A stretch of 64,000 nucleotides of DNA, taken from the NCBI GenBank assembly GCA_030431635.1, contig JAUIIL010000003.1, positions 310,001-374,000 of the forward strand, in the 5' to 3' direction. Positions 1-64,000 of the stretch are shown here, one piece after another. The position numbers and the translations under genes are program-made. Each line of letters starts with the position of its first letter. The first letter of the stretch is position 1. This DNA comes from Bacteriovoracia bacterium. Lineage in GTDB: Bacteria; Bdellovibrionota; Bacteriovoracia; Bacteriovoracales; Bacteriovoracaceae. The notes below the pieces were generated by a model that saw nothing but the letters and a program-made list of their open reading frames with translations, was not told where the DNA came from and searched no databases.

Positions 1-197
1 TTACGAATCTCCTATTAAACATGGTGATGGGAATTATCGCAAGAACAGTTCCTCAGATGAATATATTAATGGTGAGCTTTGTTGTGAATATAGGAATCGG
101 ATTACTTGTTTTTGCGGCAATCTCTGATGAGTTTTTACATGTCGCTTTTGATATTTACATAAAGAAACTAGGTGACTGGTTTCAAATTACGGTTTAA
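1..197 (+). CDS. fliR: Flagellar export gate protein FliR, C-terminal end (partial)
   Basis: Only the last 64 codons are in the window, read in the frame starting at base 3 and ending at TAA 195-197. The peptide contains ARTVPQMNILMVSF followed by a hydrophobic stretch (VVNIGIGLLVFAAI), which matches the conserved end of FliR, a membrane component of the flagellar type III export gate. flhB begins 15 bases after the stop, as in many flagellar operons where fliR precedes flhB. The 5' part lies off the left edge. Confidence 0.88.
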   Translation, partial: TNLLLNMVMGIIARTVPQMNILMVSFVVNIGIGLLVFAAISDEFLHVAFDIYIKKLGDWFQITV

Positions 198-212
198 GGA
201 GTTTAAACCTAA

Positions 213-1301
213 ATGGCTGAAGATACAGACACAGGCGAAAAAACCGAAGCTCCCTCCCAATATCGGATTGAGGAGTTTCGAAAGAAAGGACAGGTTGCTT
301 CTTCTAAAGAAGTGAATAGTCTCATTATCCTTGCTGCTACAATTATGACAATAACAATCTTCTCTGTTTATGCTTATGAAGTTTTAACTGATTTTATTTA
401 CTGGTTAGTTAATCTACAGGCCAAAGAAGCTTATAAACCAGAGTTCTACCAGTTATTAATTAAAAATATGGCCTTAACAGGAATAAAGTGCTCTGCTCCT
501 GTTTTTATTTCGACAATACTTATCTCTTTTCTTTCTCAAGTTTCTCAAATTGGATTTATTTATGCTCCAGATGTCCTTCAATTAAAATTTGATCGGATAA
601 ATCCTATTAATGGTTTTCAAAGGCTTTTTTCTACAAGGGCTTTAGTGGAAGCTTTGAAAGGGTTATTTAAGTTTTCAATTATTTTATCAATCGTCTATTT
701 TACCATTAAAGATAACATGGGCTCTTTCACAGGATTTCTCCACGTGGAGCTCCCTGCTTCAATGGCCTTTGGTAAAATGCTAGCACTTAAGCTCGCTTAC
801 TCAATCATTATCGGCTTAGTTGTTGTTGCGATTGGTGACTTTGCTTGGGAAAAGTACTCTTATATGCAAAAACTTAAAATGACGAAACAACAAGTTAAGG
901 AAGAGCAAAAAGATAAAGATGGTAACCCTGAAATTAAACAAAAGATTCGCTCTATTCAAAGAGAAATGAGTAGAAAAAGAATGATGAATGACGTGCCAAA
1001 GGCTGATGCTATTATCACTAACCCAACTCACTTAAGTGTGGCGGTTAAATATGACCCAGCAACTATGATAGCCCCAGAAGTAATTGCCAAAGGTGCAGAC
1101 CAAGTTGCTCTCAAAATAAGAGAAATTGCAAAAGAAAACGATATTCTCATTGTTGAGAACGTTCCACTGGCCAGGACTCTTTATAAAACAGTCAAGATTG
1201 GAGAAGGTGTCCCTCGCAGTCTTTATAAAGCAGTCGCTGAAGTGTTGGCCTTTGTTTATAAAAAAAGAAAAAAACGTCAAAATCCAGGATTGAGAGGATA
1301 A
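213..1301 (+). CDS. flhB: Flagellar type III export switch protein FlhB
   Basis: 362 residues, the usual FlhB length. The start is ATG with GGAG upstream (198-201). The N-terminus (DTGEKTEAPSQYRIEEFRKK) is typical: FlhB proteins open with a TEKPT..R..AR.KG-like segment. Four hydrophobic segments occupy roughly residues 35-215, followed by a charged linker and the cytoplasmic domain. The self-cleavage motif NPTH is intact at residues 270-273, so the substrate-specificity switch from hook to filament export should work. It sits in the inner membrane with FliR and FlhA. flhA starts four bases after the stop, so the two are co-transcribed. Confidence 0.97.
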   Translation: MAEDTDTGEKTEAPSQYRIEEFRKKGQVASSKEVNSLIILAATIMTITIFSVYAYEVLTDFIYWLVNLQAKEAYKPEFYQLLIKNMALTGIKCSAPVFISTILISFLSQVSQIGFIYAPDVLQLKFDRINPINGFQRLFSTRALVEALKGLFKFSIILSIVYFTIKDNMGSFTGFLHVELPASMAFGKMLALKLAYSIIIGLVVVAIGDFAWEKYSYMQKLKMTKQQVKEEQKDKDGNPEIKQKIRSIQREMSRKRMMNDVPKADAIITNPTHLSVAVKYDPATMIAPEVIAKGADQVALKIREIAKENDILIVENVPLARTLYKTVKIGEGVPRSLYKAVAEVLAFVYKKRKKRQNPGLRG

Positions 1302-1305
1302 CTAA

Positions 1306-3390
1306 ATGAATAGCTTTAATCAATTTTTTGAAAGATTTAAAACGCTGACGAAGAATTCGGATTTGACGATAGCAATTGGTCTCGTTCTTATTCTATCGGT
1401 TATGATTATTCCTATAAGTCCTGTGTTTTTGGACTTACTAATTGCTCTCTCTCTCGCTTTCTCATTGGTTGTTCTTCTTTTAAGTGTTTATGCAAATAAA
1501 CCTTTGGATTTCTCAACTTTTCCATCAGTTCTTCTGGTTTCGACTCTTTTTAGGCTTTCTCTGAACGTGGCCTCAACTAAAAATATTTTGATTAGAGGGG
1601 GAGCAGAAGGAATTGGAGCTGCTGGTGATATTATTCGCTCTTTCGGAGACTATGTTGTTGGTGGGAATTTTGCTGTTGGTATTATCATCTTTATCATTCT
1701 TGTTATCATTAACTTTATTGTTATCACTAAAGGTGCTGGAAGGGTTGCTGAAGTTGCAGCAAGGTTTACATTAGATGCAATGCCAGGGAAACAAATGGCC
1801 ATCGATGCAGACTTAAATGCAGGTCTTATTAATGAAACCCAGGCAAAGGATCGAAGGCAAGAAGTTGCCGCCGAAGCTGATTTTTACGGGTCTATGGACG
1901 GTGCTTCGAAGTTTGTTAGAGGAGATGCCATTGCAGGTATTCTTATTACAGCTATCAATATCATAGGTGGAATCATTATTGGAATGGTTCAAAATGGAAT
2001 GAGCTTTTCAGTCGCGACTGAAACATTCACTCTACTTACAGTTGGTGATGGACTTGTGGCCCAAATTCCAGCTCTTATTGTTTCAACTGCTGCTGGTATG
2101 ATTGCTACCAGAAATACAAATGACAATTCACTAGGAGAGCAACTTTCAACCCAGTTTAGTATTCATCCTAAAGCCCTTTATATTGTTTCAGGTATTTTAA
2201 TTCTCTTCTCTTTTATTCCTAATCTTCCTATGCTTCCTTTCTTTTTCATAGGAGCAACGGTTGGTTTTATTGGTTTTAGAATTGAGAAAAACAACATTCA
2301 AGCAGAAGAGAAAAATAGACTAAAAGAACTAGAAAACAAAAAATCTACTGGTGAAAACCTTGAGGATCTTCTCTCTCTTGAATTGGTTGAGCTTGAAGTT
2401 GGATATGGACTTGTTAATATTGTGGATGCTGAACAAAATGGTGATTTATTAGAGAGAATAAGCCACATTCGAAAACAATTTGCAGTCGATTGGGGAGTGA
2501 TTATTCCTTCCATTAGAATCAAAGATAACTTGGAGTTAAAACCAGGCGGATACTCACTAAAGATAAAAGGAATAGAAGTGGCCGCAGGGGATCTGATGTC
2601 TGATCACCTTCTTGCAATGGATCCTGGAACTGTTATTGAACCGATTGAAGGAATAGAAACAGTTGAACCTGTTTTTGGATTACCAGCTGTTTGGATTGGT
2701 GAAGATTTAAGAGATGAAGCTCAATATAATGGTTATACAGTGGTGGACCTTTCAACTGTTATCGCGACTCACATAACTGAAATTTTGAAAGCAAACCTTC
2801 ATGAGCTTTTTGGTCGTCAGGAATTGGTAAGAGTTCTTGATAACTTTAAAGAAGATTATCCAAAAATTGTAAGCGATCTCATTCCAGAAATTCTTCCTCT
2901 TGGAACTATTCTAAAAGTGCTTCAAAACTTACTTAGAGAAGGAGTTTCAGTAAGAGACTTAAGAACTATTTTAGAATCTCTCGCTGAAAATGGAGATGTT
3001 ACAAAAGATAGTTTACACTTAACAGAGTTGGCCAGACAGTCCTTATATAGAACAATTACAGAGTCTATTAAAAACGATCAAGGAGATGTTCCACTTTTCA
3101 CTCTCGATCGTAATGTTGAAGAAGCTGTTGCGAATGCTATCGTTGAATCCGACTCTGGGCAGCAGCTTGCTCTTGATACGAAAATTACCCAATCAATTTT
3201 ATCGAGTTTGAATGAAAAAATAGAAGAAGCCACAAATATGGGCGAAAAAATGATAATTTTGTGTTCACCAATCATCAGAAGGCACTTTAAGCATTTGACA
3301 GAAAAATTTATTCCGAATTTGGTTGTGGTAAGTCATAATGAATTAAGCCCTGATGCGAACATAAAGTCACTAGGGACGGTGAGGTTGTAG
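1306..3390 (+). CDS. flhA: Flagellar type III export gate protein FlhA
   Basis: 694 residues, normal for FlhA. About the first 325 residues carry roughly eight hydrophobic segments and the highly conserved cytoplasmic loop with TKGAGRVAEVAARFTLDAMP and KQMAIDADLNAGLI, the family hallmark. The rest is the soluble cytoplasmic domain that docks chaperone-substrate complexes. FlhA couples proton flow to export and forms the nonameric ring above the gate. The gene starts four bases after flhB and is followed after one base by flhF. No damage is seen, so flagellar export is probably functional. Confidence 0.97.
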   Translation: MNSFNQFFERFKTLTKNSDLTIAIGLVLILSVMIIPISPVFLDLLIALSLAFSLVVLLLSVYANKPLDFSTFPSVLLVSTLFRLSLNVASTKNILIRGGAEGIGAAGDIIRSFGDYVVGGNFAVGIIIFIILVIINFIVITKGAGRVAEVAARFTLDAMPGKQMAIDADLNAGLINETQAKDRRQEVAAEADFYGSMDGASKFVRGDAIAGILITAINIIGGIIIGMVQNGMSFSVATETFTLLTVGDGLVAQIPALIVSTAAGMIATRNTNDNSLGEQLSTQFSIHPKALYIVSGILILFSFIPNLPMLPFFFIGATVGFIGFRIEKNNIQAEEKNRLKELENKKSTGENLEDLLSLELVELEVGYGLVNIVDAEQNGDLLERISHIRKQFAVDWGVIIPSIRIKDNLELKPGGYSLKIKGIEVAAGDLMSDHLLAMDPGTVIEPIEGIETVEPVFGLPAVWIGEDLRDEAQYNGYTVVDLSTVIATHITEILKANLHELFGRQELVRVLDNFKEDYPKIVSDLIPEILPLGTILKVLQNLLREGVSVRDLRTILESLAENGDVTKDSLHLTELARQSLYRTITESIKNDQGDVPLFTLDRNVEEAVANAIVESDSGQQLALDTKITQSILSSLNEKIEEATNMGEKMIILCSPIIRRHFKHLTEKFIPNLVVVSHNELSPDANIKSLGTVRL

Positions 3391-3391
3391 A

Positions 3392-4768
3392 ATGCATGTC
3401 AGGAAATTTGAAGGAGATTCGTTAGAAGAGGTTATCAAGCAAGTTAAAAAAGAACTTGGCCCTGATGCTATTATTCTTAAAACGAAAACAAACAAGGGAA
3501 TTGGTGGAGCTTTTCGCAAAAATAGAGTTGAAATTACAGCTGCTATTTCTGAGAGTAGTTACATTAAGAAAGCAAAAGTTGATAGAGTTTTACCAGATGA
3601 AGTGAAAGAGACTTTCTATCAAGCGCCTTCATCAGAAATTAATAAAACGATTCAATCCTACTCTTCTCCCACATATGGAGCGATGGGATTAAATAAAAAT
3701 GTTCAAATGAAAACAAATAAACTTAAAGATAAAGTGGTAAGTACGGCCAAATCTTTTACTTCAAGTTTAGATGACTTCTTAACTCCTCAACCAAAATCTG
3801 AACAACCTTTAGAAAACAGAGTTGAACTGCATGAATTCATTTCAGATATCCAGCCAGAGGAAGTTGAGGTTCGAAGACAAGAAAAAACATTAGAAATGGA
3901 TTATTCGAATCATTTAAAATCTCAAGAAGAAAAGATTAAAGCATTAGAAGAAAAACTAATGAATTTAATGCAAGATGTAGTCGTTAGTTCAGAAAGAGAG
4001 AAAGGTCCTCACGGAATTAGCGAATTAAAAACAACTCTTAAAACACTAGATTTAAACAATAGAATTATTACGAAGTTAATAAAAAAGATTAATGCCTCTG
4101 TAAGTTATAAAGACCAAGATGATAGTGATGTTGTTTTTGATGTGGCCTTAAGAGAGCTCGATGAAATAATTAATACTAAGCAAGCAATGTTCTCGCAGGT
4201 TGTTGGAAGGTCGTCGATAACTGTTTTTCTCTCAGAGGGCGCGAGTGGACAAAGTTCAGCAGTGAGAAAACTAAGTTCTATTAGAGAAGGCTCTAAGGTT
4301 ATAAAAATTGTAAGAGAAAAAACCAAGAGAACAAAAACAGACAAACTACTTGGAATTGACATCGTTGAAGTAACATCTATTGCTGAAGTAGTAACAGAGT
4401 GCCGAAAAGAAGAGTTATCGGAGAAAGCTCTTTTTATTGATGTGAATCCAAACCTTCTAAGCAATGAAAGTATTAAAGATCTAGTAGAGCATTTAAAAAG
4501 AAATTTTTCTTCTGTTGAAGTTCTTTTAAATATCTCTGCCATTCATTCTGAAATTTACAATAGAAAAAATATTTCTAAGTATTCTCATTTGATTGATGGG
4601 ATTATAATAAATCATATAGACAAGTGCCTTAACTTTGGAGCACTTGTTAATGTGCATGAAGAGTTTGGTCATATCCCCTTAGTCTTTTATGGTACGGGGC
4701 GGGTTATACCGGAAGATATTGAAGCGGCTACATCAGAAAGATTAATAGCTTCACTTTTTAGAATTTAG
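3392..4768 (+). CDS. flhF: FlhF-like flagellar SRP-GTPase homologue with lost nucleotide-binding motifs
   Basis: 458 residues. The N-terminus (MHVRKFEGDSLEEVIKQVKKELGPDAIILKT) is the standard FlhF B-domain start, and the ending IPEDIEAATSERLIASLF resembles the conserved P(E)D...A family end. Position between flhA and flhG also fits. In the G domain, however, the P-loop is replaced by G283-A-S-G-Q-S-S-A290 (the invariant GKT of GxxGxGKT becomes SSA). The DTAGR motif becomes DVNPN, and TKLD becomes NHID. FlhF normally sets the site and number of polar flagella through its GTP-bound dimer. This copy keeps length and frame but probably cannot bind or hydrolyse GTP normally, so it may act as a scaffold. 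The identity is firm from context and both ends; the loss of GTPase activity is inferred from the motifs. Confidence 0.88.
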   Translation: MHVRKFEGDSLEEVIKQVKKELGPDAIILKTKTNKGIGGAFRKNRVEITAAISESSYIKKAKVDRVLPDEVKETFYQAPSSEINKTIQSYSSPTYGAMGLNKNVQMKTNKLKDKVVSTAKSFTSSLDDFLTPQPKSEQPLENRVELHEFISDIQPEEVEVRRQEKTLEMDYSNHLKSQEEKIKALEEKLMNLMQDVVVSSEREKGPHGISELKTTLKTLDLNNRIITKLIKKINASVSYKDQDDSDVVFDVALRELDEIINTKQAMFSQVVGRSSITVFLSEGASGQSSAVRKLSSIREGSKVIKIVREKTKRTKTDKLLGIDIVEVTSIAEVVTECRKEELSEKALFIDVNPNLLSNESIKDLVEHLKRNFSSVEVLLNISAIHSEIYNRKNISKYSHLIDGIIINHIDKCLNFGALVNVHEEFGHIPLVFYGTGRVIPEDIEAATSERLIASLFRI

Positions 4769-4798
4769 TTTTTTAGGAAGAAAAACGAAGGAGACAGG

Positions 4799-5689
4799 AT
4801 GTCGGTTGAGAGTGTCAGCGAATGGCTACATTCATTTAGTTCTGAAGCAAGTAAATTTCAAAGTCTTAAAAAACGTTACAAAACGTCAAAAGCAGTCACT
4901 GTATCGATTGCCAGCGGAAAGGGGGGAGTAGGTAAAACCTCAGTCTCTGTCAAACTTGCAAAAGAGTTAGCATCACTTGGACATAAAGTTCTGCTTCTTG
5001 ATTGTGATTTTAACCTTTCGAACACATCAATAAAGCTTAACATTCCCTTAAGTGATAATTTTTTTGATTTGATTTCTGCTCGGAAAACATTCGAAGAGTG
5101 TATTGTTAGAATGGGAAACCTTGATATTCTTCCATCGGCCAACGGAAATCTTGATCTTTTTAATGAAGGTCTTCAAATGTATGAAATTATGGTTGATATT
5201 ATTTATGGCCATGAAAAAGATTATGATTATATCTTGCTTGATTCTCCTGCAGGAATTTCCAAGGATAGTGTTAATCTTAACGCTTATTGTGATCACCGAT
5301 TGCTAATAGTAACGCCTGATAGGTCATCTATCACTGATGCCTATTCTTTAATGAAAGTTTTATCAAAAAGCTATGGTATTAACGAAAACCATCTTTTGGT
5401 AAATATGGTGAATAACCAAGGACAGTATTTAAGAGTTATTAAAACTTTAAGTGAAACTGCTGAAAATTTCTTAAACTCGCGAACAAATATTATTGGTGGA
5501 ATTAAAAAATACGACTGTTCAACAGACTCATTTGATAAGTTTTTTATTCAAATGGAAAACTCTGCCGCTCACAAAGACTTCTCTAAACTAACTAAAAAGT
5601 TTACCGAAAAAATTTGTGGGCGCTCTGTAAATGGGGTTAGTTCACATCAACTTGTGGACAATAGGGGCGTCGAACTCGAAGTTCATTAA
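4799..5689 (+). CDS. flhG: MinD-like ATPase FlhG (FleN/YlxH), flagellar number regulator
   Basis: 296 residues; ATG preceded by GAAGGAGA. The deviant Walker A motif of the ParA/MinD family is intact (SGKGGVGKTS, about residues 39-48), as is a Walker B-like segment (YILLDSPAGIS). FlhG limits flagellar number and stimulates FlhF through an N-terminal helix containing DQAxxLR. Here that region reads SSEASKFQSLKKR, with no clear DQA, which fits the degraded FlhF upstream. The C-terminus is polar and lacks an obvious MinD-type membrane-targeting helix, though this cannot be excluded by eye. It lies 30 bases after flhF and 18 before fliA, in the same operon. Confidence 0.93.
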   Translation: MSVESVSEWLHSFSSEASKFQSLKKRYKTSKAVTVSIASGKGGVGKTSVSVKLAKELASLGHKVLLLDCDFNLSNTSIKLNIPLSDNFFDLISARKTFEECIVRMGNLDILPSANGNLDLFNEGLQMYEIMVDIIYGHEKDYDYILLDSPAGISKDSVNLNAYCDHRLLIVTPDRSSITDAYSLMKVLSKSYGINENHLLVNMVNNQGQYLRVIKTLSETAENFLNSRTNIIGGIKKYDCSTDSFDKFFIQMENSAAHKDFSKLTKKFTEKICGRSVNGVSSHQLVDNRGVELEVH

Positions 5690-5707
5690 AGATGCAAGGA
5701 GTGCTAA

Positions 5708-6493
5708 ATGTCGTCTCTCACAGCTAAGCTAAGAAATTTAAAAGATTACAAAACAGCAATTGATGCAAAAACTAAAGATGAAATCATCGTAGAGTATGCA
5801 CCGTTGATTAAGTATATTGCTATGAAAATAGCTTCGAGACTTCCAGCAAATATTGAACTAGATGATTTGATTTCATGTGGTGTTATAGGGCTCATGGATG
5901 CAATTGATAAGTTTGATCCAACGAGAGACAATAAATTTAAGACATATGCTGAATTTAGAATAAGAGGGTCGATCCTTGATGAATTAAGAGCACAAGACTG
6001 GGTACCTCGTTCTGTTAGAGAAAAAGCGAAAATGATTGAAAGAGCTTACTCTAAATTAGAGGGAGAGCTTGGAAGACCTGCAACTGATGAAGAAATGTGT
6101 GCTGAGCTGAATCTTTCTCAAGAAGAATATTTTTCACTATTAAATAAAGCAAAATCCGTTTCTTTATTAAACATTGATGACTCCTCTAGTTTTAACAGAG
6201 GGGACAAGAAACTTTTAATGGGTCTTTTAGAGCACAGAAGATCATCTAATCCATTTGCTGCCGTTAACTACAAAAGAGCACAAGAAATTATAAAGAATGG
6301 AATTAAATCCTTACCAGAAAAACAAAGATTAGTTCTCTCTCTTTATTATTATGAAGATCTTAATCTTAAAGAAATTGGTCAGGTACTTGATGTAACAGAG
6401 TCTAGAGTTTCACAACTTCATACACAAGCCATTCTTAAATTACGAGTAAGACTAAAATCGAGTTTCGAGTCAATCGAAGATATTGCAAGTTAG
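5708..6493 (+). CDS. fliA: Flagellar sigma factor sigma-28 (FliA)
   Basis: 261 residues. Region 2 is clear (LPANIELDDLISCGVIGLMD and FKTYAEFRIRGSILDELRAQ, roughly residues 42-98). It is followed by the WVPRSVREKA segment typical of the FliA/WhiG class, a region 3, and a region 4 helix-turn-helix near the end (LKEIGQVLDVTESRVSQLHT). It directs RNA polymerase to late flagellar and chemotaxis promoters. It is the last gene of the flagellar operon here and is followed by a hairpin. An anti-sigma factor FlgM is not seen in the window. Confidence 0.96.
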   Translation: MSSLTAKLRNLKDYKTAIDAKTKDEIIVEYAPLIKYIAMKIASRLPANIELDDLISCGVIGLMDAIDKFDPTRDNKFKTYAEFRIRGSILDELRAQDWVPRSVREKAKMIERAYSKLEGELGRPATDEEMCAELNLSQEEYFSLLNKAKSVSLLNIDDSSSFNRGDKKLLMGLLEHRRSSNPFAAVNYKRAQEIIKNGIKSLPEKQRLVLSLYYYEDLNLKEIGQVLDVTESRVSQLHTQAILKLRVRLKSSFESIEDIAS

Positions 6494-6536
6494 TACTTGA
6501 GTTTCTCATTCAAGCTTATTAAGACTTTACTGAACT

Positions 6537-6566
6537 GGCCCTTTAAATTTTAAGGGCCTTATATCA
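6537..6566 (+). terminator. Hairpin after fliA, possible terminator
   Basis: GGCCCTT (6537-6543) can pair with AAGGGCC (6552-6558) around an eight-base A/T loop. The sequence after it is AT-rich but not a clean T run, so this is either a weak terminator or a processing hairpin closing the flagellar operon. Confidence 0.5.
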
Positions 6567-6627
6567 TAATAATAAAGTACTAAAAACTTTTATCCATTAA
6601 GGATAAGAGCTTGAAAACAGGATGTTT

Positions 6628-8979
6628 ATGGGTCGAAAACTTTTCAGATTATTTCCTTATTATTATCAATTCGTTCTCGCTTTTTTGATCAGTCTTTGTT
6701 TTGGAGCTTTGGTTTTCTTGTGGGGAAATGGTTATTTAGATGGAAGCCACATGACTTCAGTCTATGAGGCCACAACAATTATTAAAACATTAAAAGAAGA
6801 TAAAACTTTAAACTATATAAACGATTCAATTACAAGCGGAGATATCAGTAAGGCCAGAAGTCGTTTCAATTTTTTTGAAGATAAAGTGAAAAAGGTAAAT
6901 AGAATTGTAAGAATGGATTCCTATATGCCAGTTGAGCAAAATGGGAAAAAACTCAAAGAATCTTTTTCTAGGTTACAAACGATATCTAATGTAAATGATG
7001 CCTACAGAGTTTTAGAAGAAAAAGCCATGAATTTTTCTAGCTATGTGAAGGCCAATAAATGGAGAACATTGACTAGAATGAGTTCAATTGTTCAAATGAG
7101 GTTAACTAAAAATAACGGCGAGTTTAATGGTCTTGGAAAAACAATGTCCCAAGTTAATAAGGACATTGCTTCAATGGAGAATATTACCATGTCCTCCATT
7201 CTTGCTTCTAATGAGAAATCAGAAATCATGAATCGTTTAAAATCTCTCAAGGTAGAAATAGAGATTTTAAATAATTTTTCAAATGAGAGAGCCGGTTTTT
7301 TACAAAACTTTAAAAGATATAAAAATAGCTTTGAGTCATGGGTAACAGAACTAGGCCCCGAGCTCTCATTGCAAAAAATTGAAGCCGATAGATATGGCCA
7401 TTATTTTCTCTTCCTCTTAGTTGGACTAATGCTCATGAGTGGTATTTTAATGGCGGCAGGATATATTTTTCAAAAAAAATACGAAGCTGAAATAGGTGCA
7501 CAAATAGAGGAAAAAGTACTCAAAATCAATGAGAATAATCTCATTCGGACAGATGAACTTTCTTCTGATTTTTCATTAGAATTTAAGCAAAAGTTTGAGC
7601 AAATGAAAAAATATATCCATAAGAGAATGATGTTTGGAAGTATTTTTCAAGACTCACTACCATTTCCTTCAGTTCTCTTAGATAGTAATTTGAAAGTGAC
7701 TTGGGCCAACCAATACTTTAAAGAAATGTGGAAACTCAATAGTGATGATATTCAGTTAGATAAGATCAGTTGGGACTTTTTGGCCAAGTCAACTAATCTA
7801 GGACAAAACGATCCTGTTATAGAAGCTCATAAAAATGGAATTGCTGGAATTTATCAAATTCAAGTGAAGACTCCTGAGCAAAAGAAGTTTGGCCCTTATG
7901 AAATGTATGTGAGTCCCATCGAATATAACGGAGATATTTCTATTCAAGTTTATCTCTACTCACTGGAATCACTACAGGATACGATAGAGTCACAAGGCCG
8001 ATCAATTATAGGGCCAATTACAAGAACAATGGATGCGCTTCTTGCAGGAAGGTTTGATAGTGCTTTTAAAGAGCAGATTAAATCAGATTACGATGTGGCC
8101 GATATCAATGATATTTATGAGAAAATTTGTAAACATAATGAACACGCCACTCTTCAAAAAGAAGGACTTCTAAGTGAAATAGATCGCTTAGAAGATGAAT
8201 CCGCTGACATGAAAAAATCTCTTGATGATGTCATGGGACTTAATAAAGCCGCGATTGAAGCAAACTTGAAAGTTGTTAAAGATTTGAAAATTGTACGAGA
8301 TAAATTCATCGAACTTGCGGGTGTTGTTGATGAGTATAAAGAATTGAATGCTAATCTGCGAGATTCGCTTCACCAAAGTATTCAAGATTATCATATTAGT
8401 GTGAGAAAGAATGAAGGTCTTTTTGGAAGCTTTTCGGATGCTTTAAGTGCAATTCCATCGGTAGAGAAGTTCAAGGATGAAATAAAAGTAATTAAAAATG
8501 AAATGGTTTCAATCAAAAATAAAATCTCTCAGTCTATTGGAAAAGTTGTGGACTCTTCTAAGTTAGATATCAATAGTGAATTAAAATTTAAACAAGCAGG
8601 AGCAATTGAAAGAGTGAATGCAGACCTTGCTGCCTTAAATGATGTGATCGCTAGCATTGATAAGAAGATGGTTTTTCTTGATGTTCAATTTTCAAAAACT
8701 CAAATGATTTTCAAAGAACATAAGAGAAGAATTAGTGAGAACAAGGTTGAGAATGAAGGAATTAGACAAAAAGATTTACTCGAGAGCTTTAAAGGGCAAA
8801 ATACCTACTTAAGTGATCTTGAGACTCGCTCTCAAAGAATTGAAGATGTTGTCATTGATAAGTTAAAATCAGTTTATTCTGGTTATAAGGCCAATACTAA
8901 AGTTGCTTATACCGTTAATAAGCTCATTCAAGACAAGGATGGCTTTGTGGAAAAATCGGCTACAGAAACAGAAGTTTAA
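6628..8979 (+). CDS. Inner-membrane PAS and coiled-coil protein, chemoreceptor-like but without a signalling tip
   Basis: About 783 residues from the second ATG. AGGA sits five bases before this ATG, whereas the ATG at 6622 overlaps that AGGA and has no ribosome site of its own. There is a membrane segment near residues 12-32, a helical, presumably periplasmic domain of about 225 residues, and a second membrane segment around residues 260-282. A PAS-like domain follows (FPSVLLDSNLKVTWANQYFKEMW, near 345-430), then a long coiled coil to the end. This layout resembles methyl-accepting chemotaxis proteins, but the conserved hairpin tip (EANLLALNAAIEAARAG type) and a HAMP domain were not found. 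No histidine kinase or GGDEF motif is visible either. Placement after fliA suggests a motility-linked sensory or structural role, which is inference. Confidence 0.7.
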   Translation: MGRKLFRLFPYYYQFVLAFLISLCFGALVFLWGNGYLDGSHMTSVYEATTIIKTLKEDKTLNYINDSITSGDISKARSRFNFFEDKVKKVNRIVRMDSYMPVEQNGKKLKESFSRLQTISNVNDAYRVLEEKAMNFSSYVKANKWRTLTRMSSIVQMRLTKNNGEFNGLGKTMSQVNKDIASMENITMSSILASNEKSEIMNRLKSLKVEIEILNNFSNERAGFLQNFKRYKNSFESWVTELGPELSLQKIEADRYGHYFLFLLVGLMLMSGILMAAGYIFQKKYEAEIGAQIEEKVLKINENNLIRTDELSSDFSLEFKQKFEQMKKYIHKRMMFGSIFQDSLPFPSVLLDSNLKVTWANQYFKEMWKLNSDDIQLDKISWDFLAKSTNLGQNDPVIEAHKNGIAGIYQIQVKTPEQKKFGPYEMYVSPIEYNGDISIQVYLYSLESLQDTIESQGRSIIGPITRTMDALLAGRFDSAFKEQIKSDYDVADINDIYEKICKHNEHATLQKEGLLSEIDRLEDESADMKKSLDDVMGLNKAAIEANLKVVKDLKIVRDKFIELAGVVDEYKELNANLRDSLHQSIQDYHISVRKNEGLFGSFSDALSAIPSVEKFKDEIKVIKNEMVSIKNKISQSIGKVVDSSKLDINSELKFKQAGAIERVNADLAALNDVIASIDKKMVFLDVQFSKTQMIFKEHKRRISENKVENEGIRQKDLLESFKGQNTYLSDLETRSQRIEDVVIDKLKSVYSGYKANTKVAYTVNKLIQDKDGFVEKSATETEV

Positions 8980-8981
8980 AC

Positions 8982-9620
8982 TTATTTCAGAATTTGCTTT
9001 AAAAGTGCGAGGACTTTTTCTTTTAAAGAAGCATAGTCCTCAGTATTGCTCAATATAAAGTCAGCTCTCTCTTTCTTGTCTTCAATAGAGAGTTGATTAT
9101 CAAGAATATTTTTAATCACTTCAATTGGACTGTTATCTCTTGATTGAATCCTCTCAATTTGTAGCTGTCTTGGAGCATAGACACAAATCACAAGATCAAA
9201 TTTATCTTCTAGGTTTTTCTCATAAAGTAGGGGGACATCATAAAATAAATAAGAAATATCTTTTAATTCTTTTCTCTTTTGTGAAAAAAGATGAGGGAGT
9301 TTTGAATAAATGAAACTCTCAAGTTTAAATTTTTTTCCCTTATCCTCAAAAGCTATTTTTCTTAATGTTTTAAAGTCTATCGCTCCTTCCTTAAATACCT
9401 GCGGGAAATTATTTTGAACGAATTCAATAGTCTCTTGGTTTTGATAAACTTCCTTCACCATCTCATCCGCATCAATTAAAGGGTGCGAGTTCTCTCTCAA
9501 GATTTGTGAAACACAACTTTTTCCTGTGGCAATTCCCCCTGTAATACCTATAAGTGGGACCTCACATTGGTAGAGTCTTTGCTCACTTGTTTTTGTAATA
9601 TATTGCTCTTTAAGTTTCAT
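8982..9620 (-). CDS. coaE: Dephospho-CoA kinase
   Basis: 212 residues from the ATG at 9620-9618; the frame also opens nine codons earlier at a TTG (9647), but neither start has a strong ribosome site. CoaE phosphorylates dephospho-CoA in the last step of coenzyme A synthesis. The P-loop LIGITGGIATGKS and the following LIDADEMVKEVYQ (substrate-binding DAD) are family signatures; the lid region contains the usual Q..RI..R. There is an unusual extension of about 24 residues before the P-loop. The gene overlaps the end of mazG by 11 bases on the same strand, so translation is probably coupled, and it converges with the PAS protein gene. Confidence 0.95.
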   Translation of the reverse strand: MKLKEQYITKTSEQRLYQCEVPLIGITGGIATGKSCVSQILRENSHPLIDADEMVKEVYQNQETIEFVQNNFPQVFKEGAIDFKTLRKIAFEDKGKKFKLESFIYSKLPHLFSQKRKELKDISYLFYDVPLLYEKNLEDKFDLVICVYAPRQLQIERIQSRDNSPIEVIKNILDNQLSIEDKKERADFILSNTEDYASLKEKVLALLKQILK

Positions 9621-10413
9621 TTTTTGATTGAGTCCAATAAGCTTCAAGTTGTTTGTGGTTAAGCTCTTTTAATGTTTCATATCCATCTTTTTCGACGTTA
9701 TCTTCTAAGCAATTAAAGCGCTTTATAAACTTAGCATTGGCCTTATGAAGGACTTCCTCTGGATTTAAGTTAAGATGTCTTGCCAGTTGAGCACAAGAAA
9801 AGAGTAAATCTCCCAGCTCTTCCTCTACTCTTTCTTTATTAGGTTGAGGGTGAGCGAGTTCTTCTTTGAGTTCTTGCCATTCCTCTTCAACTTTATATTG
9901 AACCTGAATTGGATTTTCCCAGTCAAAATTCACTTGAGCTGTTTTCTTCCCAATTTTAAAAGCACTTAAAAGAGATGGAAAAAGATTATCCTTATGGGTT
10001 ATATGATGTTTGCTTTTTTTCCCTTCTCTAAGTTTGCTTTTTTCCCAATTTTCTTTAATTTTCTCTATGGAGAATACTTCTTTATTGTCGTTGTCAAAGA
10101 CATGAGGGTGTCTGTTGATTAGTTTATCGGCCAATTTTTTGGCCACAGAAAAAATATCAAAATCACCTCTTTCTTCAGCCAGCCTAGAATGAAGAAAAGT
10201 TTGAAGAAGGACGTCTCCTAACTCCTCCTCCATATCAGAAGTATTTTTTCTTTGAACGGCATCTATAAATTCATAAGATTCTTCAATAAGAAATCTCAAA
10301 AGGGTCTCATGGGTTTGCTCTAAGTCCCATGGACAGCCATGTTTAGGGTCTCTTAGAGCGGCGACGACATGGAAAAGACGCTCAATTTCTTGGATTTGAG
10401 GTGTTTTATTCAT
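9610..10413 (-). CDS. mazG: Nucleoside triphosphate pyrophosphohydrolase MazG
   Basis: 267 residues with an ATG start. The N-terminal MazG domain has CPWDLEQTHETLLRFLIEES and the metal-binding EExxE/ExxD set (EESYEF and EEELGDVLLQ). A second MazG domain follows (VEEEWQEL and EEELGDLLFSCAQLARH, about residues 165-225), giving the two-domain layout of E. coli MazG. It hydrolyses NTPs to NMP and PPi, cleansing the nucleotide pool or lowering alarmone levels. It is divergent from ybeY across a 58-base gap that probably holds both promoters, and is followed by overlapping coaE. Confidence 0.95.
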   Translation of the reverse strand: MNKTPQIQEIERLFHVVAALRDPKHGCPWDLEQTHETLLRFLIEESYEFIDAVQRKNTSDMEEELGDVLLQTFLHSRLAEERGDFDIFSVAKKLADKLINRHPHVFDNDNKEVFSIEKIKENWEKSKLREGKKSKHHITHKDNLFPSLLSAFKIGKKTAQVNFDWENPIQVQYKVEEEWQELKEELAHPQPNKERVEEELGDLLFSCAQLARHLNLNPEEVLHKANAKFIKRFNCLEDNVEKDGYETLKELNHKQLEAYWTQSKNET

Positions 10414-10471
10414 AACGCAATTAAACCTTTTGACTTAGGATCTCATTCATTATTACCATTAAAGAGCTTTT

Positions 10472-11011
10472 ATGGAAAATGAACAAAGTTTTTGTGTCGA
10501 TAATTTTTTAATTAACTTTCAATCAGCTTTTGAGTTAACTGATGAAGTACAGCTAAAGATCAAAAAATATTTTGAAGCTTCCTGTCTCGTTTTAAAACTT
10601 TTTCTGGAAGAAGAGGTGTTAAAGGCGCCACAAGAAAAACAATTCGAAGTAAATGTTAATGTTTGTGACGATGAGACTATTCAAGAGTTAAATAAAACCT
10701 ACAGAAATAAAGATAAAACAACAGATGTTCTCTCTTTCCCTGTTCATGAAGATTTTAGAAATACGGGCAATGAGCTTTTTGAACCTGAAGTTTGCCTGGG
10801 TGATATTTATATCAACTATTATGTGGCCCAAGAACAAGCCAAGAAGTTTGATTTGAGTTTTGAAGAAGAATTTCTTCACCTTTTTGTCCATGGAGTTCTC
10901 CATTTATGCGGTTACGACCACGAAATTTCAGTCGCAGAAGAGGAGAAAATGCAGAATTTTGAGTCAGAAATCATGAAGCGCATTGCGCTAGAGTTATCGA
11001 AAAATCAATAA
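10472..11011 (+). CDS. ybeY: Endoribonuclease / rRNA maturation factor YbeY
   Basis: 179 residues. The zinc site H-x3-H-x5-H is intact in HGVLHLCGYDH near the C-terminus, and the conserved KTTDVLSFP segment is present. YbeY takes part in 16S rRNA 3'-end processing and 70S ribosome quality control. The first roughly 45 residues extend beyond the typical bacterial YbeY. The start is ATG with AAAGAG upstream. It is divergent from mazG and appears to be monocistronic, since a 177-base gap follows. Confidence 0.95.
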   Translation: MENEQSFCVDNFLINFQSAFELTDEVQLKIKKYFEASCLVLKLFLEEEVLKAPQEKQFEVNVNVCDDETIQELNKTYRNKDKTTDVLSFPVHEDFRNTGNELFEPEVCLGDIYINYYVAQEQAKKFDLSFEEEFLHLFVHGVLHLCGYDHEISVAEEEKMQNFESEIMKRIALELSKNQ

Positions 11012-11069
11012 TTTAAGACACTTGCGAACGATCGTTTTGCTATAAATATTTCAATTTCATGCAATAAAT

Positions 11070-11118
11070 CCCAGTACTTGGGAGAGAAAATGCTAATATT
11101 TTTCGGTGCGTTAGCATT
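11070..11118 (+). promoter_or_regulatory. Structured leader upstream of the exported-protein pair
   Basis: In the 177-base gap before 11189 there is a perfect 8-base inverted repeat, AATGCTAA (11089-11096) and TTAGCATT (11111-11118), separated by 14 bases. A smaller CCCA/TGGG pair lies just before it (11070-11082). No T run follows, so it does not look like an intrinsic terminator. It could be a leader hairpin or an operator. Confidence 0.35.
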
Positions 11119-11188
11119 ATTTTCGAGAGTAATGCAAACGTGATAAGCATTTGTTATTATTTAAGGACGAACAGTTTTTAACAGGACA

Positions 11189-12706
11189 TTGAATATTAAT
11201 TTGATCAAAAAAGAGATCTACCACTACCTTTCATTTTTTTTCTCAAGAAAGTTTTTTCTTGGAGTGGTGTTTTTTGTTTTGAGTTTAAATTTGTTTGCTC
11301 AAAGCCTTGAATTCCAAGTTCCAGAAAAGAGCTCTAAGAAAAATACTCATCCGCCAAAAATAAACAAAGATTTCAATCAAGAAGCAGTGGCAGAAGTTCA
11401 AAAATCTAAGAAAAACCAAAAAAGAAGTTTTCGTGGTTCTTTTGGTCTGCAAGGAAACCAGTTAGGTGAAAAAACAGGTGAGGAAACGGGAAACCGTTAC
11501 ATGGGAGATTTAGATCTTTTTTATCTAAGTGAAGATGAAGAAGGTGATAAAAAGGTTTTTGACTTTGCTTCAAGGGTTAACGATGCCTCTTTGGTAATGT
11601 TTTCGGTCAAGGAAGCCTATGTTGGAAAAGAAGCTTCCAAAGAATTCTCGGATGAAGAAAACTCAATCGGCTATAAGCTTGGAAGAGTGATTCTTGATTG
11701 GAGTAAGTTGGATGAAAAATGGGGATTTGGAAAACTAAACAACCGAGTGAATTTTGATTTTTTTAGACCAGGGCAAGAAGGGTTAACAGGGTTGTTGATT
11801 GAATTTCGACATAAAACAGGACTTTTTGCCAAAGGTTTTGCTAGTTATGTTTATGTTCCAGAGTTAAACCCAAGTTTAGATATTGATGTGAATGCTGGCA
11901 CTGTTAAGTCACGACATCCTTGGGCCAAAGCCCCTCCTGCAACTAACGAATCAGCTGGGAAGGAGAGAGCACTTTACTATGATGTTCAGTATCCAGATAT
12001 TCAAGATATAGTTTTTAATTATTCTGTTGGGGGAAGTGTCGGCTTTGAAAATAAGCACTTTCTAGCAGAAGGTTTTTATATGAGAAAACCAGATAATCGT
12101 ATTGGTGTTGCTGCAGATTTTAAAGTTGACCCTGTAGGGTTTGATAAAGTGGATATTACAGTTGAGCCCGGAATTTTTTATCAAGATGTATTTGGTGGGC
12201 AGCTCAAGTATGAAAATCGAGGCTTTGAAATTTATGCTTCATATCTTTATTCAAAACCAGATGCTGATTTTAACGGAGATACTTCTTTTTACGAAGCCAC
12301 TAGTTATAAGCATATCAGGATAGAAGAAGAATACGGCGGAGTAGGAATGGCCAGAGCTTTTAATGATAGCTATCGAATGGAGCTTAATTACGTAGCAAGG
12401 CGAAGTCGTTATGAGAAAATTAATGATAACCCATTAAATGAAGAGCCACGTTGGAATGAAGCGATCAACGTCAATTTTATAGCAAGATGGTCCCCGCGTT
12501 TTTCAAGTTTACTAGATATTAAGTATGATATTTTCAGTCTTGATAGATTGTTTTCCTTCGCGACAACTTATGCCTATAGTAAAGATGTTGATCTTGTCGC
12601 TGGATTTGATGTTATTGGTGCGAATGATGCTGGTGAAAATGAGACTTTCTGGTCTCCTTTTAGAAACAACGATGCTGTTTACGGCAGAATGGTTTATCGT
12701 TTTTAG
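11189..12706 (+). CDS. Exported protein, probable outer-membrane beta-barrel
   Basis: About 505 residues from a TTG start (CAGGA lies five bases upstream). No ATG occurs in frame until about codon 104, which would remove the signal peptide. The N-terminus has a basic part and a hydrophobic core ending SLNLFAQ, probably cleaved near residue 38. A lysine-rich polar linker follows. The rest shows alternating polar/aromatic strands (for example FEIYASYLYSKPDADF, YRMELNYVARRSRYE) and ends in an aromatic residue (YGRMVYRF), the usual signal of an outer-membrane barrel. No family is recognised. The lipoprotein gene follows after 21 bases, so the two probably work together. Confidence 0.7.
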   Translation: MNINLIKKEIYHYLSFFFSRKFFLGVVFFVLSLNLFAQSLEFQVPEKSSKKNTHPPKINKDFNQEAVAEVQKSKKNQKRSFRGSFGLQGNQLGEKTGEETGNRYMGDLDLFYLSEDEEGDKKVFDFASRVNDASLVMFSVKEAYVGKEASKEFSDEENSIGYKLGRVILDWSKLDEKWGFGKLNNRVNFDFFRPGQEGLTGLLIEFRHKTGLFAKGFASYVYVPELNPSLDIDVNAGTVKSRHPWAKAPPATNESAGKERALYYDVQYPDIQDIVFNYSVGGSVGFENKHFLAEGFYMRKPDNRIGVAADFKVDPVGFDKVDITVEPGIFYQDVFGGQLKYENRGFEIYASYLYSKPDADFNGDTSFYEATSYKHIRIEEEYGGVGMARAFNDSYRMELNYVARRSRYEKINDNPLNEEPRWNEAINVNFIARWSPRFSSLLDIKYDIFSLDRLFSFATTYAYSKDVDLVAGFDVIGANDAGENETFWSPFRNNDAVYGRMVYRF

Positions 12707-12727
12707 GTTTATTAAAGAGGAATAAGT

Positions 12728-15442
12728 TTGAAGTTTAGCTCTTATTTATTAACATTAACTTTGCTCTCAGGGCTTTTATTTTTAAGCTCCTGTGGGGATG
12801 TAAGTGAAGGACCAGGTGCTGAAACAGCTATTCAAGCTGTTTTAACTTGTGATCTTAATGATGAGCCTAGTTTTGATCTTATTTTTGAAGAAGAGATTAC
12901 TTCAACTTGGGATTGTCTTCAGGAGTCGATGGATCTGTTCATTGATAAAGTAAGAACTGATTATGAAGGGTATTTGTCTTTAGATTTATTAAAAGATTTT
13001 ATCAACGAAGAAAAGCCAGATCTTATTGATGATATTCCAGCAATTGAGCAGTTTTTTAAACTTTCTAATCTTTTTGTTGGAGTTCCGGATTTTGTTCTTG
13101 CGAAGTGGCCAGGGATCAATAACCCGAATGATTTGAAAGAACATCATAAATTTATCTCTAAAGCAGATATCTCTCGTATTATTAGTTTTCTCAAAGTTTT
13201 CAATAAAAATGTGGTGAAAATTCGTCGTGAGTTTGAAAATGAAGATGAAGTCAGTTCTGAAGTCCATTACCGTTTGAAAGGAAGGATTCAAAATTACTCT
13301 AATGAAATCGCAGATGAATTACAGAAGGTCTACTCCCGTCAAACGAGTATTGAATATAAGCTTGATCTTCATGAACTGATGGATACTTTCAAAGATGAAG
13401 AGGGAGAAAACGCAGAGGATAATAATAGAGAAGATATTGAAACGATTAAATCACTTACTTTTCTTAAAACGCTCTTTTTGGGAGGAGATAAGACAATTAT
13501 TGGTAACTCTGAGTTAGGCCATATTGTCGATAACTTATCCACCTATATAACTGTTTTTTATGATTTTATTAGACTTAAGGAAATAAGGTTTAATGACAAG
13601 GTAAAAAAGTTTCAGTTGTTTGAGCAAGATCTTAACGAACTTCAAGCTCTTTTCTATAGAGGTCCTACGAGTGATATCACTTTGTTTGATGTTGATGATG
13701 TTTTAAAAGCAGCATCACATTTCCAGGATGATCTGGGAGGGATTGATCTGAGTTTTCACACTGACGCTGTTTTAAATATCATGGATATGATCTTTGGGGT
13801 AAGTTATAAAAATATTACTGAAGAAGATAGGGCACAAAGAAGAGAGAGTATAAGAAAACGGCAAAGAGCGATTTCGATGAGAAAACTGACCGTTCTTATC
13901 GATCATTTTCACGACGTTTTTAATATGGGGATTGTTTTTCATGATCTCTACTCTCAGTATTCCGATCTTCTAAGTAGCGCGGAGAGAATTTCACTCGAGC
14001 CAAGAGATCATAAGCCTGAGACAGACTACGAAAAGCGCTTCTTTCCTGAGTTTATGAGGATTGCCTCGAACTACCGCTTTTATCAAGACGGTAAATCTCC
14101 TTACTATATCCCTGGTTATGTTAGAAACCCGAATGCTCTTTTTACCATTGGCGTTTTGGAATATGCTTTCAAAGAAGTTTTCCGCTTTATTGAAGAGAAA
14201 TGGCCATGTGACATGGAGAAATTTAAAACGGATAAATGTAAAATAGCCGACAGTGATAATACCGATAAGGAAGACTTTAACTCCACTCTAACTTTAAGAC
14301 AGGTTGAAAGACTTATTTTTGAGCTTCACTCTCTACTGGTTGAAATGAATATTGTGATTCCTAAACGAGAAGGAACTTCTGCTAACAACGCGACCTTAAT
14401 GACAGATCTTTTTCAGTTTCAATCTGGTACCTCTGCAGATGGTTCTGGAAAAGTTGAAGTCCATGAAGCAACAGAATTCGCTGTCGGTGTTTTCACCGCT
14501 CTTGATATGGGGGATATTGTTCTTGAGAAAATGAAAGAGGCTTGTGATGGACAGTGGGTCTATGCTGATCAGATGTGTCCAAAGAAAGATGAAATAGGAA
14601 GAATCATTGATGATGAGGATTGTGAAATACAAGTTTCTGTTTCTTGCTTTCGGCGAAACTTTTTTGATGTGCTTTTTTCAGAGTGGGAAGATGAAGATGG
14701 AAAAAGAAGAAACTTTAAAGATAACCTGCCACTACTGCACGATTACGTTAAAAAAGAACTTACTCCTTATCAAAGTCAGGAGTTTCTTATTCAAACGGAA
14801 ATATTTGCCAGAACTTGTTATCCTATAGATGCTTCAGCAGAAGAAGATGATACCAACCCTCGCCATCCTTTATTAAATGAGTATTTAGAAGCAGGAAACG
14901 ATCTCCCTGATGTTCCACTTGGTGATGGTGATATGCTCTCGATTTTGGGAGGATTACTTAATATTGAGTCAACTCTACTGCGCTTTGATACGGATTTCAG
15001 AGTGGATGAAAACGGAGCAAGGTACGGAAACGGTAATAATAGAATGGATGCCAATGAAGTAGAAAGGGCCTATGAAACAGTTTATGCTCCAGCGATTAAA
15101 GCATTGGTTAAAGATAGTGCAGGGAAGTTTGTATCTAAAATTCTTTCAAAGACTATTTTTCAATACCTGATTAAATATGGAAAAATTCCAAGCACTGGAC
15201 AGCTATTGAAGTTTCTCGTTAGTACCAACAAAAAAGTTGCGGCTAAGAGAGATACTATTGCTCAAATTTTAAAAACAATCTCAGAAACAGCTGGAAAGCT
15301 TTGTGAAATTGAAACTGATGAATCTTGTAGCGATCCTGATCCTAAAAACTGGAATCGTGATAAATGTGAATGTAAACTAAGGCACTATACAGAAGAAGCA
15401 AGATTAAAATATTGCTATCCAGCTATTTTTGATGGAATATAA
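12728..15442 (+). CDS. Large lipoprotein of unknown function
   Basis: 904 residues from a TTG start with AAAGAGG upstream. The signal peptide ends in a lipobox (FLSSC, Cys near residue 22), so this is a lipid-anchored envelope protein. The sequence is acidic and mostly helical. Two imperfect EF-hand-like loops are visible, SADGSGKVEVHE (about residue 577) and YGNGNNRMDANE (about residue 767), so calcium binding is possible. Cysteines cluster at the C-terminus (CEIETDESCSDPDP and CECKLRHY). No known enzyme motif is seen. It follows the outer-membrane protein gene in an apparent two-gene operon, and prfB begins six bases after its stop. Confidence 0.75.
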   Translation: MKFSSYLLTLTLLSGLLFLSSCGDVSEGPGAETAIQAVLTCDLNDEPSFDLIFEEEITSTWDCLQESMDLFIDKVRTDYEGYLSLDLLKDFINEEKPDLIDDIPAIEQFFKLSNLFVGVPDFVLAKWPGINNPNDLKEHHKFISKADISRIISFLKVFNKNVVKIRREFENEDEVSSEVHYRLKGRIQNYSNEIADELQKVYSRQTSIEYKLDLHELMDTFKDEEGENAEDNNREDIETIKSLTFLKTLFLGGDKTIIGNSELGHIVDNLSTYITVFYDFIRLKEIRFNDKVKKFQLFEQDLNELQALFYRGPTSDITLFDVDDVLKAASHFQDDLGGIDLSFHTDAVLNIMDMIFGVSYKNITEEDRAQRRESIRKRQRAISMRKLTVLIDHFHDVFNMGIVFHDLYSQYSDLLSSAERISLEPRDHKPETDYEKRFFPEFMRIASNYRFYQDGKSPYYIPGYVRNPNALFTIGVLEYAFKEVFRFIEEKWPCDMEKFKTDKCKIADSDNTDKEDFNSTLTLRQVERLIFELHSLLVEMNIVIPKREGTSANNATLMTDLFQFQSGTSADGSGKVEVHEATEFAVGVFTALDMGDIVLEKMKEACDGQWVYADQMCPKKDEIGRIIDDEDCEIQVSVSCFRRNFFDVLFSEWEDEDGKRRNFKDNLPLLHDYVKKELTPYQSQEFLIQTEIFARTCYPIDASAEEDDTNPRHPLLNEYLEAGNDLPDVPLGDGDMLSILGGLLNIESTLLRFDTDFRVDENGARYGNGNNRMDANEVERAYETVYAPAIKALVKDSAGKFVSKILSKTIFQYLIKYGKIPSTGQLLKFLVSTNKKVAAKRDTIAQILKTISETAGKLCEIETDESCSDPDPKNWNRDKCECKLRHYTEEARLKYCYPAIFDGI

Positions 15443-15447
15443 ATCTC

Positions 15448-16567
15448 GTGGAAATTAATATCTCAGAATATAAAAACTCTTTAAATCAATTTAAAAAAGA
15501 CCTCGAACTTTTGCGGAGGTCACTTTGACATTTCTCAAAAAAATCATCGACTAGAAGAAATTAAACAAATGGAAGCTCTTGAAGGGTTTTGGCAAGATAG
15601 CGAAAGTGCTGGAAAAATTCAAAAAGAGAAATCTGCCTTAGAACAAGTGGTGAATAACTTTAATCACCTTAGTGAACTTGCTGATGAACTTGAAATAACT
15701 ATTGATTACGCTCTTGAAGGGGACGAAGAAAGCCAGGGAGCTCTTTCTCAAATTGAGGAGAGAGTAGAAGTGGCAATGGCCGAAGCTCAAAAAAATGCAC
15801 TCCTCTCAGGTGAGACGGATGCCAATAATGCAATTATCTCTATTAATGCTGGAGCTGGCGGAACTGAGTCTTGCGATTGGGCCAGTATGCTCCACAGGAT
15901 GCTAACAAGATGGGCTGAGTCTAAAGGTCATAAAGTGACAATCCTTGATCATCAGTATGGTGATTCTGCTGGGATAAAATCTATCACAATGACAGTTGAA
16001 GGAGCTTTTGCTTATGGGCAAATGAAATCAGAAACTGGGATTCACAGACTGGTGCGTATCTCTCCTTTTGATTCAAATGCAAGAAGACATACTTCGTTTG
16101 CTTCAGTTTTTGTTTCACCTGAAATTGATGATAGCATTGAGATAGAAGTGCTGGATAAGGATCTAAAAATTGATGTCTACCGCTCTGGTGGGGCAGGAGG
16201 ACAATCAGTTAACACAACAGACTCAGCAGTTCGAATGACTCACATACCAAGTGGAATTGTTGTTACTTGTCAAAATGAACGCTCACAACTTCAAAATAAA
16301 CAGACAGCTCTTAAAATCCTTAAATCAAGGCTTTATGAGAAGGCCATGGAAGAGAAGCGAGCACAGCAAGCGGAAGTTGAAGACTCAAAGAAAGAAATTG
16401 GATGGGGGTCTCAAATCCGCTCATACGTTCTTCACCCTTATAAAATGGTAAAAGATCATAGAACAAGTTTTGAAGTAGGAGCTGCAGAAAAGGTACTCGA
16501 TGGAGACCTTGATGGCTTTATGAACTCCTATCTTCAATGGTCAGCGCTTAACTCCCAAGAATCTTAG
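15448..16567 (+). CDS. prfB: Peptide chain release factor 2, with programmed +1 frameshift
   Basis: Two segments: GTG 15448 to codon CTT 15523-15525, then in-frame TGA 15526-15528; the +1 frame continues at GAC 15527 to TAG near 16567. The joined product is about 372 residues, normal for RF2. The stop-codon-reading SPF tripeptide is present (RISPFDSNARRHTS), as is the GGQ hydrolysis motif (SGGAGGQSVNTTDSAVR). RF2 releases peptides at UGA and UAA; frameshifting past its own UGA autoregulates its level. Reading only from the ATG at 15569 would lose 40 N-terminal residues. lysS follows after about 60 bases. Confidence 0.96.
15514..15529 (+). promoter_or_regulatory. prfB programmed frameshift site
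   Basis: The bases CGGAGGTCACTTTGAC contain a Shine-Dalgarno-like CGGAGG, a three-base gap, the slippery CTT codon and TGA C. The spacing matches the well-known E. coli prfB site (AGGGGG TAT CTT TGA C). Slow decoding of UGA when RF2 is scarce lets the ribosome slip forward one base. Confidence 0.95.
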
Positions 16568-16629
16568 TCACAACGTTGCCAATGATGGCAAAGAAAAGCT
16601 ATTATCCAAAAAAATAAAGAGGAGTTCTC

Positions 16630-18168
16630 GTGAAAGACAAGCATATTCAGAGGTGGACTGAGCAATTTTCTGAACAAATGAAAGTTCGTCTTGATAAGCG
16701 TCAAAAACTTGTTGATGAAGGGGTAAACCCTTATAAAAACAATTTAAAGCCCAATATCACAGGAGTAGAGCTCACAAAAAAATATGGACACCTTGCAAAA
16801 GAAGAAATTGGTGAAACCCCAAGCTATCAATATGCAGGGAGAGTACTGATTGCAAGAGATTTTGGAAAAGCTGCTTTTTTGCAGTGTGATGATGGAACAG
16901 GAAAATTTCAAGTTTACGTAAAAAAAGGTGTTGTTTCTGAATCAGGGTTCTCTGAATACAAAAAATTGGATTATGGAGATATTGTTTGGGTTAACGGAGA
17001 TATTTTTAAAACAAATAAGGGAGAGCTCTCTCTTAACGCGAAAGACTTCTCCATTGTAACAAAATCCATTAGACCTCTGCCCGAAAAATTTCACGGACTC
17101 ACAGATGCGGAACTTCGGTATCGTATGCGATACGTTGATATGATTATGAACCCTGAGACAAGAGACAAACTTAAAAAAAGATCTCAAATAGTTCGCTTTA
17201 TTCGAGAATATTTTTACCAGCAAGATTTTTTAGAAGTCGAAACTCCTATGCTTCACTCGATCGCTGGTGGGGCTGCCGCAAAACCATTTAAAACATTTCA
17301 TAATACTCTGGGAATGGATCTTTTTCTAAGAATTGCTCCCGAGCTGCATTTGAAGCGTCTTCTTGTAGGAGGCTATCCAAAAGTATTTGAGATGAATCGT
17401 TGTTTTCGCAATGAAGGTATCTCTTATAAACACAATCCTGAGTTTACGAGTATTGAGTTTTATTGGGCCTTTGCTACTTATGAAGATCTGATGAATTTAA
17501 CACAAGATCTCATGAAAAAACTGGTTCAAGAAGTTAACGGATCTCCAACTGTTAAATTTGGAGATAATGAAATCTCTTTTGATGGTGAGTTTCAAAGGAT
17601 GACAATCTCTGAAGCGGTCTTGAGGTACACAGACTTAAACGAAGCTGATCTGAAAAAAGCAGATGTCATGATTAAGCTCTTAGCTTCAAAAACAGAATTT
17701 AAAAAAGAAGATTTAGAAAAACTTTCAGCAGCTAAATTAATGGTTTTATGTTTTGAGGAGTTCGCAGAAGCTCATTTGATTCAACCAACTTTTATTACCC
17801 AATACCCAACGGAAGTTTCTCCATTATCAAGAAGAAATGATGAAAACCCTGAGTTTGTTGATCGTTTTGAGTTTTTTATCAACGGATGGGAAATGGCCAA
17901 TGCTTTTTCTGAACTCAATAACCCTACAGATCAACTCGACCGATTTGCCGATCAAGCACTGCTTAAAGAAGATGGGGATGAAGAGGCCTGTGACGTTGAT
18001 TACGATTATGTCAGGGCCCTTGAATATGGTATGCCTCCAGCTGGTGGGTGGGGTCTTGGTGTCGATAGGCTTTGTATGATTTTAACTAATAGCCAAAGTA
18101 TTCGAGACGTTATCTTATTCCCACTTTTGAAAAAAGAAACTTTTTTCGAACAGGAACAAGAGAGTTAA
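16630..18168 (+). CDS. lysS: Lysyl-tRNA synthetase, class II
   Basis: 512 residues from a GTG start with AAAGAGGAG upstream. An N-terminal OB-fold anticodon-binding domain is followed by the class II core. Motif 2 is FEMNRCFRNEGISYKHNPEF and motif 3 is GWGLGVDRLCMIL. It charges tRNA-Lys. The length and the motifs are those of bacterial LysS. lolC/E begins directly after its stop codon with no gap, so protein synthesis and lipoprotein export genes share a transcript. Confidence 0.97.
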   Translation: MKDKHIQRWTEQFSEQMKVRLDKRQKLVDEGVNPYKNNLKPNITGVELTKKYGHLAKEEIGETPSYQYAGRVLIARDFGKAAFLQCDDGTGKFQVYVKKGVVSESGFSEYKKLDYGDIVWVNGDIFKTNKGELSLNAKDFSIVTKSIRPLPEKFHGLTDAELRYRMRYVDMIMNPETRDKLKKRSQIVRFIREYFYQQDFLEVETPMLHSIAGGAAAKPFKTFHNTLGMDLFLRIAPELHLKRLLVGGYPKVFEMNRCFRNEGISYKHNPEFTSIEFYWAFATYEDLMNLTQDLMKKLVQEVNGSPTVKFGDNEISFDGEFQRMTISEAVLRYTDLNEADLKKADVMIKLLASKTEFKKEDLEKLSAAKLMVLCFEEFAEAHLIQPTFITQYPTEVSPLSRRNDENPEFVDRFEFFINGWEMANAFSELNNPTDQLDRFADQALLKEDGDEEACDVDYDYVRALEYGMPPAGGWGLGVDRLCMILTNSQSIRDVILFPLLKKETFFEQEQES

Positions 18169-19368
18169 GTGCAGTTGCGTTCGACAGCAGTGCCCCTTAA
18201 AGAACTTGCAAGAGTTATCCTTGTAGGTAAGCAGTCTTATCTTTTTTTAATAGCGACAATTCTAAGCTTTGCTTTTTCAATATCGGTCATTCTTTCAACA
18301 ATTGGGTTGATGGATGGTTTTGAGCACACACTTCTTGATGGACTTAGAAAATCAAGCGGTGATCTTAAACTACTTACAAGGAATGGTTTCTTTGGTTCTG
18401 AAAAAGAAGTAGAACTTGTTACTGCTCACTCTAACATCAGTGAATCAACTCATATTTATCAATCAGAAGGTTTTTTCATGAATAACACTCTCTCAAGAGG
18501 TGTTGTCATTAAGGGAATCGAAGAGGAGAGTTTTAATAAAGTTACGGGACTAAAAATTCAAGTCGCCCCAGGAGAAATGGCTGTTGGAAGTGAGCTTGCC
18601 AAACAGATGCGGCTTAAAGAAGGCCAGAGCGCTGTGATTGCTTTTAGTAATGGAAATAGAGGACTAAAGTCGCTTCCTTTACTCAAACGTTTAAAGATTA
18701 CGAAAATTGTTAATCATGGAATTTATGAAAAAGATTTGCGTTTCATCTATATTCCGATAGAGGATTTGAGAAGTTATTTGAATACAACTAATGGGTTTAA
18801 TCTCGTTTTTTTAAGATTAAAAAACAGAACAATGCCTCAGGTTGAAAAAACACTTCAAGAAATAAGAGAAAAAATTCAAAACCCTCTCATTTTAAAACCG
18901 TCATGGGATGAATTTTCTAGCTTTTTAGATGCGGTAGAGATTGAAAAAATATCAATAACAATTGTCTTACAATTAATTGTTATCGTTTCTATTTTTAATA
19001 TTGCTGCTTTTATTATTTTTATTTCAGAACGTAAGTCTCAAGATTTTTTTCTCTTTAGGGCACTTGGAATGAATGCTAAGGGAATTTTGAAATTTTGGGC
19101 TTCTATGGTTGTTTTTATTTGGAGTTGCTCGTGCCTTATTTCATATTTATTGACGATTGTTTTTGATAAGCTTGTTCTAAAACTGCCTTTTCTTCAAATT
19201 CCCGGACAAATCTATGTCCTGGGTTCGTTATCTTTATCCTTAGAATCCAAGGATTATTTGATTGTTTTTTCACTTAGCCTTTTTTGGGTTATATTAGTAA
19301 CCTCAATAGGGATCTTAAAATTAAAGAAAAAATCAATTCTTTATGGATTAAGAAAGGAGTTTTCATAA
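18169..19368 (+). CDS. lolC: Lipoprotein-releasing ABC transporter permease (LolC/LolE type)
   Basis: 399 residues from a GTG immediately after the lysS stop. Layout of the FtsX/MacB permease family: one membrane segment near residues 20-45, a periplasmic domain of about 210 residues, and three membrane segments after residue 260 (for example ITIVLQLIVIVSIFNIAAF). With the next gene it forms the LolCDE-type machine that extracts lipoproteins from the inner membrane for transport to the outer membrane. Only one permease gene is present, so a homodimeric LolF-like arrangement, or a second permease elsewhere, is possible. The C versus E assignment cannot be decided here. Confidence 0.85.
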   Translation: MQLRSTAVPLKELARVILVGKQSYLFLIATILSFAFSISVILSTIGLMDGFEHTLLDGLRKSSGDLKLLTRNGFFGSEKEVELVTAHSNISESTHIYQSEGFFMNNTLSRGVVIKGIEEESFNKVTGLKIQVAPGEMAVGSELAKQMRLKEGQSAVIAFSNGNRGLKSLPLLKRLKITKIVNHGIYEKDLRFIYIPIEDLRSYLNTTNGFNLVFLRLKNRTMPQVEKTLQEIREKIQNPLILKPSWDEFSSFLDAVEIEKISITIVLQLIVIVSIFNIAAFIIFISERKSQDFFLFRALGMNAKGILKFWASMVVFIWSCSCLISYLLTIVFDKLVLKLPFLQIPGQIYVLGSLSLSLESKDYLIVFSLSLFWVILVTSIGILKLKKKSILYGLRKEFS

Positions 19369-19369
19369 G

Positions 19370-20032
19370 GTGAGTTTTGTTCAGCTAAAAAATGTGAATA
19401 AGCATTATGGAAAGACTCATGTTTTAAAAGGAATAAACCTTGAGTTCTCTCAGACTGGTCATTACGCCCTTGTGGGAGCATCTGGCTCAGGTAAATCAAC
19501 CCTTTTGTATTTACTGGGAGGATTAGACAGAGCGAGCTCTGGGGAAATAGAGATCGAAGGAAAAAAAATTGATCAATTAGATGATGACGAGCTCTCTTTT
19601 TACAGAAATAGTTATATTGGTTTTGTTTTTCAATTTCACTTCCTTCTCCCTTCCATGAATTGTCTCAATAACATCATGCTTCCAGCAAGGATTGGAGGAG
19701 GAAAAGAGATTGAAAAAGTGAAGAAAAACGCAATAAAGATGGCTGAGTTTCTTGGAGTTTCACACTGTCTTACAAAAATGCCTTACGAGCTATCTGGCGG
19801 AGAGCAGCAACGAATTAATATCGTGAGAGCTATTTCACTTCGCCCAAAGATTCTTTTGTGTGATGAACCTACTGGAAACTTAGATTCACAAAATTCTCAA
19901 AAAGTAACTCAACTACTTAAAGACCTGGCTTCAGAGTTTGGCTCTACGCTAATCGTCGTTACTCATGATGAGAAAGTTGCCACTCATTTTAACAATAAAA
20001 TAACCATTGAAGATGGTCAGATTATTAGCTAA
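19370..20032 (+). CDS. lolD: Lipoprotein-releasing ABC transporter ATPase LolD
   Basis: 220 residues from a GTG with AAGGAG upstream, one base after the permease gene. Walker A is GASGSGKSTLLYLLGG, the signature is LSGGEQQRINIVRAI, and Walker B is ILLCDEPTGNLD, all intact and in the LolD/MacB class. It supplies ATP hydrolysis to the adjacent permease for lipoprotein sorting. Tight linkage with the permease and location before bamA fit an envelope-assembly operon. Confidence 0.93.
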   Translation: MSFVQLKNVNKHYGKTHVLKGINLEFSQTGHYALVGASGSGKSTLLYLLGGLDRASSGEIEIEGKKIDQLDDDELSFYRNSYIGFVFQFHFLLPSMNCLNNIMLPARIGGGKEIEKVKKNAIKMAEFLGVSHCLTKMPYELSGGEQQRINIVRAISLRPKILLCDEPTGNLDSQNSQKVTQLLKDLASEFGSTLIVVTHDEKVATHFNNKITIEDGQIIS

Positions 20033-20072
20033 AATCACTTGTTATCTTTAACTGCGCGTAGAGACAAGGGGA

Positions 20073-22409
20073 ATGATGCCGAGTGTAAAGCTGGTCATCA
20101 GGTTGTTTACTGTTCAGTTTTTGTTACCAGTTTTGGTTTGCTTATTAGAGCCAACTCTCTCAATGGCCGACGAAGATTTAGGCCCCGTTGTCAATTTCTT
20201 TAGAGTTAAAGAAATTAAGATCACTGGTAACAAAAAAGTTGAATCAGAAGCAATTCTAGAGAAAATTGATATTAAAAAAAATATGCTCATTGATAATTAT
20301 CTTGTTCGGGATGCGATCAAGAAGATTTATGGGATGAAATATTTTGAAACAGTAGAGGCCCACCAAGAGGGCGATGCCATTCTTAATTTTGTCGTTAAAG
20401 AAAAGCCTATCATTTCTAAAATTGCGATTGATGGAAACGACGAAATCTCAGAAGACGATATAAAAGAGCAAATGAAGACCAAAGCCTTTAACATTTTAGA
20501 TGTTAATACTTTGCAGTCAGACATGAACAGTATTAAAAAATACTACGAAGAAAAGGGCTTCTTTCTTGCGACATCTGAATTTGAAGTGGTCCCATTAGCA
20601 AACCAATCTGTGAAAATTATCGTTCGGGTAAAAGAATTTGATAAAGTCAGAGTGAAAAAAATTACTTTCCTTGGGAATAAGGCTTTGGAAGATAGCGAGC
20701 TGAAGTCTTTCATGCAGACTCAAGAAGATTCTTTCTTCTCTTTTTTCTCTGGTTCAGGGAATTTTAAAGAATTTAATTTTCAAGGAGATATTGAAAGGTT
20801 GAAATATCTCTACAAATCAAGAGGTTATTTACAAGTTAACGTAGGGACACCATCTATCACTGTAACAGAAGACAAAAAATGGGTATTTATCACAGTTAAG
20901 ATTAACGAGGGACCTAAGTTTAAAATCAATAATATCTTTTTCACCGGAGATCTTCTTTTCACTGACTCTGAGTTAAGAGAGAAAATTGCATTGAAAAGTA
21001 GCGATATCTATTCCGAAGAAAACCTGAGAAAAGATATTCAGTTATTAACTGAAATGTATCAAGACAAAGGTTATGCGTTTGCTAACGTCTTGAGAACGCT
21101 AGAGATTGTTCCTGGAGAAAATAAAGTTGATATTCTCTTTTCTTTTGAAAAGGGAAAGATTGCTTATTTTGGAAAAATTAGTGTCAAAGGAAATACAAAA
21201 ACTAGAGATAAGGTTGTTCGAAGAGAGCTTAAGATTAAAGAGGGAATGAAATATTCGGGGTCACTTTTAAGGCAATCCAAAGAAAACGTTATTCGCCTTG
21301 GCTTCTTTGAACAAGGGAGTGTTATTTTTAATACTGTTTCTCCTAAGGATAAAGACAATATTTTGGATGTTGAGATTACTGTGAAAGAGAGACAAACTGG
21401 ACAAATTAGTATTGGTGCTGGTTACTCCACGGCAACGAAAGGTTTTTTACAAGCGTCAATTGCCCAGAATAACTTCAGAGGCTTAGGTCAAAACTTAAAC
21501 TTCTCTCTCTCTCTTTCTTCACAGCAAAACCTATTTAATCTTGGCTTCACAGAGCCTTATTTTAATGACACTAAATGGACAACGGGATTTGATCTTTTCA
21601 ATACCAAAAATAGAAATATTAGCTCCTTTGATTATAAACGCTATGGAGCAGATATCAGAGTTGGTTATCCTCTCTTTGATTACACTAGACTCTTTATGAC
21701 CTATCAATGGGAGAGAACGCAGTTAGAAAATGGAAGCATTTCAAACCCTCTTATTAACCCAGATGTTGAAAATGGTATTGCTTCTTCGGTCACAACTTCT
21801 CTTGTTTGGGATAGAAGAAATAATATTTTTGAACCTACTGATGGGCACTATGTAAGAGGTGCCGTTGAGTTCACTGGAGTTTTTGGAGATCAGCGATGGC
21901 TTAAAACGGAAGCAGAAGGACGATTTTATGAACCTCTTTATAAAGATTTAACCTTTAGAAGTAGACTTAAGGTTTCAAGATTATTTGAAACCGCTGATAG
22001 GGATATCCCAAGAACAGAGAAGTTCTCTCTCGGTGGGGCAAGGAATATGAGAGGATATAACATTGAAGATATTGGCCCTAAACAACTTGCTACCAATCTT
22101 CAAAACGGAAACCAAGAGCTCTTTAATAAAGGGGGGCTTTTCTCTTTACTAGGGACTGTTGAACTAGAGTATCCTCTTGTTAAAGATGCTGGTCTTAAGT
22201 GGGTTTTATTCTATGATGCTGGTAACGTATCTGAAAAATACTTAGGTGCAGACTCAGAGAGTAAGAGGCTTTACTTTGATTATGGATTTGGATTCAGATG
22301 GTTCTCTCCAATTGGTGTACTAAGGTTTGAATTTGCTTATCCTGTTAACAATGTTGAAGAACCAATTGATAATCAACAGTTTCACTTTGATATAGGACAA
22401 CTCTTTTAA
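20073..22409 (+). CDS. bamA: Outer-membrane protein assembly factor BamA
   Basis: 778 residues; ATG 20073 (AAGGGGA just upstream; a second ATG follows directly). A signal peptide of about 32 residues ends LSMA. Five POTRA domains follow from about residue 45 (first: FRVKEIKITGNKKVESEAIL) to about 430, then the Omp85 barrel. The lid-lock motif NMRGYNIEDIGP lies near residue 658 and the C-terminus ends with aromatic-rich strands. BamA inserts beta-barrel proteins into the outer membrane. It is followed by skp and the lpx genes, the common Gram-negative order. Confidence 0.97.
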   Translation: MMPSVKLVIRLFTVQFLLPVLVCLLEPTLSMADEDLGPVVNFFRVKEIKITGNKKVESEAILEKIDIKKNMLIDNYLVRDAIKKIYGMKYFETVEAHQEGDAILNFVVKEKPIISKIAIDGNDEISEDDIKEQMKTKAFNILDVNTLQSDMNSIKKYYEEKGFFLATSEFEVVPLANQSVKIIVRVKEFDKVRVKKITFLGNKALEDSELKSFMQTQEDSFFSFFSGSGNFKEFNFQGDIERLKYLYKSRGYLQVNVGTPSITVTEDKKWVFITVKINEGPKFKINNIFFTGDLLFTDSELREKIALKSSDIYSEENLRKDIQLLTEMYQDKGYAFANVLRTLEIVPGENKVDILFSFEKGKIAYFGKISVKGNTKTRDKVVRRELKIKEGMKYSGSLLRQSKENVIRLGFFEQGSVIFNTVSPKDKDNILDVEITVKERQTGQISIGAGYSTATKGFLQASIAQNNFRGLGQNLNFSLSLSSQQNLFNLGFTEPYFNDTKWTTGFDLFNTKNRNISSFDYKRYGADIRVGYPLFDYTRLFMTYQWERTQLENGSISNPLINPDVENGIASSVTTSLVWDRRNNIFEPTDGHYVRGAVEFTGVFGDQRWLKTEAEGRFYEPLYKDLTFRSRLKVSRLFETADRDIPRTEKFSLGGARNMRGYNIEDIGPKQLATNLQNGNQELFNKGGLFSLLGTVELEYPLVKDAGLKWVLFYDAGNVSEKYLGADSESKRLYFDYGFGFRWFSPIGVLRFEFAYPVNNVEEPIDNQQFHFDIGQLF

Positions 22410-22426
22410 TATTTGGGAGGAAAAAG

Positions 22427-22930
22427 ATGAAGTTTTTATTAAGTTTGCTAATAGTATTAGTTTCGAGCAATTCTTTTGCTGTAACGGTTGGTATCGTGAA
22501 TATGCAAAAAGTGATCAACGAGATCAAAGAAGGTAAGGCCATTATTAAAACATTGGAAAAATCTTTTAATAAAATGAAGGCAGAGCTTAAAAGCGATGAA
22601 AACAAAGTGACTCAAGAAAAAGAAAAACTTGGTAAGCAAGATATGGTTCTTAGCGAAAAAGCTAAAATAACCAAGCAACAAAATATTCAAAAAATGATGA
22701 TGGAGCTACAAAGAAAAACAGTAACTTACCAAAAAAAAATTCAACAACAAGAAATAGAATTAAAAGAGCCTATTCTCAAAAAATTAAAAGATGTAGTTGA
22801 AGAGGTTTCTGCTAAAGAAGGTGTTGATTTTACTTTAGAAATAGCCTCACCTCTCATTTATGCAAAAAGCAAAAAAGATTTAACTGATGCAGTTGTTAAA
22901 GCTTATGATAAAAAACATTCAAAAAAATAA
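22427..22930 (+). CDS. skp: Periplasmic chaperone Skp/OmpH family
   Basis: 167 residues with a strong GGGAGG site. A signal peptide (ending SSNSFA) is followed by the short conserved strand VTVGIVNMQKVINE and a long lysine/glutamine-rich coiled coil, then a second short strand region, the layout of Skp. Skp holds unfolded outer-membrane proteins in the periplasm on their way to BamA. The position between bamA and lpxD is standard. Its stop overlaps the lpxD start by one base. Confidence 0.9.
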   Translation: MKFLLSLLIVLVSSNSFAVTVGIVNMQKVINEIKEGKAIIKTLEKSFNKMKAELKSDENKVTQEKEKLGKQDMVLSEKAKITKQQNIQKMMMELQRKTVTYQKKIQQQEIELKEPILKKLKDVVEEVSAKEGVDFTLEIASPLIYAKSKKDLTDAVVKAYDKKHSKK

Positions 22931-23970
22931 TGATTAGTTTATTAGAAATTTTAAAAACTGAACCTTCTCTTGAGTTAATTAAAGGAAATCAAGAGCATTT
23001 ACTGGAGTCCATTGGACATCATCTAAATTCACGTTCTCACTGTTTGTACTTTATAAAAAATAGAAAATTTATTAAAAGACTGCAAAACTCTTTTGAAAAA
23101 AAGAGCCTTGAGAACATAGCTTTAATTGTTGATAAAGGTTTTTATGAAAGAACAAAAGAGGAGTTTTCTTCTTTTTATGATATTTTTTCATCACTTCTTT
23201 CATCAACTCATGTTGATGTTTCCATTTCTAAATGCTCAAAACCTTTTTATGATGAAAAATATAAAAATTTAAATACTCAACTTGATGGTAGACAACTTGG
23301 CAGTGTTGATATTCATCCTACTGCTAAAATTGCTCAAAATGTTTTTATTGGAGAAAATGTAACCATAGGGGCCAATGTTGTTATTTATCCCCATGTAACG
23401 ATTCTCTCGAACTCATCTATCGGGGAAAACTCTATTATTTATCCTAACGTCGCCATTTATCATGATGTTCAAATTGGTAAAAACTGTCGTCTTCATGGGA
23501 ATGTCACAATTGGAGCAGATGGGTTTGGATACAACTTTCATGATTATATACATCATAAAGTGTGGCATTTTAGTGGGGTTATTATTGAAGATGATGTCGA
23601 AATTGGAGCAAACTCTACTGTTGATGCAGGAGCCTTTATTCCAACGAGAGTAGGAAGTGGGACAAAAATGGATAATCTGTGCACAGTTGGACATAACGCT
23701 CAGGTCGGACAAGGTGTTGTTATTGCAGGTACTGCTGGTTGTGCTGGAAGTTCTGTCGTTGGAGATTTCTGCTTTATCGGCGGAGCTGCTAAAATAGGAC
23801 CTGATGTGAGCATAGGAAAAGGAACCCTTGTCGCAGCTGGGACTTTGGTTACTTCTGATTGGCCAGCTGGTAGTCAAATATCTGGTTTTCCTGCACAAGA
23901 TCACAAAGAATGGCTCAGAGAAAAAGTACAGTTAAAAAGAATTCTTAAACAAAAGGAAGATGAAGCATGA
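22930..23970 (+). CDS. lpxD: UDP-3-O-acylglucosamine N-acyltransferase LpxD
   Basis: 346 residues. The N-terminal uridine-binding-like domain (about 1-105) is divergent. After it comes a left-handed beta-helix of hexapeptide repeats (IHPTAKIAQNVFIGENVTIG and onward). The catalytic-His region of LpxD is visible around GADGFGYNFHD and TVGHNAQVG. LpxD adds the N-linked acyl chain in lipid A synthesis. Its start overlaps the skp stop (TAATG) and its end overlaps fabZ by four bases (ATGA), indicating translational coupling. Confidence 0.94.
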   Translation: MISLLEILKTEPSLELIKGNQEHLLESIGHHLNSRSHCLYFIKNRKFIKRLQNSFEKKSLENIALIVDKGFYERTKEEFSSFYDIFSSLLSSTHVDVSISKCSKPFYDEKYKNLNTQLDGRQLGSVDIHPTAKIAQNVFIGENVTIGANVVIYPHVTILSNSSIGENSIIYPNVAIYHDVQIGKNCRLHGNVTIGADGFGYNFHDYIHHKVWHFSGVIIEDDVEIGANSTVDAGAFIPTRVGSGTKMDNLCTVGHNAQVGQGVVIAGTAGCAGSSVVGDFCFIGGAAKIGPDVSIGKGTLVAAGTLVTSDWPAGSQISGFPAQDHKEWLREKVQLKRILKQKEDEA

Positions 23971-24470
23971 TCTTTAACAAAGAAGACGTTTTAAATTTTC
24001 TTCCTCACCGAGATCCTTTTCTCTTTGTTGATGAAATTGAAGAATTTGATACTTCAGTGCGAGACTTAAGTCAGTTAAGTACTGTCAAAATGAAAGATTT
24101 AATTGATTGTGGAGTGAGTGGATACTACACTCCTCCTAAAGATCACCCCATTTTTAAAGGACATTTTCCAGGAAATCCTATTTTTCCAGGTGTCTGCCAA
24201 ATCGAAATGATGGCTCAAATTTCTTCATTTGTGACAACTTTCTGTATTGAAAATGATTTTAATGCATATGATGTTGATCTTATTTTAGTTGGAGTGGATA
24301 AGTCTCGTTTCAGACAACCAGTTGTTCCTGAAATGAGGTTGAATGTGAAATCTCGGTTAATGAAAGCCAGAGGAGAGTTTCTTTCTTTTTACTCCGAAGT
24401 TCGTTATGAAAATGAAGTTATTTCTGAATGTGATTTTCTTGCAAGGTGCAGATTTATAAAAAAGAGTTAA
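23967..24470 (+). CDS. fabZ: 3-hydroxyacyl-ACP dehydratase FabZ
   Basis: 167 residues. The active-site His region (LPHRDPFLFVDEIEEFD) and the second conserved block with the catalytic Glu (GHFPGNPIFPGVCQIEMMAQ) are intact. The segment between them is about 20 residues longer than in typical FabZ. FabZ dehydrates 3-hydroxyacyl-ACP in fatty acid synthesis and competes with LpxA/LpxD for the same substrates, which explains its place between lpxD and lpxA. It overlaps lpxD by four bases; lpxA begins three bases after the stop. Confidence 0.95.
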   Translation: MIFNKEDVLNFLPHRDPFLFVDEIEEFDTSVRDLSQLSTVKMKDLIDCGVSGYYTPPKDHPIFKGHFPGNPIFPGVCQIEMMAQISSFVTTFCIENDFNAYDVDLILVGVDKSRFRQPVVPEMRLNVKSRLMKARGEFLSFYSEVRYENEVISECDFLARCRFIKKS

Positions 24471-24473
24471 TTT

Positions 24474-25274
24474 ATGAACGAAAAAAACTTAATTCACCCA
24501 ACCGCAATTATCCACCCAGGAGCAGAACTCGCTGAAGATGTTAGCATTGGTCCTTATTCACTAATAGGGGAGAATGTGAAAATTGGAAGTGGAACAGTTA
24601 TTGCTTCTCACGTTTCCATTGAAGGCCATACGAGCATAGGGAAAAATAATCAATTTTTTCACTTCTGCTCTATTGGAGCTCCTCCACAGGATCTTTCCTA
24701 TAAAGGTGAAGATACTGAGGTTGTTATCGGAGATAACAACGTTTTTAGAGAATATAATTCTGTTCATCGAGGAACATTAAAAGAGAATAGAATTACCAAA
24801 ATTGGTAGCAGCAATCTTTTTATGGCCTATGTTCACATCGGCCATGATGTTGTTGTTGGTGATAAGTGTATTGTTGCGAACTCTTGTAACTTTGCTGGTC
24901 ATGTAAAAGTAGATAGCGGAGTCATAATGGGAGGAGCCTGTAATGTTTCTCAATTCGTTTCCCTAGGTCGTAATTGTTATATTGGAGGAGCTTCTGCAGT
25001 TGATAAGGATATTCCTGATTTCTGTACTGCCTATGGAAATAGAATTAGACTTAAAGGAATTAACATTATCGGATTAAGAAGAAGTGGTGTCTCTAAACAA
25101 GATGTAACAGAAGTTGTTGATTTTTACCGAGTGATGGAAGCTTCAGCTTTATCACCTAGGGCTTTTGTTGGCCATGAGGAAATGATCAAAGAATATGCAG
25201 ATAATACAATTATTCAAGGGATGATTAAGTTTATCAAAAGAAGTGAAGTTGGGCTTCCTCCTTTTATGTCTTAA
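24474..25274 (+). CDS. lpxA: UDP-N-acetylglucosamine acyltransferase LpxA
   Basis: 266 residues, normal size. Hexapeptide beta-helix from IHPTAIIHPGAELAEDVSIG, with the conserved AYVHIGHDVVVGDKCIVAN segment bearing the catalytic His region and a helical C-terminus. It transfers the first 3-hydroxyacyl chain in lipid A synthesis. The acyl-length region reads AYGNRIRLKGINIIGLRR. The next gene is a GnnA-like oxidoreductase, so the acceptor might be a 2,3-diamino sugar rather than GlcNAc; sequence alone cannot tell. Confidence 0.96.
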   Translation: MNEKNLIHPTAIIHPGAELAEDVSIGPYSLIGENVKIGSGTVIASHVSIEGHTSIGKNNQFFHFCSIGAPPQDLSYKGEDTEVVIGDNNVFREYNSVHRGTLKENRITKIGSSNLFMAYVHIGHDVVVGDKCIVANSCNFAGHVKVDSGVIMGGACNVSQFVSLGRNCYIGGASAVDKDIPDFCTAYGNRIRLKGINIIGLRRSGVSKQDVTEVVDFYRVMEASALSPRAFVGHEEMIKEYADNTIIQGMIKFIKRSEVGLPPFMS

Positions 25275-25290
25275 AAAATAGGAATTGAAT

Positions 25291-26262
25291 ATGAATCAAA
25301 AAGTTAGGACAGCAGTCGTTGGTTTTGGGCATTTAGGTAAATGGCATTGTCAAAAAGCTAACGAGATTGATTCTTGTGACTTTGTTGCCATTGTTGAACC
25401 TCATCCAGAGAATCAATCATTGGCCAAAGAAAACTATCCTGATATTAAAGTGGTTCAATCGTTGTCAGAAGTGATGAGTGACATAGACGCTGCGATAGTT
25501 GCAACACCGACGTCAATTCATTTTGAAGTAATTAAAGATCTTTTGAAAAACAAAAAACATGTTTTTTGTGAAAAACCCTTAGTTGATGACTTTCAACAAA
25601 TCCAGGAACTTAAAAAGTTAAAGAATGACGGTATTGTTCTACAGGTTGGTCATAGTGAACGTTTTCATAAAGTTTGGAGTTACGTTAAAGAATATATTAA
25701 AAATATTCCATCAACCTTTCAAATAAGAATAAATAGAGTAGCAAGCTTTAAAGGCAGAGCAACAGATGTTGACGTTGTTCAGGATTTAATGATCCACGAC
25801 ATTGATATTCTTAATTTCATTCTAGAGCAAAAACCAGTAAGCCTTCGATCTTTTGGGAAAAAAATAAGAACGCCAAAGTTTGATTTCGTTAATACGACAC
25901 TTTTTTATAAAAATGGAGTTTTTGCGGAGGTCATGGCCAGTAGAAACCATGTAAAAGAAGTTCGTGATTTTGAAATCTATTCTTCATTGGGATGTCTTTA
26001 TATTGATTTGATGAAGTGTGAAATTTGGGAAGCCCCTGCAGGTGAGATTGATGGCGAATTTGTTAAGGTGAGTAACTATGAAAAAAGAGATCATCTTCTT
26101 CTTGAACAAGAAAGTTTTTATCATTCTATTTTAAATAACCAAAAAGCAATCATCTCTATTAAAGATGGAGAGGAAGCTATTTTCATTTTGGATAGAATTA
26201 ATGAATCTTTAAAATCACACACTGAAATTTTAATTGATGAATCAGATGAATTCGAACACTAA
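25291..26262 (+). CDS. Gfo/Idh/MocA-family NAD-dependent oxidoreductase, GnnA-like
   Basis: 323 residues from the ATG at 25291 (AGGA upstream; a TTG six bases earlier is less likely). The Rossmann motif is VVGFGHLGKWH, and the family EKP signature is present (VFCEKPLVDD). In Acidithiobacillus and Leptospira, GnnA of this family sits between lpxA and lpxB and, with the aminotransferase GnnB, makes UDP-GlcNAc3N for amide-linked lipid A. The same position here points to that role. No gnnB-like aminotransferase lies in this window, so the pathway is incomplete locally. The end overlaps lpxB. Confidence 0.85.
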   Translation: MNQKVRTAVVGFGHLGKWHCQKANEIDSCDFVAIVEPHPENQSLAKENYPDIKVVQSLSEVMSDIDAAIVATPTSIHFEVIKDLLKNKKHVFCEKPLVDDFQQIQELKKLKNDGIVLQVGHSERFHKVWSYVKEYIKNIPSTFQIRINRVASFKGRATDVDVVQDLMIHDIDILNFILEQKPVSLRSFGKKIRTPKFDFVNTTLFYKNGVFAEVMASRNHVKEVRDFEIYSSLGCLYIDLMKCEIWEAPAGEIDGEFVKVSNYEKRDHLLLEQESFYHSILNNQKAIISIKDGEEAIFILDRINESLKSHTEILIDESDEFEH

Positions 26263-27382
26263 TTGTTTAATCATTGCGGGCGAGAAATCTGGAGAAGAGC
26301 ATGCGGAATCTTTTCTCCCTCAATTAATAGAGAAAAATCCTCACATTCATTTTTTTGGAGTTGGTGGGGATTATTTTAAAGGTCTTGGGATAGAGCTTTT
26401 CTATCATATTAAAGATTTTGCAGCGATGGGAATTTCTGAAGTTTTAACCAAGCTTTTTTTTTATATCGAAGCTGAAAAAAAAATACTTCAAGAAGTTGCC
26501 TTGAGAAATTGTAAGAGTGCTATTCTGATCGACTTCCAAGGTTTTAATTTAAGATTGGCGAAGAAATTAAAAAAACAGGGTGTGAAAGTTCTGTATTACG
26601 TTGCTCCACAAGCCTGGGCATGGAAATCTCATCGAGCAAAAACGGTAGGGGATTCAGTCTATAGCCTTTTCTCTATTATTCCTTTTGAAAAAAAGTGGTT
26701 TGCCCAAAGAGGAACCAATAAAATCATTTCAGTTCCTCATCCTTTGTACTTAAAGTATCGAGAAGAATTAACGAATATTTCTAAGAAGAACGATTTAAGT
26801 TCAAAGCCTTACATAAATCTTTTACTACTCCCTGGTAGTAGAAACAGTGAGGTGAAAAGCCTTCTTCCTATTTACATAGAAGCTTGTAAAGAACTTCAAA
26901 AAGAGTTTAATCTAAAGATTTCAATTGTAAGAACAGAGAGCGTCGACCAAAGGTGGTATGAAGAATATAATCATTTCATTTCTACTTACTATAATTCAGA
27001 AGAGTTAACAAAGGCCTTAAAGGAAGCAGACTTATGTTTGGCCACAAGTGGTACTGTTACTCTAGCTTGTGCATTATTTGAAGTGCCAACAATTGTTTGT
27101 TATAAGACAACTCTTCTTAATTGGTTTTTATATAGTCAATTTGTACGCTATAAGGGGTTTGTTTCTTTAGGTAATATCGTCAACGAAGAAGAGATTTTCC
27201 CGGAACTTCTTCAAGATGAAGTCAACTCATATATTCTTGTTCAAAAATTGAAAAGATGGTTATCTGATTCTAGTTTTTATTCACAGACAATAAAGAAACT
27301 GGAAGCAACCAAGTCGAGTTTAACAGGTGAGGATATTAACGTATCTGACTATATGGGAGAGGTCATTAGTGAGAATCGTTAG
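26237..27382 (+). CDS. lpxB: Lipid-A-disaccharide synthase LpxB
   Basis: About 381 residues; ATG 26237 chosen (another in-frame ATG at 26246; a TTG at 26234). N-terminal LIIAGEKSGEEHAE matches the AGExSGD start of LpxB, and conserved blocks such as FFGVGGDYFKGLG, YVAPQAWAWKSHRAKT, LLPGSRNSEVKSLLPIY and LATSGTVTLACALF are all present. It joins UDP-diacyl-GlcN and lipid X at the inner membrane. It overlaps the oxidoreductase gene upstream and lpxK downstream (14 bases). Confidence 0.96.
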   Translation: MNQMNSNTNCLIIAGEKSGEEHAESFLPQLIEKNPHIHFFGVGGDYFKGLGIELFYHIKDFAAMGISEVLTKLFFYIEAEKKILQEVALRNCKSAILIDFQGFNLRLAKKLKKQGVKVLYYVAPQAWAWKSHRAKTVGDSVYSLFSIIPFEKKWFAQRGTNKIISVPHPLYLKYREELTNISKKNDLSSKPYINLLLLPGSRNSEVKSLLPIYIEACKELQKEFNLKISIVRTESVDQRWYEEYNHFISTYYNSEELTKALKEADLCLATSGTVTLACALFEVPTIVCYKTTLLNWFLYSQFVRYKGFVSLGNIVNEEEIFPELLQDEVNSYILVQKLKRWLSDSSFYSQTIKKLEATKSSLTGEDINVSDYMGEVISENR

Positions 27383-28451
27383 TTGGTTTCAGACATTTTT
27401 TTTCCAACCTCTGTCTCTTCTATGGGAGCTAGTTTATAAGATAAGAAGGTTTTTTTATGAATATGGTTTATTAAGAAGATCTTATTTTAAAGTTCCTGTC
27501 ATTTGTGTCGGAAATATTACTTTTGGAGGAACTGGTAAAACTCCTTTTATCATTTGGTTATCTGATTTTTTAAATAAAGAATCTCTCGTCCCTGCCGTTT
27601 TAACGAGAGGATATAAAGGCGGACTAGAAAAAAGTTCAGGAGTGATAAGAAGTGGAGAGAGTTTTAGAACAAATCCTGTGGATTATGGGGATGAGCCTCT
27701 GCTGATTTCTCGAAGCATGAAAAAAGGCTCCGTTATTGTTGGACGAAATAGAAGCGCTAATCTTAGAAAATATTTTGATGAATTAAAACCAGATGTTGTT
27801 TTACTGGACGACGGTTTTCAACATTTAAAGTTATTTAGAAGTTTTAATATCGTTCTTTTTGATGCCCTACTTCCTCTTTCCCGATACAAAGTAGCTCCAA
27901 TGGGCTACTTGAGAGAAGGATTATCGGCCCTTAAAGATGCAGATGCTATTGTGATAAGTCGATGTGATCAGGTTTCTGAAGAAAGAATTCAGGCTCTTTT
28001 AGATTTTCTCTCTCGCTACCATCATCCTAACATTCCAATTGCTCTCATTCGATATACACCTATTGGAATCTTTAATAGTTATTATAAGCAAGTTATGGAC
28101 TTAGAGAGTTTAAAGGGACAAAAAGTGATAGCCGTAGCTGCGATTGCTTCCCCGGAATCCTTTTTTAAGCTTTTAGTCTCTCTTGGCTCTGAGGTTATTG
28201 AAACAGTCAGTTTCCCTGATCACCACTTCTTTTCAACTGAGGATGTAAATGATCTCTTGCTTAAGGCTTCGTCTCATGATGCTATAATTATGACGAGTGA
28301 AAAAGATATGGTAAAATTAAGAAGAATTAGCCAGGATTCAAGAATTTTTTCTTTAAACGTTGAGATCGATTTTATGCAAGGTGAAGAGGAACTGACTCAG
28401 AAGATTAAGGAAGTTTCTTTATCTGAAAATGAAATCGATACTCTAGGATAA
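27369..28451 (+). CDS. lpxK: Tetraacyldisaccharide 4'-kinase LpxK
   Basis: About 360 residues from GTG 27369, chosen because GGGAGAGG lies seven bases before it and it gives the normal LpxK N-terminus (a membrane-associated helix before the P-loop). A GTG at 27327 is possible but has no such site. The P-loop region is VGNITFGGTGKTPF, and DVVLLDDGFQHLKLFR is the family DDGFQH motif. It phosphorylates the 4' position of the lipid A precursor, using ATP at the cytoplasmic face of the inner membrane. Confidence 0.95.
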   Translation: MRIVSWFQTFFFQPLSLLWELVYKIRRFFYEYGLLRRSYFKVPVICVGNITFGGTGKTPFIIWLSDFLNKESLVPAVLTRGYKGGLEKSSGVIRSGESFRTNPVDYGDEPLLISRSMKKGSVIVGRNRSANLRKYFDELKPDVVLLDDGFQHLKLFRSFNIVLFDALLPLSRYKVAPMGYLREGLSALKDADAIVISRCDQVSEERIQALLDFLSRYHHPNIPIALIRYTPIGIFNSYYKQVMDLESLKGQKVIAVAAIASPESFFKLLVSLGSEVIETVSFPDHHFFSTEDVNDLLLKASSHDAIIMTSEKDMVKLRRISQDSRIFSLNVEIDFMQGEEELTQKIKEVSLSENEIDTLG

Positions 28452-28455
28452 ACAA

Positions 28456-29469
28456 ATGAAGTATTTAGTTTTTATTCTTTTCTTTTTCTCATGTGCTTGG
28501 AATCAAAAAGATTTAGAACAACTGGAAGATTTTCAGGGGCATCAAGCAGAAGAGTTCCTAGACGAATTGGACCTTGAAAAAGAAGTAGCAGATAAATTTC
28601 GTGTTGATGATGAGAAGAAAAAAGAAATAGCAGAAAAAAAACCTTCAAACTCTGTTGCTTCTAAGACCAAGACTAAAAAAAATGAAAAAAAAGAAGTCAA
28701 AGAAAAGGTAAACGAAGAAGTTGACCCAAAGTTTTCTGAGTATGATGAGAATTCTAAAAATCTTTGGAAAAAAAGTCAGGCCAATATTAAAACAGGTGAA
28801 AATGTTGTTTATGATGTGGAATATGCAGGGCTAACGATAGGAAAAGTTGCGATGTCTGTTGGACCTCAAGATAAAATACAAGGGCGTAGTGTTTATCATA
28901 TGAGTGCGCGTTTAAAGTCCGCTCCCTTTTATAGTTATATCTACGAAATAGATGACAAGGTCGAAACATTTGTCGATATGGAGAAGTTTCTACCCATTAA
29001 ATTTTCCCTTATTCAAAATGAAAGTAATAAGGTCGTTAACGATCTTCAACTCTTTGATTGGGATAAATCCAAAACATATTTTCGCTACAAGAAAGTCAAA
29101 AACGGGCAAGCTAGTTACAAAAAAAAGGATGTTGTTATACCTAAGTACTTCCAAGATTCCTTTTCTGCTATCTATTTTATGCGCTCTCTTCCCTTAAAGA
29201 TCGGAGATAAATACCAATTCCCAGTGGTAACGAGAGGTAAAATTTGGTTAATGGATATTAAAATTGATAATATTGAAACAATTGATACCGAAATTGGAAA
29301 AAAAGAATCAATCAAAGCCGAAGTTGTCACCCGGTACGAAGGTGATGTTGTCAAAAAGGGAGTGATGACTTTTTGGTTATCAAATGATTCTCAAAAACTG
29401 CTTTTAAAATTTAAAGCTGAAGTAAAGATAGGCTCAATTCGTGGAAGTATCGTAAGTTTTCAACAATAA
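28456..29469 (+). CDS. DUF3108 envelope protein
   Basis: 337 residues. A short hydrophobic N-terminus ends FFFSC, a possible non-canonical lipobox. A highly charged lysine/glutamate linker (about 25-110) precedes a DUF3108-type domain (GENVVYDVEYAGLTIGKVAM near residue 114, ending with MTFWLSNDSQKLLLKFKAEV). DUF3108 proteins are predicted periplasmic beta-rich proteins of unknown function, often near lipid or LPS genes. It lies four bases after lpxK and its stop overlaps the glycosyltransferase start, so it belongs to the same operon. Confidence 0.75.
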   Translation: MKYLVFILFFFSCAWNQKDLEQLEDFQGHQAEEFLDELDLEKEVADKFRVDDEKKKEIAEKKPSNSVASKTKTKKNEKKEVKEKVNEEVDPKFSEYDENSKNLWKKSQANIKTGENVVYDVEYAGLTIGKVAMSVGPQDKIQGRSVYHMSARLKSAPFYSYIYEIDDKVETFVDMEKFLPIKFSLIQNESNKVVNDLQLFDWDKSKTYFRYKKVKNGQASYKKKDVVIPKYFQDSFSAIYFMRSLPLKIGDKYQFPVVTRGKIWLMDIKIDNIETIDTEIGKKESIKAEVVTRYEGDVVKKGVMTFWLSNDSQKLLLKFKAEVKIGSIRGSIVSFQQ

Positions 29470-30632
29470 TGAGAAAAAAGACACAACTCTCGGATCTTAA
29501 AGTACTTTTTGTTTGTCCTAGTGATGGTTGGGGAACATTGGAGAGAAGAGTTGTTCAAGATAGTATTTATTTGAGAGATTCTGGAGCTGAACCAATTGTT
29601 TTCTGTCTTCCAAATAGTGCAATAGAGAAAGAATCTAAAAAACAAGATATAAAGACGATATCTTATATCAAGAGAAACGTATCAAACAAAATCGACTCCA
29701 AGTACTATTTATTTTTAAGAAAAGTTATAAAAAATCAAAATTTTGATATTGTTCATTGTTATGGCCTTGAATATGTATGGCCTTTATGTAGCATTCTGAA
29801 AAAATATAAGTTAATCTCTCTCCTTCTTACTGTTAATGAGCAGTATTCAAACTCTTATAATACATTACTTTATCGATTACTATTTTCAAGAATAGACAGA
29901 GTTATTACTTTTGATGAGTTTGCTTTGGATACAGCAAAAATGGTTTTACCCATCAAAAGAAATCGCTTTGAAATTTTAGGCCTTGGCTTGGAGTTTAAAT
30001 CCGAAGAAGAAATAAGAGCAAGAGAGAAACTCACTTGGAGAATTGGGTGCTATCTGCCACAAACTCTAAAATCAACCAAACCCTTAACAAGTATTTTTTA
30101 TACAATTAGAGCAATCCTTGAATACAAAGAAGATTTTGATAAAAAAATCGAATTAGTTCTTTTTACTGATAGCTATTGGAATCAGTCTGATTTTAATAAA
30201 GAGCTTAGAGGACATATTATGGATATGGGCCTTGAGAATAATATTCGTCTTGAGAATAAAATTCGACCTTTAAAAGATCTGGGTGAGATTGATATTCTCT
30301 TATGTCTTGAAACAGGAGAACCTTTTTTTGATTACGAAATTAATGCACTTATTTATAAGAAACCATTAATCTCCCCAAGAACTTCCTCTCGCTCCTCCCT
30401 TCTTCAATATGGAAAAGAGATGGGAGAAACTTATAAATTGGGAGATTCCAGGGAGTTGAAGAACAAGCTAAGTAGGATTCTCTCTCGTTATGATGACTAT
30501 GTCGCTAATATTGATTCAACTGTTCAACAATTACGAGATATTCATAGCTTAGAGAGCTATGCTGACCATCTTTTTGAGCTCTATATCAAGCTCCAAGGCC
30601 AGAGAGAGCGTCTGTACCAATCTAAGAGATAG
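29469..30632 (+). CDS. Glycosyltransferase, GT4-like (GT-B fold)
   Basis: 387 residues; start overlaps the previous stop (TAATG). The N-terminal half has VLFVCPSDGWGTLERRVVQD and DIVHCYGLEYVWPL, as in GT4-type enzymes. The C-terminal half has LLCLETGEPFFDYEINALIY, resembling the donor-sugar-binding E-x7-E motif. Its place at the end of the lipid A operon suggests LPS core or another surface glycan; the sugar and acceptor are unknown. The protein is diverged, so the family call is moderate. Confidence 0.75.
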   Translation: MRKKTQLSDLKVLFVCPSDGWGTLERRVVQDSIYLRDSGAEPIVFCLPNSAIEKESKKQDIKTISYIKRNVSNKIDSKYYLFLRKVIKNQNFDIVHCYGLEYVWPLCSILKKYKLISLLLTVNEQYSNSYNTLLYRLLFSRIDRVITFDEFALDTAKMVLPIKRNRFEILGLGLEFKSEEEIRAREKLTWRIGCYLPQTLKSTKPLTSIFYTIRAILEYKEDFDKKIELVLFTDSYWNQSDFNKELRGHIMDMGLENNIRLENKIRPLKDLGEIDILLCLETGEPFFDYEINALIYKKPLISPRTSSRSSLLQYGKEMGETYKLGDSRELKNKLSRILSRYDDYVANIDSTVQQLRDIHSLESYADHLFELYIKLQGQRERLYQSKR

Positions 30633-30743
30633 TTATATTCGACTTTATTTGACGAATGGCAAAACCTTGGGTAGAAATAAGGGCTTTTGCAATTCATCCT
30701 TGATGAATCTAATGTCTTTTTTAAAAAATAAGGTAGGAAATTT

Positions 30744-32483
30744 ATGGGAAACACAACAGGTGATTTACCTTCATGGGTAAATGATTTTGAAGTTATTACA
30801 ACTGAAGAAAAAGAAGTTGTAAAAAAAGATGAGGAGTTTGAGAAGCTTCTTGATGGCCACGGTGACAAAGAGTTCACTGAAGGCGAAGTTTTTAAAGGAG
30901 AAGTTATCGATGTGAATGATGATTTTGTCACAATTGATATCGGTTACAAGCAAGAAGGTTTAGTTTATGCTAAAGAGTTCAAAAATTATGATGGAACTCT
31001 TAAGGTTTCTAAAGGGGATATCATTGAAGTTTATCTTGAAAAACTAGAATCTTCTCTTGGCAATCTTGTGCTTTCTAAAGATAAAGCTGAGATTCTTCAG
31101 GCTTGGGATAAGATTTCAGAGGCCTGTGAGAAAGGTGAACCAGTTGAAGGAACTGTCATTGCAAAAGTAAAGGGCGGTCTTTCTGTTGATATTGGAGTGA
31201 AAGCGTTCTTACCTGGTTCTCAAGTTGATATCAGACCAACGAAAAATCTTGATAAATTCATTGGTAAAACAATGCAATTTAAAGTGATTAAATTTAACAA
31301 AAAACGTGGAAATATTGTTCTTTCTCGTCGTGCTATTCTTCAAGAAGAAAGAGGGAAATTACGTGATGAGACTCTAGGGCAAATCCAAGAAGGCATGATT
31401 GTTAAGGGTATTGTTAAGAATATTACTGACTACGGTGCATTCATTGACCTTGGTGGAGTTGATGGTCTTCTTCACATTACAGATATGTCTTGGGGAAGAG
31501 TAAAACACCCAAGTAATCTTCTTGGGATTGGTGACGAAATTAACGTTAAGATTCTTAAGTATGATACAGGAAAAGAAAGAGTTTCTCTTGGGCTTAAACA
31601 AGTTCAACCAAATCCATGGGAGGAAGCGCCTTCTAAATATATCGCTGGAGCAAAAGTTTCAGGTGAAGTTGTTTCTGTTAAAGACTATGGTGTTTTCATT
31701 GAACTTGATGATGGAATTGAAGGACTTATTCATGTGAGTGAAATGAGCTGGAATCCTCAAAAACAAAAACAACCACCAAGAACTTTTAATGTTGGAGAAA
31801 AACTTGAAGCTGTTGTTCTTGAAGTTGATGTTGAAAATAAGAGAATCTCTCTTGGTATTAAGCAACTTCAGCCAAACCCTTGGGATGGTTTAGAAGGCAA
31901 GTATCAAGTTGGACAAGAATTAGAGGGAACTATTCGCTCTATTGTTGACTTTGGAATTTTTGTTGACCTTGGAGAGGAGATCGATGCTCTTATTCATGTC
32001 TCTGATATTTCTTGGACGAGAAAAAATGTTAACTTAAGTGAAGAATTTAAAGTTGGCGACAAAGTAAAAGGAAAAGTTCTCACTCTAGATAAAGAAATTC
32101 AAAAGTTCTGTTTAGGGATAAAACAATTAGAAGAAGATCCTTGGAAGAGAATTGAGGAAAGAATGCCTGTTGGTTCTCAAGTTGAAGGTGAAGTTATCAG
32201 AGTTACTGACTTTGGTGCCTTCGTTGAAGTGGAGACAGGAATTGAAGGGCTTATTCATATTTCAGAACTTTCTGAAGAGAGAGTTGAAAAAGCCACTGAT
32301 GTTGTTAATAAGGGAGACCAGATTAAATCTGTTGTTATCTCTATTGATAAGGACTCTAAAAAGATAGCTCTGTCACTAAAAGCTGCTGCTGGTGGTGATT
32401 ATAAAGCTGTTGCCCATGAAGAAGTAAAAACTGCGACTCTTGGGGATAAATTTAAAGGACTTACAGTTTCAACTGAAGAGTAA
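30744..32483 (+). CDS. rpsA: 30S ribosomal protein S1
   Basis: 579 residues with six S1 RNA-binding repeats, starting near residues 50, 135, 218, 305, 392 and 477. Repeats 3-6 show the typical G.V..I.DYG.FI.L..G..GLIH.S.MSW pattern. S1 is the large mRNA-binding protein of the 30S subunit and helps initiation on structured or weak ribosome sites, which fits the many TTG/GTG starts here. ATG has TAGGAAA upstream. It is transcribed alone, with a terminator directly after. Confidence 0.97.
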   Translation: MGNTTGDLPSWVNDFEVITTEEKEVVKKDEEFEKLLDGHGDKEFTEGEVFKGEVIDVNDDFVTIDIGYKQEGLVYAKEFKNYDGTLKVSKGDIIEVYLEKLESSLGNLVLSKDKAEILQAWDKISEACEKGEPVEGTVIAKVKGGLSVDIGVKAFLPGSQVDIRPTKNLDKFIGKTMQFKVIKFNKKRGNIVLSRRAILQEERGKLRDETLGQIQEGMIVKGIVKNITDYGAFIDLGGVDGLLHITDMSWGRVKHPSNLLGIGDEINVKILKYDTGKERVSLGLKQVQPNPWEEAPSKYIAGAKVSGEVVSVKDYGVFIELDDGIEGLIHVSEMSWNPQKQKQPPRTFNVGEKLEAVVLEVDVENKRISLGIKQLQPNPWDGLEGKYQVGQELEGTIRSIVDFGIFVDLGEEIDALIHVSDISWTRKNVNLSEEFKVGDKVKGKVLTLDKEIQKFCLGIKQLEEDPWKRIEERMPVGSQVEGEVIRVTDFGAFVEVETGIEGLIHISELSEERVEKATDVVNKGDQIKSVVISIDKDSKKIALSLKAAAGGDYKAVAHEEVKTATLGDKFKGLTVSTEE

Positions 32484-32494
32484 TAAACAAAAAA

Positions 32495-32523
32495 GGGGAA
32501 GCTATTAGCTTCCTCTTTTTTTA
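32495..32523 (+). terminator. Intrinsic terminator after rpsA
   Basis: GGAAGCT (32497-32503), three-base loop ATT, AGCTTCC (32507-32513), then TCTTTTTTT. It lies 12 bases after the rpsA stop and just before the ribosome site of the next gene. Confidence 0.88.
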
Positions 32524-32550
32524 TTTGAGAGAGAAAAAGAGGAGAGAAGT

Positions 32551-33231
32551 ATGAGAAAAGCAATTTTGGCTTTTGCCGTTCTATTATTGTCCCAATTAAG
32601 TTTTGCAAAATTTGAATCTAGCTTTATTGAAAACCGAAAAACAGGCCATCGAATTTATTCAAGCTGTTTAGAAAAGAACAACTTTACAGGAGATTGTCCG
32701 AAAGTGGCTTTGTATCATGTTGGTAATGATAAAGATGTGTCTTATCGTATTGCAGTGTTTGATATTGCAACGTCTTTTATCGAGGATTGTAAGTATAGTA
32801 AAAAAACAAAAAGCTATAATTGTAAAAGTGTAAACGAGAAGACAGATAAAGTCGTTAAAGTCATTAAGAGAGTAAAAAGGAATAATTGGAAAGAAATTTC
32901 CTATGTGGATAATACTGTTTTGGAAAACGAAAGTGAAGTAATTGACTATACCGAAGGAGAAAAGGGAGTCATGTTAATAAGGGCCATAGGCCATGCCACT
33001 ACTTCAATTCTAAAGTTTCTTATAGAAGTTCCAGCTCAAGTGCTTATTTATACGATGACTGGCGTTTACCAAGTTGGAGAAGTTGGTGTCAACTCAGTAA
33101 GCAGGGTTGTTCAAAATAGAAGAATCTCTAAAGCACTAAAGTCGATGCTTCTTGATCAAGAAGAGAGAAAAATTAAAATTGGTGATAAAGCTTTTCAAAG
33201 ACTTCTTGAAGCATTTGATTCTGAAGATTAA
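32551..33231 (+). CDS. Exported protein of unknown function
   Basis: 226 residues; ATG with AGAGGAG upstream. A clear signal peptide (hydrophobic core, cleavage after LSFA) and four cysteines in the first 105 residues of the chain (SSCLEK, GDCPK, EDCK, YNCK) suggest a disulfide-bonded periplasmic protein. A hydrophobic stretch (about residues 150-175) could be membrane-associated. No family recognised. Its stop overlaps the end of the convergent methyltransferase gene. Confidence 0.6.
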   Translation: MRKAILAFAVLLLSQLSFAKFESSFIENRKTGHRIYSSCLEKNNFTGDCPKVALYHVGNDKDVSYRIAVFDIATSFIEDCKYSKKTKSYNCKSVNEKTDKVVKVIKRVKRNNWKEISYVDNTVLENESEVIDYTEGEKGVMLIRAIGHATTSILKFLIEVPAQVLIYTMTGVYQVGEVGVNSVSRVVQNRRISKALKSMLLDQEERKIKIGDKAFQRLLEAFDSED

Positions 33232-34142
33232 TTTTTAATTTCAAAACACTGATGAATTTTAGCATCCCTAAAATCAATAGGGATGCTTTTTTTTGTGATA
33301 TCGGTAACGTTATAGTTTTCTTCTATTTCTTGGTCTAGTTTAAATCCCCTTTTGTTCGTAGAAAAATAAAGAGTTCCGTTTGGGGAGAGAACTTTTATAC
33401 ATTTTTTAATCAAGCTCGCGTGGTCTCGTTGGATATCTAGTGTTTTTTGCATACTTTTAGAGTTCGAAAAACTAGGGGGATCAAGAATGATGAGATCAAA
33501 CTTATCTTTAAGTTCATCTAAATAATCTAAAATATCAGCTTTTACAAAGTGGTGCTCTCCCGGATTAAGCTGGTTGAGGGAAAAGTTTCTCATGGCCCAC
33601 TTTAGATAGGTATTGGAAAGATCAACGGAGGTGACTTGAGCTCCAGCAAGGGCGGCCATTACGCTAATAGAGCCTGTGTAACAAAAAAGATTAAGGCATT
33701 TTTGTACTTGAGTTTTATTTCTTACAATTTTTCTAAGTGGCCTGTGATCAAGAAAAAGCCCTGTATCAAGGTAGTCAGTCAAATTAATTTCAAAGAGAGC
33801 TTGATTTTCATTTACAGTATGCAGGAGATGTCTTTCATCCCATTTTGTCTGCTTAGTATATTGCTCATTGCCCTTATTACTCTTTCTTAGTTTGAAGAAA
33901 ACCTCTTTGAGTTCAAAAAGTTCTTGAAGTGCCTGAGTAATATTCTCTTGATTTTGAAGCCTTAATTCCTCTGGCACATTTGTTTTTCCCTTTTCATAAA
34001 CAACAGCAAAACAATCATAAATATCTATAATATAAGGAATATCGGGAATATCGCGATCGTAGAGCCTAAAGGCATTTGCTTCTTTCGTTTTAAGCCAATT
34101 ATTTATTTTGCGAAGGTTTTTTTTTAGTCGGTTGATGAGCAT
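33228..34142 (-). CDS. Class I SAM-dependent rRNA methyltransferase, RlmK-like
   Basis: About 304 residues from ATG 34142 (AGGA upstream; a TTG eleven codons earlier is less likely). The motifs match the C-terminal RlmK half of E. coli RlmKL: GLFLDHRPLRK, the SAM-binding NLFCYTGSISVMAALAGA, the catalytic/IV motif DLIILDPPSFSNSK, then QRDHASLIKKCIKVLSPNG and YFSTNKRGFKLD. RlmK makes m7G2069 in 23S rRNA. Here it stands alone, without the RlmL half or THUMP domain. It is divergent from clpS and convergent with the preceding exported protein. Confidence 0.88.
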   Translation of the reverse strand: MLINRLKKNLRKINNWLKTKEANAFRLYDRDIPDIPYIIDIYDCFAVVYEKGKTNVPEELRLQNQENITQALQELFELKEVFFKLRKSNKGNEQYTKQTKWDERHLLHTVNENQALFEINLTDYLDTGLFLDHRPLRKIVRNKTQVQKCLNLFCYTGSISVMAALAGAQVTSVDLSNTYLKWAMRNFSLNQLNPGEHHFVKADILDYLDELKDKFDLIILDPPSFSNSKSMQKTLDIQRDHASLIKKCIKVLSPNGTLYFSTNKRGFKLDQEIEENYNVTDITKKSIPIDFRDAKIHQCFEIKN

Positions 34143-34208
34143 TAAACTTTTCCTACGAATTGAGTATAATAGCAAGGTGATAAATTGTCTTAGTTCAAGG
34201 ACCTTATA

Positions 34209-34541
34209 ATGAAAATAATAATGGGAACAGATAAAGAAAGTGACGAAGAGTCTGGTATTGCAACTCTTAATAAAGAGAAAATAGAACCTCCTCGAATGTA
34301 TAAAATTTTAATGCACAATGACGATTACACTACGATGGAGTTTGTTATTGTGGCCTTAAAAAAATTTTTTAATAAAACAGACCCAGAGGCCCAGGCTATT
34401 ATGCTGAAAATTCATACAGAAGGGGTTGGAGTTTGTGGGATTTATACATTTGAAGTCGCGGAATCTAAAGTTGTTAAAGTGATGAATTTTGCAAGGAAAA
34501 ATGGGCATCCTCTAAAATTATCTTACGAACCTTGCGATTAA
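34209..34541 (+). CDS. clpS: ClpA adaptor ClpS
   Basis: 110 residues. The core PPRMYKILMHNDDYTTMEFV and the segment KIHTEGVGVCGIYTFEVAE are the ClpS signature, including the N-degron pocket residues (N-D-D and the downstream H). ClpS delivers substrates with destabilising N-termini to ClpAP. It lies immediately before clpA, the usual arrangement. Confidence 0.96.
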   Translation: MKIIMGTDKESDEESGIATLNKEKIEPPRMYKILMHNDDYTTMEFVIVALKKFFNKTDPEAQAIMLKIHTEGVGVCGIYTFEVAESKVVKVMNFARKNGHPLKLSYEPCD

Positions 34542-34578
34542 AAAAATCGTGCCCATATTAACTATTGATGAGGTGGAT

Positions 34579-36912
34579 ATGATAAGTTCGAGCTTAGAAA
34601 CATTACTAAATATGGCCATAAAGAGGGCCAATCAAAAAAAACATGAGTTTTTAACTCTTGAAAATGTCCTTCTTTCTCTATTAGAAGATCAGACTGTTAT
34701 TGAGGTTCTAAACGATTGTGGTGCCAATATTGATGGTCTTAAGAAAGAGTTAACAGAATTTTTAGATGACCCTAAGCACTTTAGTGTACTAAGTGATGAA
34801 GAAATTGAGGATTTAAATAAGAAGCAATTTGTAAACGAACAACTTCGTGAGCTGGCCAAAGAAAGTGGGATTTTTTACCAGCCAGAAATTAGCGTCTCTC
34901 TTCAGCGAGTTATTCAGCGCTCGGCCCTACATGTACAGTCCTCAGGTAAAAAAAGTATTCAAGCGATTAATCTATTAGTGGCTCTCTTTAGTGAAAAAGA
35001 AAGCCATGCTAGCTATTTTTTGCGCAAACAGGGTGTTCAAAGAATTGATGTTGTTGAAAAGATAGCTCATAACGTGGACAGAGCGGTAACCAGTGATAAG
35101 CATGCCCAGGAAGTTCATTCAGATCCTCTTAAAAAAGAAGATAAATACGAAAAAGCACTTTCAGATTTTACAAGCAACTTAAATAAATTGGCCAAGATGG
35201 GTAAACTCGATCCTGTTATAGGCCGAGAGGATGAGCTTAAGAGATTAATTCAGGTTTTAAGTCGCCGCCGAAAGAACAATCCTATCCTTGTGGGAGATGC
35301 AGGTGTTGGTAAAACAGCGATAGCAGAGGGCTTGGCCCAAAAAATTATAGCAGGGGATGTTCCTAGCGCATTGTCTGAAACAATCGTTTACTCACTTGAT
35401 ATGGCTTCTCTTCTTGCGGGCACAAAGTTTAGGGGGGATTTTGAAGAAAGGCTCAAGATTGTTCTTCAGGCCCTTGAAGAGAAAAATAAAGAGGGTGGAA
35501 GTATTCTTTTTATTGATGAAATTCATACGATTATAGGAGCTGGTTCAACCAGTGGAGGAAGTCTTGACGCTTCTAATTTACTGAAGCCAGCTTTAAGTAA
35601 AGGCTTGATTCGTTGTATGGGGAGTACGACTTATGAAGAGTTCAGGAAATTCTTTGAAAAAGACGCAGCCCTTAATAGAAGATTTCAAAAGATTGATATC
35701 AAAGAACCTTCTGTCGAAGATACTGTTCAAATCATTGAAGGTTTAAAGCAGAGATTTGAAGAGCACCATCAAGTAAGCTATTCCCAAGAAGTCATTCTGG
35801 CAGCGGTCGATCTTGCTCAAAAGCATATCAATGAAAGAAAGCTACCTGATAAGGCCATTGATGTTATAGATGAGGTTGGAGCCTATATTCAGCTCAAACC
35901 AGAAGATCAAAGAAATAAAGAGGTTCAGATTTCAGATATTGAGCATATTGTGGCCCAGATTGCACGAATCCCACAAAAATCAATATCTGCGAATGAAAGA
36001 GATAAGCTAAGAAATCTGGGGCGAGATCTTAAATTTCTCATCTATGGGCAAGATGAAGCTGTTTCGATGGTAAGTGATGCTATCATTATGTCTCGCTCAG
36101 GCCTTGGAAATCAAAATAAACCAATCGCTTCATTTCTTTTTACTGGTCCTACAGGGGTCGGTAAGACAGAGCTCGCGAAGCAATTGTCAGCAACCATGGG
36201 GATTCACTTCAAAAGAATTGATATGTCTGAATATATGGAAAAACACAGTGTTGCTAAGTTAATAGGGGCTCCTCCTGGATATGTTGGTTTTGAACAAGGT
36301 GGTGTTTTAACAGAGGAAATAAACCAAAACCCTTATTGCGTTTTATTACTCGATGAAATTGAAAAAGCCCATCCTGACGTTTTTAACATTCTTTTGCAAG
36401 TCATGGATCATGGAGCTCTAACTGACTCTAATGGAAGAACGACAGATTTTAAGAACGTTGTTCTTATTATGACATCAAATGCTGGTGCAAAAGAGATGGA
36501 GTCTGGTTCTATTGGTTTGGGTAATAAAGCCGGTAATATCGATACAACAAAGCGTGATCAGGCGATAAAACGCTTTTTTACGCCTGAATTCAGAAACAGG
36601 CTAGATGCTATTGTTAATTTCAATAAATTGAATGATGAAAATATCCATAAAGTCGTGAGAAAGTTCATTATGGAGCTTGAGAATCAGCTTGTAGATAAAA
36701 AAATAGAGGTTGAGGTGAGTAAAGAAGTCATCGAATATCTGGCTCAAGAAGGTTTTGATGACAAACTTGGAGCGAGACCTATTGCCCGCATCATTGATGA
36801 AAAGATAAAAAAACCTTTGGCCAATGAGGTCCTTTTTGGAAAGTTAGAAGGTGGTGGGAAGGTGAAAATAGCTCTAAAAGATGGCAGTTTGACCTTCAAT
36901 TTCCAGAAATAA
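34579..36912 (+). CDS. clpA: ATP-dependent Clp protease ATPase subunit ClpA
   Basis: 777 residues from ATG 34579, which has GAGGTGG upstream and aligns with the normal ClpA start; a GTG at 34549 would add ten residues. Clp N domain ([20 protein letters not shown]), first AAA+ module ([25 protein letters not shown]), second AAA+ module ([32 protein letters not shown]). The ClpP-docking loop IGL is present (SIGLGNKAG). It unfolds substrates, including those from ClpS, for ClpP, which is not in this window. Confidence 0.96.
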
Positions 36913-36940
36913 GTGCTTTTTTTTTCAAAAATATATCCTT

Positions 36941-36978
36941 AAATGGGAATTTTTTGCAGTAATTTTCCCATTTTTTTT
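36941..36978 (+). terminator. Intrinsic terminator after clpA
   Basis: AAATGGGAA (36941-36949) pairs perfectly with TTCCCATTT (36965-36973) around a 15-base loop and is followed by more T residues. It ends the clpS-clpA operon. Confidence 0.75.
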
Positions 36979-37243
36979 CCTTTTATTTCTTTAACATTTT
37001 TTCAAAAAAACCTTGAGAACGGGAGGTTTGAAAATTTTGAAAGCATTTACCATAGCCTGTTTCGAGCATTTTTGTTTTTGAGCTTGCATGAGGTTCGTCC
37101 TTCGAGGTTGGGAGAAATTGTAAAACTCTTGGACATTGGACATTGCAAATTAACATTTTTTGTTTGCGTTAAAATAAAAAAGTGTTTAACATTAAATTAT
37201 AAAGATGATTGGTTATTAAGATTCTATTTCTGGGAGGAAACTT
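36979..37243. other. Intergenic region upstream of the H1-like gene
   Basis: With the clpA terminator this makes a 331-base gap without a convincing gene. It contains a short tandem repeat, TTGGACA twice plus TTG (37129-37145), and the candidate promoter listed separately. An open frame from 36943 into the H1 gene is judged spurious. Confidence 0.5.
37164..37192 (+). promoter_or_regulatory. Candidate sigma-70-type promoter for the H1-like gene
   Basis: TTGCGT (37164-37169), 17-base spacer, TAACAT (37187-37192), about 50 bases before the ATG. Spacing is ideal, but the region is AT-rich, so a chance match is possible. Confidence 0.35.
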
Positions 37244-37504
37244 ATGGCTGCAAAAAAAGCTACTAAGAAGAAAGCAACTAAGAAAAAAGTTGCAAAAAAA
37301 GCCACTAAAAAGAAAGCTACTAAAAAAGTAGCAAAGAAAGCAACTAAGAAAAAAGCTGCTAAAAAAGCTGCTAAAAAAGTTGCTAAGAAAGCAACTAAGA
37401 AAAAAGCGACTAAAAAAGTAGCAAAAAAAGCTACTAAGAAAAAAGCTGCTAAGAAAGTTGCTAAGAAAAAAGTAACAAGAAGAAAAGCTACTAAGAAAAA
37501 GTAA
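37244..37504 (+). CDS. Histone H1-like lysine/alanine-rich DNA-binding protein
   Basis: 86 residues, almost only Lys, Ala, Thr and Val in repeats such as KKATKKKA and KKVAKKA, with a strong ribosome site GGGAGG. This composition matches the bacterial H1-like proteins (Hc1/AlgP C-terminal type) thought to bind and compact DNA by charge. It has its own promoter region and a strong terminator, so it is probably an independent, possibly abundant transcript. The frame is supported by the ribosome site; the opposite-strand open frame (37216-37512) is only its mirror image. Confidence 0.85.
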   Translation: MAAKKATKKKATKKKVAKKATKKKATKKVAKKATKKKAAKKAAKKVAKKATKKKATKKVAKKATKKKAAKKVAKKKVTRRKATKKK

Positions 37505-37512
37505 TTTTTCAA

Positions 37513-37541
37513 AAAGCCCCTTTAAAAGGGGCTTTTTTTTT
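37513..37541 (+). terminator. Intrinsic terminator after the H1-like gene
   Basis: AAAAAGCCCC TTTAAAA GGGGCTTTTTTTTT: a G/C-rich stem of at least six pairs with a short loop, followed by a long T run. Confidence 0.92.
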
Positions 37542-37558
37542 ACTCCAAACTAAAATCC

Positions 37559-38149
37559 ATGATTAAAAAACTCAATTCAATATTTATCAGAGGTCTTATT
37601 GTTGTTCTTCCTGTTTCCTTGACAATATTTGTCATGGTCTGGTTGACGGCAAAAATGGAAAATCTTTTTGCCCCTCATGTGAAAACTCTTTTGGGGGATT
37701 TTTATTTTCCAGGTTTTGGTATCCTTATTACTTTTTTAGGAATTTTTTTAGTGGGTATTCTTGTTAGTAATTTTATCACAGGAAGAATTATTTCTTTCTT
37801 TACGACCCGCTTTGAAAAACTTCCTGTTGTAAAGGCCATTTATCGTCCCTTACGTGACTTTATTAGTCTATTAGGTGGGTCTGCCCACGAGGATTTAAAA
37901 AGAGTCGTCATTTTAGATTTTAAAGAAATGAATATTAAAGTCTTTGGACTTGTCACTCGTGATGTTTTTGATGATATTCCCAATCACAGTTTTGATGAAC
38001 AAACAATTGCTGTCTATATTCCTTTTAGTTATTTTTTTGGAGGTATTACTTTGTTTGTTCCTCGTTCAATTATTACTGAAGTTGATATCCCTGCAGATAT
38101 GGCTTTGCGATCTTCCTTGACTGGATGGATTAAAAACTCAGAGAAATAA
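37559..38149 (+). CDS. DUF502 family inner-membrane protein
   Basis: 196 residues. Two membrane segments near residues 11-33 (GLIVVLPVSLTIFVMVWLTA) and 55-77 are followed by a conserved soluble part with LPVVKAIYRPLRDFISLLGG and VYIPFSYFFGGITLFVPRS, typical of DUF502. The molecular function is unknown. It starts shortly after the H1 terminator and its end faces the convergent exported protein gene with only six bases between. Confidence 0.88.
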   Translation: MIKKLNSIFIRGLIVVLPVSLTIFVMVWLTAKMENLFAPHVKTLLGDFYFPGFGILITFLGIFLVGILVSNFITGRIISFFTTRFEKLPVVKAIYRPLRDFISLLGGSAHEDLKRVVILDFKEMNIKVFGLVTRDVFDDIPNHSFDEQTIAVYIPFSYFFGGITLFVPRSIITEVDIPADMALRSSLTGWIKNSEK

Positions 38150-38155
38150 AAATGC

Positions 38156-39298
38156 TTACAGCCGTGCTTTGGAGAAGAAATCCTTTAGATCAATAATTAT
38201 ACTTTGAGGGCGATAGATGTCCATGTTCATTAAAGGAGTGAAATCATCTTCTTCAAGACGAACATTACATACGTAGGTAAGAAGAATTTTTGTTCCAAGG
38301 CTAAAGGCTTTATGGGCTTTGGCAGCGTAACAGAAAAATTTTTCTCCATATTTTCGATCTCCCTTGAGCATTTCAGGATATTCAAAAATACGTTGAGGAG
38401 AGCTCCAAGGACCTTCTGGATTTGGGGAAAATTTGACGACAGCGTGTTTGGCATCGAACTGAGATTCTCCGTGGATCATAACCCATGTTTTAAGTTCTTT
38501 GTTGTAATGAACAGAGATCTCAGTAGAACCTTTTTCTTGGATAACGGCAGCATTTGTCCATTTTTCTGCATCATACTTGGATTTGCGAGAGAGGTATAAC
38601 AGCTTGGCTTGTGGATTTTTTTTGCCTAACTCTTCTAAATCACGAAGCTTGATTTGTCCAACAAGTAGGGAATGTTCTCCTTTATATTTTCCTCCATCAC
38701 GAACAGCATAAAATAATGCACTATTCTTTTGTTTTACAACTCCGATACCAGGGAAGGCAACTTTACTACGAGATAAAGAATAAATTTGAGTTTGCCATAA
38801 TCTTGGGTCATCACCTTCAACCCTCATTTTTGCAATATCGACTCCAGTGTAAACAAAACCATGCTTCTCAGAGCTTCCTACCTGGACGAGAGTAATGTAC
38901 ACATATCCCTTATGATAAAGTCCTCCTGCTGGCCAGTACTTGAATCCTTTTTTAAAAGGAAAAAATTCACCAGGCTGTTCCGTGTACATAGAGCGCCAAA
39001 AATAAGAAATATTGAATTCTTTTTCTTTTCTGGATGATGATATCCCTATACTATTTCCAATCATTTTTGTTTCTTGATTTCTTATATTCTGCTTTTTTCC
39101 TTTTCCTACAAAAGTATCTTGAAAAATCCAAAGAGTTTTTTTTCGGGGTAGTTCTATTGAATAAGCAGCGTCTGCTCCTTGCCACCCATCTTTGTATGAG
39201 AAAAAAGGCATAATGCATGACTTGGACTCAAATTCTAAAGCATGTCCGTTACTAAAAAAAATAAGCATTAAAAAAACGTATTTTCTAATATTTATCAA
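38156..39298 (-). CDS. Exported DUF4185-like protein, probable beta-propeller
   Basis: 380 residues from a TTG start, supported by AGGAG eight bases upstream; the next ATG would truncate the signal peptide. The signal peptide is cleaved near HALEF. Then GWQGADAAYSIELPRKKTLW and IFQDTFVGKG resemble the opening of DUF4185 proteins, whose fold is like the five-bladed propellers of glycoside hydrolases. Repeated blade-like segments follow (GGLYHKGYVYITLVQV, SALFYAVRDGG, TWVMIHGESQFDAKHAVVKF). A role in binding or cutting polysaccharide is possible but not shown. Confidence 0.65.
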   Translation of the reverse strand: MINIRKYVFLMLIFFSNGHALEFESKSCIMPFFSYKDGWQGADAAYSIELPRKKTLWIFQDTFVGKGKKQNIRNQETKMIGNSIGISSSRKEKEFNISYFWRSMYTEQPGEFFPFKKGFKYWPAGGLYHKGYVYITLVQVGSSEKHGFVYTGVDIAKMRVEGDDPRLWQTQIYSLSRSKVAFPGIGVVKQKNSALFYAVRDGGKYKGEHSLLVGQIKLRDLEELGKKNPQAKLLYLSRKSKYDAEKWTNAAVIQEKGSTEISVHYNKELKTWVMIHGESQFDAKHAVVKFSPNPEGPWSSPQRIFEYPEMLKGDRKYGEKFFCYAAKAHKAFSLGTKILLTYVCNVRLEEDDFTPLMNMDIYRPQSIIIDLKDFFSKARL

Positions 39299-39419
39299 TT
39301 GTCTTCTCCTGGCTCACTCCTACATTAAAGTGCCTAAAATGTTGATAGATATTTCAAGGTATTGAATTTTTAACCTATGGGATGTAAATATTTTCAAATA
39401 ATAAAATATATCATTAACT

Positions 39420-40673
39420 TTAAATACACTTTACTTCTGCAATTTCACTCCATTGTGTTGTATAGCGTTTACTTTTATATTCAGACTTCATCCTCCATTT
39501 ATTTTCAGTACCACAGGATGCACTTTTAATACTCAAAGAACCAAATTGCTGATTGATACGATCAAGAGATTTAATAAGCTTTGAGTTTTCCTGTTGTTGA
39601 AAAAAATCGAGTTGAATTTGGTTTTCTTGTATGAGGTGGGAGAGGATAACACCTGCTTTTTGATATTTATAACCTGGGCGATAAATGTCTTTCAAAACGT
39701 TATGAGCGCATTTGATCATTTTTAAAGTGTCATTAGTGGGATGAGGGAACTCAAAATGGGCATAACGACTATATTGAGAAGTATCTTGAAAAGGACTTGT
39801 TCTAATATAAAGACTTAAAAGTTTACAGCACGATTGTTGTTGCCTTAATTTTTCAGCAGCTTTTGTCACATAATTGGCAATTGCCTCTTGAAGTTCTTCT
39901 AAAGAGTAGACGCCTCTTCCAAAAGATCTTGTACTTGTAATCGCTTTTCTTTCTTGAATTGCATTCAAACCCAAGCAAGAGATTCCTCTTAATTCATCTT
40001 GAATTTGTCTCCCTGTTTTTGTGAGAGTTTTTTGAACGAGATATGTATTAGAGAAGTTCTTAAAATCGAGTGCGGTTTTAATATTAAAAGATCTTAGTTT
40101 GAGAGCTGATTTCCTCCCAATACCCCACAAACATTCTATGGGGAAATCTGCCATGAATTTCTCTTGAGTAACAATCGACTCAAGAAAACAAACTCCATTA
40201 AATAAGTGATTGTTCTTAGCGATTTGACCAGCCATTTTTGCCAAAACTTTTGTAGGAGCAATACCGACGGAAACCGGGATGCCAATATTTTGATAAATAG
40301 TTTTTTTTATTTTTTTCCCCCATGCTAAAAGCTCTTTTGAGCTGAATCCCTTTAAACAAAGAAAAGCTTCATCAATTGAATAGACCTCGATTTGAGGAGC
40401 CAGTGCTTCAAGCTCTCTCATTACTCTTTGGGAAACATCTTGGTAAAGGCAATAGTTGGAAGAAACACTTACTCCTCCTTTCGCTTCAAATTCTTTTTTA
40501 ACTTTAAAGTAAGCTCCTCCCATTGGTATACCTAACTCTTTTGCCTCTGTAGAACGTGAGATGATACAGCCATCATTATTGGATAGTACAATAAGAGGTT
40601 TTGTTCTTAGAGAGGGATTAAAAAGTCTTTCACAAGAAACATAGAAGCTATTGCAATCAACCAGAGCAAACAT
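39420..40673 (-). CDS. umuC: DNA polymerase V catalytic subunit UmuC (Y family)
   Basis: 417 residues, normal for UmuC. N-terminal MFALVDCNSFYVSCERLF and the metal-binding YSIDEAFL are intact, as are the helix-hairpin region (ECLWGIGRKSALKLRSF) and the C-terminal WRMKSEYKSKRYTTQWSEI. It copies past DNA lesions with UmuD'. Its start overlaps the umuD stop by one base. No mobile-element features flank it. Confidence 0.96.
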   Translation of the reverse strand: MFALVDCNSFYVSCERLFNPSLRTKPLIVLSNNDGCIISRSTEAKELGIPMGGAYFKVKKEFEAKGGVSVSSNYCLYQDVSQRVMRELEALAPQIEVYSIDEAFLCLKGFSSKELLAWGKKIKKTIYQNIGIPVSVGIAPTKVLAKMAGQIAKNNHLFNGVCFLESIVTQEKFMADFPIECLWGIGRKSALKLRSFNIKTALDFKNFSNTYLVQKTLTKTGRQIQDELRGISCLGLNAIQERKAITSTRSFGRGVYSLEELQEAIANYVTKAAEKLRQQQSCCKLLSLYIRTSPFQDTSQYSRYAHFEFPHPTNDTLKMIKCAHNVLKDIYRPGYKYQKAGVILSHLIQENQIQLDFFQQQENSKLIKSLDRINQQFGSLSIKSASCGTENKWRMKSEYKSKRYTTQWSEIAEVKCI

Positions 40674-41053
40674 TATCGAACCTTATGAATAATGCTTGTA
40701 ATAATTCCCCAAATTTCAAAATCACTTTCAGATGGAATGGTTTTGTCGGGATAGTTTTTATTATCCGCTCTCAGTAAAATTTGAGATCCATATACAATCA
40801 ATCGTCTTACTATAAGTTCTCCATCAAAAAAAATAACGATGAGAGAGTTTTTTGTAGCTTTTAAAGAGCGATCGATAACAAGAATAGCTCCAGGTTGGAT
40901 TGTAGGGAACATAGAATTTCCTTTGGCCCTCATAAAAAACGTCGAACTCGCTCTAGAGATAAGGTATTCATCTAGAGATAAACTTCTTTCAAAAAAATCA
41001 TCGCCAGGGCTAGGAAATCCTGTGGCCCGAAGTGGTGTGTGAGAGTTAAGCAT
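40673..41053 (-). CDS. umuD: UmuD-like protein with altered cleavage dyad
   Basis: 126 residues; ATG with AGGA upstream, and an in-frame TAG four codons earlier excludes a longer form. RATGFPSPGDDFFERSLSLD aligns with the UmuD cleavage region, and the nucleophile is present (KGNSMFP, Ser47). The partner lysine is missing: the DGEFTVKKL segment of E. coli reads DGELIVRRL, with Arg83 at the catalytic position. The cleavable arm is only 11 residues, against 24 in E. coli. It may therefore not self-cleave normally and could act in a UmuD'-like form from the start. It is translationally coupled to umuC. Confidence 0.9.
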   Translation of the reverse strand: MLNSHTPLRATGFPSPGDDFFERSLSLDEYLISRASSTFFMRAKGNSMFPTIQPGAILVIDRSLKATKNSLIVIFFDGELIVRRLIVYGSQILLRADNKNYPDKTIPSESDFEIWGIITSIIHKVR

Positions 41054-41087
41054 ACTTATTTCCTATTTTTTCACTCTATTTTATAAT

Positions 41088-41104
41088 CCGTAACTTTTCC
41101 GTAA
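41088..41104 (-). promoter_or_regulatory. Direct repeat upstream of umuDC, possible operator
   Basis: On the minus strand TTACGG occurs twice with an 11-base period (TTACGG-N5-TTACGG, 35 bases before the umuD ATG), next to an AT-rich stretch that could be the -10 region. Spacing of one helical turn and location suggest a regulator site. It does not match the E. coli LexA box. Confidence 0.35.
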
Positions 41105-41169
41105 TTATCAAGTGGTTTCTCTTGAATTGTTTTTAAAATCCTTTTATTTCAAATAGTTAATGCATTGTT

Positions 41170-41193
41170 GAATGTTAAGAGAATATGACATTC
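41170..41193 (+). repeat. Inverted repeat upstream of the small exported protein
   Basis: GAATGT (41170-41175) and ACATTC (41188-41193) form a perfect six-base dyad with a 12-base spacer, about 90 bases before the ATG. It could be an operator, but the length is modest. Confidence 0.3.
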
Positions 41194-41281
41194 ATTTGAC
41201 AGAGTAATGACAAATCAAAAGCAAAGAAGAAGCATAATCAATACAAGAATTAATGGGAACAAACATTTAGAGGAGGTCCCT

Positions 41282-41431
41282 ATGAAAATTTTAGTAGCTT
41301 TGGCCCTAACAACTTTAATCAGCGCGAGTGCTTTTGCTTGTAGTGGTAATAAAGATAACAAGGAGGATAAGAAAGAAACAAAAGCAACGACGATGGTTAT
41401 TAAACCGCCTGTCTATTCAGAAAGGTTATAA
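41282..41431 (+). CDS. Small exported protein, 49 residues
   Basis: A perfect AGGAGGT ribosome site (41271-41277) fixes the ATG at 41282, not the ATG at 41207 which opens the same frame. The product is a signal peptide (hydrophobic core to ISASAFA) followed by C-S-G-N and a short Lys/Asp/Glu-rich tail. The Cys right after the cleavage site could be lipidated, though AFAC is not a standard lipobox. The mature part would be only about 30 residues. Function unknown. It is followed by a stem-loop with a C-rich loop and a strong terminator. Confidence 0.75.
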   Translation: MKILVALALTTLISASAFACSGNKDNKEDKKETKATTMVIKPPVYSERL

Positions 41432-41434
41432 ATA

Positions 41435-41549
41435 TTTTTCTGGTCGTTTTCCCTAACTCCCTCTCCCTTCCTAACTGACCAGAAAAAAGAAGTAAGACCC
41501 AAACCCCTCCATGAAAAAAAGGCCCTCTTAATGAGGGCTTTTTTCATGG
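41435..41549 (+). ncRNA. Candidate 3'-UTR-derived small RNA with C-rich loop
   Basis: Four bases after the stop codon of the small exported protein, TTTTTCTGGTC (41435-41445) pairs with GACCAGAAAAA (41477-41487). The 31-base loop is all pyrimidine-rich with several TCCC blocks (CTCCCTCTCCCTTCC). A linker with ACCCCTCC (about 41503-41510) and a strong terminator follow. C-rich single-stranded motifs in small RNAs often pair with Shine-Dalgarno sequences. This is a structural prediction only. Confidence 0.4.
41509..41549. terminator. Bidirectional intrinsic terminator
   Basis: CCATGAAAAAA-GGCCCTC on the left pairs with GAGGGC-TTTTTTCATGG on the right around a short TTAAT loop. A runs before and T runs after the G/C core let it stop transcription from both sides. 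The stem includes the stop codon of the convergent HExxH-protein gene. Confidence 0.9.
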
Positions 41550-43742
41550 GTCGAAACAATGTCCGTTTTCACAAACAATATAATCTTCATAGATGCTGGC
41601 CCCAAATTTCCAAACGCTTTTAAGATACTTGAGATAAAATCTTAAAGCTCCGAAGTGAAGCTCTTGAGCATAATGATAGGCCTCATGAGAAAGGAGATCG
41701 ACTGAATTAAAACGAGTGCTCTCTTGGATACTAACATTACCTGCGACTTCAAAGCTTACATTATTAATGACTTTTGAATATAAAGAATCCTTTCTCCAGA
41801 TAACTCTGTCAAAATGCTCTTTATTCATGACAAGAAGTTCACTGGAATAAGCACGCTCAGATATTGCTGGGTTATGAGTGCTTTCTGCATATTGATTAAG
41901 GTTTTCCTGAGTCACTAAATCTCTAGGGTCATACCTAAAACCTAAGATGAGAATTTTAACACCTGCCAAAGCAGCACCATAAAGAACTCCCTCCTTAATC
42001 CCTTTGAGAGCATCTCCATTATCAAGGACAGCAATAACCAATCCTCTTACTGAAGAATGAAAGGAAGTTTGAGCTATTTCGATGAGAGCATTAGCAAAAT
42101 TTTGATCCATTCCTTTAACTGTGTAATGAGAAAAGCCCACAGGTAGTTGAAGAAGCAAAGCTTGATAGACACCTCCCGTGATAATTCCAAGATCTATCGG
42201 GCGTCCAGTCATGAGTGCCTGGAAACCTCCAGAGACTCCTCCAACAAAAAGAGAGTGAGCAAGTTGTCCTGATAAATATCCAGCGGCCAATGCCGAGCCC
42301 ATGAGAATTCTTTTAGGAGATTTTTTTATTTCATTAATCCATTGGCTTCCGTAATGAAGGGAATTCAAAGAATCAAATACAAGAGAGTAGGTAACAACAC
42401 CTCCAAAAGGGCCAATGAGTTGAGAAACAAGAAGAGAGCTAAGAGAACTTAAAATTGTTTGATAAGTAAAAGTTCTTTTTAAAAACTGAGTTGTATTAAA
42501 TACAATCTTTCCTAGTCCTGTTGTATTGAGTTTCTTGGCGTTTCCTTGTGAGGTAACAAAAAGATCTTCTCTAAACCAAGGAGAGTCAGGGAAATATTTC
42601 AAGAGTGCCGGAGTTAAGCGAATAACTTCATCTTTAGTGGGAAGTTTCCCTTCAAATGAAAGAGTACTTTTTTGAGAAAAGAGGTCTTTATTTTTGCCCA
42701 ACCATAACCTTGCTCTTTGAATAATAGCAGGGTTCTTTTGGTTTAAAAGGTAGGCGAGTTGAAAATCTCGGTAGGACTGCAAAACTTTTTCAGTATGAAT
42801 GAAAATTTGAGTTGGAGTGAGAAAAAGTGCTTGAATGCCAGGGAAGATTTCTTCTTTGTGAACAACGACTTCTGGATAGCGCTTTATTAAATAAAGAAAA
42901 AAAGCGTTTTTATTACTTGCTCGGTAAATGCTTCTGTAGAGAGGGATTACCTGCTGTCGGATTTTTTGACGCTCTTTCTTAAAAGGTTGAGTTGAGTACT
43001 GAGGAAAAAGAGAAATTCCAATAGGCCGACGCGGATTGTATCTCATTTCAAAAAGATTTTGAGTTTGGTATTTTTTTGAGTCTTTGGTTTCAAGTGAAAG
43101 GAGGTTTCTTGCAAAAAGGCTTTGATAGGAGAGAGTTATTTTCTTTATTTCCCTAAGGCGGATTCGTTTCATTTTTTGAACAGTGAGCCGCTTTGTGAGA
43201 TAGGATGGCAAATACTTTTTTTTCATGAGATAGCACAGTAAGTTTTCTCCATCTGGATGGCGCACTATTTTGTTAAATTTTTCAATTAATCTTAAGCGTC
43301 TAAGTCTAGATAAGCGTCCTTTTTTAAGCAAGGAAAGAGAGATAGATTCTGCTTGAAAGTCTGAATTGTAATTTTGGGCAACAAGAAGACTTATTTCTTT
43401 CGGGTAGGGAGTTTTTAGTTTTTTGATAAAACGGTATAGACTTTCAAAGTTTTCAATTGGTTTTTCTTGAAGGATGTTTTTAAGACGATTGAGATTCTGG
43501 AGGTCATGATGTTTGAAAAGAATATCAGAAACCTGGTCGATCAGATCATCGACCAATAACTCAAGTCTTTTGTGAGTGTAAGGATGAAGAGCAGAGTTTT
43601 GAGAGTCAATGTCCTCTAAAGCTCCACTTCGAGAACTCTGTAGGAGAAATTCGATATAAGAGTCGTTGTCTAAGTGAAATTGAGGCGAAGAAAAAGCCCA
43701 TAAGATTTTGGTAAAAAATAAAACAATAAAAAAAACTCTCAC
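41544..43742 (-). CDS. Exported protein with C-terminal HExxH motif, putative metallopeptidase
   Basis: 732 residues from a GTG start with GGGAG upstream. Signal peptide near residues 1-17. The first 400 residues are basic and helical with no recognised domain. A glycine/alanine-rich hydrophobic zone follows (about 425-600; for example ALAAGYLSGQLAHSLFVGG and GVLYGAALAGVKILILGF). Near the C-terminus SHEAYHYAQ gives H686-E-A-Y-H690, the zinc-binding motif of many metallopeptidases, with Glu719 (IYEDY) as a possible third ligand. Other reading: a structural protein with a chance HExxH. Divergent from the exported-protein genes that begin at 43912. Confidence 0.6.
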   Translation of the reverse strand: MRVFFIVLFFTKILWAFSSPQFHLDNDSYIEFLLQSSRSGALEDIDSQNSALHPYTHKRLELLVDDLIDQVSDILFKHHDLQNLNRLKNILQEKPIENFESLYRFIKKLKTPYPKEISLLVAQNYNSDFQAESISLSLLKKGRLSRLRRLRLIEKFNKIVRHPDGENLLCYLMKKKYLPSYLTKRLTVQKMKRIRLREIKKITLSYQSLFARNLLSLETKDSKKYQTQNLFEMRYNPRRPIGISLFPQYSTQPFKKERQKIRQQVIPLYRSIYRASNKNAFFLYLIKRYPEVVVHKEEIFPGIQALFLTPTQIFIHTEKVLQSYRDFQLAYLLNQKNPAIIQRARLWLGKNKDLFSQKSTLSFEGKLPTKDEVIRLTPALLKYFPDSPWFREDLFVTSQGNAKKLNTTGLGKIVFNTTQFLKRTFTYQTILSSLSSLLVSQLIGPFGGVVTYSLVFDSLNSLHYGSQWINEIKKSPKRILMGSALAAGYLSGQLAHSLFVGGVSGGFQALMTGRPIDLGIITGGVYQALLLQLPVGFSHYTVKGMDQNFANALIEIAQTSFHSSVRGLVIAVLDNGDALKGIKEGVLYGAALAGVKILILGFRYDPRDLVTQENLNQYAESTHNPAISERAYSSELLVMNKEHFDRVIWRKDSLYSKVINNVSFEVAGNVSIQESTRFNSVDLLSHEAYHYAQELHFGALRFYLKYLKSVWKFGASIYEDYIVCENGHCFDP

Positions 43743-43911
43743 CCTAAACTCCCTATTTAATTATAAAAAATAACGAGAATGATGGTAAGTTTAGTTGGAT
43801 AATGTAAGATATACACGGACCAAGTGTGAAAAAAGTTCACTCTCTCAGTGTGGGAGAGAACTGCTGCTTATTTTATTGCGCATGGCGCCATTGGTCTTGT
43901 ATAAGATTCCT

Positions 43912-45201
43912 ATGAAATTTCTCATTCTACTCGTCATGTTGTCATACAGCTTTGCAAGCGACTTTCCTTTTGCTGGAATCCATTCTCTATTTAATCGCAA
44001 ATACGATCAGTGTTCTCACTTTTCAGAATCTCTCCCTTTGATTTTGAAGAAGATGGAAATGGCCACTACAAACTTGGAGTTCAAAAACGCTCTTCACAGA
44101 AACGTTATAAAAAATTTAGTCTCCTTAAAAGTGCCTCTTGTTCAAGATGTCAATAACAGTCACTTTAGGGAAGAGTATTTCTCAGATTATCTAAAAATTC
44201 TCTTTGGAAAGGGCGCTGATGACATAACTGAACTCAAAGAGATACTTAAGCTGCTTCAAAAAGAAGAATTGAACCGGGATGAGCTGAGAAATTTTATTCA
44301 AGAAAAATCGAAAGGAAATATAAAAGCTATTTTCTATGATGAAATAGAAGCTTTTGCTAAGAAAACACCATCTCTTAACGGCCAGGGGATTAATTTTCGG
44401 ATTAAAAAAAATGGAGAAATTTCTAACGAACTCTATTTCAGGCTTTATGCTTTAGGGAGCATTCCTATCATTGATCACCATGATATTATCTCTCACCTCT
44501 CCCTCTCTAGGATAGAGTCACTACAAAGAGCAACTAAGAAGTTATCAACCCTTTATGTGGGCCAACCTCCTCAGAGTGAAATGTTGCGGTTTTATCAAAT
44601 GCTCATTTATAGAATTTGGGGAGGATTACAAGAGAAGCTTATTTATCTGAAAAATCGTGCTGGAGTAGTGGAGAGTTATGACTATATTGGAGGTTTTACT
44701 CCAGTCAGTATTGGTATGATCCACTGGGCCAGTCAAAACTTTGAGTTTGAAAAAGTTTTTAATCTCGACCCGATATGGAGCTCGTTTCTAGGAAGTAAAA
44801 ACTTTTACCTTTCAGCGTTTCATGGAGAAGCTAGTGAATTAGAAAGTGCCAAAAAGCTTAAAGTTTTTTTTGAAGAACACTCTTTTCCTACGGATAAAGA
44901 AGGTTTTATTAAGAATTTTGAAAATATAAAAAAGAGTTACAAATGGCTCCTAGAAAATGCTGGGGCCGGTGTTAAACGTACTTATGAAGAAGCGTTTATG
45001 AGTAAAGGAGTGGAGGGGCTTAAAAACCCAATTGAAATTTTTAAAGATAATATGGTGAATGGCTATAATTCTCATGCACTATTTGAAAGTCATCCCATCC
45101 TACAAAACTTTTTAAGTACTGATAAGCAAGCTCACTTTTGGTCGTTACATATTGATGTCCTTTTAGAGCTGTTAGAGAAACAAATAAAGGTCGAATATTA
45201 G
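43912..45201 (+). CDS. Exported protein of unknown function
   Basis: 429 residues from the ATG at 43912, which opens a good signal peptide (KFLILLVMLSYSFAS); the frame also opens at a TTG at 43795, which would bury it. The ribosome site is weak. The mature protein is mainly helical, with a conserved-looking IPIIDHHDIISHLSLSRIES segment around residues 182-201. No domain recognised. The next gene follows after ten bases, so it probably shares a transcript with the methyltransferase-fold protein. Confidence 0.6.
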   Translation: MKFLILLVMLSYSFASDFPFAGIHSLFNRKYDQCSHFSESLPLILKKMEMATTNLEFKNALHRNVIKNLVSLKVPLVQDVNNSHFREEYFSDYLKILFGKGADDITELKEILKLLQKEELNRDELRNFIQEKSKGNIKAIFYDEIEAFAKKTPSLNGQGINFRIKKNGEISNELYFRLYALGSIPIIDHHDIISHLSLSRIESLQRATKKLSTLYVGQPPQSEMLRFYQMLIYRIWGGLQEKLIYLKNRAGVVESYDYIGGFTPVSIGMIHWASQNFEFEKVFNLDPIWSSFLGSKNFYLSAFHGEASELESAKKLKVFFEEHSFPTDKEGFIKNFENIKKSYKWLLENAGAGVKRTYEEAFMSKGVEGLKNPIEIFKDNMVNGYNSHALFESHPILQNFLSTDKQAHFWSLHIDVLLELLEKQIKVEY

Positions 45202-45211
45202 TTGAGGGCTT

Positions 45212-46093
45212 ATGGTTTGCATTTACTTGGTCTTTTTTGTCATAATAAATTCCTTTTCAGCATACTCTATAGAATGTGAAAAGCTATTAATGTCTCAACA
45301 AATCGTTCGTAAACATGACTTTGATGTAGAAAGGGAGCTTAAGGATTACTATAGAATGCTTGGTCCTCATTTTATTTTTCATTTAGCCAAAAGTTCTCAT
45401 TGGTTTGATTCAGGGGCTGGAAACCTTGGGGCAGTAGCGAACCTTCTTTCTGAAAACTACAAAATAAATGTTTTTAATGTACCTCAGGAGTATTTAGATT
45501 ATGCAAACTTTTTTAATGAAAAAATAAGAAGTTTTTGGCAAGAGGAATTTTTCTCTAAACTTAAAATCACTGCGCTTACTTATAAAATCAACGAAAGAAG
45601 GAAATTGTTTAAGTTGCCTCAGACAAAAAAACTAAAAATACTTACGGGAAAGTATTTCGAAGAAACGAGCTCTAAAGAAATTGAAAGTTTTGGTAAGGTA
45701 AGTTTGTTAACAGATGTGATGGGGGTATTTACTTACTCAAGTGATCTATGGACAGTTCTTTCAAGATACTACGAGATTTTAGATACTAACGGAGTTGCTT
45801 TTATTGCGCTTGCAACTAAGAATAGTGTTGTCTATGGAACTTCTCTCAGATTAAAAAATCAAGAGGTATTATTAGTTGAGTGGCTATCAAAACATTACCC
45901 TCATATCTTTTCTTTGGAAGAAATTAAACAGCCAGCAGTTCGCTATTTTGAGGGACAAGCTGTTCGAAGTGATTCTCAGTGGGTTTTGGTGATAAAAAAA
46001 TCTGAAGAATTTTTAGATTTGCCAAAGTTCAAAAACATTGAGTATTCATCCCCAGGAACAGCCCCCAGTAGAGTTTTTGAGCTTGCTTATTAA
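45212..46093 (+). CDS. Exported protein with SAM-methyltransferase-like fold
   Basis: 293 residues; ATG with GAGGG upstream. The first 19 residues form a signal peptide (VCIYLVFFVIINSFSAYS). The rest reads like a class I methyltransferase: motif I-like HWFDSGAGNLGAVANLLSE (D66, G68, G70, G73), then a strand KINVFNVP, and a motif IV/post region KVSLLTDVMGVFTYSSDLW (Asp168) with YEILDTNGVAFIAL after it. No catalytic NPPY/DPPY motif is seen, so substrate is unknown. SAM is cytoplasmic, so export is odd: the protein may act in another cell, or the fold may have another use. The fold call is by eye. Confidence 0.55.
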   Translation: MVCIYLVFFVIINSFSAYSIECEKLLMSQQIVRKHDFDVERELKDYYRMLGPHFIFHLAKSSHWFDSGAGNLGAVANLLSENYKINVFNVPQEYLDYANFFNEKIRSFWQEEFFSKLKITALTYKINERRKLFKLPQTKKLKILTGKYFEETSSKEIESFGKVSLLTDVMGVFTYSSDLWTVLSRYYEILDTNGVAFIALATKNSVVYGTSLRLKNQEVLLVEWLSKHYPHIFSLEEIKQPAVRYFEGQAVRSDSQWVLVIKKSEEFLDLPKFKNIEYSSPGTAPSRVFELAY

Positions 46094-46185
46094 CAAAACA
46101 GAGAATTAGTTTGCCGCGTTAGCACTTCTTATATGCTTTCGCCAAAGATTTTGACGGTTTAGAGTACGCACGTTAATTGACGAAG

Positions 46186-49100
46186 ATGAAAAAAATTTAC
46201 GTCTTCTTATCTCTGTTTTTGCTCTTATTTCATTCTTTTTCTTCTGCTTGGGCCACCGATAAAATTGTCTATAAAAGTCTAGAAGAGCTTCTAAGTGGAC
46301 TTTCACAAAAAGAAACAGAGGAGCTGGATGGTGTATTCAATGAAAATAAGATTATTGATCTCGAGCAAAGTGGCAAGAGTGAGCTTTCAAGCTGGGTAGA
46401 AGAACTCAATTTTAGATTAAGTGAGTCTCTATCGAAGCTGGGTAAACACTATGCTCAATATCAAATTTACTTTATCGACTCTTCTGAGCCACAAGCCTTT
46501 CTTTATAAGTACGAGCCTAAAGGTCTTGAGTTTTATCGTTGTCATGTTTTTATATCAACAGGACTCATTAGTAAGTTTTCAGAAAAAATAGTGAGTAAAG
46601 GACTGTCTCTTGAAGAAGAAACTCAAGATATTTTGAAAGGCTTGCAAGGGATTTTGGCCAGAGAGTTTGTTGAACCTAAGCAAGGTGAACTTATTAAGAA
46701 AGACTGGGATTTCTCAGGAGATAGCGCAGAAAGACAAACTCAAGCAGATGAATTAACAGCAGATTTAATGACTGTAAATCTGTTGAAAGAAGCAGAACTA
46801 AGTACGGACTCTCTTCTGTATTTTCTACAGAACTTAGAAAGAGAGAAAGATGATCAAAGTAATGCTTTTCTTGACGGTATAGTAAGTGCTTTTTCTCAAA
46901 GTCCAGAACTAGAGATGAGAATAAATGCGTTAAGGGCCAGGTTAACTCACTTACGCTTGAATGAAGGGCAGAAGAAAGAAAAGCAAATAGCTATCAATCT
47001 TTCACAAATCTCAGAAGAGCTTTCCTCATTATCAGATCAATCTAGAAATCAACTTCTTTATGAAAAACTTCCAGAGAAAAGTGACATTGAGAGTATGCTG
47101 GTTAAACTTGAACAAGGACTAGATTTTTACAACAGCCAAGATAGCCAGGGAGCTAAATGGGATTATGAAAGGGATATCCTTTTTCTTCATGAAGCACTAG
47201 AGAAGCTCTATGAAAAACAACTAACCTCTACTGATAAAGAGTATTATTTTAAAAGTACTTTAAAGCTCATTAGTTCTCCTGATGAGTGGTATTTAAATGC
47301 TTTTAATGATTCACAGTGGATGAAAGGTAACGATGGGCACGTTGATATATCTTCTTATAAGATGAGGAATTATCAAGAAGGTTTAAGGAAATCTGTTTTT
47401 TTTCAAAAGAATAATTTTTTTGAAGAGTTTGCATCATTATCTCAAGAAGAGCTTACAAATATACTGAAGAAAAAAAACTTTCATGAACTCTTAATCTTTT
47501 TTCCTGTTCGTGACCTTGAGGCCTTAATACCTGAATATTTAGTTTTTATTGACTCGCTGGAAGGAGAGAAAAAGGTAGAGCAATTATTAAGACTCTGGAG
47601 TAGCGTAGTTAAAGCAAATTTTCATATCCAAACGGAAGTTAAAATTTTAAAGAAAGTTCTTGATGCTTTTCAGGAAGAGGGTAATCGCGAGCACTTCATC
47701 CCCTATATGTATAACCTTGAGAGAACTTTTCAGGAGAATATATTTCTTAATGAGCGCTTTGTTCGTTACCGTCCATCTCATCCAGAGGAGAGTAAAGAAC
47801 TGCTAAAGCTCTATTTTGAGTTTTTTAACCTTGGAATGAGAGAAGGTGAGCGTTTTACGAAAGCGATTGGACTAGATCTTTTCTTAAAGATTCTTTATTG
47901 GAACCTTTATCCCAAGAAACTTCTCTCATCCTATAAAAATAATGGAGCTTTCAATCCTCTTTTAGTCTTGGATTATTTTAAAGAACCTGCTGAAAGTGAA
48001 AATTGGGATAACTTCTTTGATGAGAATTTTCAAACTTTAAAAATGTTGTCTGACGAAGGTGGCTCTTCTACATTGAGCTTTGGGAACTTCTTCTTTTTTT
48101 TACAATACAATAATGTTTTTGAAGGAAAGGATTATCAGAAAGCTTTTTATTCATTCATTAAAGGGTTGCTTGTAAAGTACATTGGCAAAGATGGTCTGAA
48201 GTTAGAAGACTGGCACTATTATATTAAATTTTTGAATGACCAGCAGATGACAGAAGTTGGCTTTGTGGATGCGTTACTGATTGATATCGCTCAAAAACAA
48301 CCCAAAGAGGTTAAAAAGTTTATTTTAAGTGGAAAGTTTTTAGCTTCAATGAAAGAGGCAGCTTTCGGTTCATCTTCACTGACTTCCTTACATGTAGAGT
48401 TACTTGCCTCTTTAAAAAAGAATGGTGTTATTACAAGCCAAGAAGCTCTGGTGGCGATAGATAAGCAAATGAGCTTCGTTTCTGAGTGGGGAGGGAACTC
48501 CTTTTTTAACTCTATTGTAGATAATAGGTTCGGTCGGAGTGCCTCAATAGAGCTTTGGCGCTTTTTTTATGACAGAGATGATTATAGTGAGGGTTTTTTT
48601 GAATTTCTTTTTAAAAATTATGCTTTAAGTGAAAAGGCCAAAAAACTTATAAAAGAGAAACGTATTGAAACTTTGGGCAATGAGTTTGTTGTTATCATGA
48701 GTTCTCTGGGGATTGAGTACCATCCTATTTACACTCAGAGATTGCAATACCTTTCTGGGCCTTTAATACGTGAGTTTAAAAAGAGTGTTGGTATCGAAAG
48801 TTTAGATATTCATTCTTTAGATTATAAGAATAGGTTTAAAGATAACTTTGTCCAGGCCAAGGATTATTTAAAAAAAATATTTAACCCAGATGGTATTTCT
48901 ATACCAATCCAATTTCAGTCTTACTTCAATTACACGGCTTTAGATCCTTTGGCTGATGACTTCTTAGAGTTAATTCCAGAGGGACTAGAATATGAACAGT
49001 ATCTTGAAATTTTTAAAACTGTAACAGCGAAGAGGGCCAACCAGTATTCTGATAAATTTTTTCAAAAATTTCTCTATAAGAAAGTTCTGTTAGAAAACCA

Positions 49101-51102
49101 AAAAGAAACTTTAAAAGATATTTTGATGTTCGCAAGATTAAGATCTGAGAAAATAAAAGTTTCCATTGCTCAGGGATATTTTTTAGAAAGAGTAGGGAAC
49201 TTAAAAGAGAAAGGTCATATAAGTGATAAAGAAATCTCTGCCCTGAGTTCTTCCATTCAAAAATATATAACAAACCCTTCCAGGTTTTTAGATGATTATT
49301 TAGAAGAAATTTCTTGGAAGCTTCATCTGAATGAAAAACAATTAGCTGTCTTTATTGAGCCTTTAAAATCTTTTAATTATACCCGTTTTAGTGTTGATTC
49401 AGTGAACTCTCTGTCAAGTTTAAGTAAGCTCATTTCTCACCTCACAACTTCAGAGAAAATTAATCTCATTAAATATATTCAAAGACCTAGCGGAAGTATT
49501 TATGACGCTGTCCCAAGGATAGGTATCTTAATTGAAAAAATCGCGAATCCTTCCATAGGTAGTATTCACTCTCCCTTTGGAGGTCTCGGAGGGGGATTTG
49601 AAAGTGGAGCAAAGGCAGAAATTGATAAGTTTGAAATTAAACTTAAAGATGCCAATGATGAGGAGAGACTCCTTTATATAGAAAATATTGTTGGCTCAAG
49701 AGACTACGGTCTTTGGTTTCAAGGAAAAGAAATGAGAGATAAGCTTTATCATTTGGCCGAAATCAAAGGGGATAAAAAAATTCTTTTTGAAAGTTATATA
49801 AAAGCTCTGCCAGAACACGAGCACTCGATTACTCTTTCTTATCTACTTGCTTCGGTTGGAGGGGAGCATGAATCAGAGCTTTTACGAACTCTTGAAACTT
49901 TTCAAACCCCCGGACATAAATTTGCTCAAATTGCTTCTATCTTTAATATTTTTGGAGAAGAAGAATCTGAAAAACTTGCCAAGGCCAAAAGCAGGGCCAA
50001 GCCACCAACCAGATATCTTGTTTATAAACTACTTCGGGAGAGATTATCCCCAGCAGCTTTCGATGAAATACAAAGTGTGGATAAATTGCTTGGTTCTGGC
50101 TCTATTAAGTACGTAGCAGCTGTGACATTTAAAAATGGAGAAAGAGCAGCCGTTTATTTAAAAAGACCTTTTACTCAAGAGACGAATGAGTCTGTTTTAA
50201 ACATTGCCGAAGAATGGATGAAATATTTGAAAGAAGATCCTGAGTTTTCTAATAAATATGATTATGACTACTATTTGAAGTCACTAAGAGAGCAACTTGA
50301 AATTGAAATAAACTTTTCCTTAGAATCTCAGAAAGCTTTTGATATGGCCGCAATGTATGAGGCCAGGAAACCTTATCAAGGCTGGAAGTTTAAAGGGATT
50401 AGGCCGATTCAATCAAAAACGATGAGTGACGAGGTTATTTTTTATGACTTAGTAGATAATGTAACATCATTTGAAGAGCTTCCAGATGAGCAAAAACAGT
50501 ATGTTTCCCAATATATTATTGAAACTGAATTAGACGCTCTTTTTAGAAATGGTGATGCTGACAGGCATATGGGAAATTACCTTTTCGATTTAGAAAATAA
50601 AATTATTTACCCTCTCGACCCCGGACAGTTTTATCAATTAGAAAATAAAAGTATTTTAGGCTTAGGAGAGACCTATTTTACGGCCCAAATGCTTTATGCT
50701 TTTAGTTTAAAGGATAAAACAAAAGCTGCGCAAAAGCTTTTTTATGTTTTTGATAGACTCAAAACAAACGATAAACCTATTTCAAAAAACGATAAGGCAC
50801 TTTTTGTTGAAAACGTAAGAAATATTCTTTCAGGTGAGGAAGGACTAGATAAAAAGATTTTATCTGTCATGTCTGAATTAAACCAAAGAAGAATAAGAAT
50901 TCCTTTTAGAATATCTCTTGGTGTAATCAAGGGCTTTTCTATTGTTCTAAAAGAAGAATACGCTAAAGTCGCAGGAAAAGAGTTTGTTGAAGAAAGATTA
51001 GAAAAAGAAATCAAAAAAATTATCATAGGGCACTTACCTGCCAAGGCCATTGAACAAGTAAGTAGCTTTTTTTGTAATGAGAAATTTAGCAGCAAAAAAT
51101 AG
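46186..51102 (+). CDS. Very large exported protein: degenerate M48-like N-terminus, helical middle, ABC1/UbiB-like kinase C-terminus
   Basis: 1,638 residues from ATG 46186 (a TTG three codons earlier is less likely). Signal peptide to about residue 23 (SSAWA). Residues about 85-215 resemble M48 peptidases (YFIDSSEPQAFLY, VFISTGLISKF, QADELTADLMTVNLLKEAEL), but HExxH is replaced by R159-E-F-V-E. A long helical region follows. From about 1290 an ABC1/UbiB pattern appears: GSGSIKYVAAVTFKNGERAA, EINFSLESQKAF, then D-R-H1461-M-G-N1464, LDPG with D1478 where DFG is expected, and RRIRIPFRISLGVIKGF. The usual ATP-binding Lys position is Tyr1324 (VYLKRP), with Lys1326 two residues on. Known UbiB/ADCK proteins act inside cells, so export is unusual. 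Confidence 0.65.
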   Translation: MKKIYVFLSLFLLLFHSFSSAWATDKIVYKSLEELLSGLSQKETEELDGVFNENKIIDLEQSGKSELSSWVEELNFRLSESLSKLGKHYAQYQIYFIDSSEPQAFLYKYEPKGLEFYRCHVFISTGLISKFSEKIVSKGLSLEEETQDILKGLQGILAREFVEPKQGELIKKDWDFSGDSAERQTQADELTADLMTVNLLKEAELSTDSLLYFLQNLEREKDDQSNAFLDGIVSAFSQSPELEMRINALRARLTHLRLNEGQKKEKQIAINLSQISEELSSLSDQSRNQLLYEKLPEKSDIESMLVKLEQGLDFYNSQDSQGAKWDYERDILFLHEALEKLYEKQLTSTDKEYYFKSTLKLISSPDEWYLNAFNDSQWMKGNDGHVDISSYKMRNYQEGLRKSVFFQKNNFFEEFASLSQEELTNILKKKNFHELLIFFPVRDLEALIPEYLVFIDSLEGEKKVEQLLRLWSSVVKANFHIQTEVKILKKVLDAFQEEGNREHFIPYMYNLERTFQENIFLNERFVRYRPSHPEESKELLKLYFEFFNLGMREGERFTKAIGLDLFLKILYWNLYPKKLLSSYKNNGAFNPLLVLDYFKEPAESENWDNFFDENFQTLKMLSDEGGSSTLSFGNFFFFLQYNNVFEGKDYQKAFYSFIKGLLVKYIGKDGLKLEDWHYYIKFLNDQQMTEVGFVDALLIDIAQKQPKEVKKFILSGKFLASMKEAAFGSSSLTSLHVELLASLKKNGVITSQEALVAIDKQMSFVSEWGGNSFFNSIVDNRFGRSASIELWRFFYDRDDYSEGFFEFLFKNYALSEKAKKLIKEKRIETLGNEFVVIMSSLGIEYHPIYTQRLQYLSGPLIREFKKSVGIESLDIHSLDYKNRFKDNFVQAKDYLKKIFNPDGISIPIQFQSYFNYTALDPLADDFLELIPEGLEYEQYLEIFKTVTAKRANQYSDKFFQKFLYKKVLLENQKETLKDILMFARLRSEKIKVSIAQGYFLERVGNLKEKGHISDKEISALSSSIQKYITNPSRFLDDYLEEISWKLHLNEKQLAVFIEPLKSFNYTRFSVDSVNSLSSLSKLISHLTTSEKINLIKYIQRPSGSIYDAVPRIGILIEKIANPSIGSIHSPFGGLGGGFESGAKAEIDKFEIKLKDANDEERLLYIENIVGSRDYGLWFQGKEMRDKLYHLAEIKGDKKILFESYIKALPEHEHSITLSYLLASVGGEHESELLRTLETFQTPGHKFAQIASIFNIFGEEESEKLAKAKSRAKPPTRYLVYKLLRERLSPAAFDEIQSVDKLLGSGSIKYVAAVTFKNGERAAVYLKRPFTQETNESVLNIAEEWMKYLKEDPEFSNKYDYDYYLKSLREQLEIEINFSLESQKAFDMAAMYEARKPYQGWKFKGIRPIQSKTMSDEVIFYDLVDNVTSFEELPDEQKQYVSQYIIETELDALFRNGDADRHMGNYLFDLENKIIYPLDPGQFYQLENKSILGLGETYFTAQMLYAFSLKDKTKAAQKLFYVFDRLKTNDKPISKNDKALFVENVRNILSGEEGLDKKILSVMSELNQRRIRIPFRISLGVIKGFSIVLKEEYAKVAGKEFVEERLEKEIKKIIIGHLPAKAIEQVSSFFCNEKFSSKK

Positions 51103-51104
51103 TC

Positions 51105-51794
51105 TTACTCATAAAGATAGTTTACTTCAACCATTTGCAGTTCACCTTGTTTGTCAGTCCAAGGTGAAATCCCTTTATAGTAAATAATTTTCTTGCTCTT
51201 TTTGTCATAAATAACATCAAAGCTCGGGGCCATGAGAGAGAAAAGCCAGTTAGAGATTTCGATTTTAAAATAGTATTTATCATCGACTTCTTTAATGAAG
51301 TTGTATTGAAAGGTGTAGTAATCAAGTTTATTGGGAATAAAATACTTAAAACTAAGAGACTCATTTGCTTTGATAACTTCTAAGTTCTCTTGAAGATAAT
51401 AGTGAATTCCCTGCCCTGTGATCATAAGCCCCTCTTTTTCATAAAGCTTTTGTTCAAAGGGAGAGCTCTTTTTCTTTCGATAAATGATATAAAAATTTTT
51501 CTCAATTTTACTTCCCTCATAGGTTTCAGGGTCTTTAGGGTAGTAGATTTTAGATTCTGGAAAAGCATATCCTCCAGAAAGAAATAAGTTTTTCTCTGTG
51601 GCGAAATGTTTATTATCTGGTGTGAAATAAAATGTTCGAGACGATTTAAGTTTTTCTTTTGAATAAATAAGTTCGTGTTTTTCTGTATAAATAGTTTTGC
51701 CCTCTTTTCTGGCCACGGCTTGAAAGCGAACGACTTCCTCCGTTGATGCGTAGAGAAAAAAAGAAAAAGCGAAGAAAACAAATACCTTAAACAT
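51105..51794 (-). CDS. Exported protein of unknown function
   Basis: 229 residues, ATG start, with a signal peptide (VFVFFAFSFFLYAS). The mature part is rich in Tyr, Phe and Lys with alternating strands (KIYYPKDPETYEGSKIEKNF, YKGISPWTDKQGELQM), suggesting a beta-rich periplasmic domain. It resembles the DUF3108-type layout in general character only; no family is claimed. It converges with the giant exported protein gene, two bases apart, and is divergent from pepD. Confidence 0.55.
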   Translation of the reverse strand: MFKVFVFFAFSFFLYASTEEVVRFQAVARKEGKTIYTEKHELIYSKEKLKSSRTFYFTPDNKHFATEKNLFLSGGYAFPESKIYYPKDPETYEGSKIEKNFYIIYRKKKSSPFEQKLYEKEGLMITGQGIHYYLQENLEVIKANESLSFKYFIPNKLDYYTFQYNFIKEVDDKYYFKIEISNWLFSLMAPSFDVIYDKKSKKIIYYKGISPWTDKQGELQMVEVNYLYE

Positions 51795-51875
51795 GGTTTT
51801 AGTTTACCCCAGATTCAAGACAAAACATAAAAATTTAGCTATGTTAGGGGCAAATTCATTAAATTGTGAGGTGAT

Positions 51876-53333
51876 ATGCAAAAACCAGAAAATTATCCTG
51901 AAAACCCACAGCACTTATGGCAACATTTTTTTGATTTCACTCAAATTCCAAGGCCATCGAAACAAGAAGAGAAAATTTGTGACCATGTTATCTCTTTGGC
52001 AAAAAAATATGGGTATGAATATAAAACCGATGAGGAAAAAAATATTGTCATTTATGTTCCAGCATCTAAAGGAAAAGAAAATAGTGCACCTGTTATTATT
52101 CAGAATCATGTTGATATGGTGACTGATGCTACTCCTGATAGAAAGATAAATTTCTCAGAAGATCCTATTAAAACATTCGTAGAAGGAGATTGGCTTAAAG
52201 CTGATAGAACAACTCTTGGGGCCGATAACGGAATTGGCTGTGCAGCAGCCCTGGCCTTGATGACTGATGAGAGTATTTCTCATCCTCCCTTAGAGCTTCT
52301 TTTTACCACTGATGAAGAAACAGGATTAAACGGAGCTTGGGCCGTTAAAGGAGGAAACTTTAAATCAAAAAGACTTATTAACCTTGATACTGAAGAGTGG
52401 GGAAGTCTCTATATTGGCTGTGCGGGTGGAATTGATAAGCAACTTAATAAGAAAGTAGAGATAGTGAAGGGTGATGATAATTTTCAAGAGATGAAGGTGA
52501 CGATTGGAGGCCTAAGGGGTGGTCACTCAGGTATTGATATTCACAAGCCTCTCGCGAACGCTATTAAGCTCTTGGTTGAGTACTTAGTTGAGCTTGATAA
52601 GAATTGTTCATTTGAGCTCTCTCAGTTTAGAGGTGGTAGGGCCCATAATATTATTCCTCGAGACGCGTTTGCTATTATTCGTTGTTCAAGGGAGCAGAAA
52701 CATGTTCTCTCTCAACTTGGGCAAGACTTAACAAAAAGATGGAAAGATTATTTAAGTGATGAAGACCAAGGTGTTTTTGTTGAAGTTTCTGAATGTGAAA
52801 AAAGTGAAGAGGTTCTGACTGAAGTTGAAAAACAAGAAGCTCTTACTTTTATGAGTTTATTTCCTCACGGAGCTCATAATTATTTAGAGCATGGAAAAGA
52901 GCCTCTTGTGAGTGTAAGTAACAACATGGCCCAAGTGATCATTATGAATGGTCATTTTTATGCGATGAGTTCTGTTCGTTTTTTTGATAGAGAAGAAGCG
53001 AGGAGTTTTGAAACTGTATTTGCTAGGCTTTCTAAAAGCTATGGGTTTGAATTAACGTCCAATGGAGAGTATCCAAGCTGGAAGCCGGCGAAAGAAAACG
53101 AACTTTTAGAAATTGTTAAAGAGCAGTATCAAAAGACTTTTCAATCACAACCGACGGTAACTGCTATCCATGCTGGTCTTGAGTGCGGAATTTTAAGAGA
53201 TCGTATTGGTCCTATTGATGCTGTTTCTTTTGGCCCAACAATAAAAGGAGCTCACTCACCTCAAGAGAGAGTTCAAATTTCGACAGTAAATGACTTTTGG
53301 AAATTATTAGTTAATATAATAGAGAGTCTATAA
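51876..53333 (+). CDS. pepD: Aminoacyl-histidine dipeptidase PepD (M20 family)
   Basis: 485 residues; ATG with GAGGTGAT upstream. The metal-ligand H78-x-D80 (QNHVDMVTDATPD), the bridging Asp in TTLGADNGIG, and the general-base pair in LFTTDEETG are intact. The dimerisation domain (GLRGGHSGIDIHKPLANAIK) and the final AIHAGLECGILRDRIGP are typical of bacterial PepD (beta-Ala-His dipeptidase). It is a cytoplasmic zinc enzyme that cleaves Xaa-His dipeptides and others. Two small membrane protein genes follow in the same direction. Confidence 0.95.
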   Translation: MQKPENYPENPQHLWQHFFDFTQIPRPSKQEEKICDHVISLAKKYGYEYKTDEEKNIVIYVPASKGKENSAPVIIQNHVDMVTDATPDRKINFSEDPIKTFVEGDWLKADRTTLGADNGIGCAAALALMTDESISHPPLELLFTTDEETGLNGAWAVKGGNFKSKRLINLDTEEWGSLYIGCAGGIDKQLNKKVEIVKGDDNFQEMKVTIGGLRGGHSGIDIHKPLANAIKLLVEYLVELDKNCSFELSQFRGGRAHNIIPRDAFAIIRCSREQKHVLSQLGQDLTKRWKDYLSDEDQGVFVEVSECEKSEEVLTEVEKQEALTFMSLFPHGAHNYLEHGKEPLVSVSNNMAQVIIMNGHFYAMSSVRFFDREEARSFETVFARLSKSYGFELTSNGEYPSWKPAKENELLEIVKEQYQKTFQSQPTVTAIHAGLECGILRDRIGPIDAVSFGPTIKGAHSPQERVQISTVNDFWKLLVNIIESL

Positions 53334-53346
53334 CAAAGGAAAAAGC

Positions 53347-53700
53347 ATGCCTTATGAAGTCTATAAGATTATTCACCTCCTGATGGTGGTTGTTCTTTTA
53401 ACGGCCCTTTCTGTTGGTTTTTGGAATAATGGGAACCAAGCCAAGATCCTCAAAATCTTAGGAGGAGTGGCGACTCTACTTATTCTTGTATCAGGAATGG
53501 GGTTAATGGCCAGACTTGGAATTGGGCATACTGGTGGATGGCCTGTTTGGATTAAATTAAAAATGTTTTTTTGGTTACTCCTTGGTGTAGGTGGTCCGAT
53601 GATTTTAAAGAGAGCTCCTTCAAAAGGAAAAACTGCTTATTGGGCGGTCTTAATTATATTTAGTGTTATTGTTTACTTAGTGAACTATAAACCAGAATAA
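53347..53700 (+). CDS. Small integral membrane protein, SirB2-like
   Basis: 117 residues, four hydrophobic segments (about 8-25, 34-52, 68-85, 94-111), with IIHLLMVVVLL at the start and GIGHTGGWPVWIKLKMFFWL in the third. The spacing of His, Gly-Trp and Lys resembles SirB2/CopD-like four-helix membrane proteins, but identity is weak. It starts 13 bases after pepD and is followed after three bases by the YggT gene. Confidence 0.55.
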   Translation: MPYEVYKIIHLLMVVVLLTALSVGFWNNGNQAKILKILGGVATLLILVSGMGLMARLGIGHTGGWPVWIKLKMFFWLLLGVGGPMILKRAPSKGKTAYWAVLIIFSVIVYLVNYKPE

Positions 53701-53703
53701 AAA

Positions 53704-53925
53704 ATGATTAGATTTGTTATAGAAGTTTATGTTTTTCTCATTATTGTGGATGCTATCTTAAGCTATATCCCGAGTTTGAGACATAATGAAATCGTGAGAA
53801 GTTTGAGAAAAGTTACTGATCTCACTCAAAAACCTATTCGTAACGCTCTTCCTCATGATTTACCCTTTGACCCTTCGCCCATAATTGTTATCCTATTATT
53901 AAATCTGTTAAAGGCGTTGTGGTAG
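53704..53925 (+). CDS. YggT family membrane protein
   Basis: 73 residues: a membrane helix (FVIEVYVFLIIVDAILSYI), a loop with TDLTQKPIRNALP, and a second helix (PSPIIVILLLNLLKALW). This is the single-repeat YggT pattern (Y.......R..TEP...P.R...P). YggT proteins are linked to osmotic stress or septum-associated functions in various bacteria. It is tightly packed between its neighbours, three bases on either side, so it is a translated operon member. Confidence 0.85.
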   Translation: MIRFVIEVYVFLIIVDAILSYIPSLRHNEIVRSLRKVTDLTQKPIRNALPHDLPFDPSPIIVILLLNLLKALW

Positions 53926-53928
53926 TTT

Positions 53929-54651
53929 ATGATTGATGAGATTGAGTTTTTAGTAAGTGAAACCTTAAAGCACCATCAGGATAATTATGCGAGTAAAGAA
54001 CCTGAAACCTCGCAAGATGGACCAGGAATCATGGCCCTTGTTCAAAAATCAACTTCTAGCCTTAGGGCCTATTGTTTATCTTCAGAGAATTTACTAGAAG
54101 ATGCGGAGCTTTACGGGCAACTTCCAAGTACTTTCAGTGAATTTAAAGGAGCGGCCTTAAGTGAGTTAATGTTTTTTCCTTGTTCTCAGAAAGAAGCTTC
54201 CTATATTGAGCAGAGGCTTCATGGGAAAAGATTTTTTCTTCAGGATGACCTGGCTAGTAACTTGATCCGCCCATCGGATTATTGGTGGCTTGTTATTAGT
54301 GGTGATAACGTTGAAGTGAGTTTTGAGTATCAAAAATCAGATGCGGCGATTAGGCTTGGGCCGTTGGGTGATAAGAAACTTGCTAAAGAGTATTTTAATT
54401 GTGCTTACGATCTTTTTCACCGCTCTCTTGAAATTAAAGACTTTTGCGTTTCTGATAGTGGTTTTAGTTTTTCAATAAAAGATGACAATCCTTATGCTCT
54501 CGATTTGTTGCATTTACTTAAAACTGGTGAGGTTGCCCCAGATTTTGAAGAGCTCACTAAGCTTCCTTCTCATCGCCCACTGGTGAAGCGGTTTCTTGAT
54601 TTTATTCAGCAAGTAGCTGCTTTGAGATCTTTTTGGATAAAAATTGATTAA
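53929..54651 (+). CDS. Hypothetical cytoplasmic protein
   Basis: 240 residues, start three bases after the YggT gene. No signal peptide or membrane segment. Acidic, mixed helix/strand; segments such as LIRPSDYWWLVISGDNVEVS and DAAIRLGPLGDKKLAKEYF stand out, but no family is recognised. Its stop overlaps that of the small convergent gene by four bases. Confidence 0.6.
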   Translation: MIDEIEFLVSETLKHHQDNYASKEPETSQDGPGIMALVQKSTSSLRAYCLSSENLLEDAELYGQLPSTFSEFKGAALSELMFFPCSQKEASYIEQRLHGKRFFLQDDLASNLIRPSDYWWLVISGDNVEVSFEYQKSDAAIRLGPLGDKKLAKEYFNCAYDLFHRSLEIKDFCVSDSGFSFSIKDDNPYALDLLHLLKTGEVAPDFEELTKLPSHRPLVKRFLDFIQQVAALRSFWIKID

Positions 54652-54899
54652 TGAACGCTCACTGAGGAATTCTCTGAATCATGCTTAGCGGCCAGATAGC
54701 CTGTAATCATAATTTGGGCCAAAGAACCTAGCTCTTCGTCATCTTCAATGCCGTAAAAATCTTCTAAATGTGAGATCATGAGCTCGATGCACTCATCATC
54801 TAAAAACTCTTCAACTTCTTTCATCAGTTCATCAGAGGTAATATTCTCAAATCGAGCGAAAAAGCTCTGAAGATTCTCTTTTGTCGTTTGCAGTGACAT
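54648..54899 (-). CDS. Small acidic protein of unknown function
   Basis: 83 residues, ATG with AAAGGG upstream. Helical and strongly acidic (ITSDELMKEVEEFLDDECIE, FYGIEDDEEL), no membrane segment. Good ribosome site and a clean frame support it as real. It converges with the preceding gene and its upstream region faces the outer-membrane protein gene. Confidence 0.6.
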   Translation of the reverse strand: MSLQTTKENLQSFFARFENITSDELMKEVEEFLDDECIELMISHLEDFYGIEDDEELGSLAQIMITGYLAAKHDSENSSVSVH

Positions 54900-55068
54900 T
54901 TTGACCCTTTTTTAGATAGTTAGACCATTTTTTGACTCTCTTTTCAATTATTTTATAACAATCGTCAGTAATGCACCGTGTAAAGCTTACTCTAGGTATT
55001 GAAAATTTCGTCAAACTAAGTAGATTGTGACTGTCAAATACTATTTGCAACCAAAAGGACGGGAAATT

Positions 55069-55938
55069 ATGAAGAAATTAGCTATGGCAACCCTCTGTGT
55101 GCTCTCTACAGCAGCTTTTGCACAGTCAGCGGCCAACGTTTCAACGGCTTCAAGCGGTAAGTCGACTTTTGAAAAAATTAAAGAGGATTTTGATCTCGGT
55201 TATGCGGCTGAGTTTTATGGTCCTTCAATCAAGAGACCAGGGTCAAGACCAAGTGATGGTGGAAATCTTTCACAATCAGATTTAAGGTATGATTCTCAGA
55301 TTAGCGTCGATTATCATCTTTTTGATGATAAAGAGCTAACACTTAAGCTTCGTTTTAGAAACGAGTTTGGTGATAAGCATATTGATTCAGAAACTGGAGA
55401 AGTAAAAGCTCATGACAACGGACAAATGAGAGATACTCGTATTGGTATTCAAGGTGTGTGGTATACAGCAGGGAACTTTTCTTACTGGGCCAGATATCAT
55501 GTTGAGCTTCCTACTTCAACGAACTCTAAGAGAACGAATCGCTTAGGAGCGATGGGAGCTGCTCAAGATTTTGCCTTCAGACTTAATGATAAAACAATTA
55601 TTGGTTTAGAGCAGTCTACGTATTTTTATAAGAATGATAATGATAAAGATGCCACAGGAAATGCCTATCTTTACAACGCTCCTTATGTAAACTTTGCTCT
55701 TAGTGATAATATGACTTTTAAGTCTAGATTAGAGTACGAAGTTCTCTCTGATGATAAAGATGATTTGCAAAAAGATAGTTCAAGACTTTTATCTGGAGTT
55801 GATTTTCAGCTAAATAGTAATTGGTCTGTTTACCCTCATATTATGTTAGGGACTGATGGACTTACGACAACGGATAGAAACGTTTTTGACGAAGATTCTA
55901 TTGGTGTTGCAGCTTGGATTTCAGGAGCTATTTTCTAA
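55069..55938 (+). CDS. Probable outer-membrane beta-barrel protein
   Basis: 289 residues from ATG 55069 (GGACGGGAA upstream; an upstream GTG at 55027 would add 14 residues before the signal peptide). Signal peptide cleaved after AAFA. The mature part shows regular alternating strands (ELTLKLRFRNEFGD, FSYWARYHVELPT, MTFKSRLEYEVLSDD, WSVYPHIMLG) and ends in phenylalanine (ISGAIF), the usual barrel C-terminal signal. It has its own terminator and may be an abundant porin-like protein. Function unknown. Confidence 0.75.
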   Translation: MKKLAMATLCVLSTAAFAQSAANVSTASSGKSTFEKIKEDFDLGYAAEFYGPSIKRPGSRPSDGGNLSQSDLRYDSQISVDYHLFDDKELTLKLRFRNEFGDKHIDSETGEVKAHDNGQMRDTRIGIQGVWYTAGNFSYWARYHVELPTSTNSKRTNRLGAMGAAQDFAFRLNDKTIIGLEQSTYFYKNDNDKDATGNAYLYNAPYVNFALSDNMTFKSRLEYEVLSDDKDDLQKDSSRLLSGVDFQLNSNWSVYPHIMLGTDGLTTTDRNVFDEDSIGVAAWISGAIF

Positions 55939-55967
55939 TAATTTCTCAAAGCAATATAATTTCTTAC

Positions 55968-55997
55968 AAGGGCCTTCATTTTTGAAGGCCCTTTTTC
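55968..55997 (+). terminator. Intrinsic terminator after the barrel protein gene
   Basis: AAGGGCCTTCA (55968-55978), loop TTTT, TGAAGGCCCTT (55983-55993), then TTTCATT. The stem is 11 perfect pairs. Confidence 0.9.
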
Positions 55998-56126
55998 ATT
56001 ATTACAGTGTAAAAATTACATCCAGTATTTTAAATCTATTTAAAGCTTATTTTTAGCAGGTTACGCTCTTTTGTATTAAGAAAGAATCTTAATAGAGAGA
56101 AATAAATTATTTTTTTGGGAGAGAAA

Positions 56127-58211
56127 ATGAAAAAATTAACCGGTGCGTTAATCGCATTATTGTCTTTTACTATCATTCTAACTTCATGTGGACCCATTCC
56201 CATTACTCCAATGACTGAACAGGATCGTGTTTCTGATATGCAGTGGATTTTTGGAATTTATGAGCAAAATTATGCTCCACTGAAGTATAAAGAGAGTTTA
56301 TTTGGTTTTGATAACGAAGCTTTAAAGGCGAAGTATCTTGAAGCGGCCAAGAAAGAACAAACAAACGATGAGTTTTTTAGATTGATGCACTCTTTTGTTG
56401 CTGAATTCAAAGATGCTCATAATAGCGGTTCTTTAATTGCTTTAAATGAGAAGGGTTCCTCTTCAGTTGCTTATATGGGGTTTGATGGCCGCAGAAAAGG
56501 GGATTACTTCGTCATTACAAAGCTTCTTCCTACTTATCAATATAGTCTTGATGGGGTCGATTTTAGAGAGGGAGACATTATTACAAAAATGAATGGCAAA
56601 TCTCTGAAAGAGGTCGTCGATGAGCTGATTACTCCAGTGAGAAATTTAGGAAATGCTGAATCAAATTATACTTATTTGATGAGAAACCTCTTTTTCCGCT
56701 CTTCTCTTATTCACCCGATGCCAGGTCTTTATGATGTAGAAACTCTTTCTATTAAAAGAGGCTCAAAGGAATTTGATATAAAAGTTGCTTGGGTTACAGA
56801 GGATCGTTTTGATTTTCAAAATAATATGAGAGCAGCAATTGCTCAAGCGTCAAATAATGCTCAAACTTTTGTTTTTGGTGACAATATACAAGACATGAAC
56901 GGTAACTTGAAATTAAGAAGAATGAATAATGATTATCTTCTTCAAACAATTGTTAAACATGCGAAGATGTATAATGGAGCAGAAGAATTCTTCACAGATG
57001 TGTTCGGAATGAGCTTTCCAAAAGAACTGAAATACAGTTTTGGAGAATCATTTGAAATGCTTGGAAATAACTCTGATTTAAACTGGCATGTTGTTGATTC
57101 AAAAAGAAATGCTCAAGGTGGGTTTGTCTATCAAGAAAAACCAGTTCTTGTGAAAGACGCAAACACAGGTAAAGAGTCTTTTGAACAAGTTCTTGCTCCT
57201 GAATTTAGCTTTGAGAGTTACCAGAGATTAAAGGAAGCAAGAGTTATCCCTGATAATGCCGAAATGGTTTTAATTGGACCTAAGTCCTCTCCTCGCTATC
57301 CTATTTATCCAGCTTATATCGTTGAACAAGTGGTAACTGTGAGTACAGTGTTTGGTAAAGAAGATAGTGTTGAGACTGAAAAAGTTGGATATATTTTCAT
57401 TGATTCTTTCTCTGTTCCAGCTGACTCACAAGCTGTTGTAAACGAGTTTCAAGATACTTTAGAAGTATTTGAAAAAGAAGGAGTGAAATCAATTGTTCTT
57501 GATACTATTAACAACGGAGGAGGATCTCTTCTTCTTGGTGTAGCGATGGCGCAAGCTTTAACAAAAAAAGAAGTTGAGCTTCCTAAAATTCAACTTCGCT
57601 TGAGTGATTCTTGGCTTTCAACTTTTAAACAAGAGGCTTCAAACCCTGGTTATAATTCAACTGTTCTTAATGATAAGAAAAGAGAGTTAGCAAAAATTGA
57701 GGAAGATGTTAAAGCTGGAAAATGGCTTTCAAGAAGCTTTCCTCTTGAGTCTTTAACTGGATTTAATTTGAAAGTGAATGAGCGCAAGAAACTCTCTAGT
57801 GATGTCGAAATTGTTGTTCTTGTTAATGAGATGTGTGCCTCTATGTGTGATATTTTTTCAGCAATGCTTCAAGACAATGAGATGGCCACAATTATGGGAA
57901 CAAACTCGATGGGAGCTGGAGGAAATGTTGTTAACCATTGGCAATCACCTCGTTCACATTTCCAAGTAAGAATGACTGAGTCTCTTCTTGTCAGAAAAGA
58001 TGGTTCTTACATAGAAAATGTGGGGACAAAGCCAGATGTTGAGCTTGTTGTGAATACAGATGCTGAGTTTAGATATGGAAACATTGTAAATGGAGCTTTT
58101 GAAAAAGCAGCTTCTTTGGCGGCTAAAAAGCGCTATGAAGGAGCAGAGTTAGTCCTTATTTTAGCGAAAAAGAACAAGAGAGTAACTGAAATGGATGTAA
58201 GAAAGCTTTAG
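56127..58211 (+). CDS. S41 peptidase-like lipoprotein
   Basis: 694 residues from ATG 56127 (GGGAGAG upstream; a TTG four codons earlier is less likely). Lipobox LTSC. A PDZ-like segment (FREGDIITKMNGKSLKEVV) precedes the peptidase fold: VLDTINNGGGSLLLGVAMAQ and NEMCASMCDIFSAMLQDNEM, where Ser572 fits the nucleophile. The lysine of CtpA-type enzymes is missing (MGAGGN where FGKG is usual), so it resembles the S41B/tricorn-like group, or may be inactive. It is anchored in the envelope. It has its own terminator. Confidence 0.82.
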   Translation: MKKLTGALIALLSFTIILTSCGPIPITPMTEQDRVSDMQWIFGIYEQNYAPLKYKESLFGFDNEALKAKYLEAAKKEQTNDEFFRLMHSFVAEFKDAHNSGSLIALNEKGSSSVAYMGFDGRRKGDYFVITKLLPTYQYSLDGVDFREGDIITKMNGKSLKEVVDELITPVRNLGNAESNYTYLMRNLFFRSSLIHPMPGLYDVETLSIKRGSKEFDIKVAWVTEDRFDFQNNMRAAIAQASNNAQTFVFGDNIQDMNGNLKLRRMNNDYLLQTIVKHAKMYNGAEEFFTDVFGMSFPKELKYSFGESFEMLGNNSDLNWHVVDSKRNAQGGFVYQEKPVLVKDANTGKESFEQVLAPEFSFESYQRLKEARVIPDNAEMVLIGPKSSPRYPIYPAYIVEQVVTVSTVFGKEDSVETEKVGYIFIDSFSVPADSQAVVNEFQDTLEVFEKEGVKSIVLDTINNGGGSLLLGVAMAQALTKKEVELPKIQLRLSDSWLSTFKQEASNPGYNSTVLNDKKRELAKIEEDVKAGKWLSRSFPLESLTGFNLKVNERKKLSSDVEIVVLVNEMCASMCDIFSAMLQDNEMATIMGTNSMGAGGNVVNHWQSPRSHFQVRMTESLLVRKDGSYIENVGTKPDVELVVNTDAEFRYGNIVNGAFEKAASLAAKKRYEGAELVLILAKKNKRVTEMDVRKL

Positions 58212-58233
58212 TAAAATTTTAAGATAAAGTCTT

Positions 58234-58267
58234 AAAACGGCTCCAAAAAGGAGCCGTTTTTTTTTAT
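58234..58267 (+). terminator. Intrinsic terminator after the S41 lipoprotein
   Basis: AAAACGGCTCC, loop AAAAA, GGAGCCGTTTT followed by more T residues: 11 perfect pairs and a long T run. Confidence 0.94.
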
Positions 58268-58341
58268 CAAGTATTTGTCTCTTGTGTCTCTTCTATCATT
58301 TGATAAAATAGAGTAAGAAAAAGAAAAACAGGACGTTTTTA

Positions 58342-58854
58342 ATGAGTTTTCTCAATCAGGAAGTTCTTAAGCATTATAACCATTCCAAATCGAAGGGAAA
58401 TATTCCTAGCACATCGGCTTCCTCTGGACCTGTTTATGTCTCCTCGACTCGAAAAAAAGTTTCTCATGTTGATGATATTGAATTAACAAATACAAAAAAA
58501 AGAAGTCGAACGAGTTTTACAAATGTTGATTATTCAAAAAAGACATCTGCAAAAACAGATATTAAAAAACATGTGAGAAGAGCTCCGGTTTACTTTTTAG
58601 TGGCACTAGTATTGCGCTTAATATTTATGGATAGAGGACTTATCGAGTATTTTCAAACCCAAAATAAACTGACAGATATGCAGTACCAACTCGAGCAGAA
58701 TAAAAAAGAAGTTCAAAATATCATACAAGAGATTCAGTTAATCAAAACGAGTAGTGCTTTTCAGAAAAAACTAGCAAGGGATCATCTTGGTGTCATTGGG
58801 CCTGACGAATACTTAGTTCTATTTGCTCAGGAGAGTAGGGAGATTTCCAAATAA
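58342..58854 (+). CDS. FtsB/DivIC-family cell division protein
   Basis: 170 residues; ATG with AGGA upstream. A polar, basic cytoplasmic N-terminus of about 80 residues is followed by one membrane segment (PVYFLVALVLRLIFM), a coiled coil (LTDMQYQLEQNKKEVQNIIQ), and the C-terminal LARDHLGVIGPDEYLVLF, which resembles the ARNELGMI.PGE end of FtsB/DivIC. FtsB links FtsL and FtsQ in the divisome. The N-terminal extension is unusual. The last 62 bases overlap a convergent gene. Confidence 0.75.
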   Translation: MSFLNQEVLKHYNHSKSKGNIPSTSASSGPVYVSSTRKKVSHVDDIELTNTKKRSRTSFTNVDYSKKTSAKTDIKKHVRRAPVYFLVALVLRLIFMDRGLIEYFQTQNKLTDMQYQLEQNKKEVQNIIQEIQLIKTSSAFQKKLARDHLGVIGPDEYLVLFAQESREISK

Positions 58855-59314
58855 GTTGGCTCCCTACCTTAAGCTTTTTTGATAAGGCTGAGCTAGCTTT
58901 CATTTCAAAAACATGCCTGCAGACAAAGCTTTTTGCTCGAGGGATATCCTGAGGGTTATCACGGCCAATATAATGAGGGACACTTCTATCAACATCTTTA
59001 ACTTTTAAGTCTTTATCAAGACAAAAAATATCGAGATCAAAATAGGTGTCTGGCATCCAGAATTGCCTAAGAGCATCTTCTAAGTTGAAAAAAAGCATCC
59101 CTTCATTATCCTGAAATTCATGACTCTTCTTCCCACTTAGACCCATTGTTTGCTGAGCAGAAGTTAGGGCCAAAGTAACCTGGAGCTTTTCTCCTGATTC
59201 GAGCTCCATATTAATGGGCTTAATCTCGCTAAGAGGGATGGCTTCATTTTGGGAAACACACCCCTGAATGACAAAAAGAGTTAAAAACAAGAGGTTTTTG
59301 CTGATGTTTTTCAT
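58793..59314 (-). CDS. DUF192 lipoprotein
   Basis: About 173 residues from ATG 59314; an ATG at 59338 and a TTG at 59374 open the same frame and none has a strong ribosome site. Signal peptide ends VIQGC, a probable lipobox. The DUF192 pattern is clear: VTLALTSAQQTMGLSGKKS, GMLFFNLEDALRQFWMPDTY, LDIFCLDKDLKV, VFEMKASSALSKKLKVGSQL. DUF192 proteins are small extracytoplasmic domains of unknown function. The gene is divergent from aspS, and its 3' end overlaps the ftsB-like gene by 62 bases. Confidence 0.85.
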   Translation of the reverse strand: MKNISKNLLFLTLFVIQGCVSQNEAIPLSEIKPINMELESGEKLQVTLALTSAQQTMGLSGKKSHEFQDNEGMLFFNLEDALRQFWMPDTYFDLDIFCLDKDLKVKDVDRSVPHYIGRDNPQDIPRAKSFVCRHVFEMKASSALSKKLKVGSQLIWKSPYSPEQIELSIRQAQ

Positions 59315-59373
59315 AAATTGCGGTATATGTCTTTTCATAGACTTAATTATGACCAATACGAAGGAAGTTATCA

Positions 59374-61152
59374 ATGGCCAAGGTAGAAGGATTAATGAGA
59401 ACTCATCATTGTGGACAATTAAGGGCCAGTGATATTGGTCAGGAAGTGATCCTTTGTGGTTGGATGAATAAGTATAGGGATTTGGGAGCTCTTCACTTTA
59501 TTGATTTACGTGATAAGTATGGAGTGACTCAGCTGGGTTTCGAAAATTACCAGGGAGACCTCTCGCTATTGAAAAGTTTTTCTCTTGAGTCAGTTTTATG
59601 GGCAAAAGGGATTGTGGGAAAAAGACCAGAAGGGGCCTTGAATTCTAAAATGGCCACAGGCGAAGTTGAAGTTCAAGTAACTGAAGTAAAACTTCTTTCT
59701 TATTGTGACAATATTCCTTTTCTCCCTCATGGGGCCATTGATTCATCTGAAGACTTAAAACTCAAGTACCGCTATCTTGATCTAAGAACCAATGAGCTTC
59801 AAAAAAATTTAAGACTTAGATCAGAAACCGCTCGTCTTGTGAGAGAAACATTGTATGAAGAAGAGTTTATAGAAGTTGAAACACCTGTTTTATATAAAAC
59901 AACACCAGAAGGGGCCAGAGACTATATTGTTCCAAGCCGGGTTCATCCAGGAAAAGTGTATGCGCTTCCTCAATCCCCACAAACGCTTAAGCAGCTTCTC
60001 ATGATTGGAAATACTGATAAGTATTTTCAAATTTGTAAATGCTTTCGAGATGAAGACTTAAGGGCCGACAGACAGCCAGAGTTTACTCAAATTGATATTG
60101 AAGTTAGTTTCGCCACTCAGGACTATATTAGAAATCTGGCTACAAAGCTCATCAAAAATATTTTCAAACGTCCTGAAGGATTTGAGTTACCTAAAATGAC
60201 TTATGCTGAGGCCATGAGAGACTATGGTAGTGATAAACCTGACTTGCGTTTTGGGCTCAAGCACTCAATTGTGAACTCTTGCTTTGAAGGAGTTGATTTT
60301 AAAGTTTTTTCAAGTGTCATAGATAAAGGACTTATTAAATGTCTTTTTGTTGATGAATCTCAAGGCAACCTGGCCCGCAAGGATATAGACGCTCTTACTG
60401 AAGTCGTAAAACCCTACGGAGGTAAAGGTGTTGCTTGGTTTAAAAAGTCTTCAGAAGGAGTTTCTGGAGGAATCTCTAAATTTATTTCAGATGAAGTTCT
60501 TCAAAAATTACAAGAACTCACAGGGAATAAAACAAATGGTTTATGGCTTTTTAGTGCTGATGGTTCACATAAAGTTGTTCATGATTGTATGGATGCTGTG
60601 AGAAGGCATTTAGGTCGTAAACTGGGCCTTATTAATGAAGATGATTATGCTTTTGCCTGGATTTATGACTTTCCACTGCTTGAGTATGATGAAGCTGATA
60701 AGCGTTTTTATGCTCTTCACCACCCCTTTACTTCTCCTGTAGATGAGGACAAAGAAAAATTTGTCTCAGGAGATACTGAAGCTCTTAAAAATATTAAGGC
60801 CAACGCCTATGACGTTGTTTGCAATGGTTATGAGTTAGGGGGAGGTTCAGTTAGGATTTTTGAAAATAAAGTTCAGCAAAGAATGTTTGATGTCCTTGGT
60901 TTCTCTCATGAAGATTGCCAGAGGCAATTTGGGTTTTTTATTGAGGCCCTTAAATATGGGACTCCTCCTCACGCTGGAATTGCTTTTGGACTTGATAGGA
61001 TTATGATGATTTTCAATAAAACAGATATCATTAGAGATGTTATTGCTTTTCCAAAAACCAATAATGCGACAGATTTAATGGCCAGCTCGCCTTCAATTCC
61101 TAATCTGGATCAGCTAGAAGAATTGAAATTTAAGTTCACAACCACTGAATAA
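59374..61152 (+). CDS. aspS: Aspartyl-tRNA synthetase
   Basis: 592 residues, bacterial length, ATG with GAAGGAAG upstream. An N-terminal anticodon-binding OB domain (EVILCGWMNKYRDLGALHFI) precedes the class II core. Motif 2 is FRDEDLRADRQPEFTQIDIE; the GAD insertion lies between; motif 3 is GIAFGLDRIMMIF, preceded by LGGGSVRI. It charges tRNA-Asp. Whether it also charges tRNA-Asn cannot be told here. It converges with the RDD gene, six bases apart. Confidence 0.97.
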   Translation: MAKVEGLMRTHHCGQLRASDIGQEVILCGWMNKYRDLGALHFIDLRDKYGVTQLGFENYQGDLSLLKSFSLESVLWAKGIVGKRPEGALNSKMATGEVEVQVTEVKLLSYCDNIPFLPHGAIDSSEDLKLKYRYLDLRTNELQKNLRLRSETARLVRETLYEEEFIEVETPVLYKTTPEGARDYIVPSRVHPGKVYALPQSPQTLKQLLMIGNTDKYFQICKCFRDEDLRADRQPEFTQIDIEVSFATQDYIRNLATKLIKNIFKRPEGFELPKMTYAEAMRDYGSDKPDLRFGLKHSIVNSCFEGVDFKVFSSVIDKGLIKCLFVDESQGNLARKDIDALTEVVKPYGGKGVAWFKKSSEGVSGGISKFISDEVLQKLQELTGNKTNGLWLFSADGSHKVVHDCMDAVRRHLGRKLGLINEDDYAFAWIYDFPLLEYDEADKRFYALHHPFTSPVDEDKEKFVSGDTEALKNIKANAYDVVCNGYELGGGSVRIFENKVQQRMFDVLGFSHEDCQRQFGFFIEALKYGTPPHAGIAFGLDRIMMIFNKTDIIRDVIAFPKTNNATDLMASSPSIPNLDQLEELKFKFTTTE

Positions 61153-61158
61153 AATATT

Positions 61159-61788
61159 TTAAGATGCTTTCTTAATATCCCATTCATAATGAATGAATTT
61201 ATCATCATGAGAAATTTGAGATGTAATAAAGTGCTCATAAATTTGAGAATCTTCTAAAGTCACGGTTTGAGAAAGAATGTCCTGGATTCCTCTTTTGTCT
61301 GAACGAACAAGAGGAAGAAGGAAGAGAAGTCCCATTGATGTGTAACCCATAAGATAGCCCGTTGCTCTTAGAAAAGCGTGCCGTAAATCTGGAGAGTGGT
61401 TTAACATTGAACCTTCCCGAAAATCATCTTGAATAACCGATAGTTTCATCCATATTTTCCCAATAGTTTTTCCATTTAAGCTATAAAAGCAAAACATAAA
61501 GTAACCATAGAAAATAGAAATAGAGATGAGGGGATCGATAACATAAAACTTATCCCAAATGTGTTGCATCTTTGCGGGAGAAATTTGAAAAAAGAAACTA
61601 TTTAAAAAACCTTGATAAGCATTAACAAAACCAACTTTAATAAGGCCAATGATAAAAATATCTAGTCCAAAAGAAGCGAAACGCTTAAGTAAAGAAGCCC
61701 TAATCTTTTTGGCAGTAAAAGAAGTGATAGGCTCTTTAAGCCTTTGCTCTAAATAATCATGTAAATTAATAATATTATCTTCACTCAT
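61159..61788 (-). CDS. RDD family membrane protein
   Basis: 209 residues from ATG 61788 (a TTG precedes it by one codon). RDD domain features: RFASFGLDIFIIGL in the first membrane segment, NGKTIGKIWMKLSVI in the central conserved part, and DKRGIQDILSQT near the end. Some RDD proteins are Na+/H+ antiporters, most are uncharacterised. It lies between aspS and mutS; mutS ends 54 bases upstream of its start on the same strand. Confidence 0.85.
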   Translation of the reverse strand: MSEDNIINLHDYLEQRLKEPITSFTAKKIRASLLKRFASFGLDIFIIGLIKVGFVNAYQGFLNSFFFQISPAKMQHIWDKFYVIDPLISISIFYGYFMFCFYSLNGKTIGKIWMKLSVIQDDFREGSMLNHSPDLRHAFLRATGYLMGYTSMGLLFLLPLVRSDKRGIQDILSQTVTLEDSQIYEHFITSQISHDDKFIHYEWDIKKAS

Positions 61789-61844
61789 CAATAGCTTTAT
61801 CGGAGTTTAAAAGCGTAGAATGAGAGAGAAAATACCAGTGGAAA

Positions 61845-64000
61845 TTAATGCCTGATGATTTCGTTTTTAAGGTGATCGAGTTTGGCCATGGCTTGAATAG
61901 GAGTCATATTCAAGAGGTCTAACTCATGGATTTCTCGTTCTAGTTTTTCAAGATACTCAGGTATATGAAAACTAGGCTCATCAGCAAGAAAGCTCAACTG
62001 GTTAAGAGTTGAAAGAGGTTTTTCTGATAAAAGATCTTGATGGGCCGAAGTATTTGTTTCAAGCGTTGAGAGGATTTCTTGTGAACGGTTAAGAATCTCT
62101 CTAGGTAATCCCGCAAGTTCGGCCACGTGAATCCCAAAACTCTGAGTCGCTCCCTCTTTAATAAGAGTATAAAGAAACTGAACTTTCCCTTTATAGTTCA
62201 CTGTTTTTACTGTGAGATTTTTGGCCGTGGGAAGTTTTTTTACGAGATCAATAAGTTCATGATAGTGAGTCGAAAAAAGGCAAATTGATTTGGTTTTTTC
62301 ATTTAAGTACTCTACTAGAGCCCAAGCAATACTTAGTCCATCAAAAGTAGAAGTTCCTCGTCCGATTTCATCTAGAATAATGAGCGAGCGATCAGAAGCA
62401 TGGCGAATAATTTCAGCTGTCTCAGACATCTCTACCATAAAAGTCGATTGCCCTTTTACGATATCGTCGCTGGCACCAAGACGGCTGAAAAGAAAATCAC
62501 AAAGACCGAGTTTGGCTTCTTTGGCCGGAACAAAAGAGCCTACTTGGGCCAAAAATTGAATAATGGCCATCTCTCTCATAACTGTGGTCTTCCCGGCCAT
62601 ATTGGGCCCAGTAATAAGACCAAAGAACTGAGATGAATCAAGCTGTAGGTTATGTGCGACGAACTGATCTTTGATATTGGCCTTAATGAGTGGATGCCAT
62701 CCATTTTTAACATGAAGGATTTTTTTATCAAAAAGTTGAGGTCTGACAAAGTTTTCCTGGATGGCAATCCAAGCCATACTTTGAAAAGAATCAATCAGAG
62801 CAATAGAGTTTGCACATTTAATAATATTGTCTTTAAGAGAAATAATTTTTTCGATGAGATCTTGGAATAAACTTTTTTCTAGCCGGTAGAGTTTGTCTTT
62901 GGCCGAAATCATTTCCTTTTCAAACTCATCTAGCTCTTCTGTTGTGTATCTTTCGTTATTAACCAGAGTTTGTCGTCTCACAAAGTTTTTGGGAACTTTC
63001 TTCAAATGTGATTTCGAGACTTCAATAAAGTATCCCGCTACATTATTTGATTTGATACGAAGATTTGAGATCCCTGTCTTTTTTCTGTACTGAGTTTCTA
63101 GTTTTACGAGCTCTTCAACTGTATTTTGTGTTAAATTGGCAAGCCTATCGCGTTGTTTGCTGGCTCCTTCTTTAATAAGGTTACCTTTTTCTAAAGAAGC
63201 GCCTACAGTATCATTAATTGTCTTAGTGATAAGAAGTGAGAGGGATTTTAATTCTTCGAACTCACTCTTCTTCCAAGATGGAATAACAGCTTTAACGTTT
63301 TTACCAATATGAGTGTGAATCTCTAAAAAAGCATTTATGGCTTGGGCCAAATTAATGAGATCCCCTCCATTGGCTTTTTGGCTAGTTACTTTGGCCATAA
63401 CTCTATCTATATCTCTGATGTCCTGAAGAGTTTGCCTTAAGTTAGAAAGAACTTCTTGCTTAGAAATAAAAAAATCAATGAGAGCATATCTTTTTTCAAT
63501 CTCAGATAAACTTCTTAGCGGAGTGAGAAAAAGGCTTTTAAGTTTTCGAACCCCCATGGAAGTTTTAGTTTTATCAACAAAACCCAAAATAGAGTCACTA
63601 TAATTTTCACGATTTTTTGGAAATATCTCTAGTCCAACAAGGGTAGGATAAGTGATTTTTAAAGTTGTATCGGTATTAATAAGTTTAAAAGGCCTGATAT
63701 GAGCTAGACTTTCAATAGCTTGAGTAGAGCAAATATAGTAGGCCAATGCTCCAATAGGGCAGAGGAGAGCGGCACAGTTTTTTAATGTTTCATCTCTTTT
63801 AAAACCAGGAATAAGTTTTTCAATATAAAGAGAGGAGTACTTTGCTTCAAAGTAGTCTTGGGAGAGATTTGTTTTTAAGAGCGATATTTTACTAAAAAAA
63901 TCATTAACTCTTTCAAACTGATCCCATTGGCCAAGATAAGAAATAAACTCATGAGGAGAGTAGATTTGTATCATCTCGATGAGCTCTAATTCGCTTTGAA
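61845..64000 (-). CDS. mutS: DNA mismatch repair protein MutS (5' end off the window)
   Basis: 718 codons are visible and the frame stays open to the right edge; an internal ATG at 63974 is not the true start. The visible part covers the connector, lever, clamp and ATPase domains: GPNMAGKTTVMREMAIIQFL (Walker A), DEIGRGTSTFDGLSIAWALV (Walker B/signature), STHYHELIDL, and the helix-turn-helix end. The N-terminal mismatch-binding domain with the FxE motif, roughly 150 residues, lies off the edge. It detects mismatches and recruits MutL. Confidence 0.96.
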   Translation of the reverse strand, partial: QSELELIEMIQIYSPHEFISYLGQWDQFERVNDFFSKISLLKTNLSQDYFEAKYSSLYIEKLIPGFKRDETLKNCAALLCPIGALAYYICSTQAIESLAHIRPFKLINTDTTLKITYPTLVGLEIFPKNRENYSDSILGFVDKTKTSMGVRKLKSLFLTPLRSLSEIEKRYALIDFFISKQEVLSNLRQTLQDIRDIDRVMAKVTSQKANGGDLINLAQAINAFLEIHTHIGKNVKAVIPSWKKSEFEELKSLSLLITKTINDTVGASLEKGNLIKEGASKQRDRLANLTQNTVEELVKLETQYRKKTGISNLRIKSNNVAGYFIEVSKSHLKKVPKNFVRRQTLVNNERYTTEELDEFEKEMISAKDKLYRLEKSLFQDLIEKIISLKDNIIKCANSIALIDSFQSMAWIAIQENFVRPQLFDKKILHVKNGWHPLIKANIKDQFVAHNLQLDSSQFFGLITGPNMAGKTTVMREMAIIQFLAQVGSFVPAKEAKLGLCDFLFSRLGASDDIVKGQSTFMVEMSETAEIIRHASDRSLIILDEIGRGTSTFDGLSIAWALVEYLNEKTKSICLFSTHYHELIDLVKKLPTAKNLTVKTVNYKGKVQFLYTLIKEGATQSFGIHVAELAGLPREILNRSQEILSTLETNTSAHQDLLSEKPLSTLNQLSFLADEPSFHIPEYLEKLEREIHELDLLNMTPIQAMAKLDHLKNEIIRH

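Follow-up and report, generated by a model that had tools for sequence, protein, structure and literature searches.

FlhF with degenerate GTPase motifs is conserved throughout the class Bacteriovoracia and is probably a scaffold, not a GTP switch

The window, as we call the whole 64,000-nucleotide stretch of Bacteriovoracia DNA analysed here, carries a group of flagellar genes in the order flhB-flhA-flhF-flhG-fliA, followed by a large conserved ORF:

213..1301, + strand: flhB
1306..3390, + strand: flhA
3392..4768, + strand: flhF (read as a pseudo-FlhF), 458 aa, with a B domain, a linker and an SRP-type NG domain whose GTPase motifs are degenerate
3392..3547, + strand: residues 1-52, the portion of the B domain that resembles a FliG-interaction domain (profile match to 9en1_A, a solved FlhF N-terminal domain, E 8e-4)
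4799..5689, + strand: flhG, a MinD-type ATPase with an intact P-loop (SGKGGVGKTS)
5708..6493, + strand: fliA, sigma-28 type
6622..8979, + strand: conserved ORF of 785 aa with weak PAS matches only and no good Pfam match

The flhF gene lies in the orthologous position between flhA and flhG; the initial annotation had noted that the operon position is preserved. The same surroundings are found in relatives: of 80 flhF loci, 79 contain FlhA and 77 FlhG. Residues 1-263 of the protein match the FlhF model TIGR03499, albeit with 68.8 bits, below the curated cut-off of 174.15, and the PF00448 match is restricted to the last 113 residues (344-456). PADLOC gave no match for either FlhF or the 785-aa ORF. 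The source genome (3.3 Mb in 19 contigs, 100% complete) encodes a single FlhF; its two other SRP-type GTPases are canonical and were read as Ffh and FtsY. A second, intact flhF as the active copy, envisaged in the initial annotation, is ruled out, since the genome search found none. Across contigs C17, C2, C9, C16, C14 and C3, the same genome contains eight Flagellin_N matches over the cut-off, together with three for FliG_C, of which one lies in a frame of 350 aa and two in short frames. Elsewhere in the window, a 1641-aa protein (46177-51102, + strand) has as its sole Pfam match an ABC1 atypical-kinase-like stretch at residues 1302-1516; two ORFs of 904 aa (12728-15442, + strand) and 732 aa (41544-43742, - strand) have no Pfam match at 1e-3; and a MutS-type protein (61845-63974, - strand) comprises domains III, IV and V only, a MutS2-like layout.

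The SRP-type NG fold of the window FlhF is predicted to be intact. The structural model (mean pLDDT 78.7, with values below 50 in the G5 loop, residues 435-446) aligns with GTP-bound B. subtilis FlhF (2px3) at Z 20.7 and 2.9 Å over 236 residues, and with the GDP form at Z 20.3; the top-ranked Foldseek entry is an FlhF. An independent profile search likewise returned B. subtilis FlhF (2px0, NG domain) as the best solved relative, with the motif columns in register. Haemagglutinin rows in this search cover coiled-coil and linker columns only and were treated as composition artefacts. At the N-terminus, the elements E2-8, H11-21, E27-33 and E46-52 were modelled. Judged by position, fold and N-terminal domain, the protein is an FlhF; judged by its motifs, it is not a GTPase. 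The motif regions of the NG domain are as follows:

4232..4258, + strand: former P-loop (G1), residues 281-289, SEGASGQSS, with Lys replaced by Gln287
4310..4381, + strand: shortened region where the I-box/G2 (D..K.xA..Q) is expected, about residues 307-330
4439..4453, + strand: former G3, residues 350-354, DVNPN, with Asp kept and Gly lost
4544..4561, + strand: class-specific conserved patch H385..Y389 N390
4610..4627, + strand: former G4, residues 407-412, NHIDKC, with Asp410 kept, Lys lost and Cys412 newly conserved
4688..4717, + strand: G5/closing loop YGTGRVIPED, residues 433-442, kept

In the alignment, the consensus GxxGxGK[ST] falls on S281-E-G-A284-S-G286-Q287-S288, so that the first glycine has become serine, the second alanine and the lysine glutamine; in the profile search these columns stand opposite STGAGKTTT of B. 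subtilis FlhF. G3 reads D350-V-N-P-N and G4 reads N407-H-I-D410. The motif letters quoted in the initial annotation are all there, but its P-loop register was two residues off. Its claim that all visible GTPase motifs are lost holds for the P-loop lysine, the G3 glycine and the G4 lysine, and also for the I-box/G2, whose disappearance it had overlooked; the G1-G3 spacing is reduced as well. The claim goes too far for the Mg-side Ser/Thr288, for D350 and D410, and for the GTG...PxD loop of G5, which are still present. The alignment and the open reading frame rule out both a frame problem and an intact P-loop at another place in the protein.

The motif loss is a trait of the whole class and not a quirk of a single organism. 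In the sampled genomes, the GTDB family of the source organism is coextensive with its order and its class, at 129 genomes from 48 genera, and FlhF relatives were found in 119 of them. An alignment-based contig scan, unlike one with a single-protein query, also recovered relatives, Halobacteriovorax marinus and strains of Bacteriovorax among those with names. The P-loop lysine is glutamine in all 118 class FlhF loci read, from 117 genomes (90/90 aligned and 28/28 further), and an alignment of relatives, as proposed in the initial annotation, thus shows the loss to be conserved. Two FlhF-positive genomes were left out, one because its coordinates were not listed (G037) and one because the fragment lacked the P-loop (G099). 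The 90 aligned loci come from 89 genomes, G025 (9% contamination) contributing two, and one row (L089) stops at a contig edge before G4. The comparison set from other families of the phylum comprised first 30 and then 50 sequences; being the 30 best FlhF scores plus 20 chosen for family coverage, it leans towards canonical FlhF. With this bias, the P-loop lysine is kept in 50/50 outside proteins, a contrast with the invariant class glutamine that exceeds chance, the I-box occurs in 46/50 as against 0/90 in the class, the G3 glycine in 46/50 as against 2/90, and the G4 lysine in 30/50 as against 2/90; no class protein contains GK[ST] (0/90). Of the kept sites, Ser/Thr288 is conserved in 86/90, Asp350 in 89/90, Asp410 in 89/90 and G436 in 89/90. 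The TIGR03499 cut-off is passed in none of the 129 family genomes, compared with 130 of the 368 phylum genomes, a figure in which the family is included. In a tree of FlhA (quick search, midpoint rooting), the 16 class rows all fall into a single branch, fully supported by SH-aLRT, so that a single origin of the loss suffices.

Lost catalytic motifs together with an FlhF model score under the cut-off might suggest a decaying, non-functional gene. In that case, relaxed selection and frequent frameshifts would be expected, but none of this was seen: median dN/dS of the NG domain is 0.050 over 20 unsaturated pairs, indicating strong purifying selection; Q287 is invariant although the relatives are mostly only 30-48% identical to the window FlhF; the operon position is conserved; and a single match (G112) among the FlhF matches listed has an internal stop. 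We therefore find a decaying gene barely credible, and decay confined to one lineage is ruled out by the class-wide distribution, the invariant glutamine and the low dN/dS.

Beside the losses, several residues have become fixed in the class. C412 is present in 86/90 class proteins and 3/50 outside, N390 in 88/90 and 1/50, Y389 in 86/90 and 1/50, and H385 in 78/90 and 0/50; H408 is likewise class-specific. Among all columns of the family, C412 ranks first by weighted relative entropy and Q287 eighth. Such exact fixation exceeds what would be expected from mere loss, and may hint that the old pocket has come to accommodate a different ligand, such as a metal or a cyclic dinucleotide, and is lined by Gln287 together with the class-specific His, Tyr, Asn and Cys. 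The same residues could, however, form a protein-binding surface, and we consider a new ligand improbable.

The main rival to a nucleotide-free protein is one with weak or altered nucleotide binding: FlhF would no longer hydrolyse GTP but, despite its remodelled P-loop, would still bind a guanine nucleotide (GDP or GMP, perhaps) through the Mg-side Ser/Thr, the two Asp and the G5 loop, which fixes a single conformation. In P-loop NTPases, replacement of the lysine by glutamine, with loss of the flanking glycines, the I-box and the G4 lysine, normally abolishes phosphate and base binding, and class FlhF combines the Lys to Gln change with the loss of both flanking glycines, the I-box and the G4 lysine. 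Yet the Ser/Thr, the two Asp and the Gly listed above are nearly always kept, and mutants of Vibrio FlhF give this pattern some weight, since T306A, D439A and E440K are null while K305, G299 and K437 mutants are partial (PMC6092412). The residues matching T306 and D439 are kept in the class and those lost include the positions of the partial mutants, which argues that some nucleotide binding may remain. The site of the third null mutation, E440K, corresponds to E411 and is also lost (Glu in just 2/90 class proteins). On balance, nucleotide binding without hydrolysis appears unlikely, though it deserves to be taken seriously.

The partner protein FlhG has changed as well. Its own P-loop is intact in all 77 class FlhG obtained from 80 named loci, but none of them has the DQA of the DQAxxLR motif (0/77), in place of which the window FlhG has another segment:

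4805..4834, + strand: N-terminal EWL-motif helix of FlhG, residues 3-12, in place of DQAxxLR (helix predicted at low confidence)

The class consensus here is SEWLxSxN (the "EWLxS" segment), and mean pLDDT of the predicted helix is 59 over residues 1-10. WL is found in 76/77 class FlhG, although the invariance of W9 and L10 in the FlhG alignment arises by construction, the rows having been selected on that motif. According to a review, the glutamine of DQAxxLR is a co-catalytic element that stimulates FlhF (PMC12826062), and its absence from class FlhG therefore fits an FlhF that does not hydrolyse GTP. A simple coupling, in which DQAxxLR was lost because FlhF lost its GTPase, is nevertheless weakened by the outside loci. 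Among the 50, FlhG with a recognisable P-loop was obtained from 32 (in the rest, the flank was too short or the frames were broken); DQA is missing in 25 of these 32, whose FlhF keeps the P-loop lysine, so that losing DQA is no specific mark of the putative pseudo-GTPase. WL was found in 0/32.

Presence of FlhF and presence of FlhA agree in 125 of the 129 family genomes (116 with both, 9 with neither). One of the four exceptions, with FlhA only, is a fragmented assembly (G008); the other three, with FlhF only (G065, G067 and G068), belong to a single genus, g27. FlhA, FliG_C and Flagellin_N, the three families searched, were undetected in 4/4 g27 genomes, whereas control family genomes were positive. 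Three of the four, 94-99% complete, retain an FlhF with the Gln P-loop. These proteins are shorter (about 350-380 aa) and keep the S..S.GQ P-loop, H385, Y389, N390 and both Asp, with C412 in 2/3; dN/dS for the closest pair is 0.05, but dS is 1.9 and saturated. In all three loci the order is ORF173-flhF-fliA-ORF640, and no match for flhG, flhA or flhB was found within 14.5 kb around each flhF. ORF640 is related to the window ORF at 6622-8979, a homologue of which follows fliA in 66 of the 69 class loci with enough flank. ORF173, of about 170 aa, lies directly upstream of flhF (L279:6026-6547, L280:5920-6441 and L281:8236-8742) and is missing from the other 80 class loci. By eye it is perhaps FliM-like, but neither Pfam nor the solved structures yielded a convincing match.

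The persistence of FlhF without detectable flagellar genes suggests that flagellum placement may not be its sole role. It could even be that the main retained role is non-flagellar, with FlhF belonging to a regulatory module with sigma-28 (FliA) and the conserved ORF. The g27 loci without flhG and the regular company of the ORF behind fliA are in favour of such a module. However, flhF tracks flhA across the class, the shorter g27 proteins may have specialised after flagellum loss, and the apparent absence of the flagellum in g27 was judged from three families only. A mainly non-flagellar FlhF strikes us as rather improbable.

Taken together, the GTP-handling parts of FlhF are lost, the altered protein is strictly conserved, and one lineage has kept it after an apparent loss of the flagellum. 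This suggests that, in a large and mostly predatory group, FlhF probably acts as a scaffold and not as a switch operated by GTP. Pseudo-GTPases retain the GTPase fold, carry inactivating substitutions and serve as scaffolds or sensors. In the window FlhF the fold appears from the model to be kept, and, as read from the alignments, the inactivating substitutions are conserved in the class under purifying selection. The reading that we favour, and hold to be reasonably likely, is that class FlhF is a pseudo-GTPase that works as a nucleotide-free, GTP-independent tether. The proposal of the initial annotation, that the organism may use a GTP-independent FlhF, would accordingly survive as the best reading of the sequences, with the difference that the property belongs to the class and not to this organism in particular. 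A tether needs shape and no hydrolysis; since the class keeps both the N-terminal domain and the fold, a constitutive tether seems to be the most economical explanation.

How such a tether might operate can be sketched from other bacteria. In Shewanella, FlhF contacts FliG through its N-terminal domain and HubP through its NG domain (PMC11236974), and a P. aeruginosa paper cites the FlhF-HubP contact as GTP-independent (PMC12713375). By analogy, the N-terminal domain of class FlhF would hold FliG, and a partner with a polar or regulatory role would be bound by the NG surface. For TIGR03504, the FimV/HubP C-terminal domain (a 44-position model), the best match in the source genome has 16.9 bits, against a cut-off of 30.65. 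On/off switching by GTP and the FlhG glutamine would shift to the ATP cycle of FlhG itself, whose new EWL helix would bind the remodelled pocket face of FlhF; alternatively, a constitutive tether might be controlled through its abundance. It is tempting to combine these elements into a fuller scheme, in which FlhF, the third SRP-type GTPase, would have become, across the class, a scaffold that is nucleotide-free or differently liganded and is switched by the ATP cycle of FlhG through its EWL helix. Besides its flagellar task, this scaffold would work together with sigma-28 and the conserved ORF. This second, non-flagellar task would then account for the survival of FlhF in a lineage without detectable flagella. 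We put this scheme forward tentatively, as possible but doubtful.

The tether reading has to be confronted with experiments on FlhF from other organisms. Polar placement is reported to need GTP binding in Vibrio (PMC6092412) and in P. aeruginosa (PMC12713375), which argues that a GTP-free FlhF should place no flagellum. H. marinus BE01, of a genus within the class, has a single polar flagellum (PMC5760749), and catalytically dead R334A FlhF of Vibrio still gives normal flagella (PMC6092412). Studies of mutants differ as to what is essential, be it the binding of GTP, its hydrolysis or neither of the two (PMC12713375, PMC6092412). FlhF is usually treated as a GTP-operated switch for the site and number of flagella. 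The natural loss of the P-loop lysine, the I-box and the G4 lysine, together with a single polar flagellum in a member genus, makes the matter directly testable: one can ask which region of FlhF is responsible for flagellar placement, and what takes over the switching where GTP plays no part in it. A further function is indicated by g27, with FlhF kept and no detectable flagellar genes. Searches of the open-access full-text literature turned up neither a GTPase-dead FlhF nor any account of FlhF from Bacteriovoracia, and they yielded no SRP-type pseudo-GTPase.

With FlhF of B. subtilis (2px0, 2px3), Shewanella, Vibrio and Pseudomonas, class FlhF shares the B domain, the NG fold and the flhA-flhF-flhG neighbourhood; unlike B. 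subtilis FlhF, which has the P-loop lysine, and Vibrio FlhF, which has K305, it is without the GTP-binding motifs. Closer at hand is a Bdellovibrio-like branch of 23 FlhF (among them L141, L148 and L229-L242), of the same phylum and with the same operon, whose FlhG also lacks DQAxxLR. This branch is separate in the FlhA tree, and its FlhF keeps the P-loop lysine in 23/23 and the I-box in 21/23, but the G4 lysine in 4/23 only. Within the phylum FlhF that were read, full motif loss was seen in the class of the window only, the Bdellovibrio-like branch being at most half-way. Of the 368 phylum genomes, 180 have no FlhF match at E 1e-28, and among these the reading for degenerate FlhF covered the family of the source organism. 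Two members of the Bdellovibrio-like branch, from two other families, L229 (GPASQGKT) and L230 (GTNAQGKT), have lost the second P-loop glycine and are possible independent half-way cases. From these alignments, base recognition by FlhF may have been relaxed more than once in the phylum. As for the partner, class FlhG is, like FlhG of other bacteria, a MinD-type ATPase encoded beside flhF with an intact P-loop, and differs from them in having EWLxS where they have DQAxxLR.

What the first reader, a model, noticed from the sequence alone, without database searches (positions are those of the whole stretch)
46186..51102. Exported 1,638-residue protein with a C-terminal ABC1/UbiB-like kinase fold and a degenerate M48-like N-terminus
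Seen: a signal peptide, an M48-like segment with HExxH replaced by REFVE (159-163), a long helical middle, and a C-terminal region with GSGSIKYV, EINFSLES, DRHMGN and LDPG in the order of ABC1/UbiB proteins. Known: UbiB/ADCK family members act inside cells with ATP. Inference: an exported member fused to a dead peptidase-like domain is unusual; if this is a predator, it might be an effector acting in prey. The Lys-to-Tyr change at 1324 leaves activity open.
Basis: partly seen in the sequence, partly recalled or inferred. Interest (0 to 1): 0.82.

Follow-up and report, generated by a model that had tools for sequence, protein, structure and literature searches.

The report
Exported UbiB-like kinase with moved lysine
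A very large protein that a Bdellovibrionota bacterium appears to export combines a worn-out protease domain with a kinase-like domain of the normally intracellular UbiB/COQ8 family, and the key lysine of that domain appears to have moved to another strand, as in WNK kinases, so it may still be a working enzyme outside the cell.

Summary
The 1,638-aa ORF (46186-51102, +) has a Sec-type signal peptide, a degenerate M48-like domain, a long helical middle and a C-terminal ABC1/UbiB domain. The domain is supported by Pfam (E 5.9e-8), by an AlphaFold model (pLDDT 90) and by Foldseek, whose top 12 hits are all UbiB-family structures. It belongs to a patchily distributed family of exported 1,400-2,700-aa proteins in at least 26 of 369 Bdellovibrionota genomes; four copies are in this genome. 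(1) Most relatives (23 of 31) keep an intact HExxH, so the dead peptidase is a local loss. (2) The missing beta3 lysine (Y1324) is accompanied by an invariant lysine (K1308) at the third glycine of the Gly-rich loop (GSGSIK), the WNK/POMK position. On a tree built without these two columns, beta3-Lys loss follows a dual-lysine state. (3) A cysteine lies 5-21 residues from the C-terminus in 30 of 34 members (1.4 expected), often the only one. Best reading: an exported phosphotransferase using K1308, not a dead UbiB. Activity, substrate and site of action are not shown; the prey-effector idea is possible but unsupported by context.

The parts
46186..51102 (+). Gene for the 1,638-aa exported M48-like/ABC1 protein (P0001); ATG at 46186, 3 codons downstream of an in-frame TTG
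   Evidence: ORF; start region
46186..46254 (+). Sec-type signal peptide, residues 1-23, predicted cleavage AWA|TDK
   Evidence: hydropathy maximum 2.83 over 12 aa and AxA site; same in homologues; no other TM segment
46408..46935 (+). M48 (gluzincin)-like domain, about residues 75-250
   Evidence: family profile finds PDB 3c37 E 2.4e-16; 15 of 21 relatives match PF01435; alignment; boundaries approximate
46660..46674 (+). Degenerate zinc motif REFVE (159-163) in place of HExxH; both His lost, Glu kept
   Evidence: alignment with relatives carrying HEYVH, HEVGH, HELAH etc.
46750..46764 (+). ELTAD (189-193), retained counterpart of the M48 third-ligand ExxxD motif
   Evidence: alignment; relatives have EFKAD, EIRAD, EMATD
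46936..49791 (+). Long all-helical middle, residues 251-1202, solenoid-like; no confident fold match
   Evidence: AlphaFold2 model pLDDT 67 overall; no PDB match below E 1e-3
49792..51099 (+). ABC1/UbiB-type kinase-like domain, residues 1203-1638
   Evidence: Pfam ABC1 E 5.9e-8; model pLDDT 90, pTM 0.87; Foldseek COQ8A E 6.6e-13
49918..49929 (+). KFAQ (1245-1248), counterpart of the UbiB-defining KxGQ motif (Gly to Ala)
   Evidence: K1245 and Q1248 invariant in the 12-member clade
50092..50109 (+). Gly-rich loop GSGSIK (1303-1308). G1305 is at the ADCK3 A339 position by motif register; K1308 replaces the third Gly and is the proposed relocated catalytic Lys
   Evidence: K1308 12/12 in clade; literature PMC4718504, PMC10211241
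50155..50157 (+). Y1324 at the canonical beta3 (AVK) lysine position
   Evidence: Y/L/M/A/S among the 12-member clade
50305..50325 (+). E1374-INFSL-E1380: counterparts of the UbiB ExD Glu and the alphaC Glu
   Evidence: both Glu invariant in the 12-member clade; assignment from alignment to ADCK3
50560..50577 (+). Catalytic loop DRHMGN (D1459...N1464)
   Evidence: alignment; N1464 invariant, D1459 11/12
50614..50628 (+). LDPGQ (1477-1481), DFG counterpart with metal-binding D1478
   Evidence: D1478 invariant
50929..50931 (+). K1582, possible counterpart of the Arg/Lys that canonical UbiB conserves to pair with the catalytic Asp
   Evidence: aligns with R/K of canonical UbiB; equivalence to ADCK3 R611 inferred
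51073..51075 (+). C1630, conserved C-terminal cysteine (CNEKF...), 9 residues from the end
   Evidence: 30 of 34 relatives have a Cys in the last 21 residues, 1.4 expected

Best explanation
The protein is exported by Sec and works outside the cytoplasm as a phosphotransferase built on the UbiB/ABC1 fold. The ancestral design was an exported M48 metallopeptidase, a long helical scaffold and a UbiB-type kinase. In this copy the peptidase has lost its zinc ligands and probably serves as a binding or regulatory domain. In the kinase domain the beta3 lysine was replaced (Y1324) after a second lysine had appeared in the Gly-rich loop (K1308), which takes over contact with the nucleotide phosphates and alphaC Glu (E1380), as Lys does in WNK1 and POMK; G1305 also restores a Gly where canonical ADCK3 has Ala. 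Shown: architecture, homology, conservation, order of changes on the tree. Inferred: catalysis, nucleotide use, role of K1308, site of action (periplasm, cell surface or a neighbouring cell). The C-terminal Cys probably links the protein to a partner or carries a modification.
For: ABC1 fold. All other catalytic positions kept in the 12-member clade: K1245, Q1248, G1303, K1308, E1374, E1380, H1461, N1464, D1478 invariant, D1459 11/12. K1308 is invariant while position 1324 drifts over Y, L, M, A, S. The tree without both trait columns puts the 12 in one clade (100/99) nested among dual-lysine relatives, with canonical UbiB (Gly/Ala at beta2, Lys at beta3) outside; 3 changes each. Precedents: WNK1 Lys from beta2 (PMC4718504), POMK beta2 Lys essential for activity in a secretory-pathway kinase (PMC10211241; that POMK is a secretory-pathway kinase is background knowledge), A339G turning ADCK3 towards ATP and autophosphorylation. 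Export: signal peptides in nearly all full-length relatives and no other TM in all but one.
Against: No assay. K1308 is also present in relatives that keep the beta3 Lys, so it may have another role; across the whole family beta2 Lys and beta3 loss are not clearly associated (beta2 Lys in 14 of 19 without beta3 Lys/Arg against 9 of 17 with it). DFG reads DPG here. The Gly at 1305 is not shared by most of the clade (8 of 12 have Ala). The KxGQ segment that occludes the UbiB active site is kept. ATP is scarce outside the cytoplasm. Signal peptide not run through SignalP.
Confidence: 0.5

Rival explanations
1. Exported pseudokinase: the UbiB-like domain no longer transfers phosphate and binds ADP, a lipid or a partner as a scaffold, with the pseudo-peptidase doing likewise.
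For: Beta3 Lys lost and DFG changed to DPG; M48 site also dead; UbiB proteins keep an inhibitory KxGQ insert and prefer ADP (PMC4718504); no ATP expected in the periplasm (background knowledge).
Against: Catalytic Asp, Asn, metal Asp, alphaC Glu and K1308 are tightly conserved in the clade, unlike the drifted position 1324.
Confidence: 0.3
2. Effector released into prey or host cytosol, where ATP is present. This is a special case of the best explanation, so the confidences overlap.
For: Export signals; phylum includes predators (background knowledge); ATP need would be met; WNK/POMK-like repair of the active site.
Against: Patchy over at least 10 families of the phylum; in the genus with many complete 3.0-4.1 Mb genomes (g71) all listed hits are canonical-length UbiB; no conserved neighbours linked to secretion or predation; no route into prey cytosol shown.
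Confidence: 0.25
3. Ordinary UbiB role in quinone biosynthesis or lipid handling, inside the cell.
For: ABC1 fold and NCBIfam TIGR01982 similarity 34.8 bits.
Against: Far below the UbiB cut-off of 487 bits; the genome has two separate canonical ABC1 proteins, 575 and 427 aa; signal peptide and no C-terminal TM helices.
Confidence: 0.03
4. The N-terminal hydrophobic segment is a membrane anchor with the body in the cytoplasm, not a cleaved signal peptide.
For: No SignalP run; only hydropathy.
Against: Short h-region with AxA-type sites in window, L019, L027 and others; long body poor in Cys (2 in the mature protein, often 1 in relatives), as expected for exported proteins.
Confidence: 0.08

Closest known systems
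UbiB/ABC1/ADCK family (COQ8A, MSMEG_1954, Rv3197)
   Same: Same fold by model and profile, KxGQ-like segment, ExD Glu, alphaC Glu, D-x-H-x-x-N loop, DFG Asp, Arg/Lys facing the catalytic Asp
   Different: Exported, no C-terminal TM helices, Gly-rich instead of Ala-rich loop in this copy, Lys moved from beta3 to beta2, fused to M48-like and helical regions, C-terminal Cys
WNK kinases and POMK
   Same: No beta3 Lys; Lys on beta2 at the third Gly of the loop (GxGxxK); POMK also works in a secretory compartment (literature, and background knowledge)
   Different: No family relation beyond the kinase fold; the change here happened independently inside UbiB
M48 peptidases (3c37, BepA, YcaL/LoiP type)
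   Same: N-terminal domain; most relatives keep HExxH and ExxxD; exported
   Different: This copy lacks both His ligands; fused to a kinase-like domain
MYXO-CTERM sorting tag of Myxococcota
   Same: Invariant Cys near the C-terminus of exported proteins (PMC11980579)
   Different: No transmembrane helix or Arg cluster after the Cys; the tail is only 4-20 residues

Membership tests
UbiB/ABC1 atypical kinases | ABC1 domain sequence and fold | tested here: met
   PF03109 32.6 bits over cut-off 22.9; Foldseek top 12 all ABC1
UbiB/ABC1 atypical kinases | KxGQ motif in N-terminal extension | tested here: inconclusive
   KFAQ here; K and Q invariant, Gly to Ala in some members
UbiB/ABC1 atypical kinases | Ala-rich nucleotide loop | tested here: not met
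   GSGSIK; canonical in this phylum mostly GVASIG or AAASIA
UbiB/ABC1 atypical kinases | beta3 Lys | tested here: not met
   Y1324
UbiB/ABC1 atypical kinases | Catalytic Asp/Asn and metal Asp | tested here: met
   D1459, N1464, D1478
UbiB proper (TIGR01982) | Equivalog score cut-off 487.55 bits | tested here: not met
   34.8 bits
WNK-like lysine arrangement (works like, not member) | Lys at third Gly of the loop, none on beta3 | tested here: met
   K1308, Y1324; 12/12 in clade
WNK-like lysine arrangement (works like, not member) | beta2 Lys reaches alphaC Glu and phosphates, needed for catalysis | not testable with these tools
   Model coordinates not provided; no assay
M48 metallopeptidase | HExxH zinc motif | tested here: not met
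   REFVE here; 23 of 31 members with the N-terminus keep HExxH
M48 metallopeptidase | M48 domain homology | tested here: met
   Own score below cut-off but family profile 3c37 E 2.4e-16
MYXO-CTERM | Cys motif, TM helix, Arg cluster | tested here: not met
   Cys present, no TM helix after it

The most novel reading that the evidence does not exclude
Bdellovibrionota export a family of giant protease-scaffold-kinase enzymes in which a UbiB kinase became active outside the cell by moving its catalytic lysine, WNK-fashion, through surviving dual-lysine forms, and which belong to a wider set of exported proteins marked by a previously undescribed C-terminal cysteine tag.
Probability: 0.25. Interest if true: 0.85.

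Novelty: new variant of a known kind. Interest (0 to 1): 0.65.

Why it matters
UbiB/COQ8 proteins are an ancient family with a disputed activity, so far studied inside cells or organelles. An exported branch with a kinase-type loop and a relocated lysine gives a natural test of what makes this fold a kinase. The tree holds all stages (canonical, both lysines, moved lysine), which makes the stepwise origin of a WNK-type active site directly testable by mutation. The C-terminal cysteine, if it is a tag, would point to an unknown sorting or anchoring step in Bdellovibrionota.

Tried and rejected
Chance or pseudogene: rejected, an intact 1,638-codon frame with homologues across the phylum. Canonical UbiB: rejected on score, paralogues and export. 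K1326 as substitute lysine: rejected, only 4 of 12 in the clade. A family-wide association of the two lysine positions: not found, because dual-lysine forms exist. Defence system: no PADLOC hit. Phage or plasmid carriage: no relative in viral contigs or plasmids. Conserved operon: none except PrkA-type genes beside two relatives. Fold of the middle region: model too uncertain, no match. C-terminal Cys as a general mark of all exported proteins: not enriched overall (44 seen, 38 expected), so restricted to a subset at most.

Full report
OBSERVATION. The ORF at 46186-51102 (+) is intact and encodes 1,638 residues. Pfam ABC1 matches residues 1299-1513 at E 5.9e-8, above the curated cut-off; Pfam M48 gives 15.1 bits, below its cut-off.

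KINASE DOMAIN. Eight C-terminal domains from this genome and relatives were aligned, then 33. The 33-row profile finds COQ8A/COQ8B and other ABC1 structures at E 1e-33 to 1e-40, with eukaryotic kinases far behind. AlphaFold2 on residues 1203-1638 gives pLDDT 90 and pTM 0.87. Foldseek against the PDB returns COQ8A, MSMEG_1954 and Rv3197 as the 12 best hits, E 6.6e-13 downwards, TM-score to COQ8A about 0.69. So the domain is an ABC1/UbiB domain. It lacks the canonical beta3 lysine (Y1324) and the Ala-rich loop.

M48 DOMAIN. The N-terminal profile finds the M48 peptidase 3c37 at 2.4e-16 and BepA/HtpX weakly. Fifteen of 21 relatives hit Pfam M48, best 6.4e-16. Twenty-three of 31 members with a complete N-terminus carry HExxH, nearly all followed by ExxxD. 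The window protein has REFVE with the ExxxD counterpart ELTAD; its paralogue L019 has HNFAS. Peptidase loss is therefore local; the fusion as such joins an intact-looking peptidase to the kinase domain.

FAMILY AND DISTRIBUTION. The own genome holds four long members (1,638, about 1,630, 2,009 and 1,672 aa) next to two ordinary ABC1 proteins (575 and 427 aa). A phylum-wide search of 369 genomes finds canonical UbiB-sized proteins in most genomes and long members in at least 26 genomes of at least 10 families (list truncated, so a lower bound). Two of the relatives are named records: a Bdellovibrionales MAG (JAEUWC010000024.1) and a Bdellovibrionia MAG (JAUICD010000062.1), which places the phylum as Bdellovibrionota. 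Signal-peptide-like N-termini are present in nearly all full-length members and only one has a further TM-like stretch; this was done by hydropathy, not SignalP. No viral or plasmid relatives were found. Other phyla could not be searched.

THE MOVED LYSINE. In the motif table the position of the third Gly of the Gly-rich loop is Lys in 23 of 36 members. In a clade of 12 that includes the window protein this Lys (K1308) is invariant while the beta3 position reads Y, L, M, A or S. Canonical UbiB proteins of the phylum have Gly or Ala at the loop position and Lys on beta3; one short ABC1 protein fetched with them (L053) has both lysines and groups with the family members L074/L080. On a maximum-likelihood tree built without these two columns the 12 form one clade (100/99), dual-lysine members branch around them, and a second clade has Asn/Arg or Asn/Thr instead; each trait needs 3 changes. 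This fits gain of the loop lysine first and loss of the beta3 lysine later; four long-branched or truncated members were left out of that tree. The same placement, GxGxxK without a beta3 lysine, is what lets WNK1 and POMK work (PMC4718504; PMC10211241). In addition G1305 occupies, by motif register, the position where Ala-to-Gly (A339G) makes ADCK3 prefer ATP and autophosphorylate (PMC4718504); 4 of 12 clade members share it.

C-TERMINAL CYSTEINE. Thirty of 34 members with a complete C-terminus have a Cys within the last 21 residues; their own Cys content predicts 1.4 (P about 2e-41 ignoring relatedness, which overstates it). In nine members it is the only Cys past residue 40, so it cannot be in an internal disulfide; it must be free, joined to another molecule, or modified. 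The common form is C-x-x-hydrophobic, in this genome often C-N-K-x-F. An unrelated exported protein of the same genome (L107, 688 aa) and its homologues in three other genomes end in CNKLLFK, CNKYLSR, CNRYLE and CEQYFN. Over all exported-looking proteins of 932 kb of this genome there is no general enrichment, so at most a subset carries it. It differs from MYXO-CTERM, which has a TM helix and Arg cluster after its Cys (PMC11980579).

CONTEXT. Two genes run into this one on the same strand, 43795-45201 and 45212-46093, with 10-bp and 92-bp gaps; neither has a Pfam or NCBIfam family. Across relatives no neighbour recurs in a telling way except PrkA-type genes at two loci.

READING. Best supported: an exported UbiB-derived phosphotransferase using K1308, with a pseudo-peptidase and a helical scaffold. 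Architecture and homology are close to certain (about 0.95), export about 0.9, catalysis through K1308 about 0.5, action in prey about 0.25. The main rival is an exported pseudokinase scaffold. No paper in the held library was found that describes this fusion, though the library is partial.

Noticed in passing
L107:13242-15305 (own genome C3:273242-275305) and L137, L138, L139: An unrelated exported protein family also ends in C-(N/E)-(K/R/Q)-x-(L/F); other Cys-poor exported proteins of this genome (L095 1663-5301, L112 3445-4626, L116 16306-17871) end alike. Possible C-terminal cysteine tag.
   Followed up: partly
window 45212-46093 (+): 293-aa protein with a signal-peptide-like start and a DSGAGNLGAV stretch resembling a methyltransferase SAM motif, directly upstream of the kinase-like gene; no Pfam hit and few relatives.
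   Followed up: partly
window 41544-43742 (-): 732-aa exported-looking protein with a central hydrophobic region, a C-terminal SHEAYH (HExxH) motif and Cys at the very end (VCENGHCFDP); no Pfam family.
   Followed up: no
L027, L065, L066, L068, L077, L070, L021, L069: A second clade of the family has Asn in the Gly-rich loop and Arg (or Thr) on beta3, with an inserted GG-ELD element before the alphaC Glu.
   Followed up: partly
L060 5760-10547 and L085 8107-11999: Members in two different families sit beside the same gene set resembling PrkA-YeaH-SpoVR (named from memory of the sequences, not by a family search).
   Followed up: no
L021 337-4473 and 9606-12590: The paralogue at C1:228k is flanked by two more large exported-looking proteins (1,378 and 994 aa) with no detected relation to it.
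   Followed up: no
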